Shown: one piece after another, positions 1-64,000 of the stretch
How positions within the stretch are numbered: the first letter of the stretch is position 1
Layout of the letters: every line of letters starts with the position of its first letter
DNA from: Clavaria fumosa
Lineage: Eukaryota > Basidiomycota > Agaricomycetes > Agaricales > Clavariaceae
Assembly: GCA_951802425.1 (NCBI GenBank)
Contig: OX637795.1
Span: forward strand, 3,948,501-4,012,500
Direction of reading: 5' to 3'
Length of the DNA stretch: 64,000 nucleotides
The notes under the pieces: generated by a model
Database searches by the model: none
Told to the model about the DNA's origin: nothing
The model's input: the letters and a program-made list of their open reading frames with translations, nothing else
Made by a program: the position numbers and the translations under genes

Positions 1-830
1 ACAACAAAAACAACAACAACAATGTAAGCCAGGAGATGGGCTACGAGTACACCAAGGCCCTTGGTGATGCCGACCGCAACGTATGTATCCTTATAACTGC
101 ACCATTCGTAGACTTGTAGCTAACGAATACCAGGCTGCCCATTGCCGATCCAAGAATGAACGTTCTGCAGATGTATGTGTCATATTCAAAAAGGTCCATG
201 ACCGTGTTGACAACGACACTGGAAAAACTATGGGTGGTCATATGTGCTTGGTATGCCAGTACGTGCATTTACTCTTGGTTTGGGTGGCCCAGGGGAGAGA
301 TAGTTGACATCATTTTGCACCCAGAGGAACTGCCGATTGGGGAGGACTCCGCAATTGTTGAACTGAAATCCCTCCCAGCATACATCCTAGTGAAGTTGAA
401 TCGGACTCAAGCATCATGGCTGGAAGGGTTGGAAGAATCTGTGATACCTGTGGAGCCGACAATCACAAATATGCAAATCAAAGTCAAGAACCAAGCAGGA
501 AAGATGATGACACGTACCATCAAGTGGAAGCAATTCCCAATCACGGTGGCATATGCCTTCACAGATTACCGATCTCAAGGCCAAACAATACCTTATGCGC
601 TTGTAGACATTGCGACACCACCCAGTGGTGGGACACTGTCTCTCTTCAATCTGTATGTGGCCTTATCACGCAGTTCTGGTTGCTCAACTATCCAGTTATT
701 GTGGGACTTTGATGATGCTATCTTATGGCAGGCACACAGTGCAGCATTAATGGCAGAAGATAGATGTTTAGAGGAGCTTAATCAGTGTACAGCTGGATGG
801 TGGATGGAAATAATGAAAGATATGCTATAG
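1..830 (+). pseudogene. PIF1/Helitron-type helicase, C-terminal remnant
   Basis: The frame 156-830 carries the C-terminal part of a PIF1-family helicase of the kind linked to fungal Helitrons. Residues like GEIVDIILHPEE, then AYAFTDYRSQGQTI and LYVALSRSSG (helicase motifs V and VI), are visible near codons 48-60 and 130-175. The reading frame upstream of about 250 is broken: helicase-like coding continues towards position 1 in other frames and no start codon or Walker A motif lies in the window. It is therefore a truncated copy entering from the left edge. PIF1 helicases unwind DNA 5'-3', and in Helitrons the domain is fused to a Rep nuclease, which is not seen here. Whether this piece belonged to a Helitron or a host PIF1-like family cannot be decided. 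Confidence 0.7.
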
Positions 831-987
831 AGCACAGTGTACTTCGTGATCACGAGAGTTGGAAATCAGAATTGGAAAGAACCGTATCCATTGGGAAAAC
901 TCGGGTGAGTTGTTGCAGTGAATTATGGGGTCGCAGAACCCTTGCAAGCAAGGGAACTGCATTATAGACATCTGGCAGCATCCTGCT

Positions 988-1475
988 TTGTCAGTAGATT
1001 ATGTAATACATAAGTCACATGACCCATGCCTGAGCGTGTCACATGATGCACGGGGTCCAAGCGTGGGAATGCTGGCAACTCCCAGAGTGTTTGCTATATA
1101 TACTACAACATTTCCATACTTGTACCCTTTTCCCCTTATGTTAGTATCATCATCATTGACCTTACAATTAAGTGTGTGAGACCCAGTCTGATACAATACT
1201 AACATCTGCCTGTCCACCCTAACCCCATGTCCTAACCCAGCTAGCCTGGACCCCTATTTCAAACAGTGTTGCACCATCACAGCTCAGCCCCTATCTCCCT
1301 CTTCTTCTTTACCCTGCCTGCAGTGTGCAACAGAACTGCATGAAATTTTTACTGTGTGTAGATACACATGACCCAAACTGGAGGACAACCACCAGGACCC
1401 TCCCTGAGTGATACTGAGTGTGCCAAACCCAGTATCTTATTTACAGCACCTGAGACCAAGACTGGGTCAAGCCCA
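988..1475 (+). mobile_element. Ty3 element D: truncated 5' LTR plus leader
   Basis: Positions 988-1193 match the 3' two thirds of the element B LTR (TATA-like gctatatata near 1093, then cccttatgttagtatc). Positions 1194-1475 match the B leader, ending at a segment resembling 14401-14450. The LTR lacks its TGTCAG start and the copy stops where element A begins at 1476. Bases after the LTR (atactaacat, about 1196-1205) complement the LTR stretch atgttagtat near 1138-1147, as in B. Relative to B many CG dinucleotides are TG or CA, so this is an older copy. Confidence 0.75.
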
Positions 1476-1540
1476 TATCAGACTGGGTCTCACATAACTT
1501 AAATGTAAGGTCATGATGACAATACTAACATAAGGGGAAA
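1476..1540 (-). repeat. Element A 3' LTR, outer fragment
   Basis: This begins with tatcagactggg, identical to the start of the element C LTRs (44215 and 49540). It runs to aaggggaaa, where the transposon at 1541 interrupts it. The LTR resumes at 11224. Confidence 0.8.
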
Positions 1541-4486
1541 CACACCCTTCAGCGTACCCAACTCCCATCTTATAGGGCCAGCCCATTTTGACTGGTGGCC
1601 ATCTTATAGGCCCAGCCGAGCGTCGGCCGAGATATTACATAATAGGCTGGGCCAAGATCTTAGGTCACCCAAAATTGGTAACTAGAGGTTCAGATGACTG
1701 GATATGCATGGGGCCCTTAAAATAGGCTTGGCCCAGGTCAGTAGGGCTTGGCTCAGAATAATATTCTTCAACCTGCATTCCAGGTCTAATATCACCACCT
1801 TACATCTGGTAGCACCCATATTATGATTTTCCAGCCCTAATGCACTGCTCACTCATCTAAATTACCAGATACTGTAGTAATACCACCAGATATTAATGTA
1901 CCTGAGCAAGAAGAGCTTAGCCCAGACAATTATTCTGCATCCAACATCCTATATCAAATGTCCCTTTATTTAATATGACACCCTACAATAAATTGTTCAT
2001 TATTGAATGTTAGGTGTGACATGTCACAGTGTGACTAGTGCCGAAGTACTTCGTCACTAGTCACATTGTGACACATTGTCACACTTGAAATCTGGGTTAA
2101 CTGTAACTGAAGCAGCTATGGGAGTGCAGTAAATATGTTGTCCATGTTCTAATATAGCTGCATCAGAGGTCTCTGTATAGCTGCAAAGGAATATTGGACT
2201 TGACACATTAATACCACCATATTAATATACCTGACTTGGCACATTAATACCACCAGATATTAATGTACCTGAGCAAGAAGAGCTTAGCCCAGACAATTAT
2301 TCTGCATCCAACATCCTATATCAAATGTCCCCTTATTTAATATGACACCCTACAATAAATTGTTCATTATTGAATGTTAGGTGTGACATATCACAGTGTG
2401 ACTAGTGCCAAAGTACTTCGTTGCTAGTCACATTGTGACACATTGTCACACTTGAAATCTGGGTTAACTGTAACTGAAGCAGCTATGGAAGTGCAGTAAA
2501 TATGTTGTCCATGTTCTAATATAGCTGCATCAGAGGTCTCTGTATAGCTGCAAAGGAATATTGGACTTGACACATTAATACCACCAGATATTGATGTACC
2601 TGAGCAAGAAGAGCTTAGCCCAGACAATTATTCTGCATCCAACATCCTATATCAAATGTCCCTCTATTTAATATGACACCCTACAATAAATTGTTCATTA
2701 TTGAATGTTAGGTGTGACATGTCACAGTGTGACCAGTGCCGAAGTACTTCGTCGCTAGTCACATTGTGACACATTGTCACACTTGAAATCTGGGTTCACT
2801 CCCTTCAGCACACCCACCCCCTATCCAAAAGGCCTAGCCAATTTTGACTGATGCCCTTTTCATGGGCCCAGCTGATCATCAGCTGAGATATTGCTTTATA
2901 GGCTTGGCCAATCAACTTGATATACCAAAATCACACTAGGCATACAGGGATCCCATGGTACTGAAGATGCCCTTTCAAAAGGGCTGGCCAATATACATTT
3001 TAGAAACCAGTGTAGAGGGCCTGAAGCACCCTATTGAAACACTTCTTGCACATACATGACAAATTAGACCAAAGAAGCTGGGGATAGCATACACAGATTA
3101 TGAAGCCAAAGATCAGAGATGCTATTTGATAGATGCATAAATTGTAAGGTCATCTTCCATTGTCTAAGGCTCCTGATCAGTGTATATAAATGAGATATTG
3201 TAACTTCACATAACTGGGTGAGATGAAAACAAATATGCCTTCCAATAGGCTTCCAATTGGTAGGAGCAAATGCAACCTTCAAATATCCAATGGAACCATC
3301 ACAAGCTAGGGTGAAAGGTGGTGTGTCAACTGATTCAGGATATTCTTTGGGAAAGGATGGGCCTTAATATCCTTTCTGGAGGGTACATGGACAGCACAAC
3401 ATAGGATGATTTGACACTAGGGATTATTTGAAAGGATGCCACTGGCCCACATAGGGTTAGGGTTAGGGCAGATAAACTGCAATAGATTCAGGGTGATCTC
3501 TTATACCATATCCATTTGTCAAAGCTAATCCACAAGTACAAATTAATTACAACAAATCTAAAGAAAAACATGTCTGGCATTTACATCAGAGGATGGGTGG
3601 CCAAATCCACCTCTGACAAGCCATTCATATCTTAATATGTGCTTCATTGCAAAGGGGGCACTGCAATCTAGGCAAGCCCCACTTCACCAAAGCAAGAGTC
3701 CCCAGTCTCAAGTAGATAAGAAAACAAGAAGATGATCTGTAAGAAACTAGGGTGGGAGGACACCAACCACATGGCAGTCAGCAGTCCATCCCAGAGCCCA
3801 TACAGCAGCCCCAAGGTATGAGCAGCAGATAGCACAAAAAAACTTACAAAGATGGGGTTGGGGGAGGTTGTCTGCATAATAGACCACACTCACATCCTTG
3901 GCCCATTTGGCCACCCCAGGTGCAGGTATGAATGAGGGTTGGTTGGGGCCAGCCTGCATATAAGCAGCCACCAAACCAAAAGGCCCATATGGCCACCCTC
4001 TTCACATAATATTCTGAAAAGCAACATCAATGAGCACCATACCAGTAAAAAGTGTGAATAGTAATAAAACCCACATACCTCTGCAGGTGTCAAGCTCATA
4101 CAGACACCTGAAGGCAGACAAGAGCAGCATTCCCTGTATGGCACTGCAGTTGCCACACAGAGAATGCTGCCCTTGTCTGCCACAAACCATAAGGTGGACA
4201 TGGCAGCACAGGAAGGGCAGTGGGGGGGTGGGGCAGCAGGTGGGCAGGGCAGCAGGCAGGCAGGGCAGGGTAGCAGGCAGGCAGGGCAGTGGGTGGGCAG
4301 AGCAGGGCAGCGGGCAGGGCAGGGCAGCAGGTGGGCAGGGCAGCGGGCAGGGCGGGGTAGCGGGCAGGCAGGGCGGGGTAGCGGGCAGGCAGGGCAGGGT
4401 AGCGGGCACGTGGAGCAGCGGGGGGGCAGGGCGAAGTAGCGGGCAGGCAGGCAGGCAGGGCGGGGCAATAGGTGGGCAGGCAGGGC
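1541..4486 (+). repeat. Left long inverted arm
   Basis: This arm is the reverse complement of 8645-11223 with only scattered substitutions. It is 367 bp longer because it has three rather than two copies of an internal repeat unit. Homology fades inside the minisatellite at about 4486. Short open frames in it are mirrored exactly in the other arm and look non-coding. Confidence 0.9.
1881..2800. repeat. Three tandem units with near-perfect palindromes
   Basis: About 330-365-bp units begin near 1881, 2246 and 2577. Each contains a 52-bp near-perfect palindrome (2022-2073, 2389-2440, 2720-2771). In the first copy the two 19-base stems differ at one site, and the centre cgaagtacttcg is itself a perfect palindrome. 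The right arm has two such units. Confidence 0.85.
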
Positions 4487-4800
4487 TGCGGGCGGGCAGG
4501 GCTGCGGGCAGGGGGCTGCAGGCAGGCGGGGCTGCGGTCGGGCAGGGCTGTGGACGGGCAGGGATGCGGGCAGGCGGGGCAGTAGGCAGGTGGAGCAGTA
4601 GGCAGGCGGAGCAGCAGGCGGGCGGGGCTGCGGGCAGGCGGGGCAGTGCAGCATGGCTGTGGGGCAGCAGAGCAGCAGCTCAGCAGGCAGCAGTGTGGCG
4701 TGCAGCAGCGCGATGCGGTGATGGGACGATGGGGCGACAGGGAGGTGGGGCGATAGGGCAGCTGGACAGGCAGTAGAGCAGAGGGGGCAAGGGAGGCAGT
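4200..4800. repeat. G-rich minisatellite, left
   Basis: Short imperfect units built from ggcagggcagcgggcagg-like words fill this stretch. The top strand carries many runs of three or more G. The long open frames over it on both strands reflect the lack of A/T, not coding. Confidence 0.9.
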
Positions 4801-4885
4801 GGCAAGGGGAGAGGGAGGGGAGAGGACTGCAAGGCTCCGAGGGTGCGAGGCAGAGAGGTGACAGCAATGCGAGAAAGAGAAAAAA

Positions 4886-4988
4886 AAGGCTTGTGATCAT
4901 GTCATTGCTGAGTCACATGACATATCAACATGAACAAACAGAGCAAAATGTTGAAACAGTGAGCACCAAACAAACACAGTCCTCTGAT
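4886..4988 (+). repeat. Direct repeat, left copy
   Basis: The run from aaaaggcttgtgatc to gcaccaaacaaacac is about 90% identical to 7711-7820 in the same orientation. The two copies flank the hAT core. Immediately after this copy, cagtgttgggcag (4989) begins a stretch rich in gtca/tgac words that looks like a hAT terminal region. Confidence 0.75.
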
Positions 4989-5338
4989 CAGTGTTGGGCA
5001 GTCAATGACTTTGGTGAAAAGTCAAGTCACTGACTTTGCTGACTAGTCATTGACAGTCATTGACAGTCAAAGGATCCTTGACTCAGCCAGACCCTGATTA
5101 GTTCTGGGTCATGTGCCAAATTCCCTTATATGGATTTACCATTTGCATGATGCAGTCATGGCATGTCACACAGCAGACACATGTGAATCTTGTCTCCTGC
5201 TTGCTGTGCTTTGGCTACATGCACTTAATATCACTCCATTTCACATACTACAGCTGCGCTGTGCATCAAGAGTGTGCTTCAACCCTATAGCAACACCTGT
5301 TACCCATCACCTTGTCTCAACTTGTCTCAACTGCAGCC

Positions 5339-7560
5339 ATGACAAGAGCAAATGCATGCAAATGGTGGCGAGATTATTTCACTGACCATCCATCTATAAA
5401 GCTTGAACTACCTGAGGGCATGACTTGCACAGGCTTGTCAGCAAAGGACAAGGTTTATTGCACAAAATGCTTGGACAATCACATTGTGGCTGTTCAAGAG
5501 GAGGACTGAGCTGGTGTCAAATCTGGACTGTGACAGGCTGCTCATGGGGTTGATGCTATAGAAGTGTACCTTATGTGCTCGCATGCATTCCTATGTCTGT
5601 TTTGACTCTGTCCACTAGTCTGGACTTTGAAATCTGGACCACATATGCCCTATGGTTGGCTTTGTGGTGTTCCAACAACAATGTTGTGTCATCTCTGCTA
5701 CTGCCAATTGCAGCTCACAGAGACAACTGAGTGAGCAAGGAATGACCACATCTAGCATAGTGGGACACCATCTCCAGGCCAGGGTTCATGCCACATGAAC
5801 AATCGAATGGGGCTTCAAACAGGTGCAGAAACAGCCTTATATGCAACTCAACCTCTCCTCTTTCACATGCCAGGCCCTATGCCTCCTGTTGGGGCTTCAA
5901 ATAGCAGTACAAGCTTCTCAGCAACACAACCCTCAGACTCATGACCACCACCTTCATCATCTGTGCCACCTTCACCTGCTGTACCATTTTTATCACCTCC
6001 CTTCTTGAACTCACCAATCCTTCCAAATTTCAGCCCTGCTCCATCAGAAGCTGGTTCTTCGATGACTGGCCAAGCATCAAGTGCATGGGATTCTCGAAAT
6101 CATTCCCTTTCAGGACTCCGATGCACTTCCTCTTGGTTCAGTCCAGGCAAAACTACTGACACATGGACTGTGGCCCACCAACACAGTTTTGAGAACCATA
6201 TGGCTTGAATAACAGCCTCAGTGGGATTCTCATTGTCATGGATTGATAATCCTGCATGGCTCGATTTCTTGGATGAATTTTTACCCACTGCAAGATCCCC
6301 ATCTTGAAAGTCCTCACCAATCATATTGTTCCAGCTGCTCTTGCTATGTATCAGGCTGAAGCAAAGGCTGCTGCCAAAGGTCATGATGTGACAATCCAAG
6401 CAGATGGGTGGACTGGTGTTAATTATCACCACCTTATTGCATTTATGATTACTGTGGATGGAAAGGTATGCATTTGCCATTTCACATACTCTTCATATGT
6501 ACTGATATGTTGATAGATTCGAACTGTAAAGGTCCATGATGTGTCTGCAGAGCGCAAAACAGCTGAAAATCTGATCCCACTCCTTGAGGAAGTCATCAAG
6601 CTGGTCAAAATTGAGAGGGGTGCAGTTGTTGTGGCAATTGTCACTGATGCCTCTGGTGAATGTCATAAGGCTCAACATATAGTTGGACAGAAATATCTGA
6701 ACATCATTGTCCTTGACTGCTATGCACACCAGGTTTGTGTAATTTCTACTCAGGCATAATTATGGACTGATAATTTTGTAGATAAACCTTGTTGTTGGTG
6801 ATTATTTCAAGTCTGGAGCTGCCCTTCTTTTCTATACTACCATGGCAAATGAGGTTATAACATGGCTTTGCAGCAAGACATATGTGCTTGCTCTACTCCA
6901 GACAGCTCATCTCAATGCAACAGGCACTGTGAAGACAGTCATTCACACAGTTCTCACTTGCTGGACAGCTCATTATCAGGCATATAGACACCTGCTTGAG
7001 CTGCAGGCATATAGACACCTGCTTGAGCTGCAGGCATCTCTTCTTTGTATCTGCTCAGCTGATGCTGCAAGGCTTCCTGCAAAAAAGCAGATTGTTACTG
7101 GTGATAGAGTGGCCAAAGCACATGCTCAAAAGATGATCAGCATCATCATGAATCCTGTGTTCTGGCACTCCCTGCTCTGGTCTATATCCTGCTGTTATGG
7201 TTGGCTTCAAGTCCTAATGACTGCATTGCCACAGTATTAAATGACACCTAGAGCCCCTTGTAATTGCTGCAAACATTACACAAGCTTCATTCTGCTGCCT
7301 CAACACTGTGCTGCTCACATTTGGCTTTCTGATGATGCAATATCATGGGTTTACTGATGAAGAGGATCTGTGCCATTATAGACAGTCTAGAAAAGTGCTG
7401 GATTGTTGCTGACCAGGAGATCTTCATTGCTGCAGTAGTCCTCAATCCCTTCTATCGATGTGCACCCTTTGCAGCACACCCCTTTCTCAACAATGCTGGG
7501 CTTCACACTCTCATGCACCACTCTCATGCACCACCTCTGGATCTGGTTCTATGCAACTGA
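5339..7560 (+). pseudogene. hAT-like transposase, degraded
   Basis: The N-terminal frame 5339-5509 has a Cys/His motif (YCTKCLDNH) resembling a BED-type finger. After a degraded stretch, 6304-6465 reads into the RNase H-like fold with VTIQADGWTGVNYHHLIAFM. Then come an intron (6466-6516), DVSAERKTAENL and IVTDASGECHKA, a second intron (6733-6781) and INLVVGDYF with ITWLCSKT and VLTCWTAHY. These are the typical blocks of fungal hAT-like transposases. A 27-bp tandem duplication lies near 6978-7032. Frameshifts follow near 7190 and 7340, after which DQEIFIAAVVLNPF is still readable. The 3' end and the terminal dimerisation domain are not convincing. Non-functional. Confidence 0.75.
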
Positions 7561-7710
7561 GCCTTCACACCTCTTCTTTTCAGAGCTTCATGATTATCTG
7601 AATCAAACTGGGTTGTACATGCTCACCCACATCTAGACTCTAGCTTATCACATCATATAGAACCTAGTACATAAAATCCTCCCATTCTAGCTTGGCCTGA
7701 GTACAGGGCC

Positions 7711-7835
7711 AAGAAAAGGCTTGTGATTGTGTCATTGGGCTGAGTCACATGACATATCAACATGACCAAACAGAGCCAAATGTTGAAACACTTTATATGG
7801 TGAGCACCAAACAAACACGGTGCATACAACGTCCT
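7711..7835 (+). repeat. Direct repeat, right copy
   Basis: This is the partner of 4886-4988 and contains a few extra bases (ctttatatg and gtgcatacaac). It leads straight into the C-rich minisatellite. Confidence 0.75.
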
Positions 7836-7844
7836 CTGCTGCCC

Positions 7845-8930
7845 CACTGCCCCCGTTGCCTGCCACCCCGTTGCCCCACCACCCTGCTTTCCCAGCATCC
7901 CGCCCTCCCCTCCTGCCAAGCTGCCCCTGCTCCGCTGCTCCGCTGCCCCGCTGCTCCGCTGCCCCGCTGCCCGCCACCCTGCTGCCCTGCTGCCCGCCAC
8001 CCTGCTGCCCTGACGCCCCACCCTGCCCACCCGCAGCCCTGCCCACCCGCAGCCCTGCCCTGCCCGCCTGCAGCCCCGCCTGCCCGCCCGCTGCCCTGCC
8101 TGCCCTGACGCCCCACTCCGCTGCCTCGCAGCCCCGCCTGCCCCACCCTGCCCACCCGCTGCCCCGCCTGCCCCGCCTGCCCGCAGCCCTGCCCACAGCC
8201 CCACCAGCCCACCCGCAGCCCTTCCCTGCCCGCCTGCAGCCCCGCCTGCCCGCCCGCTGCCCCGCCTCTACACCCGCTGCCCCGCCTGCCCACCCGCTGC
8301 CCCGCCCTGCCTGCCCGCAGCCCCGCCCTGCCTGCCCGCAGCCCTGCCCTGCCCTCCTGCTGCCCCGCCTGCCCGCCCGCTGCCCCGCCTGCCTGCCCGC
8401 TGCCCCACCCTGCCTGCCCGCTGCCCCACCCTGCCTGCCCGCTGCCCCGCCCCGCCTGCCCGCTGGCCCGCCTGCCCGCTGCCCCGCCTGCCCGCTGCCC
8501 CGCCTGCCCGCTGCCCCGCCTGCCCACCCGCTGCCTCGCCTGCCCACCCACTGCCTCGCAGCCCCACAGCCCTGCCCACCCGCTGCCTCGCAGCCCCGCA
8601 GCCCCGCAGCCCTGCCCACCCGCTGCCCCACCTGCTGCCCAGCTGCCCTGCCTGCCCACCTATTGCCCCGCCCCGCCTGCCTGCCTGCCCGCTACTTCGC
8701 CCTGCCCCCCCGCTGCTCCACGTGCCCGCTACCCTGCCCTGCCTGCCCGCTACCCCGCCCTGCCTGCCCGCTACCCTGCCCTGCCCGCTGCCCTGCCCAC
8801 CTGCTGCCCTGCCCTGCCCGCTGCCCTGCTCTGCCCACCCACTGCCCTGCCTGCCTGCTACCCTGCCCTGCCTGCCTGCTGCCCTGCCCACCTGCTGCCC
8901 CACCCCCCCACTGCCCTTCCTGTGCTGCCA
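7845..8930. repeat. C-rich minisatellite, right
   Basis: Units of about 16-23 bp based on cgctgccccgcctgcc run for roughly 1.1 kb, about twice as long as the left array. The minus strand is G-rich. Long proline-, glycine- and alanine-rich open frames on both strands are composition artefacts. Confidence 0.9.
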
Positions 8931-11223
8931 TGTCCACCTTATGGTTTGTGGCAGACAAGGGCAGCATTCTCTGTGTGGCAACTGCAGTGCCATACAGGGA
9001 ATGCTGCTCTTGTCTGCCTTCAGGTGTCTGTATGAGCTTGACACCTGCAGAGGTATGTGGGTTTTATTACTATTCACACTTTTTACTGGTATGGTGCTCA
9101 TTGATGTTGCTTTTCAGAATATTATGTGAAGAGGGTGGCCATATGGGCCTTTTGGTTTGGTGGCTGCTTATATGCAGGCTGGCCCCAACCAACCCTCATT
9201 CATACCTGCACCTGGGGTGGCCAAATGGGCCAAGGATGTGAGTGTGGTCTATTATGCAGACAACCTCCCCCAACCCCATCTTTGTAAGTTTTTTTGTGCT
9301 ATCTGCTGCTCATACCTTGGGGCTGCTGTATGGGCTCTGGGATGGACTGCTGACTGCCATGTGGTTGGTGTCCTCCCACCCTAGTTTCTTACAGATCATC
9401 TTCTTGTTTTCTTATCTACTTGAGACTGGGGACTCTTGCTTTGGTGAAGTGGGGCTTGCCTAGATTGCAGTGCCCCCTTTGCAATGAAGCACATATTAAG
9501 ATATGAATGGCTTGTCAGAGGTGGATTTGGCCACCCATCCTCTGATGTAAATGCCAGACATGTTTTTCTTTAGATTTGTTGTAATTAATTTGTACTTGTG
9601 GATTAGCTTTGACAAATGGATATGGTATAAGAGATCACCCTGAATCTATTGCAGTTTATCTGCCCTAACCCTAACCCTATGTGGGCCAGTGGCATCCTTT
9701 CAAATAATCCCTAGTGTCAAATCATCCTATGTTGTGCTGTCCATGTACCCTCCAGAAAGGATATTAAGGCCCATCCTTTCCCAAAGAATATCCTGAATCA
9801 GTTGACACACCACCTTTCACCCTAGCTTGTGATGGTTCCATTGGATATTTGAAGGTTGCATTTGCTCCTACCAATTGGAAGCCTATTGGAAGGCATATTT
9901 GTTTTCATCTCACCCAGTTATGTGAAGTTACAATATCTCATTTATATACACTGATCAGGAGCCTTAGACAATGGAAGATGACCTTACAATTTATGCATCT
10001 ATCAAATAGCATCTCTGATCTTTGGCTTCATAATCTGTGTATGCTATCCCCAGCTTCTTTGGTCTAATTTGTCATGTATGTGCAAGAAGTGTTTCAATAG
10101 GGTGCTTCAGGCCCTCTACACTGGTTTCTAAAATGTATATTGGCCAGCCCTTTTGAAAGGGCATCTTCAGTACCATGGGATCCCTGTATGCCTAGTGTGA
10201 TTTTGGTATATCAAGTTGATTGGCCAAGCCTATAAAGCAATATCTCAGCTGATGATCAGCTGGGCCCATGAAAAGGGCATCAGTCAAAATTGGCTAGGCC
10301 TTTTGGATAGGGGGTGGGTGTGCTGAAGGGAGTGAACCCAGATTTCAAGTGTGACAATGTGTCACAATGTGACTAGCGACGAAGTACTTCGGCACTGGTC
10401 ACACTGTGACATGTCACACCTAACATTCAATAATGAACAATTTATTGTAGGGTGTCATATTAAATAGAGGGACATTTGATATAGGATGTTGGATGCAGAA
10501 TAATTGTCTGGGCTAAGCTCTTCTTGCTCAGGTACATCAATATCTGGTGGTATTAATGTGTCAAGTCCAATATTCCTTTGCAGCTATACAGAGACCTCTG
10601 ATGCAGCTATATTAGAACATGGACAACATATTTACTGCACTTCCATAGCTGCTTCAGTTACAGTTAACCCAGATTTCAAGTGTGACAATGTGTCACAATG
10701 TGACTAGCAACGAAGTACTTTGGCGCTAGTCACACTGTGACATGTCACACCTAACATTCAATAATGAACAATTTATTGTAGGGTGTCATATTAAATAAGG
10801 GGACATTTGATATAGGATGTTGGATGCAGAATAATTGTCTGGGCTAAGCTCTTCTTGCTCAGGTACATTAATATCTGGTGGTATTACTACCGTATCTGGT
10901 AATTTAGATGAGTGAGCAGTGCATTAGGGCTGGAAAATCATAATATGGGTGCTACCAGATGTAAGGTGGTGATATTAGACCTGGAATGCAGGTTGAAGAA
11001 TATTATTCTGAGCCAAGCCCTACTGACCTGGGCCAAGCCTATTTTAAGGGCCCCATGCATATCCAGTCATCTGAACCTCTAGTTACCAATTTTGGGTGAC
11101 CTAAGATCTCGGCCCAGCCTATTATGTAATATCTTGGCCGATGCTCGGCTGGGCCTATAAGATGGCCACCAGTCAAAATGGGCTGGCCCTATAAGATGGG
11201 AGTTGGGTACGCTGAAGGGTGTG
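8645..11223 (-). repeat. Right long inverted arm
   Basis: This arm mirrors 1541-4486 with the same gene-less sequence in opposite orientation. It carries two copies of the palindrome-bearing unit (about 10360-10411 and 10691-10742) and the short telomere-like stretch 9663-9678. Confidence 0.9.
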
Positions 11224-11454
11224 GGGGAAAAGGGTACAAGTAGGAAAAAGATGTAGTATATATAGCGAGAGCCCTGGGAGTTGCTGGTGTTCCCATGCTC
11301 AGACCCTCGGATCACGTGACGCGCCCAAGCCGCAGGTCATGTGATCTTATGATTATGTAATCTGACTCAGCCACAGGTCATGTGACCTTCTAACAACCCT
11401 CCCCAGTTTCTCCACAACTCCACTTTGGGATGGCTTATGTAAGCAATCCTAACA
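11224..11454 (-). repeat. Element A 3' LTR, inner fragment
   Basis: The LTR continues after the second ggggaaa and ends in gcaatcctaaca, equivalent to gcgatcctaaca at the border of the C LTRs. A purine tract follows on the minus strand (ccttaagagggggg reverse), as expected next to a 3' LTR. Confidence 0.8.
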
Positions 11455-11463
11455 TCACCCCCC

Positions 11464-13567
11464 TCTTAAGGCTGGGCATCTCAACCTGCCAACTCTGCTT
11501 TGTCAGGGCATTGCCAGAAGAAGTCCTTGAGTGCCTGTGTGACATTAGTGAGGTTCCGGTGAGGCTCCCAAGTGTTCTCCTCAGCTGGGTACCCCAACCA
11601 CTTCACTAAGTACCTCACCCCATGCCCAACCTTCTTGACATTGAGGATTGCCTCAACATCATACTCCAAGTAGTCATCCTCGATCATAGCAGGAGGGGGT
11701 GGTGGAGGATTCTGGAAGGGGAAAGAGGGGGGACGGTATGGTGTCAACAACAGCTCATTGAAGACTCGATGGATGTGCCAGGCTCAAGGGAGCTTGAGGC
11801 GATACCCAGCAGGTCCCACCTTCTCTTCAATCACAAAGGGGCCCACATGCTTGTTGTCAAGCTTTTTAGAGGGATGGTCCATCTTTAAGTTCCTTGTGTC
11901 CAGCCAGACCAGATCTCCCACAGAGTACTCACAACTTGGGCACTTTCCCATGTTGTAGCTCTTCTTCATCACTGCTGCTGCTTTCTCCATAGCCTCCTTG
12001 GCTGCTCTTCAGGATTCTGTGAGCTTAGCCAGCCACTCATCTGCCACTGGGTTCACTTCTGTGGGTGGGTGGAGTCCCCCATTCCATGGGTGCTGACCAT
12101 ACTTGAGGAAGAAGGGTGTCTGTCCTGTCACAGAGTGCTCATGGTTGTTAAGGGCAAATTCAGTGGTGGACAACCACTCAGCCCAGTCATCCTGCAAGTG
12201 GTCCACATAAGCTCAGAGGTAGATCTCCATCTCTTGGTTCACTCGCTCTGTCTGCCCATTGGTCTGTGGGTGGAAGGCTGTGCTGGGGTTTGCTTTTACT
12301 CGAATCATGGAGTAGAACTCCTTCATGAATCGAGACACAAACTGGGATCCTCGGTCACTCACAACCTTATGTGGCACTCCATGGTCACAGAATACCCAGT
12401 CCCAGAGGAGATGCGCTGCTCCAAGTCCTGTGAGGTCAAGTCCAATCCCTTCCAGCAGTGTCCGCTTTGTGAACTTGTTGACAATGACAAGGATGGCATT
12501 GTGTCCACATGAGAGGGGGATGGGGCCAATGATATCCCAAGTGATTACTGACCAGGGACCATCAGGAACAGGGTGTGGGTGGAGTGGAGCCACACACTTG
12601 GTATGGTCAGGCTTCATCTGCTGGCACGTCTCACACCCCTGGGCATACTGATCAGCATCTTTCACCATGCCCACCCACCAATAGGACCTCAGCAATGCTG
12701 CTCTCAGCTTCCATGGTCCAGGGTGCCCAGCTATAGGGAGGTCATGCTCAAAAGCAAGGACTGCTTCATGGGCTTCCTTGGGTACCCACATGATCCCACC
12801 CTTTCACCAGAGTCCCATCCGATCCCACAGCCACTCATCATCAAGCCCCTCTGGCTTCTGTACATGTACCATGCTATTTTTCTGGAGTAGCATCTCCATT
12901 TCCAATGTGAATGACATGCCAACCTCAGCCTCAGGGAAGACCTGTACTGGGGCATCCTCCTCCACCATCTCCCCATAATCTGGCCTCTGTGAGAGCACAT
13001 CTGCCTTCGTGTTCGACTTTCCAGTGCGATACTTTATCTCAAAGTCAAAGCACTGGAGCTCCCCAACCCAATGGACCTGTCTCAGTTTCAACTTCTGGGG
13101 CTTCCGGAAATACTGAAGATTAGTGTGGTCTGTCCAGATCTTGATAGTCTCATCCACCCCAATCAGGTAGGCCCGCCACTCATGGAGTGCCTGAATCACA
13201 GCTAGGAACTCCTTGTCATAGATGTCATAGTTCTTCTCCACAGCAGTGAGGGCCTTGGAGATATGGTCTACGACTCTCCAGGTCCCATCCATCTGCTGCT
13301 GCAAGAGCACTCCACCAGTTGCCAAGTTACTCGCATCCATCTCTACCTTTCATCTCCCATTGTCTTGTGGTAGAGCCAAGACTGGGGCCAATACAAGTGC
13401 CAAATGAAGGTCTTGGAAGGCTACTTCCTCCTCCTCCTCCTCCCATTTCCATGGAACCTTCCCAGTCAGCCGGAATAGTGGTTTAGCTCAGGCAGAGAGG
13501 TTTGGAATGTGCCAACAGAGGTAGTTTAACATCCCATTAAACCTCTGGACCTCCTTCACATTCCTCG
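11464..13567 (-). pseudogene. Element A pol, C-terminal half (RNase H, integrase, chromodomain)
   Basis: Read on the minus strand, 13340-12804 encodes the RNase H region (MDASNLATGG, ALHEWRAYLIG). Positions 12791-12213 hold the integrase, with HDLPIAGHPG and GCETCQQMK (HHCC) and WDIIGPIP, SDRGSQF and TERVNQE (DDE). Positions 12206-11784 hold its C-terminal part, and 11750-11481 a chromodomain (YLVKWLGYPAEENTWEP). In-frame stops separate these blocks. Beside the intact element C, they fall at Arg codons in LYRKG-, YLRAY-, ESRRA- and LPRAW-like positions. The element is inactive. The chromodomain would have targeted integration to modified histones. Confidence 0.85.
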
Positions 13568-13572
13568 GTTGT

Positions 13573-13875
13573 GTCAGGATCACTTACATAAGCAGGTTGG
13601 AAAGGCCAAGAAAGGATCGCAAAAGAGTTGTGGGAAGTTTGCGGATGAGTCACGTGACCCGAACAGGTGGTGGATTACATAATGGAAGAATCACGTGACC
13701 CGGGCCTGGACGCATCACGTGATGCACGGGTCCGAGTGTGGGAACACCGGCAACTCCCAAAGCGTTCGCTATATATACCACGTCGTTTTCTTACTTGTAC
13801 CCTTTTCCCCTTATGTTAGTATCGTCATCATCAACCTTATGTTAAGTTGTGTGAACTGTGAGACTAAGTCTGACA
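13573..13875 (+). repeat. Element B 5' LTR
   Basis: A TATA-like ctatatata lies at about 13769-13777. Some 40 bp downstream, atgttagtat (13813-13822) is the likely transcript start and self-priming sequence. The LTR ends at CTGACA. Confidence 0.9.
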
Positions 13876-13877
13876 CA

Positions 13878-13887
13878 ATACTAACAT
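13878..13887 (+). promoter_or_regulatory. Element B self-priming binding site
   Basis: The sequence atactaacat lies two bases after the LTR. It is the exact reverse complement of atgttagtat in the LTR (13813-13822). No match to a tRNA 3' end was recognised. Tf1/sushi-type elements prime reverse transcription with the folded 5' end of their own transcript, and this layout fits that mechanism. Confidence 0.6.
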
Positions 13888-14509
13888 CAACCCCTGTCCG
13901 CCCTAGCCCCGTGTCCTAACCCGGCTAGCCTGGACCCCTATCTCAAACTGTCACACTCTGTGACAGCTTATCCCCCTCATCCTCTTTCTCTTTACCCTGC
14001 CCACGGTGTGCAACAGAACTGTGTGTAGATACACGTGACCAGACCTGGAGGAAGTCTACTGTGACCCTCCCCAAGAGACACCGAGTGCCAAAGGCCCAGA
14101 ACTTTGCTTTACAGCTACGTACCAGTGAATCGTGTAGTGTACAGGGCACGGAAAGGCCCTATACATAGTTTTTCTGTAGTTTCCTGGTCCAGTGGACAGG
14201 GCCCTTGCTCTGTGACCATTGTCAGAAGGGCACACGGGCAACTCACTAGGAGTTGTGGAGTGACCACCTGGGACACCATTTGGGCCCCACGCTAGCAACA
14301 AGTTTTATAGAATAAGAGTTCTATAAGTACCTAGATACATAGAGAGCAGCCTGAGAGGACAGGACTGCTAAGAGATCGAAGAAATCCTGAGTGCCCGAGG
14401 CCCGGAATTTTATTTACAGCATCTGCATCTGAGACCAGGTCGAGCCCAGCTCCCCCCCGATTCCCCCGTTACTGATGTCCCCGAAACCCCATCACCACCA
14501 CCAGGGTCT

Positions 14510-15503
14510 GTGATGGCTGACCACGTCGCCCCGCCTGCAGCCCAACCAATGAGGTTTGACTTATCTGTTGCCCCCTTCGATGGGCAGAAAAAGAATTTCC
14601 GCACATTCCTCCGTTCGCTTTGCCTCCAGTTTATGGCAAATCCGGTTATCTATGCCACGGACCCAGCAAAGGTCCTCTACACCCTCAGCAAGATCACTGG
14701 GGATGGGTTTGCCACTGAGTGGGCAAATATGAAGGGAGAAGAGATCCTGGGAAATGATGAGGCTGGATCCTGGGTAGACTTCGTGGAGGAGATGAAACGG
14801 GCATTTGATGACCCGAATGACCATGTGACTGCCCTCGCAGACATTGCAAGGCTGAAACAGGCCCCCAGAGTTCTTTGCAAAGTTCGAGACACTGTTCTGC
14901 TGAGCAGGAATGGCTGAGGCAGCTGATTCGGATATCTTGGTTCACTGGCTAGAGTTGAACCTGAGTAGGAGATTGGTGGGGAAGATCTATAGTGTCTCAC
15001 CGATGCCTGAGACCTATGTGGAGTGGAAGGCACTAGCAGGAAAACTTGATGCCCAGCAGTGCCACCTTGATGGAGTCATCGCGCAGCAGAATTCTGTCCG
15101 CCCAGCTCTGCCCATGGCCAGCCGACCCCTCCCCCAACCAACCCGCTTCACTACAGCCCCTCACCCCTTCCTGGCCCAGCCACAGGCCCGCACCCCTGCC
15201 CCTCCCGTCATGCCGTGTCCTGCTGGTGTTGGTGATGCCATGTTGGTCGATCGTGCACGTGCCCCTGGAGTAGGACGCGCCTGTTTCCGATGTGGCCAAG
15301 CTGGCCACATGGTGAGAGACTGCCTCCTCCCAGACACACACCCACAGATCGCGAGGCTGCAGGTCCGCGCTGTGGAAAGCCAGGCACGAAGTGCCGAGGA
15401 CTACGAGAATCAGATTGCTTTGCTCTTAGACCGTGTGGCGTTGTTGGAGAGAGAGAAGAGGGCTCCCACTGAGGAGCCGGATTTTGGAGACGAGGCCCAG
15501 TGA
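14510..15503 (+). pseudogene. Element B gag, frameshifted
   Basis: The gag starts at 14510 (MMADHVAPPA) and runs open to about 14869. There the equivalent of element C's LKQGAMTAPEFF is shortened by a small deletion, shifting the frame to an early stop at 14915-14917. The second frame continues 14910-15503 with ILVHWLELNLSRR and a CCHC knuckle (CFRCGQAGHMVRDC, about 15280-15320). The capsid-like protein would package element RNA in the cytoplasm. In this copy it cannot be made full length without recoding. Confidence 0.85.
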
Positions 15504-15545
15504 GTCCGAACTGGTGTCTCAAGAGTAGTCACCCCAGCCCCCCTT

Positions 15546-18500
15546 CCGTCCCTGTGTCTGCAGTGAGTATACCCAAATATACAATCTTGCAGTGGAGACA
15601 TACCCGAATTGAGGCTGAGGAGAAGGACAAAGCGGAAACGGAAACCGCTAAGAGCGAAATACCGAAAAGAGAAAAGGGGACTAGCAGCAAAGTGGAGCCG
15701 ACAAAGCGCCTTACAGAGGTGCTGAAGGACACCCTATTGCGCATGCCCCAAGAGCTCTCCATCCAGGTGCACCTGGAGGCTCTCAGCACTGGCAAAGGGG
15801 CAACTACGAAAGCCCTTGTCGACTCAGGCTGCACCAACTGCTTTATGGACTTGGAGTGGGCAAAAAAAGTGGGATTGGAACCATCTCCCTTGCTGAATCC
15901 AATCACCATGTATAATGTGGATGGAACACAGAACAGAGATGGTAAGATCCGGTATGGGATGGAGCTGCTTGTGATGGTTGGCGACCACCAGGAGCAGATC
16001 CACTTCCTGCTAGGGAAGACCCAGTCCCACACGGCAATCCTTGGGCATGATTGGCTAAAGCGTCATAATCCAGAGATTGACTGGGTGAAAGCTGAAGTAA
16101 GGCTCACCCGCTGCCCCAACACCTGTGCCTCCTCCCCACACAGCCACTGGCCCCCTGCCCAACCCTCAGTTCCACTGAAAGCAAGTACCCTGGCCTCAGC
16201 CAGTATCCCAGACACCCATTTTCCCAACACTGGCCCTACCCCTGATTGGCCCAGCTGCTACCCTTTGGTTTTTAGTGAAGCAAAGTGGGATGAGCTTCCC
16301 TGCTCCCGCCCTGACTTTGATATCAAAATTGAGTTTAAAACAGACCCTGGACACCTCTCCTCTAAGCTATACTCTCTGATGCGAGAAGAGATGGTGGAAA
16401 TGAATCGCTGGGTGGATGAGCAGCTAGCTTCTGGACGAATCCGACCTTCGAAGTCCCCGTACGCGAGCCCCTTCTTCTTCAAACATGAGAAGGACAAGCT
16501 GCAGCTGATTATCAATTACTCTAGGCTGAACTCATATCTAATCAAAGACAAGTACCCCCTCCCCCTCATACGAGACACTGTGGATGTGTTAAAGGGGGCA
16601 ACCATCTATTCCAAGATTGATGCAAAGGGAGGTTTCCCATCGATGCAGGTCTGGCCAGAACATCAGCACCGCTGTGCTTTCCTAATGCCTTGTGGACTCT
16701 TTGAACCGGCAGTTATGTGGTTTGGGCTGCAGAATGCGCCTGCAACCTTCCAGCGCTTCATGAACCATGTGTTGAGGGAAGAGATTGCAGGGGGGCATGT
16801 CCGAGCCTATGTCGATGATGTTATAGTGTTTGCAGAGGATTTGGCTACACATTGGTATTGGATGGATTGGGTCTTGAAGAAGTTTGGGGAGAATGGCCTG
16901 TGTCTCAGACTCAGCAAGTGCAAGTTCGAGAAGAGTGAGGTTTTCTTCCTGGGGATGAAGATCTCCCACAACCATCTAGAGCATGACCCAGCTAAAGGCG
17001 CAGCAATCCATAACTGGCCCAGACCGAAGAATGTGAAAGAGGTACAAAGATTCAACGGGATGCTGAACTACCTCTGCTGGCACATCCCAAACCTCTCTGC
17101 CCGGGCAAAACCACTCTTCCGGCTGACAGGGAAAGTCCCATGGAGATGGGAGGAGGAGGAAGAAGCAGCCTTCCAAGATCTCCACCTGGCACTAGTATCA
17201 GCCCTGGTCTTGGCTCTACCACAAGACAAAGGGAGATGGAAGGTAGAAACGGATGTGAGCAACTTGGCAACTGGAGGAGTTCTCTCGCAGCAGCAGGTGG
17301 ATGGGACCTGGAGAGTTGTAGACTACATCTCCAAAGCCCTCACTGCAGCTGAGAAGAATTACGATGTGTATGACAAGGAGTTCCTGGCTGTAATCCGGGC
17401 ACTACACGAGTGGCGGGCTTACCTGATTGGGGTGGAAGAGACTATTGAAATCTGGATGGACCATGCTAACCTCCAGTACTTCCGGAAGCCCCAGAAGTTG
17501 AAACCGAGGCAGGTCCATTGGGTTGGAGAGCTCCAGTGCTTTGACTTCGAGATCAAGTACCATACTGGGAAGTCAAACATGAAAGCTGATGCACTCTCAT
17601 GGAGGCCAGATTATGGAGAGATGGTGGAGGAGGATGCACCAGTACAGGTCTTCCCAGAGGCTGAGACCCGGACATCATTCACATCGGAGATGGAGACGCT
17701 ACTCCAGAAAAACAGCGCGGTATATGTGCAGAAGCCAGAGGAGCTTGATGATGAGTGGACGAGAGATCGGATGGGACTCTGGCGGAAGGCAGAAATCACT
17801 TGGGTGCCCCCAGAAGCACATGAGGCAGTGCTCACCTTTGAGCATGACCTCCCCATTGCAGGGCACCCTGGTCCACAGAAACTGAGGGCGGCTCTGCTGA
17901 GGTCCTACTGGTGGGTGGGCATGGTGAAGGATTCCAATTGGTATGCAGGTGGATGCAAGACATGCCAACGAATCAAGCCTGATCGTACCAGGCGTGCTGC
18001 TCCGCTCCATCCACACCCTGTCCCTGAGAGTCCCTGGGCAGTCATCTCTTGGGACATTGTTGGGCCTTTCCCCCTCTCACGTGGTCACAATGCAATCCTT
18101 GTCATTGTCAACAAGTTTACAAAACGAACTCTCATCGAAGCTATTGGCCTTGACCTCATGGGACTTGGTGCTGCTCAGATCCTTCGAGACTGGGTCTTCT
18201 GTGACCATGGAGTCCTGCAGAAAGTTGTGAGTGACCGGGGAACCCAATTCGTGTCCAGATTCATGAGGGAGTTCTATGGGATGATTGGAGTTAAGGCAAA
18301 CCCGAGCACTGCCTTCCACCCACAAACAGATGGACAGACAGAGCAGGTCAATCAGGAGGTTGAAGTGTATCTCCAGGCCTATGTTGACCATCTGCAGGAT
18401 GATTGGGCAGAGTGGCTATCCACAGCCGAATTCGCACTCAATAACCATGAGCACTCAGCCACCGGATTCACACCTTTCTATCTGGAGTATGGCTGGCACC

Positions 18501-19123
18501 CTTGGAATGGTGGTATCTGGCTGCCCTCTGAAGTGAACCCTGCAGCAGACGAGTGGATGGCCAAGCTCACGGAATCCCAAAGAGCAGCCAGGGATGCAAT
18601 GGGGAAGGTGGCAGATGCAATGAAGGCTAGCTATGATAAAGGAAAGCACCCGAGTCATGAATACTCAAAGGGGGACTTAGTCTGGCTGGATACCCGGAAC
18701 CTGAAAATGGATCGACCATCCAAGAAGCTTGACAACAAGCAGGCTGGACCTTTCACTATCGAAGAGAAGGTTGGACCAGCAGCATACCGACTCAAGCTCC
18801 CCCGAGCATGGCACATTCACCAGGTTTTCAATGAGTTGCTACTCACCCCGTATATTGCTCCCTCTTTCCCTTCCCAGAACTTGCCTCCACCCCCACCCCC
18901 CATGATTGACGATGACCACTTGGAGTATGAGGTGGAGGAAATTCTTGATGTCAAGAAGGTTGGACAGGGAGTGAAGTATTTGGTGAAGTGGTTAGGATAC
19001 CCTGCAGAGGAGAACACCTGGGAACCTTGTTGCAACCTCACTAACGTTGCACTGTTGCTCCGGGACTTCTTCCAGCAATACCCTGACAAGGCAAAGTTGG
19101 CAGGTCGAGACGCCCAGCCTTAA
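15546..19123 (+). CDS. Element B pol (protease, RT, RNase H, integrase, chromodomain)
   Basis: The frame is open to the stop at 19121-19123. Domains in order: aspartic protease with ALVDSGCTNCF near 15815; reverse transcriptase with the catalytic YVDDVIVFAED near 16810; RNase H with VSNLATGGVLS near 17255; integrase with HDLPIAGHPG and CKTCQ (zinc site) and WDIVGPFP, SDRGTQF and TEQVNQE (DDE triad); and a C-terminal chromodomain (YLVKWLGYPAEENTWEP near 18980). In the related element C gag and pol form one frame, so no separate pol start is expected. The feature is placed from the first pol-like residues (SIPKYTI). Expression here depends on read-through from the damaged gag, so autonomy is doubtful. 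The proteins might still act in trans. Confidence 0.88.
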
Positions 19124-19134
19124 GAGGGGGGTGA

Positions 19135-19415
19135 TGTCAGGATCGCTTACATAAGCAGGTTGGAAAGGCCAAGAAAGGATCGCAAAAGAGTTGCAGGAAG
19201 TTTGCGGATGAGTCACGTGACCCGAACGGGTGGTGGATTACATAATGGGAAAATCACGTGACGCACGGGGTCCGAGCGTGGGAACACCAGCAACTCCCGA
19301 AACGTTCGCTATATATACCATGTCATTTTCTTACTTGTACCCTTTTCCCCTTATGTTAGTATTGTCATCATCAACCTTATGTTAAGTTGTGTGAACCGTG
19401 AGACTAAGTCTGACA
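19135..19415 (+). repeat. Element B 3' LTR
   Basis: This is the second copy of the B LTR, preceded by the purine tract and followed by the target duplication ggttg. It is about 22 bp shorter than the 5' LTR. Confidence 0.9.
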
Positions 19416-19420
19416 GGTTG

Positions 19421-21353
19421 TGGCCAGTTACGGATTGCCACACCTTTAGCTGGATCATGTTCCAGACAGTTGTGGGATATCTTCATCCCAAGGAAAAGAA
19501 TCTCATTCTTCTCAAACTTGCACTTGCTGAGTCTGAGACACAGCCCATTCTCCCCGAACTTCCACAGGACCCGATCCATCCAGTACTGATGTGTTGCCAG
19601 ATCCTCTGCAAACACAATCACATCATCCACATAAGCCCGGACATGTCCTCCTGCAATCTCCTCCCTCAACACATGGTTCATGAAGCACTGGAAGGTCACA
19701 GGCACATTCTGCAGCCCAAACCACATAACAGCCGGTTCAAAGAGTCCACAAAGAGTCAAGAAAGCACAGCAGTGCTGGTGCTCTGGCCAGACCTGCATGG
19801 ATGAGAAACCTCCCTTTGCATCAATCTTAGAGTAGATCGACACTCCCTTAAGCACATCCACTGTGTCTCAGATGTGGGGGAGGGGGTACTTGTCCTTGAT
19901 CAGGTGTGCATCCAGCCTTGAGTAGTCAATAATCAGCCACAGCTTGTTCTTGTGTTTGAAGAAGAAGGGGCTGGCATACGGGGATTTTGAGGGCCGAATT
20001 TGTCCAGAAGCTAGCTGCTCATCCACCCAATGGTTCATCTCCTCCATCTCCTCTCATGTCAGTGAGTACAGCTTAGAAGAAAGGTGCCCAGGGTCCTTTT
20101 TGAACTTGATTTTAATGTCAAAGTCCGGATGAGAACAGGGGAGCTCATCCCACTTCACTTCACTGAAGACTGAAGGGTAGTGGCTGGGCCAATCAGGGGT
20201 GGGGCCAGAGTTGGGAAAACAGGTATCCAGAGTACTTGCGGATGTGAGGGTACTTGTTTTCAGGGGTGCGGGGGCTTGTGGAGACAGAGAATACTGTGGG
20301 GGGCAGCAGGTAAGGCTCAGCTCTGCCTTCTTCCAGTTGATGTCAGGGTTGTGTTGCTTGAGCCAGTCATGCCCAAGGATGACCTTGTGGGATTGGATCT
20401 TCCCTAGCAGGAAGTGGATCTGTTCACAATGGTCACCCACCCTCACCAGCAGCTCAATTCCATACTGGATTTTACCCTCTCTGTTCTGTGACCCATCCAC
20501 ATTGTACATTATAATCTGGTTCAGCAGGGGAGATGGCTCCAGTCCCATTCTTTTTGCCCACTCCAAGTCCATGAAGCAGTTGGTACATCCTGAGTCAACA
20601 AGGGCCTTTGTTATAGCCCACTTGCCAGTGCTGAGGGCCTCCAAGTGCACCTGGATGGCTAGCTCTTGTGGCACACATTTCTCCATCTCTGGCTGCACCT
20701 TGGTTGGGCGCTCTGCCAGTCTCACTTCCTCTTTCACCTCAGCCCCAATTTGGGTATGTCTCCACTGCAAGATAGTATATTTTGGTATACTTGCTGTGGG
20801 CACAGGGATGGAATGGGGGCTGGAACGACTCTTCTCTCCACCCAGAGTCCTCCTTTCTCTCTCAAGTGGCTCCAGTTGAGCTCAGAGCAACTCAATCTCT
20901 CTCTGGTAATCCTCTGTTATTCGGGGGGTACCTGGCACTCCACAGGTTCGGGCTCTTGGGACCTGCAGATGCATGTTGGGCAGGGGGCAGAAACAGACAG
21001 CATGCCCTGTCTGGTGGCATCGGAAACAACATCTCTCAGCAGGGGCCCAACCTTGGCCCATGGTTACATCTGGAGTACACTGTGGATGGGTTGCAGTGGG
21101 TCATGGGTCTTGTTCCACAACTATCACATCGAGTTGCCTTTGCTGGGCATCGAGTCTTCTGCCAGCACTTTCCATCCTCCATATATCTCTGGCATCAGGG
21201 AGACACCATAGATTCTCTCCACCAACATCCTACTCAGGTTCAGCTCCAGCCAATGGACCAGGATGTCCAAATTGGCCACCTCAGTCATTCCCACCTGGCG
21301 GAACAGTGTTTTGAACAACATAAAGAATTCCGGGGCTGTTATGGAGCCTGTCA
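19421..21353 (-). pseudogene. Element A gag, protease and RT, broken
   Basis: On the minus strand, 21354-20803 holds gag remnants (LVHWLELNLSRMLVER, and a knuckle region around 21030). Positions 20803-20054 hold the protease (VDSGCTNCFMDLEW) and the RT start, and 19861-19421 the RT core with YVDDVIVFAEDL. Frames are interrupted by stops and small shifts, and gag is cut off at about 21353. It joins in sense with 13567-11464 once element B is removed. Confidence 0.85.
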
Positions 21354-21951
21354 CGGCCCTATCCAGTCACCCAATCACCTCCGAAATACCTTTGATACAC
21401 CTCCTATTGCCTCCGAAATACCACCGATGCATCTCCGCTCCAACTCCAGCACCTCTGCCCCAACTCCACTCCTGCTCCAAAAGTCCGGTCCAGACTTTTG
21501 TCAGACTTCAATATCGGTCCTTTGGACCACATGGACTTTACTTCTAGCATGTTCCCTGGCACTATTCCATGGTTGGTAACCATTGGGACAATGCCCACTA
21601 CCCATGGGAACTTATTCTTTGCCTTACATGTATCATCTATGCCTTCCCACTCCTCAGGTGAAATTACTGTAGATATTTGATATACTCATGTTTCACAGTC
21701 TGCCCTATGCCCTATCCTAGTAGCATATAAACCCCCCATGTATCTCCATGATCCTCAGTTCGAATATTAACATTATTTCTGGTCCTTGCCACTTGGTCCA
21801 TGCATTAAGGGACTTTGTCCTCACTGTTCTCGACAGTCCTGATGAGTTCCGCAAAACTCCAGCAGACTCAAGCAGACTCCAGGCGATTTCCCTTCAGACT
21901 TCATCCTTCCTTGTCCTGGAAAGCAAAGTACCAGCAAGGTTAAATTGGGAC
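21351..21951 (+). repeat. LTR-like fragment of another element
   Basis: The stretch starts tgtcacggccc and can be ended at attgggaca. It contains a TATA-like catataaacc (about 21723) and resembles an LTR in organisation. No matching 5-bp duplication was found, so it may be a truncated LTR rather than a clean solo one. No coding potential recognised. Confidence 0.35.
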
Positions 21952-22559
21952 ACATATACACATGGTGGCACAACCCATAAGTTGAGGCCACAGTCCCATG
22001 TCAGATGATTTATGACTTTCACCCAAAAATCAGTGCAAAACAGGTGATGGGTGATTTCTAATCACCATCAAAAAGAAGGGATATTCACTAGATAAGATTG
22101 AGTTATATAATACACCCTCAATTTGAGTGATATTAAACTGGAGGATATTAGGTTGTGCAAAACACTCTTGAAATCAAGGGATGTTCAACATGATTAGATT
22201 GAGTTATATAATACACCCCCCAATATGGGTGATATTCAACTAGAAGATATTGGGTTGTACAAAACACTCTTTACATCAAGGGATATTCAACATGATGAGA
22301 TTGAGTTATAATACACCCCCCAATTTGGGTGATATTAAGCTGGATGATATTGAGTGATACAATACACCCCATTAATTTGAGTGATATTAAATTGAAGGAT
22401 ATTGAGTGATATAATACACCTCTCAATTTGAGTGAGGAAGATATTGAGTGATACAATACACCCATTTAATTTGAGTGATATTGAACTGAAGGATATTGAG
22501 TGATACAATGCACCCCTTAATTTAGGTGATAATAAACTGGAAGATATTGAGTGATATAA
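21952..22559. repeat. AT-rich imperfect tandem repeat tract, left part
   Basis: Units of about 45-60 bp built on aatttgagtgatattaaactg and gatattgagtgatacaata repeat imperfectly. Element J inserted here. The tract continues at 29712. No genes seen. Confidence 0.75.
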
Positions 22560-22784
22560 TGTAATGACTTCTATCCCTCAAAAGAACTGGACTCAATGGT
22601 ATATTGAGTGTAGCAGTTCTATATAGAGGGAACTACCCTCTGTGTACAGTCACGACATGGTATATATAGGCGAGCAGCCCTCCAGAGGCTGCTGACGTAA
22701 GCATAGCCCAAGCGGCTATGCTAGTAGACTAATATGGTATATAGCTTATGTAATATAAGAACAGAAAAGGCCTATAGCCTTACA
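22560..22784 (-). repeat. Element J 3' LTR
   Basis: This 225-bp LTR is the left copy. It contains the inverted words gcatagcccaagcggctatgc and a TATA-like tatatatagg on the plus strand. Confidence 0.88.
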
Positions 22785-23395
22785 CCCTCCCCCACCAGAG
22801 AGGCCCCCAACCAGAGATGACATGCAGGCAGTGCGGGATGACAAGCAGGATCATGTAATAATTTAAAAGGGACACATCCCCTTGGGCAGGGTTACCGCCA
22901 TGTCACTGGGCGCAATCCCCTCCTGGGGCCTTTGCCTAGTGCTGACAGGTCCTCCCCAGTGGTCTGCATGACCTGCCCCCAGTTGGACAGTGTGTCACGA
23001 GCGGCACACCCTGGTGGGGGGTGCCCCAAGTGCCACTGTCTCATCCTGCGGGGTGGGCGTATTTTTTAAAGGGTTCAGATGCTTAGTCCAAGCCCTGCTC
23101 ATACCAGTTGGGTGATGACACAACAGGCCTCTTTGCAGCCTTAGTGGCTGATGACTTAACCACTTTCTTTTTTTGTTTTTGAGAGGGCCCTGCACCCTCT
23201 GTCTGGGATATTGTTAAACCCCCAATAGGTAGCCCTGGGTTTCCCCCATCAGATCATCCATTGTAAAAAATGGCTGATGAAGAAAAAAGAGAAAAAGAGG
23301 GCAGGCCCTCTTAAGGTTTTGTACCTTATGGTGGAGCCACCATGTGACTCAATCACTGTGGCTAACGACCCCATGGTCTGGCTCAATCACGTTTA

Positions 23396-24690
23396 CTACT
23401 CTGCATGGGCACTCCATCCACACTCTGCTTGAGGGTGCCTAGGTAGTGCCCTCCATGAGTCTACACCTTGTAGTTCAAGGCAGTGGTCTAGAGCTGCTAG
23501 CTCTTTAACTCCCCTATATGGCTCCCAAGTCATATCTCCGAGGTTCCATTGAACCTCGCATTCTAGGTGGCGACCTTCCCACCTATGGCCAATAATGGCA
23601 TCTACTAGCCATTCCTCCTTCAGGCCCATACCAAAGTCATAAAAGACTTTCACTTCCTGATGTGGGAACAATGTGTTGTTGTTCGGCTCATGCTGCCGCA
23701 ACCGGCTGACATGGAATGTCAGGTGGGTTCTCCTCAACTTTAGCAAGTTGGGGAGCTCCAGCTTGTATGTAGACGATTCCGGTCTACATGACCGTATTGG
23801 GTAAGGCCCAATGAACTTCGGCATGAGCTTTCTAGCTTGTTTTTTAGGGAGATTCAAGTTCTCCATTGAGAGGTAGACTAGTTCTCCCTCTCTAAACAGG
23901 TGCTCTGCCTGTCTATGCTGGTTAGTGTAAAACATCTGGTGGACATGACTTTCTATAATTGTGTTGTGCGCCATTGCAAGGTTGAGCATGGCTTTCTCCA
24001 TGAACATCCTTACTCCTCTGGGCACTGCCTGGAGGTCATCTGGCAACTCTGCCATCATGTACCCATAGGTGAGCTCAAACAGGGCGAACCCCATCAACAT
24101 GCTTATTGACACATTAATGGTGAATTTGACCATTGGGATTCGCTCCGCCCAATCCATCTGGTCCGGTTGGACCACAGATTGGATCGACCATTCTGTCACT
24201 CCATCCATCTGTGGATGGAAAGCTGTGGACATCCACAGCTTGACACTGAGTAGTTGGTGCATCTCCTGCCAGAAGGCAGAGGTGAATCTAGGATCACAAT
24301 CAGACACAATCAATCCTGGCAGCCCATGTAGTCTCACTACATGGGTTAGAAAGAGCCAGGCTAGCTCTGCTGCCATTACTGACATGGTAACTGGTACTAA
24401 ATGTACCAGTGAAGTGAGGCAGCAAATCACCACCCAGAGGTAGTCTGCCTCTTTTGACATAGGGAACGGACCTACAAAGTCCATTCCTATTGATTCCCAG
24501 GGCCACCTGGGGATCAGAAGGGTGTGTAGAAGCCCTTGTGGCTTCTGTGGGGAAGTCTTGCTCATCTGGCACACGCTGCATGATGAGCAAAACTTATTGA
24601 TGTCCTTAGACACTGATGGCCACCAGCAGTAATGGCGGACATAATCCATCATTATCTGCAACCCCATGTGTCCTAGGTAGTGTTGCCATC
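23396..24690 (-). pseudogene. Element J integrase with chromodomain-like tail
   Basis: The frame 24667-23396 is open for 423 codons. It includes the HHCC region (CSSCSVCQMSK), the catalytic core (GMDFVGPFP, IVSDCDPRFTS, STAFHPQMDGVTE) and a C-terminal chromo-like stretch (LECEVQWNLGDMTWEP). SDCDPRF and TEWSIQ differ from the usual SDRDPRF and TERxxQ in ways explained by CGN-to-TGN changes. The open frame is separated from the RT frame by a broken stretch (24668-25165), so no polyprotein can be made. Confidence 0.8.
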
Positions 24691-25164
24691 AGCTCAAGCC
24701 GATTTCTTTTTTTGGAATTTGCATTGAGCATTGTGACTTCAAATCAACAGGTAATCCCACAGAATAAGCAGCTTTAGACTCTCACAGAAGGAGTGAATGT
24801 TCAGATATATCAAATTCTTTCCTCCCATTGCACATTGTCCAATGGCTCGCTCAGATTAGCAAGCCGAGCCGGAAAAAGCTGAGCCACAGCAACACTAGTC
24901 CTAGGACCACATGGGCTTCCTGGATTATTATTCCAGGGATACCTTTCCCTTCATGAAGGGTATGAGGCATGCAGAGCACCTCATCTCCCTTTTTATTCTC
25001 AGCAAAGATCAGGTCATCCCTGATCTTAAAACCAGTGTAATTTCCCAGTTTTTCCAGTATTATTTTGAACAGGTGATCCTGTTCATAACTGTCACGGATG
25101 CTTTGCAGCATCCCACTATCCCCCCCTTCCACATGGGGCCTTAAGGGCACAAGCATCTCGTCCC

Positions 25165-26560
25165 TCACATCCCCGTCCACTTGGGGCACAGGCGGCAGTT
25201 GCTCCTGCTCAGTCTCCTGGTCTGCGGCAGGTGCACCTCCTCCAGGCATCTGTGGGGCAACTCGTCCCCTTTGGGCTCAAGGCGAATGTCCGCCTTCATG
25301 TACTCATGATCCGGATGAATTTCATCTGTCACATCACTCATATGGTAATGCGAAAGGCCATCCACAACTTTGTTGTGCTTGCCCTTAATGTAAGTGATGG
25401 AGTAGTCAAACCTCTCCATATATTCCATCCACCTGGCCTGCCAGCCAGACAAGTGCATTTGGTTCTTAAAGAACCCCAGTGCTTTGTGGTCTGTGACCAC
25501 ATTGATTCGTCTACTGAGGAGTTTATCCTCCCATTTCTGTAGTGATTCAACAATTGCTAAGGCCTCCCAGTCCCAAGTTTTATAACTAAACTGGGCTGGG
25601 CTGAACCTCTTAGACATAAACCCCACCAGACGGCAGGTTTCCCATGTCGTTCCTTGGCCATACATGGCCCCTATGCCTGACACCGAGGCATTGCACATGA
25701 GCCATATTGGCTCTTGTACTGCAGCGTCTACCAGGCGTAATATTGGTGTTTTACATGCCAATGCCTTAATCATCTCCATGCACTTGTCATGGAGTGGTCT
25801 CCAGTGAAACATTCGTGTTTCACTACGCAGACTGGCTAAGGGGCCAGTATAAGCGGACAGATTGGGCATGAACTGTCCAATGTACTGTACTAATCTGAGG
25901 AACCTCTGTACCTCATTAACACTTGTCAGCATTTTCCAGTTACAGATTTTATCCATTTTATCCACTGTAATGTGGATTCCTCGGGCATCTATAATATGCC
26001 CTAAGCAATCTATGCTCTTTGCATATAGTGAGCACTTCTTCTTGCTCAAGAAAAGGCTCGCGCCTTTGAGGGTCTTAAAGACCATTTTTAAGTGACGCTC
26101 ATGGTCCTCCAAGGTCTTGGAGAAGACGAATACATTGTCTAAGTACACATGCATGTACTTTCCCAACTGATGACAAAATATGTGCATCATCAGGCACTGG
26201 AAGGTAGCAGAGGCATTACAATCCCCTATCTGCATCACTTGTGAGAACATGGTGCCCAAGACAGTCATGAATGCCGTCTTCCACATGTCCTCAGGCTCTA
26301 CATGTACTTGTTCATATGCATCCGATAGGTCAATTTTTGACCTATATGCGGCTCTAGCCACATCCTGCCTGATCTGATCCTAATCAGGCAACAGGGTAAT
26401 ATCCTGTACGGTATTCACATTCCATTTCCAACAGTCTACCACTGTCCATAGCAGTGGGTTCTGGCTGCTTTTTGGTATGCATAGCATAGGAGCTGCTTGT
26501 GATGCCACTCCTGCTTCCCACCAACCATTAGTAATATAACAGTTCACTTTCTCAAGGAAT
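25165..26560 (-). pseudogene. Element J reverse transcriptase and RNase H
   Basis: The frame 26361-25165 carries RT (KIDLSDAYEQVHV, YLDNVFVFSKTLEDH) and RNase H (VTDHKALGFFKNQ, ARWMEYMERFDY). The box normally reading YxDD is YLDN here, which removes the second catalytic Asp. An in-frame stop precedes it near 26381 (CPD-stop-DQIRQDV). Such an enzyme should be inactive. Confidence 0.8.
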
Positions 26561-26770
26561 TGTTCCTTGAATGCCTCAGCACACCAAGGGTATGCAGTGG
26601 TTTACTGCCTGAAATGGCGGCAGTCTGGGGGGAACTCCCCCAAAGAGCTCGGCATACTGGTTAAACCAGTACTCACGCCTGCCTTCGAGGTAGGCATTGT
26701 CTATCTTTACAGAGGCATTAGCCTCTCCCCCCTTCCAGGACTTACCCTTATCCTGGGGGCCCAAGTGTAG

Positions 26771-27256
26771 TCAGCTCTTTCGAGCTTCCTTCCTTGGCAC
26801 ATTCTTAGCCGATATACAGAGGCATAACACTTCTGTCTCCTCACTGGGTGACATCACCTGAAGGGTTTTCCCCTTTCCTTTGCCAATCTGGATTGCACGT
26901 CCGTGCACATCCAGTATCACACAGTGGTCATACATGAATGCTCTTCCTACCATGATATCATAGCAATCTATGTTTGCAATATTAAAATACTGGTCTTCCA
27001 CCAGTATTCCTCCCAAGTCCAATGCTATGCGGCATCCGCATGTGATCGTCAATCGGCTGCCAATGCATCCAAGTTGGATTGGAACTGGATTATCCAGTTG
27101 GAAGGTTGGCACCTTCATTACCTGGGCAAAGTCCAGGCTCATTAAGTCTGGGGTGCTTCCCAAATCGAAAAGCATGTACGCTTTTACACCATTCACGGTG
27201 ATGTAAGCTGCGAGGCATTGTCTTGCCTCCTTCGACACTACCAGATGCGACCCCAT
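26771..27256 (-). pseudogene. Element J protease region
   Basis: The frame contains MLFDLGSTPDLMS, where retroviral-type aspartic proteases have D-S/T-G. The Ser-to-Leu change is a single C-to-T step (TCG to TTG) and should kill the enzyme. It overlaps the gag frame end at 27238. Confidence 0.7.
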
Positions 27257-29480
27257 CCATTCTTTCTGGACATGTGCCTGGTACTATCGTCGACATGGCC
27301 AATGTGTACTTCCGTCGTGTAGAGGACATCATCCTCTTCCACTTCCCGGATTCCAGCAACCTGGTTGCTTTCCATCTCTTCCTCAAGCTCATCTGAATCA
27401 TACTGGTCCTCACGACCAGCATAGTCATCTTCCACAACTCCCTCCGGTGGGATTTCACCCTCTGGCTCCTCACTTTCAACTGCAGGTATCTCCTGCAGTT
27501 CCTTGGGCTCCATCTTGCCTGGATCCTCTTGTAAGGCATAGTTCCTTACATTTCCCTTAAAAGCCCCTGGCTTTTGCTGTGACTGAGGGCACACATTTGC
27601 ATAGTGCCCTGATTTCCTGCAGACATAGCATGTTAGAGGAGCTTTCCACTCCTCTCCACCTTGTACCCCAATCTTGAGCACCACCTTAGGCGGTTCTAGC
27701 TGGGGTTTACTCCCTCCAGCTGGGGTGTGCTCATCTTGCATGCAGTTGATCCGCAGGGGAACAGGTTCCCCTGGCCTGCGGTCTGTGTGCAGCCGATATG
27801 GCTGCAGTCTCACAAACCTCTGCCCCACAGGTACTCTACCTGTGGGCAGGTTTCCTTTGGGACCTGCTTGGTTCCCTGATGAAGGCACTGCCCTCTGCTG
27901 CTGGAGGTAGTGGAGGGTCACTTCCACTTGGCGACTAGCATCAATAATATCCTCGACCGAGGATAACTTGACACTAATTGCACAAGTTTTGAAGATGGCC
28001 TCCACCATCTTGTTAGGCAGTCCATTAAGGAACTGCCTTTTCATCATACCAGCATCAGGTGGGGTGAGCATTCTCTCCACCGCCTGGACCAGTTTGTTCC
28101 AGAATCCCAAGGCGCCCTTCACCTTTGTAAACTTCACCTGATAGAAGGCAATCACTGCCTTCTGGGCCATTACCTTGGTCAGGAACCGCTTAAACATAGC
28201 AGTTATCAATTCCTCAAAGGTGGACCTTCAAGGAGCACAGGATAGACCCATTACTTCTTGGGTATACCAAGTAGCAGCTATTCTGCTTAAGTGTGACCCC
28301 CTAGCATAATGCATTGGTGTTCCAACTGTGGGCCGACTACTCTATAAAAGTAGAAATAATTAAGGAGGCCATCAAGCCACCTTTCCCAGACGATGAGGTC
28401 ATCTCGTCCATCATAAAGCTCAGGGGGGTCAATCTTGATCCCCTTAATCTCAGCTATTGCCTCAGGCAATAGCGAGGTTTTGTCTCATATCATCATGAGG
28501 TAGCGATGTAATACCTTGCTCTGGTAGTTTGTAGAACTTGGGGATACTTCCTGAGTAATCTCCCGCTCCTTCTGGGGCAGTTCCATCCATCTGAACAGGC
28601 CCATCTGGCCTGTTGGCTCCTGCTGACCCAGCTGCGGGTAGCACAGAATAGGCTGTGACTCCAGTCCTGCTGTTGCTCAAGGGCCGCCGCCCTCCACTCC
28701 TGGTTCACCAGGGGTTCGAGAACCATCCGCACAGTTCTCCCTTCGCCACCCTTCCTCGTGGTCAGCTGGCACTGACCATCTGGCCTCCAGGGCTACCCCC
28801 AAAAGCGCCTGACTCAGCAGGGCAAGCCCCACCTCGGGTTCCAACGATTCACGGCATTGCCACCATAAGGGAGCCACTAGCGCAGTTCCCTGCTCATCTA
28901 GTGAGTCCAATACCCTCCTAACATGGGTAGCTTCCTTGCTTAGCCTTTGCCAAATCATGGCTTGGCAATTTTTCATCACCCTTACAAGAGCCTCAAACTT
29001 TTTGTCCTGGCAGGAGAGTTCTGCCTGAATATCCGGAGTCTCTTGGCTACAGCATTAGCTCGTGCTATCGCTGTTTGCTCATCTCCAATATTGGAGGGAG
29101 CCCGCAAGCTTGACTGCTCTCGCAGCCACCTCTCACGGGTTTCTAAGGGCTCTCTGCCCTTTCCTTTTGAAGGTCTACCAATGGTGCCTTGTCAATGACT
29201 TGGCGCGTTGTGACGCCCTCCTCATGGCAATTGCCACATGTCAACGGTGTTTCAGACCTAATGCTGTTGTCAGGGGCCAGTGACGCCACATCAGCCCTTA
29301 GTGGTGGTTCACTGCTGGGCTCGACAGAGGGTCCTATTCCCTCTGGCTGCACGACACCTGTGTCGCACAGAGGTCCTACCAAGGGAGGAGTTTCTCCTCC
29401 CTTCCTGTTATATTTCTTTTGCATGGCTGTATGGGCATTGCCCATTGTTAACCACATGCATAGTGTTAAAGGTTCAAAAA
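27238..29480 (-). pseudogene. Element J gag and upstream region
   Basis: The frame 28209-27238 includes capsid-like helices (AFYQVKFTKVKGALGFWN, FLNGLPNKMVEAIFKT) and a CCHC knuckle (CYVCRKSGHYANVC near 27600). Positions 28210-29480 hold further gag-like segments in separate short frames (28677-28979, 28287-28469, 29143-29520), broken by stops. No intact start-to-end gag remains. Confidence 0.7.
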
Positions 29481-29483
29481 AGT

Positions 29484-29706
29484 TGTAATGACTTCTATCC
29501 CTCAAAAGAACCAGACTCAACAGTATATTGAGTGTAGTAGTTCTATATAGAGGGATCTACCCTCTGTACAGTCGTGACACAGTATATATAGGCGAGTGGC
29601 CCTCCAGAGGCTGCTGATGTAAGCATAGCCCAAGCGGCTATGCTAGTAGACTAATATGGTATATAGCTTATGTAATATAAGAACAGAAAAGGCCTATAGC
29701 CTTACA
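29484..29706 (-). repeat. Element J 5' LTR
   Basis: This is the right copy of the J LTR, 223 bp. No self-complementary primer site like that of B, C or E was recognised next to it. Confidence 0.88.
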
Positions 29707-29711
29707 TATAA

Positions 29712-30490
29712 TATACTCCCTCAATTTGAGTGATTAAACTGGAGAACTATGAGTGATACAATACACCCCTCAATCTAAGTGATATTAAACTAGAGGATAA
29801 CAAGTGATTCACCTCTCAATTTGAGTGACATTAAGCCACAAAATCTTATTGTCTAGATGGGGACTGTAGTGTAATGGATAACACAGCAGTTGTGGGTTGA
29901 GTCCAGTTCCATGAGCACTTGGGTTCAACTCCCACTGAGTGCATAACTTACAGGCTAAAAAAATACTTGGAGATATAGTTAAAATCACTGACAGTATGTA
30001 GAAGCCACCTAAAATATCAAGTTAAAATATGCTTGATAGCAGTGACATTCACCTGGAGAGCAATAGGTGAATTTGGTCATATATATGCCAAAAATAACCC
30101 ATTTCATTTGCCTGATTATCAACCAATACAGTTTCAACATATCATCAACAAATTAATTTTGTGCAATTTCTTGTGGTGAAAGATAGTGAAAAACACCTAA
30201 GATCATGGTTAGAATGACCCAAAAACTAACATGAATTTCACATATTAGATCAGCTTAAAAGGCACCTGTGACAAAGTGAAATTCACCTATTAGAGATTAG
30301 TTTAAAAGTCACTTGTATTGTAGTGATATTCACCCAAAGGACAGTGGGTGAATTCGGACATAAAAGTAGTGAAAATCACCCATTCTCTGTACCCAATAAA
30401 CACTTGATTATCAACTAGTCATGGTGAATTTCACTTAGGAAACCATTGATATTCACCACATTTCAAGGTTCTTTGTGTGGTGATTTTCAC
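29712..30490. repeat. AT-rich repeat tract, right part
   Basis: The gagtgatataatacaccc-type repeats resume after J. From about 30030 the tract is dominated by gtgaatttcac and gtgatattcaccc words in both orientations. No gene seen other than the tRNA-like head listed separately. Confidence 0.65.
29859..29942 (+). ncRNA. tRNA-like sequence, possible SINE head
   Basis: A box A-like tagtgtaatgg (29867-29877) and a box B-like ggttcaactcc (29922-29932) are placed as in a tRNA gene, with a T-arm-like tgggttcaactccca. The spacing is about 11 nt longer than in a standard tRNA, and the acceptor strands pair poorly. It is more likely a tRNA-derived short interspersed element than a working tRNA gene. 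Confidence 0.4.
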
Positions 30491-30494
30491 CCAA

Positions 30495-31238
30495 CTTGGG
30501 GCCTACAGTGACAGTTGTAACAAATGAGGGGTTGTCATGGTCCCTGACTTCAGTTGGTTTGCATCAGGGTACCTTGTTGTGTGCCCAGAGGGGCTGGCCT
30601 ATCCCATTGGCCTCAAGGGGCTCCTTGGGTCTGTTGTTGTGGCTGTTGCTGCTGTGGCTGTTGTTGCCACTGCACTCATTGCAGTTGTTGTGGCTGCTGC
30701 TGGCCCCATTGGGTAGGTAAATTGAAGGTCAGTTGGGGTTGCCACTGCAGTGAGTGGAAGAAGTGGTTCTGCAGAGGGGGTTGTCTCAGTTGGTTCCAGG
30801 CAGGGCAGGGGCTGGGCTGTGCCTGCATTTCTCTCTGTACTGCCATGTGCAATTGGTGCTGCCTGTCCAGGCATATGGCAAGCATGCAGAAGGCTTGGTA
30901 GTCCGCAGGCTGGTCTGTGCATGTGAGGATCTTCTCCATGAGCTTTGGGTAGACTGCCCTCATTAGCAAGGCATGTATCACATTCCAATGGGTATCTTCC
31001 TCATACCCTGCTCGGTTCATGAGTGTTTCAAGCCTTTGGAAAAATTGCGCCACATCCATCTGTACCTGCTTGAAGTTGTTAAGTTCCTGCATGGCCAAGG
31101 CTTGGTCCTCGATGGGAGAGAAGGCCTCTCTCATTTGAGCTTCGAACATGGCCCAAATTACAAGCTTGCCTCCTTCTTCTAGTAGCACATTCACAGCTTG
31201 ATTTGCCCATTCTGTGGCATATCCTTCTGTCATGTGGC
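30495..31238 (-). pseudogene. Element H gag, C-terminal part
   Basis: Minus-strand coding from 31238 down to about 30600 contains EGYATEWANQAVNVLLEE, AMFEAQMREAFSP and FQRLETLMNRAGYEED, a Ty3-type capsid. It is followed by a Gln-rich tail encoded by tgttgttgtggc-type repeats. It continues the frame that begins at 42235, from which it was separated by element E. Downstream pol is missing. Confidence 0.8.
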
Positions 31239-32655
31239 TGTCAGGACCCATCCATTTTTCCTCAACATAACAACTCTATCACCACTCATGGACCTCCCGA
31301 TGTTCCCCTACCACCTCGCGAACCCCCCTACACTCTTCCGAAACCTGCTATCAACTTCCGAACACCTCTCAGGCCTCCATCATCTCCTCACGACACTCGC
31401 AATCATACCACCATACTCGCGTCACCTCCCGCCACCTCACCTTACGCGTACTCACCGCCGGACCCACTATTCGATGCTCAACACGCTCTTACACGACTCC
31501 TGCAGTGGCACGTGACTTGCCGCACGGCACACCGGCACTACTCGCGTTACTCGCGTTACCAGCGTTACTCACGTGACATACTGCCCAAAGACCGCCCAAG
31601 GTCACCTGCCTCACCAGTGCTGTCCACGTGACTGCTCGCCTGACCGCGCGACCTTAACGATGAAATGCGCCACCGGCGGTCAAGCTGTGTATCCTTTCAA
31701 ATTATGTTCTCCCTTCTTCTTCTCAGTCATCTATAACTGTGTTAGCCCTGGACCAAGCCCCTCTGCCCAGTCGTAGTTACACATACACTTATTTAGTTAG
31801 GTCATGACCCATGACCGGTCACGTCCGCGACCTTACCTATGCTTAGTTTACCCCTCGCGATCTTAGTAGAACATGTGCACGGTCACTCTACAACTAGTTA
31901 TACCCTGTACTACTATAGTCTTGTCACCTGGCGCTCTCTGTACTTTCCCTTTCTTGTCATACTCCCTGCACGTATGTATATATAAGGTCTCACATGTACT
32001 TATGGTACTCTAGACTTGATATTGATGCACATTGGTTTAAGCTTGAGGCTAGTACGCCCTTTGAGCTTGGAACCATCGCGATTGATAGGTCTTGTCTCTC
32101 TTGGTGACCACAAGATCGTCAAGACACACTCTACTCTGTTCTAACTCACCCTCTGCGCTCCTACAACTCACGCGATCTAAGTATTCTCTATTATTCGTCT
32201 TGGTACTGATCTTGGAACCCTACAGGTTCACCCGTTGGTTGGCAAAGTCATCGCCTTCACCGACACATTTCTCAACACCGTTGCGACCACCACGACCCTT
32301 CCAGTATTCTCTATTTCTTTCACCTTGTCTTTTTCCTTCTCTACGCTTCGTCGGTCGACCTTGCGACCTTCTCAGCGTTACCACTTTCTCCCACCTCATC
32401 TATTCCTTTCTTCACGCTTCATCGGTCGACTTCGCGACCCTCTCAGCGTCACCCATTTCCCCCTTCCTTGTCAATTTCCTCCTTTACACTTCATCTACCG
32501 ACTTTGCGACCTTCCCAACGACACGTCTTCACGACCTTCCGGGACCGAGCATTCTCGACTGTGCTCAACAGTTGATTGGTCTTAGCAAGTTTCCAGCATA
32601 GGTCACCAACAAGTCGATCTCCGGCACTACTATCGAGATGGGACAGGCCCTAACA
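31239..32655 (+). repeat. Element E 5' LTR
   Basis: A TATA box (tatatataagg) sits at about 31976-31986. Some 30 bp downstream, agacttgatatt (32012-32023) marks the likely transcript start. Differences from the 3' LTR are mainly CG versus TG or CA. Confidence 0.9.
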
Positions 32656-32656
32656 T

Positions 32657-32668
32657 AATATCAAGTCT
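32657..32668 (+). promoter_or_regulatory. Element E self-priming binding site
   Basis: The 12-nt aatatcaagtct lies one base after the LTR and is the exact reverse complement of agacttgatatt at 32012-32023 in the LTR. That stretch lies at the right distance from the TATA box to be the start of the transcript. This matches the Tf1-type priming arrangement. Confidence 0.65.
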
Positions 32669-32711
32669 CCCCCTCACCCCACCACTCAACACCCGGATAA
32701 CACAAACCATT

Positions 32712-34715
32712 ATGTCTTCCAGTCACACTCCTCCCCAACCAACCACTCATCACTTCCAGACACGCACAGGTAGCCGCGCGATCACTCCAATGATCTTGGA
32801 GACTACTCGCGAGCCGCCTACCACCGTTCAAGAGCGACCCGTGTCCATCGTTCAATCACAGCCCGAAGAACCCGCCCAAATCACACCTAGCCACACCTCG
32901 TCCCCGCGCGAAGAAGCCGAGACCCTCGTGGAACAGCTCGGCTACCCGCGCTTCGACCGCCCTCACCATCGTACCTATCAAATTCTCAACAACACTCGCC
33001 GCCAATACGAAGCAGGAACCCTTGACGAAGAATTAGCATACCTCGTAGAGACCACAAACCTCTATGAGCCTTTGGTACGATTGACAGATGGATTCCGCGC
33101 TAATCCACAGAACCGGTTATACAAGAGTCAGCGTCAGTATCCAGGGACTACCGACCACGGAGTTCTGACTCCTCCCGACCTGGATACCCCCTCGCGACCT
33201 CCAAGACAGGTTCAACCCACCAGAGGACCCCGGGATATGGCCCTGCTTTTCCAGGTCGCGGCTCAATCTCTTCAGAATTTCGTGAATCCTGCCGTGCCCG
33301 ATGAGCGACCAGCCATTGTCTCCAGGATCCCAAGGTACACCGCCCCTCGCAGTAGCTGGCCTATGTGGACGCAGCCAGCCACTACTCCGAGTAGGGCGCT
33401 CCCTCGTGACCCTATAGGGACCGAAGCAACACTTCAACCTGCCCCTCGCCTCGAGATTCCGGTCGAGCCCTTCCGCATTCCACAACCAGAAGCGCGACCA
33501 GTACCCCAGATGGAGACGCGACCAGCATCTCGCCCTCTGTCTCAGGCTCAAGCTCCGCAGGTCCCTCCAGTCCCCCCTATGCATCCACACCTCATCGCCG
33601 CGCTTCGGGATGAGGCACCTGGAACCCACCATCACCACTACTATTACCAGGCCCCTCCCTCCGAAGGACCATCAGCCCGAGACGCCCTCGCTCGAGAATC
33701 CAAGCTTGACACCAGGCGCCCCGAGCCGTTCAATGGTCGCGATCGACGCAAATGGAAACCTTTCGTCACGGAATGCCTAATGACTTTCTTCGCCAAGCCC
33801 GTAACCTTCCAAGGAGATCACGAGAGGGTTACTTTCGCAGCCTCTTACCTCACGGACACCGCACAGAGCCACTACACCTCCCTCCTTCAATTCAATGCCG
33901 AACACCCGGCTCTACATTCCTGGGAAGGATTCATCTGCGAGTTTGGAGGGATGTTTGGAGTGGTCAACACACAGATTGAAGCCGACCAGAACCTTCGCTT
34001 GTTGCAGATGGGTAAAAACGAACGGTTTTCGAACCACATCATCCGTTTCGAGTCCTTCGCTTTTGAATCCAACTGGAACTCGGCCGCCTTACAATCCGAA
34101 CTCTATTGCTCGATGTCCACACGCATCAAAGAGGCCATGAAAGTCATTCCGCGACCCATGACGTATCAAGAACTTCGCGATTTGGCAATGCAAATTGACC
34201 AGAGGCACTGGGAGTATGAGAGTGAGACCCGCCGAACTCAATTTCGCGCTAACCCTCCTACTCCTCGTCCCCCTGTTCAACAAGGCGGAAATCGCCCTTT
34301 GGCTCAACAAGGCAGAAATCGCAATTACCAAGCAATGTCGCGACCTTACCCCGCCACTGGAAATAATCCTACGACGCCCCGACCAGCCGCAGGGAACCCT
34401 GTGACTTCACCGCGACCCGCCAATCTGCCTCGCCAGCCGAATCCGAATCCGAACTCGCCCTACATCCCCCTTAGCGATGAGGAACGAGAACGTCGTCATC
34501 AGGGAAATCTCTGTATGAGATGTGGAAAGCCCGGACACTACAGCACTGCTTGCCCCGATCGACGAATAGCCGGACAAGCCATCTTCACGCTAGAGGAAGG
34601 AGAGGAAGAATTACAGGAAGAATACGAAGTTGAGGAAGAAGTGGAAAAAGATGTGGATGACCCGCACGAAGAGTTAAACGAGGAAGCGACTCAGGAGCTT
34701 CCGGGGGAACTCTGA
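32712..34715 (+). CDS. Element E gag
   Basis: This is an open frame of 667 codons. A long Pro/Arg-rich N-terminal half (to about residue 300) precedes a Ty3-type capsid region (FNGRDRRKWKPFVTECLM, LHSWEGFICEFGGMFG, about 335-440). A CCHC knuckle (CMRCGKPGHYSTAC, about 600-613) and an acidic tail (EEGEEELQEEYEVEEEVE) follow. It would form cytoplasmic particles around element RNA. The stop at 34713-34715 separates it from pol, which lies in another frame, so pol expression would need frameshifting or re-initiation. The frame is intact although pol is not. Confidence 0.88.
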   Translation: MSSSHTPPQPTTHHFQTRTGSRAITPMILETTREPPTTVQERPVSIVQSQPEEPAQITPSHTSSPREEAETLVEQLGYPRFDRPHHRTYQILNNTRRQYEAGTLDEELAYLVETTNLYEPLVRLTDGFRANPQNRLYKSQRQYPGTTDHGVLTPPDLDTPSRPPRQVQPTRGPRDMALLFQVAAQSLQNFVNPAVPDERPAIVSRIPRYTAPRSSWPMWTQPATTPSRALPRDPIGTEATLQPAPRLEIPVEPFRIPQPEARPVPQMETRPASRPLSQAQAPQVPPVPPMHPHLIAALRDEAPGTHHHHYYYQAPPSEGPSARDALARESKLDTRRPEPFNGRDRRKWKPFVTECLMTFFAKPVTFQGDHERVTFAASYLTDTAQSHYTSLLQFNAEHPALHSWEGFICEFGGMFGVVNTQIEADQNLRLLQMGKNERFSNHIIRFESFAFESNWNSAALQSELYCSMSTRIKEAMKVIPRPMTYQELRDLAMQIDQRHWEYESETRRTQFRANPPTPRPPVQQGGNRPLAQQGRNRNYQAMSRPYPATGNNPTTPRPAAGNPVTSPRPANLPRQPNPNPNSPYIPLSDEERERRHQGNLCMRCGKPGHYSTACPDRRIAGQAIFTLEEGEEELQEEYEVEEEVEKDVDDPHEELNEEATQELPGEL

Positions 34716-34789
34716 GTCACGACGAACCAACCCCCATACTCGCGCGGGCCGCAACTAGTTCCTCTTCCCCTCAGTTTCTTCGCGACTTT

Positions 34790-37700
34790 TCTAATACGCC
34801 CATTGCTTCCCAGTCCTCCCAATCTTTCCTCATAAAGACACAAATACCAGATTTCGGCTCGATTCTCCTAAATACTCTTGTGGACTGCGGCGCATCCATG
34901 AATTTTATCGATTCAGCACTTGCAAACACCCGTCCAAACCTCCTAATACCACTCCCACAACCCCTACCGCTTCAATATTTCGACGGAAGTTCCTCTAGAT
35001 CCAATATAACCCACTACGTCCTCGCTAATACAAAATTTCCTGACGATACTATCCAACCCATTAAGTTCCTTGTCACTAAGACCCATCCTCTCACCCCTGT
35101 GGTTCTAGGACTCGATTGGTTGTGAACCTGGAACCCTAGGATCGATTGGACCAACCTCACTTTCAGTTTCGGACAGACAGCCCGCTCCACGACTATCCCT
35201 CTCACTCTTTTGGATGCGAAACCCCCAAGTAAACCTTCCCCTGACCTCGCGAATTCGGCACCGAAACCCTCTAAACCCCCGCAAGTTCAATTGGTCAAGG
35301 CCACCACGCTTTGTCAATTGGAACAACAAGGAGAATTTATAGGTCTCCTATACTTCCAACCCGCGAGCAACCCCTATGACGACGAATCCATACTCGCGAG
35401 TTCCGCGACCACTCAATCCCCTCCGAAACCCGAAGAAACAGTCCCGCACGAGTATCACGACTTCCTGGACATCTTTTCTGAAGATCTAGCCCGGGAATTA
35501 CCTCTGCACCGCGACTACGACCACCGAATTGAAATTGAGGAAGGCGAAACACCTCCTCACGGGAAGCTGTACAACATGTCAGAAGTGGAGTTAAAGACGT
35601 TAAAAGATTATTTGGACGACATGTTGGACAAAGGCTTCATTCGGCCATCGAAATCCCCCACAGGTGCACCGGTACTCTTTGCGAAGAAGAAAGATGGAAG
35701 CCTTCGCCTCTGCGTCGACTATCAAGGTCTCAACAAGATCACCCGCAAAAATCGCTACCCCATTCCTCGAATTGAGACCCTCGTCGACCAATTACGCTTG
35801 GCCAAAATCTACTCGAAGATCGACCTCCGTGTTGGGTATAACAACGTGAGGATAGCTGAAGGAGACAAGTGGAAAACTGCGTTCCGCACTCGCTACGGCG
35901 CGTTCGAATATCTTGTCATGCCATTTGGACTCACGAATGCACCTGCGACCTTTCAGCACCTTATGAACGATATCTTTCACGATCTGGTCGACGTCAACAT
36001 AGTAGTCTACCTCGACAACATCTTAATCTACTCGGACAACCTCGAAAAGCATCGCGACCACGTCCGAGAGGTCCTACGACATCTATGCAAGGCAGACTTA
36101 CATGCACAACCCGAGAAGTGTGATTTCCACACCACGATGGTCAAATACCTTGGAGTTATAGTGTCCCCCGACGGAATTGCCATGGATCCTTCAAAAATAC
36201 AGGCCATTCTAAGTTGGACCATACCCACGAAGATCCACGACCTTCAGAGCTTTTTAGGCTTTGCTAATTTCTATTGAAGATTCATAGATAACTATTCCGG
36301 CATCGTTATTCCACTTACGCGACTCCTCCGCAAGGATACGCCTTGGAAATGGAGTCCACGATGCCAAGAAGTCTTTGATATCCTCAAACAAGCCTTTACC
36401 GAAGCTCCCGTCCTCCGGCACTACGACCCTGATTACCCCATTACGCTCGAATGCGACGCTTCCGACTATGCGATAGCGGCCATTCTCTCTCAAACCGATC
36501 CCGCGACTAACAAGCTACATCCCATTGCTTTCCACGCACATACAATGATCGCCGCAGAGCTCAACTACGACATTTATGACAAAGAGCTCCTCGCGATACA
36601 TGATGCATTCAAGCAATGGAGAGCGTACCTTGAAGGCGTGCGATACCAAATTCAGGTCTTTTCAGACCACAATAACTTATGTTATTTCACCACCACGAAG
36701 CAACTCAGCCGTCGACAAGCCCGCTGGGCAGAGTACCTTTCCAGTTTCGACTATGTAATTCATTATCGAGCAGGAAAGCTAGGCGCGAAGCCAGATGCCC
36801 TCACGTGATGACCCGACGTCTAACCGAAGAAATCCGACCAACCCGTGACCAATGCACAAAACAATAAGGTCACGATACCACTGGAATTACTTCGAGCAGC
36901 TGTCATCCTCAACGAAGAAGCCCTGATTTCGCGAATTCGACACGCTCCTCGCGACTCCTACTTCTCCAAGAAAACACAGGCGCTTCACAAGGTCGCGACA
37001 AGGCGTTCTCGCTCTTGCCCAATGGCTCACTACTACTTTGTAACAGTAAAATATACGTCCCCGATCACGACTCCCTCCGATTCGATATCTTATGCTCCAA
37101 TCACGACCATAAACTACGAGGACATCCAGGTATAAGAAAGACAACCCAGCTAATAAACAGGTTGTTTTTCTGGCCAGGACTCCGAAAGGACGTAACCGTC
37201 TACGTCCGTGGTTGTCACACCTGCGCAAGGGCAAAACCCGTCCGGCACAAACCCTACGGACTCCTCAAGCCCTTACCCATAGGCGAGCGACCTTGGTCTT
37301 CGATTTCGATGGACCATATCAAAGCCCTCCCCCTCTCCGCGACCTTTGACTCGATTCTCGTTGTCATCTGCCGACTTACGAAACAAGCAATCTTTATCTC
37401 CACCAACACTACCGACACCGCGAAAGAGTTAGCTCAACATTTTGTCACCCATGTCTTCTCAAAGCATGGGCTACCTGCAGACATAGTGTTGGATAGAGGA
37501 AGATTATTCGTTTCTAAGTTTTGGTCTTCGTTATGTCAGGCTTTGGATATTACTTCAAATCTTTCCACAGCCTATCATCCTGAGACTGACGGACAAACCG
37601 AACGAGTCAACCAGATCTTGGAGCAATATATACAAATCTATACGAACTACCAGCAGGACGACTGGACCCACCAACTTCCGCTTGCTGAGTTCGTATACAA

Positions 37701-38373
37701 CAACACCCCCCACAGCGCGACTGGTGTCTCCCCGTTCTTCGCGAACAAGGGATACCACCCAAGACTCACGATTTCCCTCGAAGGGATACCTGCGCATGAA
37801 GCACACATGGTCACAACTGATCTCAAGATGCTCCATCAGCACTTATGAGATCAACTCAAGGTTGCGAATGAGGCCTACTCGCGCTTTGCGGACAGGAAGA
37901 GAGAGGTTACACCGGACTGGAAAGAAGGAACAAAGGTGTGGTTAGACTTACGGAATGTGAAGACAAAGAGACCGATGAAGAAATTGGACTCGAAACGAGC
38001 CGGACCTTTCCCCATACTTGCAAAAGTTTCGACTCACGCATATCGTCTCCAGTTACCGAAATCGATGCGAGAAATTCACGATGTTTTCCACGTTTCGTTA
38101 CTCGAGAAGGTCTACAACGATGCTTTCCCCCAGCGGCAACAGCAACCCCCACCCCCTATCGAGGTCGATGGCGAACAACATTATGAAGTCGCCAACATAC
38201 TAGATTCTCGAAGGAGGGGTAGGAAAGTGCTTTACCTCGTACGATGGGAAGGTTACGGACCCAAGGATGACACCTGGGAACCAATAGAATCACTTTCTGG
38301 CTCGAAGGAACTCCTCAAGGACTTCCACGCGACCTACCCGGAAAAACCTCGCGCAACTCGCGCAACTCAATAA
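34790..38373 (+). pseudogene. Element E pol with multiple stops
   Basis: Domain order is protease (VDCGASMNFIDSAL near 34880), RT (GLTNAPATFQHLMNDIF, VVYLDNILIYSDNLEKH), RNase H (DASDYAIAAILSQ, VFSDHNNLCYF), integrase (GHPGIRKTTQLINRLFFW, CHTCARAK, MDHIKALP, DGQTERVNQILEQY) and chromodomain (YLVRWEGYGPKDDTWEP, near 38230). In-frame TGA codons at 35123, 36275, 36806, 36809 and 37846 all stand where relatives have Arg (CGA). A TAA lies at 36821 and a frameshift between about 36965 and 37015. RT has YLDN instead of YxDD. E cannot move on its own. Confidence 0.88.
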
Positions 38374-38471
38374 TTTTCCTCGCCTCTTTCTTGTTTTTTC
38401 TTCACTTTCTCACTTCGGACTTCACAGCAATTCATATATACGCAATAAAAATACAACAAGAAAATTTCTAT

Positions 38472-40513
38472 CTACTGGTCGCAAGCTTTTTCCTTCCCCT
38501 TTCGCAACCCTTCTGCTCCTTCCCCGCCTTCCACACTCGCGACTTCTTCTTCCTCTCCCCCCTTATCCTCCTTTCCAACCACGGGACCCTTCAACTCCAC
38601 ACCCCACTGGTCCACCCTCGGGAGATCCAATAGTTCCCTCCGCACGCGACGTTGCTCCTGCTCCGCCCATTTCTCCACCCATGGCGGGAGCTCTTGAGGC
38701 GGCTTCAGCAAGAGGTCTTCGTAGGCAAAGAAGACCGTTTCGAGGCCTCGTCGTCCTCGAAATCGAGCCTCGCGGAGCTCGCTGACCATCGTCGCACACC
38801 GACTGCGCAATTCTAGAAACAAACCATCAGCCCATCGTCAAGAATACGAAATCTGCGATGACTTACCTTGTTCCTGCTCCCTCGACGCCGATAACTCCCC
38901 CTCCATCTTCCCTACAGTCGCGAACAATCCTATAAAAAAGACACGAATTAGTTCGTTTTATACTCACGACTGTAGAACTTACTGTGTTCCAACTCCTCCG
39001 CCTCCGCGAGCCTACGCTGAAGCTCCTCCAGTTCAATCCTTTGATCTAGATAAACAGGAGAATCAGTTAGAACGTCGCGAGGTGAAATTATGACTTAACG
39101 GCCCATTCCTTTTTCACCGTCGCGATTACCCCCTTTACTTCCTCAAATCCTTCGCGAGTCTTTCCTGTCGACGCCAACCACTCTACGGGCAAATTAGCTT
39201 ATTTCACACTCGCAAGAGTTGACTTACCTTCTTTCTCCTTCTTCAAATCCTTTACTTCGCGACACGAGTCCCTCAATTTGGTCTCCTGGTCTGAGGAAAC
39301 AAGGAAATTACTTTGTGACATGGTAAAACAAGTGAATACTTACCTTCCCAGTCACCCTCAAGCACCTCGAAATCCCTCTCCACCTCCACTATCCGCGCCC
39401 TCAATTTTGCGATCTCCGCATCCACCTCCTCCCTCCCTTTCCCTGCCAACATGCGAATTCAGTAAAAACACGAAAAGCCAGGGAGCATTGGACACTTACC
39501 TTTGTCACCCCTCCGCAATGCTACCAACTCGCGTTTCGCTACCGCCAGCTCTGCATCCAACTCCGTCTCCCAATGTGACTTGTATACCCACGCAATCTTC
39601 TGCATGGGTTCCGCGACTTGCTGATGGAGCGTCACGAGCTCCCTCTCGAGATTGACCCTTGGGACCAAGGTCCCCGCAACCTTCCCTCCCTCCTCCACCA
39701 ACTCCCTTGACGACACCGGTTTCGCGACTCGCCTTTTTGTCGATGGACCGGGTGTCGGGGACCGCGACTGAGCCCTGGTTTGTTTCCCGTGAGTCGGCTG
39801 GGTAGGAGTCCCCGGGACAGACAGGGTAGCATACCCTGCCCCCACTTGACTTGTGACCTTCGGAGTCGCCACCCCCAGCGTTTCCGACCCTTCGGCGCGC
39901 TTCAGCGCCTCGTCGACCCGCACGTCATCCCAACCGTATTCATTTTTGACGTGCCATCGCCGAAATTCTTGGACCCAGGAACATTTGCTGTGGTCCTCTG
40001 TGCACTGGCGACACTTGCCGGCAGTGCTACGCACACACTGCCGGCCCTTTGCGACACAATTGTCGCAGTCCTGTGTTTTAACAATTAGAAGGGACAAGTG
40101 GAACGAGAAATACTATTACACACCTCGCGCTCCCTCTCGTTCCACTCCTTATTCTCCTTCACTGACCCGATTTTCTTCCAAGCTTTTAGAAATTCTGCGG
40201 GCGACGGGTGAGCCCCACCCACGACTTCGCCCCTTATTCCACTAGGGCCCGCAACATTTTCTTCCGCCCGACTTGGGCCTGCGATGTCGCTCCTCATTTC
40301 GCTAGAGCCCGCAACCTTGCCCTTCTTCTTTTCACGCCCCACGGTTTCTTCGCGAAGACGCGCGCATCACTCTTGCTCGGCCTTTTGGTGGGCCAACATC
40401 TCGGCCAGCGCCTCTTTGTCGCGGCTAGCCTCACCCCTTTTGAACTCCTCGTATTCACGCATTTCGTGTTCAAGTTGGGTTCCAGTGTGTTTGAGGACGT
40501 TGGAGGAGACCAT
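38472..40513 (-). CDS. Antisense spliced gene: Zn2Cys6-like, coiled-coil protein
   Basis: The gene lies between pol and the 3' LTR, opposite to pol. Exons: 40513-40124, 40070-39500, 39442-39344, 39290-39228, 39182-about 39099, 39045-38983, 38929-38867, 38812-38472; stop TAG. Introns are 45-57 nt, and five begin gtaagt. Together they give about 427 residues. Exon 2 opens with a cluster spaced C-x2-C-x6-C-x7-C-x2-C-x6-C (CDNC...KCRQC...KC), the spacing of fungal Zn2Cys6 domains, at about residues 131-160. A Ser/Pro/Thr linker follows, then a charged coiled coil. Exons 4, 6 and 7 are each 63 nt in phase 1, i.e. three heptads. Two lesions are visible: a TGA at 40367-40369 in exon 1 (CGA-type) and a damaged donor after exon 5 (ttaagt). 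Role unknown; a DNA-binding or regulatory function is only inferred from the cysteine pattern. Confidence 0.7.
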
Positions 40514-40629
40514 GATGGTTGAACTTAGAGGAAAATTTCGAGTGTCGTGACCTGATCAACAAACATCGTGCTGACTAACAGTCACATGACCTCCACTCTC
40601 GCAGGGCTCGAGGCTTGAAGGGGGGGTAA

Positions 40630-42043
40630 TGTCAGGACCCATCCATTTTTCCTCAACATAACAACTCTATCACCACTCATGGACCTCCTGACGTTCCCCT
40701 ACCACCTCGCGAACCCCCCTACACTCTTCCGAAACCCGCTATCAACTTCCGAACACCTCTCAGGCCTCCATCATCTCCTCACGACACTCGCAATCATACC
40801 ACCATACTCGCGTCACCTCCCGCCACCTCACCTTACGCGTACTCACCGCCGGACCCACTATTCGATGCTCAACATGCTCTTACACGACTCCTGCAGTGGC
40901 ACGTGACTTGCCGCACGGCACACCGGCGCTACTCGCGTTACTCGCGTTACCAGTGTTACTCACGTGACATACCGCCCAAAGACCGCCCAAGGTCACCTGC
41001 CTCACCAGCGCCATCCACATGACCGCTCACCTGACCGCGCGACCTTAACGATGAAACGCGCCACCGGCAGTCAAGCTGTGTATCCTTTCAAATTATGTTC
41101 TCCCTTCTTCTCAGTCATCTATAACTGCGTTAGCCCTGGACCAAGCCCCTCTGCCCAGTCATAGTTACACATACGCTTATTTAGTTAGGTCGTGACCCAT
41201 GACCGGTCACGTCCGCGACCTTACCTATGCTTAGTTTACCCCTCGCGATCTTAGTAGAACACGCGCACGGTCACTCTACAACTAGTTATACCCCATACTA
41301 CTATAGTCTTGTCGCCTGGCGCTCTCTGTACTTTCCCTTTCTTGTCATACTCCCTGCACGTATGTATATATAAGGTCTCGCATGTACTTATGGTACTCTA
41401 GACTTGATATTGACGCACATTGGTTTAAGCTTGAGGCTAGTACGCCCTTTGAGCTTGGAACCATCGCGATTGATAGGTCTTGTCTCTCTTGGTGACCACA
41501 AGATCGTCAAGACACACTCTACTCTGTTCTAACTCACCCTCTGCGCTCCTACAACTCGCGCGATCTAAGTATTCTCTATTATTCATCTTGGTACTGATCT
41601 TGGAACCCTACAGGTTCTCCCGTCGGTTGGCAAAGTCATCGCCTTCACCGACACATTTCTCAACACCGTCGCGACCACCACGACCCTTCCAGTATTCTCT
41701 ATTTCTTTCACCTTGTCTTTTTCCTTCTCTATGCTTTGTCGGTCGACCTCGCGACCTTCTCAGCATTACCACTTTCTCCCACCTCGTCTATTCCTTTCTT
41801 CACGCTTCATCGGTCAACTTCGTGACCCTCTCAGCATCACCCATTTCCCCCTTCCTTGTCAATTTCCTCCTTTACGCTTCACCTACCGACTTCGCGACCT
41901 TCCCAATGACACGTCTTCGCAACCTTCCGGGACCAAGCATTCTTGACTGTGCTCAACAGTTGATTGGTCTTAGCGAGTTTCCAGCATAGGTCACCAACAA
42001 GTCGATCTCCGGCACTACTATCGAGACAGGACAGGCCCTAACA
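40630..42043 (+). repeat. Element E 3' LTR
   Basis: This is the second long LTR, preceded by ggcttgaagggggggtaa and followed by gtggc. The antisense gene starts 116 bp before it, so its promoter may lie in or beside this LTR. Confidence 0.9.
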
Positions 42044-42235
42044 GTGGCTTAAGCAGAAGACTACCTTGTGGAAGTCCATCAGGTACTTGGCCTCGTTTAC
42101 TTGGAATTCCAGATGCAGGCTTCTCAAAAAGGTCTGGAACTCCTCCCTCTTTCCAGAGTACATGGTGATCTTTAGGGAGAAAGTGGCAGGGGCGAGGGGT
42201 GGTGCTGGTTCCGGTGCAGGTGCGGTGTCCACCAT
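42044..42235 (-). pseudogene. Element H gag, N-terminal part
   Basis: The frame begins at 42235 (MVDTAPAPEPAPPLAP) and runs through YSGKREEFQTFLRSLHLEF to KVVFCLSH, where element E interrupts it. Removing E and one gtggc joins it in frame with EGYATEWANQ at 31238 and below. This fixes H as an older Ty3 element in minus orientation. Confidence 0.8.
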
Positions 42236-43364
42236 GTCTTAGTCGGGTTGTAGGTAGATTCGAGGGGGTTCTGCGAAAATGTTGATATGTAGCCTATCTT
42301 CTAGGCTGAGAAAGGTGAGGTTGGTTTGGGCATGTGCAGAGCAGTGTGGCACTTCTGGTACTGGGTCTGTCTGAACCCCAACGGAGTAATGGGTAAGTTC
42401 TTCAAGAGTGCTTTGGTAGTTGCTTTCACTAGAAAAGCTTTCAAGATCTTTGTCCCCTCATAGGAGCTCAGTAAGTTCATCTTTGTTTCTTTGTTTCTCA
42501 GCTAAAACATCTAGCTGTTCCAGCAGGCTGCATCGGAAAGTACGCCACTCGATGGAATGCTTGTGGGACAAAGGGTTGTTTTGGAATGGATCTTCTCATG
42601 TAAAGATCCTCTTGCTGGCAAAATGGCATTGGAACAATAATGCAGTTACTTCTGAATGTCTCAGGTAGTGGAAGTCACCATAGCTTCCTCCAGGCATATT
42701 CGGCGGTGTCAGTTGTTCAAAGTCAGTCTCAATATCTAGTCCCAGGAGAGCCTTTCTCCTGATGGATCATTCATATGCTGTCCAAAAGTGCGCCAGTCTG
42801 TCTTCTCAGGATACACGAGTCTTGCTTCGACTCAGGCAGGGTGGAGAGTGCCTAGGTCCAAAGAGGTAGGCAGTGGGAGAGGTTGTTACTTGTCACAAAG
42901 AGCAATGCAACTTCTGTGCATTTGAGGGAACCTGGTTCGTGGCTTGGCCAAATAAAAGCACAAGGTTGTATTGGAAGAGGAGTCACAACCTAAGGAGACT
43001 ACACTACAAGAGTCCATGTTTATATAGCATGTAATGTGAGGTATGAGTCATAATTGGAAAGGGGGCAGTGCATTGCATGAGTCATACATGAGGGATACAC
43101 AAGGGACTGGCGAGGCAGCACCACATGGGGTGGTGACAAGGAAAAGGAGGAGGGAGCATGTGGGTAGGGGCAGGGGTGGTGGTGATGGCATGAGAGGCAG
43201 TGTGGTTGGGGGAGTCATGTGGAGTAAGAAGGGGTGGGAATTCTTACACATGTACTTGGCCATCAGCAAAGCTTCCTCTCATAGCTGTTTCCTTCTTGGA
43301 CAACTTGCCAAACAGTGTTCTGGTTAATCCCTTGCCTAGGCCATGGTTATTCATTTCTACTTGT
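42236..43364 (-). mobile_element. Element H leader and probable 5' LTR
   Basis: Upstream of the H gag the minus strand shows a leader (42236-42707) with no clear gene. A TG...CA-bounded candidate LTR follows (42708-43364 on the plus strand: tgtcagttgttc...tctacttgtca) with a TATA-like gctatataaac on the minus strand near 43026. There is no second LTR to compare, so the borders are inferred. Confidence 0.4.
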
Positions 43365-43647
43365 CATGCCATGTAAAATACAGTGTATAATTACAATATG
43401 CAAATGATTCATACAGCCCATTGGTGCTTCTGGGTGTAATCAGCCCACATTGCCTGTGCAATTGCAATGTCAAGGACAATGAGGATGAAAGCTAAGAAAT
43501 GTTTAGGAACAAGAGATGATAATATTTGAACTGAGGACCAGGGAAATACATGTGGGATCTTATACTGCAAGGATAGAAGTATACATGTAGGAGCACTCTG
43601 AAACATAGTATATGTATCAAATTTCAAGGAGGGTTTCACCACTCATG
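43365..43647. other. Flanking DNA without recognised features
   Basis: AT-rich sequence between the probable H LTR and the solo LTR. No gene or repeat recognised. Confidence 0.5.
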
Positions 43648-44214
43648 TGTTAGGGCCTGTCCTGTCTTGTAAGTAATGCCAAAGGTCGACTTGTTGGTGA
43701 CTGATCTTGGAAACTCACTAAGACCAGTCAACTGTTGAGCACAGTCAAGAATGCTCAGTCCCGGAAGGTCGCGAAGACGTTGGGAAGGTCGTGAAGTTGG
43801 TAGACGAAGTGTAGAGAAGGAAAAAGATGAGTTGAGAGAAATGGATAACGCTGAGAAGGTCGTGAAGTTGACCGATGAAGTGTGAGGAAAGAAACAGACA
43901 AGGAGGGAGAAATAGACGATGTTGAGAGTGTCGCAGGTAGTCATGACGATGTCAAGAGGTGTATCGGTGAAGGCAATGACTTTGCCAACTGATGAGAAAA
44001 CCTACGGAGTTCGAGGAATCAGTACCAAGACAAAGGAAAGGAAATACTTAAGGCGCACAAGTTGTATGAGCATGGAGAATGAGTTAGAATGAAGCAGAGT
44101 GTGTCTTGGTGTTGTTGAGGTCACCAAGTGAGACAAGACCTATCAATCGCAGTGGTTCCAAGCTCAAAGGGCATAATAGCCTCAAGCTTAAACCAAAGTG
44201 CATCAATATCAAGT

Positions 44215-44505
44215 TATCAGACTGGGTCTCACACAACTTAAGCGTAAGGTCATGACGACAATACTAAGATAAAGGGAAAAGAGTACAAAAAAGGAAAAGC
44301 GAAAGTACTTATAGCGAACGCTTCGGCACTTGCCGACTTTCCCACGCTCGGACCCTCGGATCACGTGATGCGCCCAGGCCCCAGGTCATGTGATCTTACA
44401 TGATTACATAATCCGACCCAGCCACAGGTCATGTGACCTTCCGACAACCCTCCCCAGTTTCTCCACAACTGCACTTTGGGATGGCTTACATAAGCGATCC
44501 TAACA
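44215..44505 (-). repeat. Element C 3' LTR
   Basis: On the minus strand it starts TGTTAGGATCG and ends CAGTCTGATA. Its sequence is the same as 49540-49830. Confidence 0.93.
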
Positions 44506-44516
44506 TCACCCCCCTC

Positions 44517-47500
44517 TTAAGGCTGGGCGTCCCGACCAGCTAGCTTGGCCTTGTCGGGGTGAGCAAGGAAGAAGTCCCGGAGAAGCAGTGCCACATTGGT
44601 GAGGTTCCGTCGTGGCTCCCAAGTGTTCTCCTCTACAGGGTATCCCAACCACTTCACCAGGTATCTCACTCCACGCCCCACCTTCTTAACATCAAGGATC
44701 GCCTCCACATCATACTCCAGGTGGTCATCATCAATCGTAGGGGGCGGAGGGGGAGGCAGGTTCTGAGAAGGGAAGGAAGGGGGGTGGTATGGTGTCAACA
44801 GCAACTCATTGAAGACCCGATGGATGCGCCAGGCCCGAGGGAGCTTGAGGCGATACCCAGCAGGTCCCACCTTCTCCTCAACTGCAAAGGGGCCTGCTCT
44901 CTTGTTGTCAAGCTTTTTACAGGGCCGGTCCATCTTCAAGTTTCTAGTATCCAGCCAGACCAGATCTCCCTCAGAGTACTCCCGACTTGGGTGTTTCCCC
45001 TTATCGTAGCTCTTCTTCATCGCTGCCACCGCTTTCTCCATTGCCTCCTTGGCTGCTCTTCGGGACTCCGTGAGCTTAGCCATCCACTCGTCCGCTGCCG
45101 GGTTCACCTCAGAAGGTGGCCGGAGCCCCCCATTCCATGGGTGTCGTCCATAATCGAGGAAGAAAGGTGTCTGTCCTGTCGCTGAGTGCTCACGATTATT
45201 AAGAGCAAACTCCGCAGTGGACAACCATTCAGCCCAGTCATCCTGGAGATGGTCCACGTAAGCCCGGAGATAGATCTCCATCTCCTGGTTCGCCCGTTCC
45301 GTCTGTCCATCAGTCTGTGGATGAAAGGCAGTACTTGGATTTGCCTTTACCCGGATCATGGAGTAGAACTCCTTCATGAAGCGGGACACGAACTGGGACC
45401 CCCGGTCACTCACAACCTTGTGAGGGACTCCATGGTCACGAAACACTCGATCCCGGAGGAGACGCGCCGCTCCAAGTCCTGTGAGGTCGAGCCCGATCGC
45501 TTCGAGCAGTGTCCGTTTTGTGAATTTGTCGACAATAACAAGGATGGCATTATGTCCACGGGAGAGGGGGAGGGGACCGACTATGTCCCATGAGATCACC
45601 GACCAGGGACCATCAGGCACCAGATGGGGGTGCAGTGGGGCAGCACGCTTGGTACGGTCGGGCTTCGTCCGCTGGCATGTCTCACACCCCTGGGCATACC
45701 GATCCGCATCTTTTACCATGTCTGGCCACCAATAACCCTTCACTAGTGCTGCTCTCAACTTCCGGGGCCCAGGGTGTCCAGCAGCAGGGAGGTCATGCTC
45801 AAACTCAAGAACGGCCTCACGAGCTCCTAGGGGGACCCAAGTGACTATCCCCTTTCGCCAGAGTCCAGCACGATCTCGTGTCCACTCATCATCAAGCTCC
45901 TCCGGCTTCTGTATGTGTACCGCGCTATTTTTCTGGAGTAGCGTCTCCATTTCCGATGTGAATGACACACGGACTTCCGTTTCCGGGAAAACCTGCACCG
46001 GTGCATCCTCCTCCACCATCTCTCCATAGTCCGGTCTCCGGGAGAGTGCATCTGCCTTTGTATTCGACTTGCCAGTGCGATACTTTATCTCAAAGTCAAA
46101 GCACTGGAGCTCTCCCACCCAACGAACCTGCCTTGGCTTCAACTTCTGCGGCTTCCGGAAGTACTGGAGGTTTGCATGGTCCGTCCAGATCTCGATCGTC
46201 TCCTCTGCTCCAATGAGGTATGCTCGCCACTCGCGAAGTGCCCGAATCACAGCCAAGAACTCCTTGTCGTACACATCGTAGTTCTTCTCAGCTGCAGTGA
46301 GGGCCTTGGAGATATAGTCAACAACTCTCCAGGTTCCATCCATCTGCTGCTGCGAGAGCACTCCACCAGTTGCCAGGTTGCTTGCATCTGTCTCTACCTT
46401 CCATCTCCCTTTGTCCTGAGGCAGAGCCAAGACCGGGGCCGATACGAGTGCCTGGCGGAGATCTCGGAAGGCTGCTTCCTCCTCCTCCTCCCATTTCCAT
46501 GGAACATTCCCAGTCAGCCGGAAGAGTGGCTTTGCCCTGGCAGAAAGATTCGGGATGTGCCGGCGGAGGTAGTTCAGCATCCCATTGAACCTCTGGACAT
46601 CCTTCACATTCTTAGGACGTGGCCAATCTCGGACTGCCGCACCCTTGGCCGGATCATGCTCTAGTCTGTTGTGGGAGATCTTCATCCCCAGGAAGATGAT
46701 CTCACTCTTCTCAAACTCGCATTTACTGAGTTTGAGACACAACCCATTCTCTCCAAACTTCCTCAAGACCCGATCCATCCAGTACCGGTGTGTAGCCAAG
46801 TCCTCTGCAAACACAATGACATCATCCACATAGGCCCTCACATGTCCTCCTGCAATCTCCTCCCTCAACACATGATTCATGAAGCGTTGGAAGGTAGCAG
46901 GGGCATTCTGCAGTCCAAACCACATGACAGCTGGTTCGAAGAGTCCACGGGGTGTCAGGAAGGCGCAGCGGTGCTGGTGCTCGGGCCAGACCTGCATAGA
47001 TGGGAAACCTCCCTTTGCATCAATCTTAGAGTAGATCGACGCTCCTTTAAGCACATCCACTGTGTCTCGGATGCGGGGGAGGGGGTACTTGTCCTTGATC
47101 AGGTGTGCATTCAGCCTCGAGTAGTCGATGATTGGCCGCAGTTTGTCCTTCTCATGTTTGAAGAAGAAGGGGCTGGCATACGGGGATTTTGAGGGCCGGA
47201 TTCGTCCAGAAGCAAGCTGCTCATCCACCCAACGGTTCATCTCCACCATCTCCTGCCGTGTCAAAGAATACAGCTTGGAGGAGAGGTGCTCAGGGTCCTT
47301 TTTGAACTCGATCTTAATATCGAAGTCTGGTCGGGAGCGGGGAAGTTCATCCCACTTTGCTTCACTAAACACCAAAGGGTAGCGGCTGGGCCAATCGGGG
47401 GTAGGGCCAGAGTTGGGAAAACGGGTGTCCAGAATACTCGTGGATGCGAGGGTACTCGTTTTCAGGGGTGCAGAGGCTCGAGGGGATGGGGAACACTGTG

Positions 47501-48968
47501 GGGGGCAGCGGGTAAGGCTCAGCTCTGCCTTCTGCCAGTCGATATCCGGGTTATGCCGCTTGAGCCAGTCATGCCCAAGGATGACCTTGTGGGACTGGGT
47601 CTTTCCCAGCAGAAAGTGGATCCGCTCCTGGTGGTCACCAACTCTCACCAGCACCTCTATCCCATACCGGACCTTTCCATTCCTGTTCTGTGTCCCATCC
47701 ACATTATACATGGTGATTGGGTTCAGCAGGAGAGATGGCTCCAGTCCCACTCCTTTCGCCCACTCCAAATCCATGAAGCAGTTGGTGCACCCTGAGTCGA
47801 CAAGGGCCTTCATTGTGGTCCCTTTGCCAGTGCTGAAAGCCTCCAAGTGCACCTGGATGGCTAGCTCTCGTGGCACATGTTTCCGCACTTCTGGCCGCAC
47901 TCTGGTTAGGTGCTCTGCCAGTCTCACTTCCTCCTTCACCTCAGCCCCAATTCGGGTATGTCTCCGCTGCAAGATAGTATATCGGGGTATACTTGCAGCA
48001 GGCACAGGGACGGAAAGGGGGCTGGCACACTTCTTCTCCCCAGTGGGAGTCCTCCTCTCTCTCTCACACAGCTCTATGCAGGCTCGGAGCCGTGCAATCT
48101 CTTTCTCATATCCCTCCGCCATTTGGGGGGCACATGGTGCTGCCCGGGTTTGGGCCCTTGGGACCTGCAGACGCATATCAGGCAGGGGGCAGAAACGGAC
48201 AGCATGGCCAGTCTGGTGGCATCGGAAACAACATCTCTCATCAGCAGGGGCCCATCCTCGGGCCATGGCCACATCTGGAGTACACAGCAGAGGGGTCACA
48301 AGAGGTCGCGAAATGGTCACGGCAGGTCGCGGTAGGGTCATGGTGGGTCGCACGGGGGTCACAGTGGGTCGCGGTGTCCGTTCCGTGAGTATCCCATCCA
48401 GTCGCCTTTGCTGGGCATCAAGCCTCTCAGCCAGCACCTTCCATTCTCCATATGTCTCTGGCATCGGGGAGACACCATAGATTCTCTCCACCAACCTCCT
48501 ACTCAGGTTCAACTCCAGCCAATGGACTAGGATTCCTGAGTCCTTCTCTGCACTCAACTTCGCCCGTCGGAACAGCGTCTCGAATTTCGCGAAGAACTCT
48601 GGTGCTGTCATGGCACCCTGTTTCAGCCCTGCAATATTGGCAAGGGCAGTCGCACGGTCATTCGGGTCATCGAATGTGCGCTTCATCTCCTCCACAAACT
48701 CTGCCCAGGTTCCGGCCTCGCCACTACCCAGGATCTCTTCCGCCTTCATATTCGCCCACTCTGCAGCAAATCCTTCTCCAGTAATTTTGCTCAGAGCAAG
48801 AAGGACCTTCACCAGGTCCACAGCATAGACAGTCGGGTTCGCCATAAACAGGAGGCGAAGGGATCGGAGGAACGTACGGAAGTTCCTTTTCTGCCCATCA
48901 AAGGGGGCAACAGATAGGTCAAGCCTCATAGGTTGGGCTACAGGCGGGGCGACATGGTCTGCCATCAC
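44517..48968 (-). CDS. Element C gag-pol polyprotein
   Basis: This single frame of 1483 residues starts at 48968 (MMADHVAPPVAQP). Domains in order: capsid (about 15-200, with LVHWLELNLSRRLVERIYG); CCHC knuckle (CFRCHQTGHAVRFC, about 247-260); aspartic protease (ALVDSGCTNCFMD, about 388-400); reverse transcriptase (catalytic YVDDVIVFAED in the middle of the protein); RNase H (DASNLATGGVLSQ); integrase with HHCC (HDLPAAGHPG, CETCQRTK) and DDE (SWDIVGPLP, SDRGSQF, TERANQE); and a C-terminal chromodomain (YLVKWLGYPVEENTWEP, about 1430-1470). All catalytic residues are present. Gag and pol are fused without a frameshift or stop, as in Tf1-like elements. Chromodomains of such integrases bind methylated histone H3 and steer insertions into heterochromatin, which fits the nested landscape here. 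Confidence 0.95.
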   Translation of the reverse strand: MMADHVAPPVAQPMRLDLSVAPFDGQKRNFRTFLRSLRLLFMANPTVYAVDLVKVLLALSKITGEGFAAEWANMKAEEILGSGEAGTWAEFVEEMKRTFDDPNDRATALANIAGLKQGAMTAPEFFAKFETLFRRAKLSAEKDSGILVHWLELNLSRRLVERIYGVSPMPETYGEWKVLAERLDAQQRRLDGILTERTPRPTVTPVRPTMTLPRPAVTISRPLVTPLLCTPDVAMARGWAPADERCCFRCHQTGHAVRFCPLPDMRLQVPRAQTRAAPCAPQMAEGYEKEIARLRACIELCERERRTPTGEKKCASPLSVPVPAASIPRYTILQRRHTRIGAEVKEEVRLAEHLTRVRPEVRKHVPRELAIQVHLEAFSTGKGTTMKALVDSGCTNCFMDLEWAKGVGLEPSLLLNPITMYNVDGTQNRNGKVRYGIEVLVRVGDHQERIHFLLGKTQSHKVILGHDWLKRHNPDIDWQKAELSLTRCPPQCSPSPRASAPLKTSTLASTSILDTRFPNSGPTPDWPSRYPLVFSEAKWDELPRSRPDFDIKIEFKKDPEHLSSKLYSLTRQEMVEMNRWVDEQLASGRIRPSKSPYASPFFFKHEKDKLRPIIDYSRLNAHLIKDKYPLPRIRDTVDVLKGASIYSKIDAKGGFPSMQVWPEHQHRCAFLTPRGLFEPAVMWFGLQNAPATFQRFMNHVLREEIAGGHVRAYVDDVIVFAEDLATHRYWMDRVLRKFGENGLCLKLSKCEFEKSEIIFLGMKISHNRLEHDPAKGAAVRDWPRPKNVKDVQRFNGMLNYLRRHIPNLSARAKPLFRLTGNVPWKWEEEEEAAFRDLRQALVSAPVLALPQDKGRWKVETDASNLATGGVLSQQQMDGTWRVVDYISKALTAAEKNYDVYDKEFLAVIRALREWRAYLIGAEETIEIWTDHANLQYFRKPQKLKPRQVRWVGELQCFDFEIKYRTGKSNTKADALSRRPDYGEMVEEDAPVQVFPETEVRVSFTSEMETLLQKNSAVHIQKPEELDDEWTRDRAGLWRKGIVTWVPLGAREAVLEFEHDLPAAGHPGPRKLRAALVKGYWWPDMVKDADRYAQGCETCQRTKPDRTKRAAPLHPHLVPDGPWSVISWDIVGPLPLSRGHNAILVIVDKFTKRTLLEAIGLDLTGLGAARLLRDRVFRDHGVPHKVVSDRGSQFVSRFMKEFYSMIRVKANPSTAFHPQTDGQTERANQEMEIYLRAYVDHLQDDWAEWLSTAEFALNNREHSATGQTPFFLDYGRHPWNGGLRPPSEVNPAADEWMAKLTESRRAAKEAMEKAVAAMKKSYDKGKHPSREYSEGDLVWLDTRNLKMDRPCKKLDNKRAGPFAVEEKVGPAGYRLKLPRAWRIHRVFNELLLTPYHPPSFPSQNLPPPPPPTIDDDHLEYDVEAILDVKKVGRGVRYLVKWLGYPVEENTWEPRRNLTNVALLLRDFFLAHPDKAKLAGRDAQP

Positions 48969-49539
48969 AGGCCCTGGATGCTGTAAATAAAGTTCTGGGC
49001 CTTGGGCACTCAGGATTTCTTCGATCTCTTAACAGTCCTGTCCTCTTAGGCTGCTCTTCTGTGTACTTATGTACCTATAGAACTCTTATTCTATGAAACT
49101 TTTGTTAACGTGGGGCCTGAATGGTGTCCCAGGTGGTCGCTCCACAACTCCTAATGAGTTGCCCGTGCGCCCTTCTGACAATGGTCACAGAGCAAGGGCC
49201 CTGTCCACTGGACCAGGAAACTACAGAAAGACTATGTAGGGGCCTTTCCTTGCCCTGTACACTACACGATTCACTGGTACGTAGCTGTAAAACAAAGTTC
49301 CGGGCCTTGGGCACTCGGTATCACTTGGGGAGGGTCACAGTTGACTTCCTCCTGGTCTGGTCACGTGTATCTACACACAGTAAAAATTTCGCGCGGTTCT
49401 GTTACACACCGCGGGCAGGGTAAAGGAGAAGAGGATGATAGGGGCTGAGCTGTGACAACGTGTCACAGTTTGAAATTAAGGGTCCAGGCTAGCCGGGTTA
49501 GGACACGGGGCTAGGGCGGACAGGCGGATCTTAGTATTA
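48969..49539 (-). other. Element C leader
   Basis: This untranslated leader between the 5' LTR and gag is homologous to the B leader (13888-14509) and the D leader. No other open frame of note. Confidence 0.7.
49528..49538 (-). promoter_or_regulatory. Element C self-priming binding site
   Basis: On the plus strand atcttagtatt (49528-49538) is the exact reverse complement of aatactaagat (49585-49595) in the adjoining 5' LTR. The latter lies about 40 nt from a TATA-like tataagt on the minus strand (49633-49639). Element B has the same arrangement with one base changed on both sides. Confidence 0.65.
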
Positions 49540-49830
49540 TATCAGACTGGGTCTCACACAACTTAAGCGTAAGGTCATGACGACAATACTAAGATAAAGG
49601 GAAAAGAGTACAAAAAAGGAAAAGCGAAAGTACTTATAGCGAACGCTTCGGCACTTGCCGACTTTCCCACGCTCGGACCCTCGGATCACGTGATGCGCCC
49701 AGGCCCCAGGTCATGTGATCTTACATGATTACATAATCCGACCCAGCCACAGGTCATGTGACCTTCCGACAACCCTCCCCAGTTTCTCCACAACTGCACT
49801 TTGGGATGGCTTACATAAGCGATCCTAACA
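49540..49830 (-). repeat. Element C 5' LTR
   Basis: This is the right-hand LTR and carries the promoter for the minus-strand transcript (tataagt at 49633-49639 on the plus strand read in reverse). Confidence 0.93.
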
Positions 49831-50639
49831 CAAGTCTACAGTACCGTATGTACATGTGAGACTTATATACATGTGTACAGAGAGTATAACAGAAAAGGAA
49901 AAGTACAGAGGTCGCCAAGCGACAGAACTATAGTAGTACGGGGTATAGCTAGTCATAAAGTGACCATGTGCATGTTCTACTAAGATTGCAAGGGGTAAGG
50001 GAAACATAAGTAAGGTCACAAACCTGACCAGTCATGGGTCACGACTTAGTTAAATAATCATATGAGTAACTATAACTATGAAGAGGTGTTTTGGTCATAG
50101 TTAGTGTAGTTACAGACAACCGAGGAGAAGAAAGGAAGCATAATTTGAAGTAGTGCTCAGCTGGTGGTGTGCATCATTAAGGTCACAAGGTCCATGCGTG
50201 CAGTCACATGGATGGCAGTAGTGACACAGGTGATGCTTGGGCGGGAAGTCATGTGGGTAATGCTGGTAATGGTCGTAACACTGATAACATATTGGCACTG
50301 GTAGTGGAAGCACCAAAGGTGCCGCATGGCAAGTCACATGCCGACTGAAGAAGATGCATAACTGTGTGTCGTGCATCGGTTTGGTGGGTTTGGATGATGG
50401 GTATGCATAGGATACAGTGGAGAGAGGCTTCACAAGTATAGCGTTGTGGTCACAAGTGTTGTATGAAGGCATTGGAAGCCTGGGAGGGCTCCAGAAGAAG
50501 AAGGCAGGTTTCGGAAGTGCGTAGGGTGGTCCATGAGGTGGTGAGGGGGTGTTGGGAGGTCCATAGGCAATGATAGAGTCAAATTGGATAGGTAAAAATG
50601 GATGGGTCCTGACATCATGCCTAAGTTCATTAGGCCATA

Positions 50640-51030
50640 CCCAATCCTGTCAAGTACACCAGAGTCATCTGTAGGTCTGCACATATATTAGCATAAGCTT
50701 GCACAAATTGGCATAAGCCTGCACATCTAATAGCATAATTCTGCACAAATTGACATAAGCTTGCACATACATTAGCATAATTCTGCACAAATTTGCATAG
50801 GCTTGCACATATAATAGCATAATTCTGCACAAATCAGCATAAGCTTGCACATATATTAGCATACATTTGCACACACAGGGCCAATATTGACACATATGCA
50901 CATTCATGGATGCTCATGCCCATGCATGTAAATGAATGGGCACACATGTACACAGATGGACATGTGTGTACATACATGTCCATGCATGTCCATACATGCA
51001 CATATGTGTGCATGCATGTCTGGAAGCATA
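50640..51030. repeat. Two adjoining short-period repeat arrays
   Basis: Positions 50680-50880 repeat a unit of about 36 bp (gcataattctgcacaaatt and gcataagcttgcacatat). Positions 50880-51030 are rich in catgcatg, acatgtgtg and similar alternating words. The open frames here are repeat artefacts. Confidence 0.8.
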
Positions 51031-51892
51031 ATTTACCAAAGATATGAATTTTGTCCAGTTTGGTCCTTCATACTCAATAGGCATGACGCACCTTGTGCAG
51101 CGGTTCTTGATGTGCTTTAGGAGTACTCGCAATGTAATTTTGAAGGTATTGAAGAACCGGGATTGGGAGAGAAAGGACGACGAAATTCTGGGTAAAGTAG
51201 GCATGACAGGTTGGGCACCCTGTGATATTCTGTCCATCTTCTTGTGAAAGTGAGAGTCAGATTTACTCACGAACCATCCCATTCATTGTGGAATTTTTAT
51301 AATCTTCTGGTAAAATGCCGAGCCTGGCTGCATGGCGAAACTGAGCGGATAGTTAGCCACATCAAGTTGCTATGGATAGTACAAACTTGGCGTTCCCCTG
51401 CTGAAGCTGCATCGATAATATGGGCGCATTGACTGGTTTTGGCATTGGTCAGGCAAACGATACAGCAATAACTGTATGTTTGGCGAATGGCACTCATAGC
51501 AGTCCTGGAGAATGATGCTTGTGAGTCTCCCATGTTGGAGATAGGTCACGTCGTTAGGAGTCGTGAAGCATGTGTGCACAGCCACTGATTACATATGTGC
51601 ACAAGTCCAGCATCACCAGCAGCATCAAACCTGTGTGGGCTTCATAGAGCCTTCCACACTCACTTTGAGGCTTACTTTGGCTGAGAGGAAATGTTCAGAA
51701 ATCTTATTTTGTTCTGATGGAATATTTTTAAATGTCTTCATTGTTTAGTTGAGGAGATGTTTATCTGGCATAGGTGTGAGCACGGGCTAAGACTAGGACG
51801 GGATGTACCAATGCAGAAGAGCGACTGCAAGTTCGAGCGCTCAGTGCTTTACTGACGTGCCGGTGTCGTGTGACCCACTCAAACTCTCAGCC
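51031..51892. other. Intergenic stretch, nothing assigned
   Basis: Short open frames on both strands show no recognisable domain or consistent splice pattern. The last 100-200 bp should include the promoter of the roadblock gene. This is the transition from the repeat block to the gene island. Confidence 0.4.
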
Positions 51893-52446
51893 ATGCTCTC
51901 ATCGCAGCTGAACACAGACGCTTCCACAACGCTGCCACCATCAACCCTCCCGGACCCTGCCATCGAAGCCAGCCTCGCTCAGCTCATCTCTCACCGCTCT
52001 GTACAAGGCTATCTCCTCCTCGCCCGCGCCACCCCACCACGCATCATCCGCCATGCCGGCGCCATATTCGAGGGCACACAGGGAAAAAGATACGCCCACG
52101 CCGTCATACGCATCGTTGAGGGTGTCCAGGGTAGCCTCACAGAGATCGCAGGGGGCAAGGAAAGGCTGGGGACGGAAGCGCGATCAGGTTCGGGAAATGA
52201 TGGTTCCGGAAATGATGAGGTGAGTCCTCGGCTATGCCGCTGGCTTCCCCCATAGATCGTTCCCTTTCCGCGCCCCCTGTTAGGACGAGGTCAGGTTTAT
52301 CAGGATCAGGTCGAAAAGACACGAGATCATGATCTCTCCGGGTGAGGAACAAGAGGCCCATCTCTTTTTATTGTCCTCAATGTTTTCTCGCGGCAGATGA
52401 ACGGTACTTGCTCGCAGTACTGCACAACCTAACGGCTGGAGCGTGA
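51893..52446 (+). CDS. Roadblock/LC7-type dynein light chain
   Basis: Exons 51893-52219, 52284-52341 and 52397-52446 (introns of 64 and 55 nt, GT-AG) give 144 residues. The core IEASLAQLISHRSVQGYLLL, RHAGAIFEGTQGKRYAHAV and the C-terminal DEVRFIRIRSKRHEIMISPDE match the Roadblock/LC7 fold. In that family the small alpha/beta protein dimerises on the dynein intermediate chain and helps link cargo to cytoplasmic dynein. A Gly/Ser/Asn-rich insert (about residues 95-109) precedes the last strands. Family members are often about 100 aa, and fungal forms with such inserts are longer. The Met at 51893 is chosen because upstream in-frame residues lack family similarity. The splice model restores the conserved C-terminus in frame. 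Confidence 0.85.
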
Positions 52447-53043
52447 TGGGTTCTGTATTATGTACCCAGGGCTCAGGTAATCTCAGACCGAATTTGATGT
52501 CTCATGGACGAGAATCATCGTGTTTAAAAATCATGTTTACTAGTCGAATTGTCGGTGAGGAGTGATCCAGCACACTGGTGCATCCGAGCCATTTCTCCAA
52601 GATCTGGGCTAGTGCTAAGGGAACTCTGGCCTACTGAGGCACACCACACACATTGCACCTTAGCCTGGCAGGATGCAAAATAAGTGTCTTCGCCGCTCTT
52701 TTCCTTCACACACTTGCATGCCCGCTAGGTGAGCACTCGCAGCACTTTTATAACTCAAATAGTCTTTTCTCATTCGCTCCAGGTTATAGCGATTGCTTCG
52801 CATCTACCCGTCCACCTCTCCCTTGTTTTTACCTGCATCGTATACATCCGGGGTTCCTACGTGAAAGCAGCAGGAGTGTTTACGACTTACCGCGCGCATC
52901 AGTTTGCAGAAGACGATTTGACTCAGAAGTGACAGCGAGGGCAACATTGTTAAAGAGTGAGCCGATAAGGAATAGCGCTCGGAACCGCGTATTGTAGATG
53001 ATAGAACGAAGAATGACTTCGCCAGGGAATAGAGAAGATCGAA
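52447..53043. other. Interval between convergent genes; possible unassigned exon
   Basis: This lies between the 3' ends of the roadblock gene and NAP1. A plus-strand stretch ending at 52932 reads VIAIASHLPVHLSLVFTCIVY then YVKAAGVFTTYRAHQF. It looks like a hydrophobic segment plus a short tail and follows a plausible acceptor (ctccag at about 52788). No start exon could be joined in frame, so no gene is called. Confidence 0.25.
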
Positions 53044-54473
53044 TCACTGTTGCTTGCACTCTTCGCCACTTGGATTTTTCGCTAATAAACGGGGTTCTTC
53101 ACCATCCGAATCCGAGCTCTGCACGAGCAGCTTAAGTCAGACGATGCCTTATTTAAGTGCTACACGTACCGCCTTGTCAGACGCTTCCTCACTCTCGCCT
53201 GGGTCAGATTCACTCTCGGGATAATCGGCCAAGGCCTTGCCGGTGAACCAGTCCACTACGCGCCAAAAGATCTTTTTCCGTTTCAAGCAATGAGCGGTAT
53301 AACAACATGATGCAACGTAATATTTCGCTTACCCTTTCCTTGATATCCTCGCCAATTTGATAGTCCTCAAAAATCTTTTCATCGATCGCTTCGAGCTCGT
53401 CGTCATCAATATCACTGTTCTCTATCGCTTCCTCAGAGGGTGGTTGTAGGGGTGCAAAGAAATTGAAGAACGACTCGACTGCCCGGGCCTTGCGAACCAT
53501 GCGTGTGCGATTTGTATCTACAGGGAGGCGCAGTTGCAATCAACACATCTAGCTTAGGCTTGACATCAGACGTACTTTTGTTTCTTTGTTTCTTGATTTC
53601 AAACTCTTTCGTCAAATCCTTATCGGTCTTCCACTTAATATCAGTGCCGATTGCACGTTCGTAGATGAAATCGCCCAAATAATCTGTGTCGTCCTGGTAC
53701 ACATAGGTTTTCTCCAAGGTTGCGTTTTCGAAGAATTCGTTTTCGCTGAATACAAAGATGATCTTGTAGCCGAGCTTTCCGTCATCAAGGGCATAATCCA
53801 AGCGAATATCTGTCAGGTACTTCAACGCGCCAGCATCGCGATCCGTGATAAGTTTCGACAAGCCAGGATGGTTGCGAAGCGCTGTGAGCCAGAATTCCGG
53901 TATGGCGGCAGTATCAGCGGAATCTTTCGGAAGTGGAACGTAGTCTTCATCGTCTTCTAGAGACAGCTTTTCGCCCGCTTCGATCTCCTCTGGTGTCGGC
54001 CGCGCCGTGCCAGCGATGATGGCATTTCGGTGATCACACAACGCGTTAGGAAGACCAAAGTACTGCGTCAATCGCGATCCAAGGTCATCCCGGCAACTGG
54101 GAGTGAGAAAAGGAACCGTACTTGCCTTTTTCTCTAGCTCGAAACATTCACGCTTATACTGATTGTACAACTGGTGCTGCTTGAGTTGAACACCTTTGAG
54201 GCCCTCAATGCTCCGCTTGACCTCGACTGGGAGTCCCTCTATATAACCTGAGCTCTTTCCCACGAGATTCGCCAGTCGTCCTTTCACAAGATCCAGCATC
54301 GCAGCTTTTACTTCGGGGGCAACAGGATCCATTTCATCATCCTCTGCGATAACGGCCGGAACCGACGGGCGAGAAAGGTGAGAAAGGTTTGCTATGGGGG
54401 CCTGATTAAGAGGTGTATTCTGTGGCGTCGGAGCGGTGATATTTGCTTGATTGATTGGGACGTTGGACGACAT
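53044..54473 (-). CDS. NAP1: Nucleosome assembly protein NAP1
   Basis: Exons 54473-54126, 54062-53576, 53517-53333, 53271-53170 and 53118-53044 give 398 residues, the normal size for NAP1. The long dimerisation helix region (AAMLDLVKGRLANLV, LKGVQLKQHQLYNQYKRE) is followed by the NAP fold (IPEFWLTALRNHPGLSKLI, YKIIFVFSENEFFENATLEKTY). Then come KKQRNKNTNRTRMVRK, ESFFNFFAP and an acidic segment (NSDIDDDELEAIDEKIFEDY). The C-terminus ends ECKQQ, as many NAP1 proteins do. NAP1 is a histone H2A-H2B chaperone that shuttles between cytoplasm and nucleus. The first intron (54125-54063) starts with GC rather than GT, is 63 nt and has no stop, so it can be read through. It is divergently transcribed from the CDCA7-like gene. 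Confidence 0.92.
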
Positions 54474-54881
54474 GACCGACGACGAGTAAGGAGAGTTCGC
54501 AATCCTTGCGAAAGATCGGTTTCGAAAACGAGCGGAGCTTCGGCTCTTGCCGAGAGTGGCAAGTCACGCTCCGCCAATCTTGTGAGACATAGTCCTCTGT
54601 TCTCTACACTACACTAAACCGTTGAAACACTGTTATGATGGTGGCCATGGCAGCAGTGGATTTGAATCGGCCAAGTGACTAGCAAGTTTTGCCTGACGCC
54701 CTTCGCGCAATGAAGTAACGATTATGAAGGGATGTGAGAATCTTAATATTATTACGTAATCCTTTGCAACATACGTTTGGAAGAAGGTGAACAAGTTCAC
54801 GTTCACATTCTATTGCCGAAGTCCAGCTAGCCTCGCTTGTGCCAACGCCTGACCTGTTAGGCCCACACACTGCACACGAAA
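54474..54881. promoter_or_regulatory. Divergent promoter between NAP1 and the CDCA7-like gene
   Basis: This is 408 bp between two start codons pointing away from each other. Both products act on chromatin, so shared cell-cycle control is possible, but no specific site was recognised. Confidence 0.45.
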
Positions 54882-57800
54882 ATGAGCGTCATGCCTAGCT
54901 CACCCTACTCCGAGTTAGCCAATTGGGATGGTCGGCTGTCACCCGTACCCGAAGACCAGTCTCGAGGCAAATACACAAGAACACAGACAACCGCTGGAGG
55001 CGCTACAGAAATCGTGCAACGCATAGGCGACGAGACTCGAGACTCGCTGTATGATGCGGTTGCGCTCAATGTGTGTCTCTTTGTCGTAACACAGTCTGTT
55101 GTCGCGTCTTATCGATCGACCGAAAGAATACTTACACTCATCGCCGCTCATTGAACGCGCTTCAGGATGTGCGTGTGCATCCATTTGCCGAATCCACATC
55201 CCAGCCAGCAGAACGTATCGATATGCAACTGTCCCCAGCTGTGATGGTGAGCCGTCCGGTTATTGGTCCGATTCAGCTCGTTTACAAGTCACTCCCCAGG
55301 AACCTCATTCTGCTCTGACTACGGTTCCGTATGTTTATACACAGACTCAATCTGTATTACAGCCGAGTTTACCAGGCGCGGGTGTAATTCCCATTGAAAG
55401 TCAATCTGAAGAAGTCCCTCCTGTCGCGTGCAATGTCTCCAATTTGGCGCTGACTGAAAGAGACGCTGAAGGCTCTGCGGATGAAAGAGATGATGAAACT
55501 GTGCTGAATATCTTAGTCAGTCTTTTCTACGCCTTTCTTGCCACATCTGTAACTCAGATCCCTGCTTCTCTTTCCGCTTGCCATATCCGCTGCATCGAAC
55601 GCTATTTACAATAGAATTCCTCTGTCAATTCGCTGTCGCCCTTGCCCATGGTGCGGCACAAGCCATCATGCTTCGTGGAAATTCCTCCCTTCCCTCCTGG
55701 TGTCAAGAAAGAACAATATCAGCGCTTTTCCTCACAATGGGCTCCCAATCCATCTCTGGAACCAGATCCCAAGCCCTCTGGCGTCCGAGCTTACCCTTCT
55801 GTCAGCGAAGCCCTTGCGGCCGTGTTCAATCACAATGGCATTACCCATCCCTCGTCAACCAAGGGTTCGCAATCGTCGACCCATGGCAATGATGAGATCC
55901 GCGCCTCAGCCGTGATGCAGAAGCGCAAGTTCTCAGCGGCCGAGAAAGGAAAGGGACGTGCGTCAAGTGTAACAGCGGCGGAAGATGCGGCGACGAAGAA
56001 GCTTCGTATCGAAACGTCTAGCAAGAAACGTACTGCCTTACAGAAGACAACATATAAACAACCGCCATCCGTGGTCTTGCTCCGTTTTGATGTCGACTTG
56101 AACATCGCGCCACCTGCAATGCATCCGGCCGCTCTGTTCCTGACTTTGAGGCACATGCAGTCATTGGACAATGTCTTCAATGCGCATTTAATGCGGCTTG
56201 TGGAGGGTGCGACCAACCCTCCGTCGACCATGCTAATTGTGGCTCAAATGCCGGCGGTCAGAGTGTCCAAGGCTGTGTTCCCATTTTTGGACGAGGATGG
56301 CGACGAAACTACATCATCAAGGATCACCGGAGGAAAATATGCGGAGCCCTTTTTGGAGCATTCTCAAGACGACCCTGAAACACGAGATGTGGTGATCCAA
56401 GTACCCACTTCAGATCGAGCTTTTATCCCTCGACTTTTTGAAGACGATGACCTGACAACCTCGGATACTGAAGCTCCCTCCCTTCTACACATCCTCACTT
56501 CCATAGAAGGACACCGCACGTATAGCCTTAACTCGAGCTCTCGTTCTGATCTTTCAGCCCCACCCTTGAAAAACAGTCTTGGCCAAACAGACAGGATTTC
56601 TGCAGGGCATCTTGGCGTCCCTGGAACCTCGACTCTTGGCATATTGGAGAGTCGCAGTATGAATGCGGTTGAACCGAGCGATGCGTCTCATGTACAGTTC
56701 ATGGGTCCGAACGCAGACCATCTCATTGACACTGGGGCCCGCGAATGGCAGAACGTCAATGGCAACGATCTTACCCATCCCTCGTCAGGAACATTGACCG
56801 AAACTCTCAATACTATCTGGAGGCTGCAAGGGCAGCAGGAGATTGGTAATTCGTTGAACACCACAGCTTTAGGAACTGAGGGTGTGGGCTACGGGACCGT
56901 AGATCCTACTCTGTTGTGCGGCATAACGCCAGACGAAAATCGTTCGGAGCCGTCTCCCACCCCACCACAGTCTCCCTACCCCCTGCCTACGCGGCGAAAG
57001 AAAAGAAAATCGACTTCTGGTGGTGCTATGCCTCTACCCGGTACAACCCATCGTCAAGAAGGCAAACGCGCACTGAAGCCAGTCTTGCGTCCTGACATGA
57101 TCCGTCTGGACTACATGGACCTGTCTGATAGTAGCAATTCTGACTCTACCTCACCATCACCGTCTCTCTCCTTTCGTTCCGCGGCCGAACAGGCTGCTGC
57201 CACAGATAGCCATTTATCAGACATGATTGCAGATGCAAATGCTGGCCCCAAGGTCGATGGTTCTGCGGTATTATCCCCTGCTGTTGTAGCACGTCCAGTG
57301 GATCTTGATCTGTCTACCATGCACCAAGCAGAATCTACCTCGTGTCATCAGTGCAGGAGAACTACCTTTCTCAAGAAGATGCGCTGTTCTGTCATTCGAG
57401 AAGATGGAACAAGGTGCAAGAAATTATTTTGTTGTCGCTGCATCACAATAAGGTAAGCGCCCGTCAGTTGTTGCATTTGTCTTTCGCCGGCTAAAACGCA
57501 CAATGGAAGATATCCCGATATCACTTTCGACGAGGGTAATCCGGAATTCGTGTGTCCGTATTGCAAGAAAATGTGCAGCTGTACCTCGTGTTGTACGAAG
57601 CGTGGGGAGGCGTATGTCTCGACCAGGTATACGAGAAAGTGGTACACGCAACCCAGACGACGTGGTGGAGATGAACAAGTCGTCGTCGGTGCGAAGCCAC
57701 GAGCACGTAAATCAACAGCGCCAAAACGCAAGCCTGCCACCGGTGCAAATAAGCAACGCGTACAAAAAATGGGTTGGCCGAATCAAACTGGCCTGAATAT

Positions 57801-58425
57801 GTCAGGAGGCGGGAGCATTGACTTCTCTGGCGATCCCTCAAAAGCCCCTACGAAGTACTGGGGCACGGTATACACGGTGACGGGTGAACGAGTAGGCTCA
57901 GCGTGGAGAGGCGATGACAGCTCTGGACAAATTGTTGTTGCGCGCCATGCTGACATTTCTCCGCTGGTTGCTGGCCAGTCGACGCATAAGGCCATGAGGC
58001 GAGTTTTTGTAGGCGCAGCGCAGGATTGGTGGGGTGCTGGGTCGGGCCGAACAGTTGACCGACAGCTGCAGTCTTCCTCATCTACCGGCAACAACAGCAA
58101 AGGCAAGCACAAGAACGCTACCTTCAGGACGTTCATCGGGATTCGTTCTGTCCTGTTTAGCGCTGTCGCCCGAGCTCCCCGATCCGGTTCTGTGTTACCA
58201 GGCTTGGATTCAGAAGGACGACTAACTTTCGGCGCAAAGGATTCGCGGTTCGAAGGCCGCGCTACGACGGGCTACGAGAACGCATCGTCGCCTCGTGACG
58301 ACGTTGGGCCAACGGAGGATACGTCACACGGACATCACATTGCTCTAGATGAGCTCGCTGTCGAGATGGCCATCCGGGCGAGTTTGGATGCGTTAACTTC
58401 CGAAGAGACACAAAGTCAGAGTTAG
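54882..58425 (+). CDS. CDCA7-like zf-4CXXC_R1 zinc-finger protein
   Basis: The model has exons 54882-55070, 55166-55246, 55300-55515, 55615-57452 and 57510-58425, giving 1079 residues. The first three junctions are less certain than the last. At about residues 735-800, spanning the last intron, is the zf-4CXXC_R1 domain. It reads CHQCRRTT, RCKKLFCCRC and then, after the splice, RYPDITFDEG with CPYCKKMCSCTSCC. This domain defines the CDCA7 family. In animals CDCA7 partners the remodeller HELLS and is needed to maintain DNA methylation. The rest is low-complexity, with basic stretches (KKRKSTSG, KPRARKSTAPKRK) suggesting nuclear location. A tail of about 280 residues with WGTVYTVTGERVGSAW follows the finger. 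A role in heterochromatin or DNA methylation is inferred from the family. Confidence 0.82.
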
Positions 58426-58693
58426 GAGATCGTTCCTGAGCCTCAGGATAGTAGTAAACCCGAGCGCGAGAATAATCAACACAGTAGAACACGTTCTACG
58501 GACCTCCTATCTCCCAACACATTTGACCGCGGTAGCTCCGCCGAATTTATTTGATCGTCCAGCTTCCACGAAAAAAGGAGGGGGATGAGAATCACCTGCG
58601 ACACGGCAACCCCTTTCATTTCAAGGGGGCAGCCGCACTCAAGTCTTCTGAGAATGCTGCGTTGGGATTTTGCCAGCTCACTTGACCCACCCA

Positions 58694-59431
58694 ATGACAG
58701 GCATGTTCTGCAGGATCCCAGAGCATCCTCGCCAGCGCACCGCACAAGCATGCGACAAGTGTCGCATTCGAAAAGCGAAGGTAACGGCATCTCTCTTTGC
58801 GCACCATGCGTATGACCTGTTTCACTCACTTCTTGCTCTTCATTGAGAACTGCAGTGTACCGGGTCATACCCGTCTTGTCAGCGTTGCCTGAGCCGGTCA
58901 CTCGTCTGCGAGTATACGCCACAGACCAAGACACGGGGCGTGGGCAAGGCGAAGAAGAGGACCGAGGAGGGGCAGAGCATTCAATCGGCGGAGGCAGCCA
59001 CCACCTTTGGCGCGAAGTCGCTGTCAGAGCATGCTTCAGGACCTCTGGTTGCATGGGACACCTCAACTCAAGCGCCGTCTTCGCTCACATACGCAAGGCA
59101 AGGCATCGCTCCGGACTCAGTGAGCCATGTTGATGACGTCTATCGTGACGTCAACCTACGAGGCGATATACCCGGGCCAACAATTGTTGGCGACCCTCTT
59201 CCAAAATTTCTCCTAAGTAGCCCGCAGCCATGGCTAGGTTGGGGCTTCGAATCATCGCCTCCGAGAGACGCCTCCTCGCCTGTTACAACGCTGTCGTCGT
59301 CAAATTTTTGCAACGAAGTACAAGGACTATACAACCACGGAACGTTTGTTGGATTTACAGGAAGCGGCGGGGCTTCGTGGCCGACGGCTGCCATGTTTCC
59401 GGAAGAGAATGACGCATCCCGTACGTCATAG
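58694..59431 (+). CDS. Short Zn2Cys6 protein, putative transcription factor
   Basis: Exons 58694-58780 and 58856-59431 give 220 residues. The 75-nt intron falls inside the zinc cluster. Joined, it reads CDKCRIRKAKC then a loop and CQRCLSRSLVC, exactly C-x2-C-x6-C-x6-C-x2-C-x6-C at residues 20-47. That is the fungal binuclear cluster, which binds DNA triplets such as CGG in the nucleus. A basic linker (GVGKAKKRTEEGQ) follows. The remaining 150 residues are Ser/Pro/Gly-rich with no fungal-specific transcription factor middle homology region, so the protein is much shorter than usual (often 500-900 aa). The start at 58694 is the first in-frame ATG after an upstream stop. Its targets are unknown; the adjacent AA9 gene is a candidate only by position. 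Confidence 0.75.
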
Positions 59432-59955
59432 GGCGCACAGGTGCTCCATGTGAGCAGGAAAGAGACATTAATTATTGGATACTGCAACGGACGATTTGTA
59501 TGATGTCGCGGTTTTACAGAATAAATGGGTGACTTTGACGGTCGTTAGGGCTACAACACAAAGACTTCCCGAAGCAGCTAGCCGCTGAATCACGTGTCGT
59601 TACTGCAATTCGATCGATCGAGCAATCATATGACCCCTTTGCCTTTTTGTGGCACAAAGGCATCCAGCATGCCATGCCATATCCACGCCACATCCACCGT
59701 GAGTGGGTGAGCGCGCAACTATAAAGGAACGGCCTCGTTGTCAGCACCCCCCCCCTTCAGCCATCCATCACCAGCCCTTCCCAGCCCTCTTGTCACGCCT
59801 TTTACGCCCTCTTTTTTCGTTTATCTACTTCGGCGAAGTCCAGCTCGCAGTGCGAGTTTCACCTGTATCTGATTTTTCCGTCAATTCCGTTAATCACCAC
59901 GGTTTTTGCCAATTTCGCCGCCTTCCATTTGACGATCTCAACTTCTCGTATCACA
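59432..59955 (+). promoter_or_regulatory. Upstream region of the AA9 gene
   Basis: A TATA-like tataaag lies at 59720-59726, about 230 bp before the AA9 start codon. It is followed by a C-run and a pyrimidine-rich leader, as expected for a strongly expressed secreted enzyme gene. No carbon-repressor site is claimed. Confidence 0.45.
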
Positions 59956-61072
59956 ATGAGGCCGACGTCAACGTCCACATCTGCTCTCGCTCTTTTCTTT
60001 GTTGCATCGGTCGCTCTCTTCCCCTCTGTGGTTGCCCATGGCTACATTCAGAGCATGAAAATTGACGGCAGGAACGTCCAAGGAAGTCAGGTCAATGGCC
60101 CCCAAATTCCCAGTGGCATTCGCCAGGTCTTCAGTGCCAACCCCATCAAAGGCGCCATGAATCGCGATATTAACTGCGGACCTGGTGCGAAGCCCGCCAC
60201 CGACATCCTCGACGCCAACCCGGGGAGCACCCTGCAGTTCAATTGGCGTGGTGCAGATGGCAGCAATGTGAGCCAGAGTTCGCTTCATCATTGCTACTCA
60301 TGTCAGGCTCATTTCTCCCTTTCGTGGCTCCCCCGAAGTGGCCACATAACATCGGACCCATGTTCACATACCTTGCATCCTGCGGCAATGTCACATGCGA
60401 CAAGTTTGACCCCTTTAATGCCAAATGGTTCAAGATACAGCAAGTAGGCAAAGATGAGAACGACCAATGGGGGCAAATGGAGCTTTGTGCGTACTCATCG
60501 CTTGCACCTTTTCCGTCGATTGACGAGAGCGCCGCAGTCAAGGGTGGTGTTGCCACTGTTCAGATGCCCCCTACCCTCGCCCCGGGCAACTACATGGTCC
60601 GACATGAGATCATCGCGCTTCACCTTGCCACAGCGATGGGCGGCGCCGAGTTCTATGCTGGCTGCGCGCAACTCCGTGTCGGAGGCAACGACGAGGCCGT
60701 TCCCTCCGCGGGCGACCTCGTATCCCTCCCAGGCGCATATTCCGACTCCGACCCAGGAATTTTTGACCCCACCGTACGTTGCCCTGTAGTCCGTCTACGT
60801 AGTCATCGTGATATTCAAGGTTCCTCGCTCCTTAGGTATTTGACGCTCACGCTCCGTACATCTTTCCCGGGCCACCCGTCGCTTCAATTGCCCCAGCGGC
60901 GCAATCACCCGGTTCTACACATCCTGCACCTCCTGCACCTCCTGCACCTCCCTCTCCTCCCTCCGCTTCCTCCAACACTGCCAGCAGCGGACGGTGCCGA
61001 TTGGTGAGTCAGCAGCCCGCGCTTCGACCGCGCCAGATCAGCCGTATCATGCGCAACTTCCGCATCCATTGA
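59956..61072 (+). CDS. AA9 lytic polysaccharide monooxygenase, secreted
   Basis: Exons 59956-60267, 60339-60773 and 60836-61072 give 327 residues. A signal peptide (ALALFFVASVALFPSVVA) ends so that mature residue 1 is His (H28, HGYIQ), one half of the copper histidine brace. The second is H107 in WPHNIGP. HEIIALH (H193-H199) and the axial Tyr (Y210 in AEFYAGC) follow. The Gln normally two residues before that Tyr is Glu (E208). Paired Cys residues (LASCGNVTC, YAGC) fit the family. AA9 enzymes oxidatively cleave cellulose or related beta-glucans outside the cell, using copper and a peroxide or oxygen co-substrate. A Pro/Ala/Ser-rich linker leads to a C-terminus with RPRQISRIMRNF, an extension seen in other basidiomycete AA9s; no cellulose-binding module is present. 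Confidence 0.9.
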
Positions 61073-61448
61073 GCTTGGTTTATGTGAGGCACAGGGGCAC
61101 CTGGCCATGTCATGTCATTCACGGCGGAGGCTGTGATAAAGATTGTAGTTGTATTCCTTACTTGTGACTTTTCTATCATCTGAGCGTTTACATTCAGCAT
61201 GTGGAACAATGGTAGAAAGGGGTTGTATCGGAAGTCTTAGGGCGGGTAATTAGCTAGATATACACAAATCACAAGGGAGCCAATTCCGAATTGGAGACAT
61301 ATATCCAATCGTACTCGTCAGCACCAGCAACAGATGTCCAAACGGTATTTGCATGCAAATGCAGGCAGGTCTGTAATCGATTCCGCGGTACCCTCGATGG
61401 AAACGTCGAGTTCCGCTAGGAAATCGCCACATCGGAGGGGAAGAGTGA
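61073..61448. other. Convergent intergenic region
   Basis: This separates the 3' ends of the AA9 gene and the membrane protein gene. No gene or repeat recognised. Confidence 0.5.
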
Positions 61449-62770
61449 TTACTGAGACTGGCTCGATGTGGTGTTCCCAGTAGGATTATCTGCATGCAGG
61501 TTTGATACGGGGTCGCTCGGTGTATATGGGGGCGGGCCTCGCGCTTTGCGAGAAAACCACGTTGGCGTGGCCGATGGCGATGTAGCGTCCACGACTGCGC
61601 CCGTCGGAGAAGTTACTTCAGTAACAACCGGATGACTTGCGAAGGGTGCCCCTGTAGTCATCGGCGATGTAAATAGATGAACGCAAGGCTAGTTGACAAG
61701 ACAGAAAAACGGCAAATGGACGAAGGCGGCTCATATGGAAGAGCGGGCGGTTATGCCGCGCTTGATAATGACGCACCCGCGGTGTATTGGCCTCCCTCTC
61801 CTGGACGGTATGAGAAGGGGGTGACAGTGCCTCGCTCCTGAAGTGAGTCGGGCAGAACCACGATCGACGACTGCCCTGATGCGGCACGGATGCGGCGCCG
61901 CGCGCGGAGCACGTAGAACGAAGCTGCGACAATGGCCAGCAGTCCCGCGAAGCCCAGGACGGAACCGGAGACGACAGCGGCGACATTTATGTTCTTCGAT
62001 GACCCGTTCGCATCGTTTGCGCCTACCTTCGTTGGAATGGTAGTGTTTCTGCATCGGGAGAGGAAATCAAATAGCGGCCCGTGCAAGGACGAAAGAAAAC
62101 GGACGTGGGAGGTGGTGGGACGACAACGAGATACTCGAAGTAGATAAACGTTGTGCGGTATGAAGGGACGAATGTGACGTCTAGCGTGTGGTTCCTCGTC
62201 GTATCGAGGCCAAGCGCCGACCAGGCAGTGTAGGGTCTCTGCACGATGGAGGAGCCGGCCCCCGAAGATGTATTGACTTGCATGACTTTTCCATCGAGCG
62301 CGACGCCAATCGTCGCCCCACTGTTGTCTAGACAGCCGTGGAGTTCGAGCGCCGAGCCTTGAAATTCAAATGAGAATGTGGGCCTACCCAAGATTTACAA
62401 GGTAAATAAACGTCTGGGTTCAAGTGGAGGAGAATCCGGTTTACGTGACATTTCCATACGTTGGACTTGGATCAGACGCGATCCTCACCTGTTCTCCATT
62501 GACGATGATGATGTCGCCCCTTCAAGAAATGGTCTGTGTATGAGGAAAGACCTTCGAACGAAAAACTCACCAAGTGCCCGGACAAGGCTCTACGCTTACT
62601 TGGTGAGAGACTATGCCACAGGGAGGCGGCGCATACGTGATGCGAGGGTCAGGGGGCAGGATCGTGACTGGAGTCTGCGCTGCCGCGAGTGCGATGTATG
62701 AGTCGAGGAGGAGCCAACATGTCAACACCAAAACGCGCTGGCGCGAATGATGTCGACTCGACAAATGCAT
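61449..62770 (-). CDS. Single-pass membrane protein, unknown function
   Basis: Exons 62770-62571, 62519-62445, 62383-62105, 62048-61777 and 61651-61449 give 342 residues. A signal peptide (VLVLTCWLLLDSYIALAAAQ) is followed by an extracellular domain of about 180 residues (IIIVNGEQVRIASDPSPTYG, FEFQGSALELHGCLDNSGA, DVTFVPSYRTTFIYFEYLVV). Then come a TM helix (VAAVVSGSVLGFAGLLAIVAA), a basic stop-transfer RARRR and a cytoplasmic tail with PPPYTP. This layout is common in agaricomycete cell-surface proteins with a lectin- or galactose-binding-like ectodomain. The function is unknown. The last intron (125 nt) is longer than the others (51-61 nt). Without it the protein would end after SLSSAA at 61751. 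An alternative upstream ATG lies at 62836. Confidence 0.7.
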
Positions 62771-63196
62771 CTGAAAGAATCTGTCAGGCAAGAGAGTAAG
62801 CTGAGGCGGAGGAAGAAGAGAGGGGATCTCACACAACCCCGCTCAGCGCTGAGCGCTCAGCAACTTACAGCATGCGTTGCATTGATGCATGATCTTCGTG
62901 GCTGCCAAGACACCAGGCGATTCAGTGACACAGTGACCAAGGATACAGCTGCAAGACTACAAGCCGAGCTTTCTGCTGCAGCAGTGCCGGAATATGCATG
63001 AACGACAGGTGTCCCAGGGTCAAGCGTCCTACCTTCGTCAATGCGCTACAATAATGGGATCATTTAAGCTCGCACTGGAAAGCTTGTAGTAATCTAACCT
63101 GAATCATGTCACAGCGAGTTTCAATGCTCGCATCTCCGCGGCTGTCCCAGATCGGAAGCAGACATCCATCCGAGTGCGCTGCTCATACACCCAACA
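62771..63196. promoter_or_regulatory. Divergent promoter region with a palindrome
   Basis: This lies between the start codons of the membrane protein (-) and aldehyde dehydrogenase (+). A perfect 14-bp palindrome gctcagcgctgagc occurs at 62841-62854, followed by an overlapping tgagcgctca. Its function is unknown. Confidence 0.4.
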
Positions 63197-64000
63197 ATGC
63201 CCCCCACATTTACCTACGAGTTCAACACTCCATCTTACAAAGGGAAGTCTAGTTTTGAAACTGGTGTCTTCATCAACAACGAATTCAGAGATGGCTCGGG
63301 AGGTGGCACAATTGAGTAGGTGTACCCTTTTGGTTGAGGTTCGAGGTTGACCAACATTGGACAGTGTAATTAATCCAAGTGAAGTCTCGCGCTTTTTTCT
63401 CAGGGCGTCCGACATTGACAAGCGCAGCCGACGGTAAGGTCCTTTGCAAGGTCCCCGAGGCGACTCCTGCGGACGTCGATACCGCCGTGCGCGCTGCCCA
63501 GGAAGCTTTTGCCACTACTTGGGGGCTCAACGCGTCGGGTTCGAAACGTGCCCAGCTCCTGCGCAATCTCGCAGACCTCATGACGCAGCACCACGATGAG
63601 CTCGCCGCCCTTGAGGCGCTCGACAACGGTTCGTGGAAATGAACATCCGAGAAATATTTTCTGTTTTGCACCAGAATAATAACTGTTTCTAACAGGGAAG
63701 TCGTTTACATGGGCTAAAATGGCGGACCTGACCGGCAGCATCAATGCCATCATGTACTATTCTGGCTGGGCGGATAAGATCACTGGCCAGCAGATTGAGG
63801 TGTGCCCCCTCCGCTTGCCGCCTTGGCTTGTGTCGTTTCAATACCATATTACTTTAGACGGATGAGGGCACACTCAGCTATACGCGACATGAACCCATCG
63901 GCGTCTGCGTACAGTGCCTTCGTCTTCTTTGATTTTTCTTTTCCTTAAAACCTATGCAATGTATCTAGGGCCAAATCATTCCATGGAATTTCCCTCGTGC
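63197..64000 (+). CDS. Aldehyde dehydrogenase, 5' part, cut by window end
   Basis: Readable exons are 63197-63315 (MPPTFTYEF, FINNEFRDGSGGGT), 63365-63378 (VINP), 63404-63628 (EATPADVDTAVRAAQEAF, LLRNLADLM, LAALEALDNG), 63696-63799 (KSFTWAKMADLTGSINAIMY, YSGWADKITGQQIE), 63858-63908 (TDEGTLSYTRHEPIGVC) and 63969 onwards (GQIIPWNFP). IIPWNFP is the start of the NAD-binding region of the ALDH superfamily. The catalytic Cys and Glu lie beyond the window. These enzymes oxidise aldehydes to acids with NAD(P)+, and this form is probably cytosolic. The gap between exons 2 and 3 would be a 25-nt intron, too short for normal splicing. A sequencing error or frameshift near 63379-63403 is possible. Confidence 0.85.

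Follow-up and report, generated by a model that had tools for sequence, protein, structure and literature searches.

Does an LTR retrotransposon of the basidiomycete Clavaria fumosa carry, on the strand opposite to gag and pol, a spliced gene that is kept as a protein, and what might that protein do? The question was raised by an earlier note on the window, as we call the whole stretch of 64,000 nucleotides that was analysed, which read an eight-exon gene between pol and the 3' LTR of one element. This element (31239-42043) is a Ty3 chromovirus: its pol contains RT, RNase H, integrase and a chromodomain, its LTRs are paired, and a 5-bp target site duplication, GTGGC, was read directly on either side (31234-31238 and 42044-42048). 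The 5' LTR (31239-32655) is 96.3% identical to the 3' LTR (40630-42043), with 50 mismatches in 1417 columns. On the plus strand, the gag ORF (32712-34715) has a weak zinc-knuckle match (Pfam Retrotrans_gag E 9.8e-5, zf-CCHC E 0.0097, both under their respective cut-offs). It is followed by pol (35126-38373, from Pfam and ORFs; with a Tf2-type SH3 domain, SH3_Tf2-1, between integrase and chromodomain), which in the window copy is split into several frames by stops. The antisense gene (38472-40513) comes next, and then the polypurine tract AAGGGGGGG, read directly at 40618-40626. Within the 3' LTR, U3 extends to about 41390 with a TATATAA at 41365, and R/U5 follows, the start of R being a predicted one.

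Alignment of copies bore out the position of the gene, its ATG at 40513 on the minus strand and its seven introns. Exon 1 (40124-40513) is followed by intron 1 (40071-40123, GTGTGT..CAG) and by exon 2 (39500-40070), in which a six-cysteine cluster, an RRW helix, an NLS-like stretch and the start of a coiled coil were recognized from the sequence. Then come intron 2 (39443-39499), exon 3 (39344-39442), intron 3 (39291-39343), exon 4 (39228-39290; 63 nt, three heptads of coiled coil), intron 4 (39183-39227), exon 5 (39099-39182; 84 nt, four heptads), intron 5 (39046-39098), exon 6 (38983-39045; 63 nt), intron 6 (38930-38982), exon 7 (38867-38929; 63 nt), intron 7 (38813-38866) and exon 8 (38472-38812), which encodes a conserved C-terminal domain (RGRRGLETVFFAYEDLLLK..) and the stop codon. 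Direct reading agreed with the earlier description of the introns: they are 45-57 nt long, five of the seven begin with GTAAGT, and all end in AG. The coding sequence is longer than the roughly 427 codons proposed at first, comprising 557 codons and a stop (1674 nt).

The window copy itself is broken, which the earlier description had overlooked: because a TGA lies in frame at codon 49, in exon 1, we regard it as a damaged copy. The single junction that had been noted as losing the frame is that of intron 5, where the donor conserved in other copies is not GT in the window. Such damage would suit an explanation by chance, in which open stretches and splice-like sites happen to lie opposite a non-coding 3' region. 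We searched the organism's own genome (a 48.8-Mb assembly in 17 contigs) at the DNA level and obtained at least 56 matches, with the best 40 of 179 candidates scored. Thirty-four loci were collected, 27 of which were aligned with the window copy to give 28 rows; the other seven, all partial copies (L021, L022, L035-L038 and L042), lie outside the alignment. Beside one of these truncated copies, about thirteen 126-bp repeats stand in a tandem array (L035:759-2391).

The splice sites are conserved across these copies, and the gene, introns included, is thus part of the element family. Of the 182 introns in 26 rows, 175 have GT-AG ends, a count that drops L040 and L041, whose exons 5 and 6 were unalignable; with all 28 rows included, 183 of 196 have them. 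In the 26 rows intron lengths vary among copies, mostly by non-multiples of three; exons 4, 5 and 7 are constant in length and exon 6 changes once. A branch-like motif, YTRAY, is present in introns 1, 4, 5, 6 and 7 in 21-26 of the 26 rows, in intron 3 in 12 and in intron 2 in one, compared with 54 of 1040 exonic control windows. This conservation of splice sites, exon lengths and frame, together with the purifying selection described below and the presence of the gene throughout the family, refutes chance ORFs, a reading to which we assign next to no probability.

Exons 4 to 7 measure 63, 84, 63 and 63 nt, or 21, 28, 21 and 21 codons, all multiples of the heptad, and each is flanked by phase-1 introns. 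As a side observation, this symmetry (39290-38867 in the window, and in the copies) suggests that the coiled coil may have lengthened through exon duplication.

Selection on codons was estimated by NG86 from 13 of the 28 rows, all taken from those with the overall frame intact (L032, in which it is also intact, was left out). For the antisense gene, dN/dS was 0.16-0.27 when subfamilies were compared with each other; within the window's subfamily it was 0.29-0.56, as would be expected if copies decay once inserted. In eight pairs, shifted sense frames gave 0.95-1.45 with 14-23 stops. The reverse frame r1, whose wobble positions are aligned with those of the gene, gave 0.31-0.38 in eight pairs; we put these low values down to the aligned wobble positions, and the 3-7 stops rule this frame out as a true gene. 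Judged by its codons, the antisense gene is kept as a protein by purifying selection, in line with what had been anticipated if the gene were real. Copies that are fully open and have seven GT-AG introns make up four of the 28 rows, one in an element and three near-identical ones standing alone. The in-frame stops in the 13 frame-keeping copies were 15 TGA, 4 TAG and no TAA, as if decay proceeded mainly through C-to-T changes.

The same data bear on the proposal that the antisense transcript is itself the product, pairing with genomic RNA in RNA silencing or copy-number control while the frame is incidental. Antisense roles of this kind have been discussed for LTR elements, as passages of PMC7264820 relate. 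Nevertheless, a dN/dS of 0.16-0.27 against values near 1 in shifted sense frames, with exon lengths and splice sites kept, argues that the protein is selected, and we consider the transcript-only proposal very improbable.

How widely the gene is carried was assessed with three genome probes. Exon 8 gave at least 110 matches, exon 2 at least 151 (the best 150 of 236 candidates scored) and integrase at least 151 (the best 150 of 1717 candidates scored). Coordinates were paired for 110 of the approximately 150 integrase matches and 143 of the approximately 150 exon-2 matches listed, second pieces of one place being mostly omitted; a close integrase match at C3:133562 (87%) lies outside the pairing, and its inclusion would add one pair. 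Of the 110 places matched by exon 8, at least 69 are followed closely downstream by an integrase on the other strand, usually at a distance of 0.9-1.3 kb. Among the integrase matches listed, 82 reach 81% identity or more, and 70 of these have an exon-8 or exon-2 match nearby on the opposite strand, so that other copies do carry the gene. Within the window, two other pol frames (15473-19123 and 44517-49028) were tried as carriers of a similar gene and rejected, lacking a long antisense ORF of this kind after pol; the ORF lists used for these elements held frames of at least 100 and at least 110 codons, which short exons would escape. The frame at 44517-49028, on the minus strand, belongs to another LTR family; it is gag-pol-like and open over 1503 codons.

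In a sister clade with integrases of 60-68% identity, the exon-8 and exon-2 probes found a partner in only one of 17 cases. One member of this clade, L044, has its own antisense ORFs, in which a cysteine cluster and a coil are present, and when its antisense Cys ORF was used as the probe, a match lay antisense downstream of integrase in 16 of the 17 sister-clade rows; some of these matches contain stops. For this pairing, integrase was represented by 17 rows of the sister clade and 49 distant ones, and the Cys ORF by the 23 of its 63 rows that cover the Cys part. A third integrase group (53-56%) had a match to the antisense gene in none of its 49 rows, a result that covers homologues only. The sister-clade Cys ORF did not match window exon 2 significantly by BLASTP (E 0.31); we infer from place, strand and cysteine pattern that it is the same gene. 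At L033:5448-5534, on the minus strand, a Cys domain of the sister-clade type adjoins the start of the gene, as if two antisense genes had been joined. In protein databases we found two relatives, both partial: P0001 (ENA), from a 2344-base contig, which apparently reads through introns 1 and 2, and P0003, from JGI. A search for relatives on viral contigs gave none.

Four copies of the gene (L023-L026) stand alone near the ends of four contigs (C11, C4, C1 and C2), at distances of 6 to 154 kb. They are near-identical, and three of the four are open; L023 has a frameshift. Each contains the gene, most of its leader and a chromodomain tail, in flanks unlike the element, and matches to integrase and LTR were absent. 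In L024 the similarity to the element stops 88 bases upstream of the ATG, short of the polypurine tract and the LTR. Two further sequences were observed nearby. L043 (765-2550, plus strand), near a contig end and about 13-15 kb from one stand-alone copy, is a relative with a coiled coil and the RGRRGLE C-terminal domain, without the Cys cluster. Beside a stand-alone copy, L024:1737-2450 on the plus strand is a separate ORF with six cysteines spaced C-x2-C-x6-C-x8-C-x2-C-x6-C; it gave no Zn_clus hit, and its BLASTP match to window exon 2 was not significant (E 0.058).

These loci could mean that the gene belonged to the host first, was captured by elements and serves the host, the element copies being passengers. 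Open copies that have only a chromodomain tail and neither LTR nor integrase match would agree with such an origin, as would the more distant stand-alone relatives beside them (L043 and L024:1737-2450). Against it, the stand-alone copies retain part of the element chromodomain, at 85-87% identity, and most of the element's leader, from which we deduce that they derive from the element; moreover, selection is visible between element subfamilies. We hold a host origin to be improbable. The opposite direction, in which L023-L026 represent a gene captured from the element, is possible.

What the protein might do was approached through its domains. From the N-terminus, it comprises an N-terminal region, a PSPAEFLKAWKKIGSVKENKEW motif, the Cys6 cluster about 130 residues in, the RRW helix, the NLS-like KRTRARSRSPTPGPSTKRR, the coiled coil and the conserved C-terminal domain. 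The NLS-like stretch encoded in exon 2 reads KRTR..SRSPTPGPSTKRR (as in L012), and the predicted coiled coil begins in exon 2 and spans exons 2-7 in heptad runs. Zn2Cys6 domains have the pattern C-x2-C-x6-C-x5-12-C-x2-C-x6-8-C. The cluster in the window (39981-40067, minus strand), spaced C-x2-C-x6-C-x7-C-x2-C-x6-C, satisfies this pattern (PF00172), and it shares its spacing with GAL4-type regulators, in which a coiled coil likewise follows. The basic run that GAL4 has behind the second cysteine is missing, and the cluster differs from the PF00172 family in its place, some way from the N-terminus, and in its score: window exon 2 reached 9.1 bits against Zn_clus, where the curated Pfam cut-off is 21 bits.

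Nine Cys domains were put into one alignment; they come from elements of the window type, from the sister clade and from the separate subtelomeric ORF. Zn_clus was the family matched by most of them, seven of nine at up to E 10, with a best E of 0.1, under the curated cut-off. Pfam scans of full-length proteins gave nothing at the cut-off and no Zn_clus at E≤1. A profile of the Cys domains hit only the GAL4 DNA-binding domain in the PDB (E 1.7 and 8.2), with the six cysteines in register; the invariance of the cysteines and this register arise partly by construction, because some of the domains had been selected with the six-Cys pattern. The full protein gave five hits in a PDB sequence search (best E 0.033), none informative. 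AlphaFold models were of low confidence (mean pLDDT 55 for exon 2, 67 for the Cys segment, 47-66 for the Cys half or part), and Foldseek on these models found no Zn2Cys6 match, with 11 matches at E≤10 and none under 0.001. Of the Zn2Cys6 assignment made at first sight, the cysteine spacing held and family membership was weakly backed; since the Zn_clus and GAL4 matches are below significance, we term the cluster Zn2Cys6-like and not a member.

A real and selected gene need not encode a regulator. Its protein might instead act in the particle or in integration, as a structural, RNA-binding or chromatin-tethering accessory, and most of it is taken up by the long coiled coil and the conserved C-terminal domain, its Zn2Cys6 matches are not significant and its two database relatives are without known function, all of which would be in keeping with such a role. 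The NLS-like stretch, the Zn2Cys6 spacing of the cysteines and GAL4 as the sole PDB hits of the profile speak for a regulator, and expression that is antisense and separately promoted would uncouple the protein from Gag-Pol, which would also suit a regulator better. We regard the accessory role as unlikely, albeit the strongest of the rival explanations.

The explanation that we prefer, and to which we attach about an even chance, is that a selected antisense gene with seven predicted introns encodes a protein that probably binds DNA through its Zn2Cys6-like cluster, pairs through its predicted coiled coil and regulates the element's own LTR promoter. Its transcription is proposed to start from a conserved block of about 100 bp between the ATG and the polypurine tract (40514-40612, minus strand), a candidate antisense promoter and 5' leader. 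In this block TTAGTCAG, TGTTGATCAGG(T/C)CA and the start context CCA(C/T)CATGG were each present in 10 of 10 aligned rows. The bin 40501-40600, mostly upstream of the ATG, differs by 14-19% between the window and six diverged rows, compared with 37-56% for the same rows in the adjoining bin of exon 1 (40401-40500). Five of these rows extend further; in them, the difference is 19-21% at 40601-40700, where the polypurine tract lies and the LTR starts, and 23-35% at 40701-40800, in U3. Only the antisense transcript would be spliced, and because of this the introns would stay in the sense genomic RNA and be copied on. The protein would then enter the nucleus, dimerize and bind U3. As to the sign of regulation, activation or anti-silencing is favoured, since upkeep of the frame needs a lasting benefit to the element.

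The relation between the gene and U3 was addressed by comparing their histories with that of pol. In 13 copies with both parts, the dS of pol and that of the antisense gene are discordant; between L009 and L012, for instance, it is 0.43 for pol and 0.12 for the gene, and between L012 and L031 it is 0.26 and 0.87, respectively. Divergence profiles shift near 38400, at the border of pol and gene, and again near 41400, a little past the TATA box (41365), as would fit the edge between U3 and R. For gene, pol, U3 and R/U5 we built separate trees from one set of 16 rows. The gene tree (exons 1-4 and 8) united 11 window-family rows with support of 100/100, and this clade was rejected by the pol tree (AU p 5.6e-5) and by the R/U5 tree (AU p 8.2e-6). 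The U3 tree was compatible with it (AU p 0.37), yet the clade appeared in only 6% of bootstrap trees. Apparently, gene and LTR U3 behave as a single exchange block whose history differs from those of pol and R/U5. A template switch near the border of pol and gene, with normal strand transfer at R, would give such a mosaic pattern; the linkage of gene and U3 may also reflect their mere neighbourhood on the RNA. Tentatively, we propose a further step that is possible but less probable than the regulator itself: the 3' end would be a swappable control cartridge, consisting of an antisense gene for a Zn2Cys6-type regulator and the U3 that the regulator recognizes. Template switches in reverse transcription would pass the whole cartridge from one pol lineage to another, and its gene would have got away into subtelomeric DNA of the host, where it stands alone. 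If so, regulator and target would always move together, and a pol lineage could change its control identity in one event.

Several known systems resemble this one in part. The VANC anti-silencing proteins of VANDAL transposons are encoded by the element, act on its own non-coding DNA and have co-evolving specificity; they are unrelated proteins of plant DNA transposons, and the likeness is an analogy of working. HBZ of HTLV-1 is a bZIP protein. It is the nuclear product of an antisense retroviral gene, and the HTLV antisense promoter lies in the 3' LTR, according to passages of PMC11963269 and PMC7264820; we liken it by description only, HBZ being a protein of a retrovirus and the present gene having seven short introns. 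Antisense genes at the same position are reported for Grande, RIRE2, Retand and PvRetro13 of plants and for Boty of Botrytis and Sclerotinia (PMC7264820, PMC11963269, PMC8365987, PMC4227169). Boty of Botrytis cinerea is, like the present element, a fungal LTR element with gag, RT, IN and CHROMO domains (in a passage of PMC4227169), and its antisense gene brtn occupies the same site between pol and the 3' LTR (in a passage of PMC7264820); it too is likened by description only, the passages describing Boty mentioning neither a multi-intron structure nor a Cys6 cluster. In passages on Grande gene23, RIRE2 and Retand (PMC11963269, PMC7264820), the antisense coding region likewise lies between pol and the 3' LTR, Grande gives a nuclear product whose gene is transcribed from an upstream promoter, and the TRP28 domain of Retand is predicted to bind DNA. 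Retand belongs to a non-chromovirus plant lineage and has TRP28 where the present gene has Cys6 and a coiled coil. The word "intron" does not occur in the main text of PMC11963269 and PMC7264820, which treat the plant antisense ORFs. None of the titles and abstract openings searched, with most subscription literature outside this scope, named an antisense gene of several introns in a Ty3 element from a basidiomycete. Within the literature searched, four features seem to be new: the many introns of the gene, a protein that joins a Cys6 cluster to a coiled coil, the selection seen at the codon level, and the apparent exchange of gene and U3 as one block.

Antisense genes of LTR retrotransposons have been described mostly from plants, with functions unknown. 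The present case adds a chromovirus gene with seven introns, clear codon-level selection and a candidate DNA-binding domain. Introns on the antisense strand would explain how a spliced gene is inherited through an RNA intermediate without losing them, and the gene-U3 block, which occurs on more than one pol backbone, offers a natural experiment on the idea that the element encodes its own regulator.
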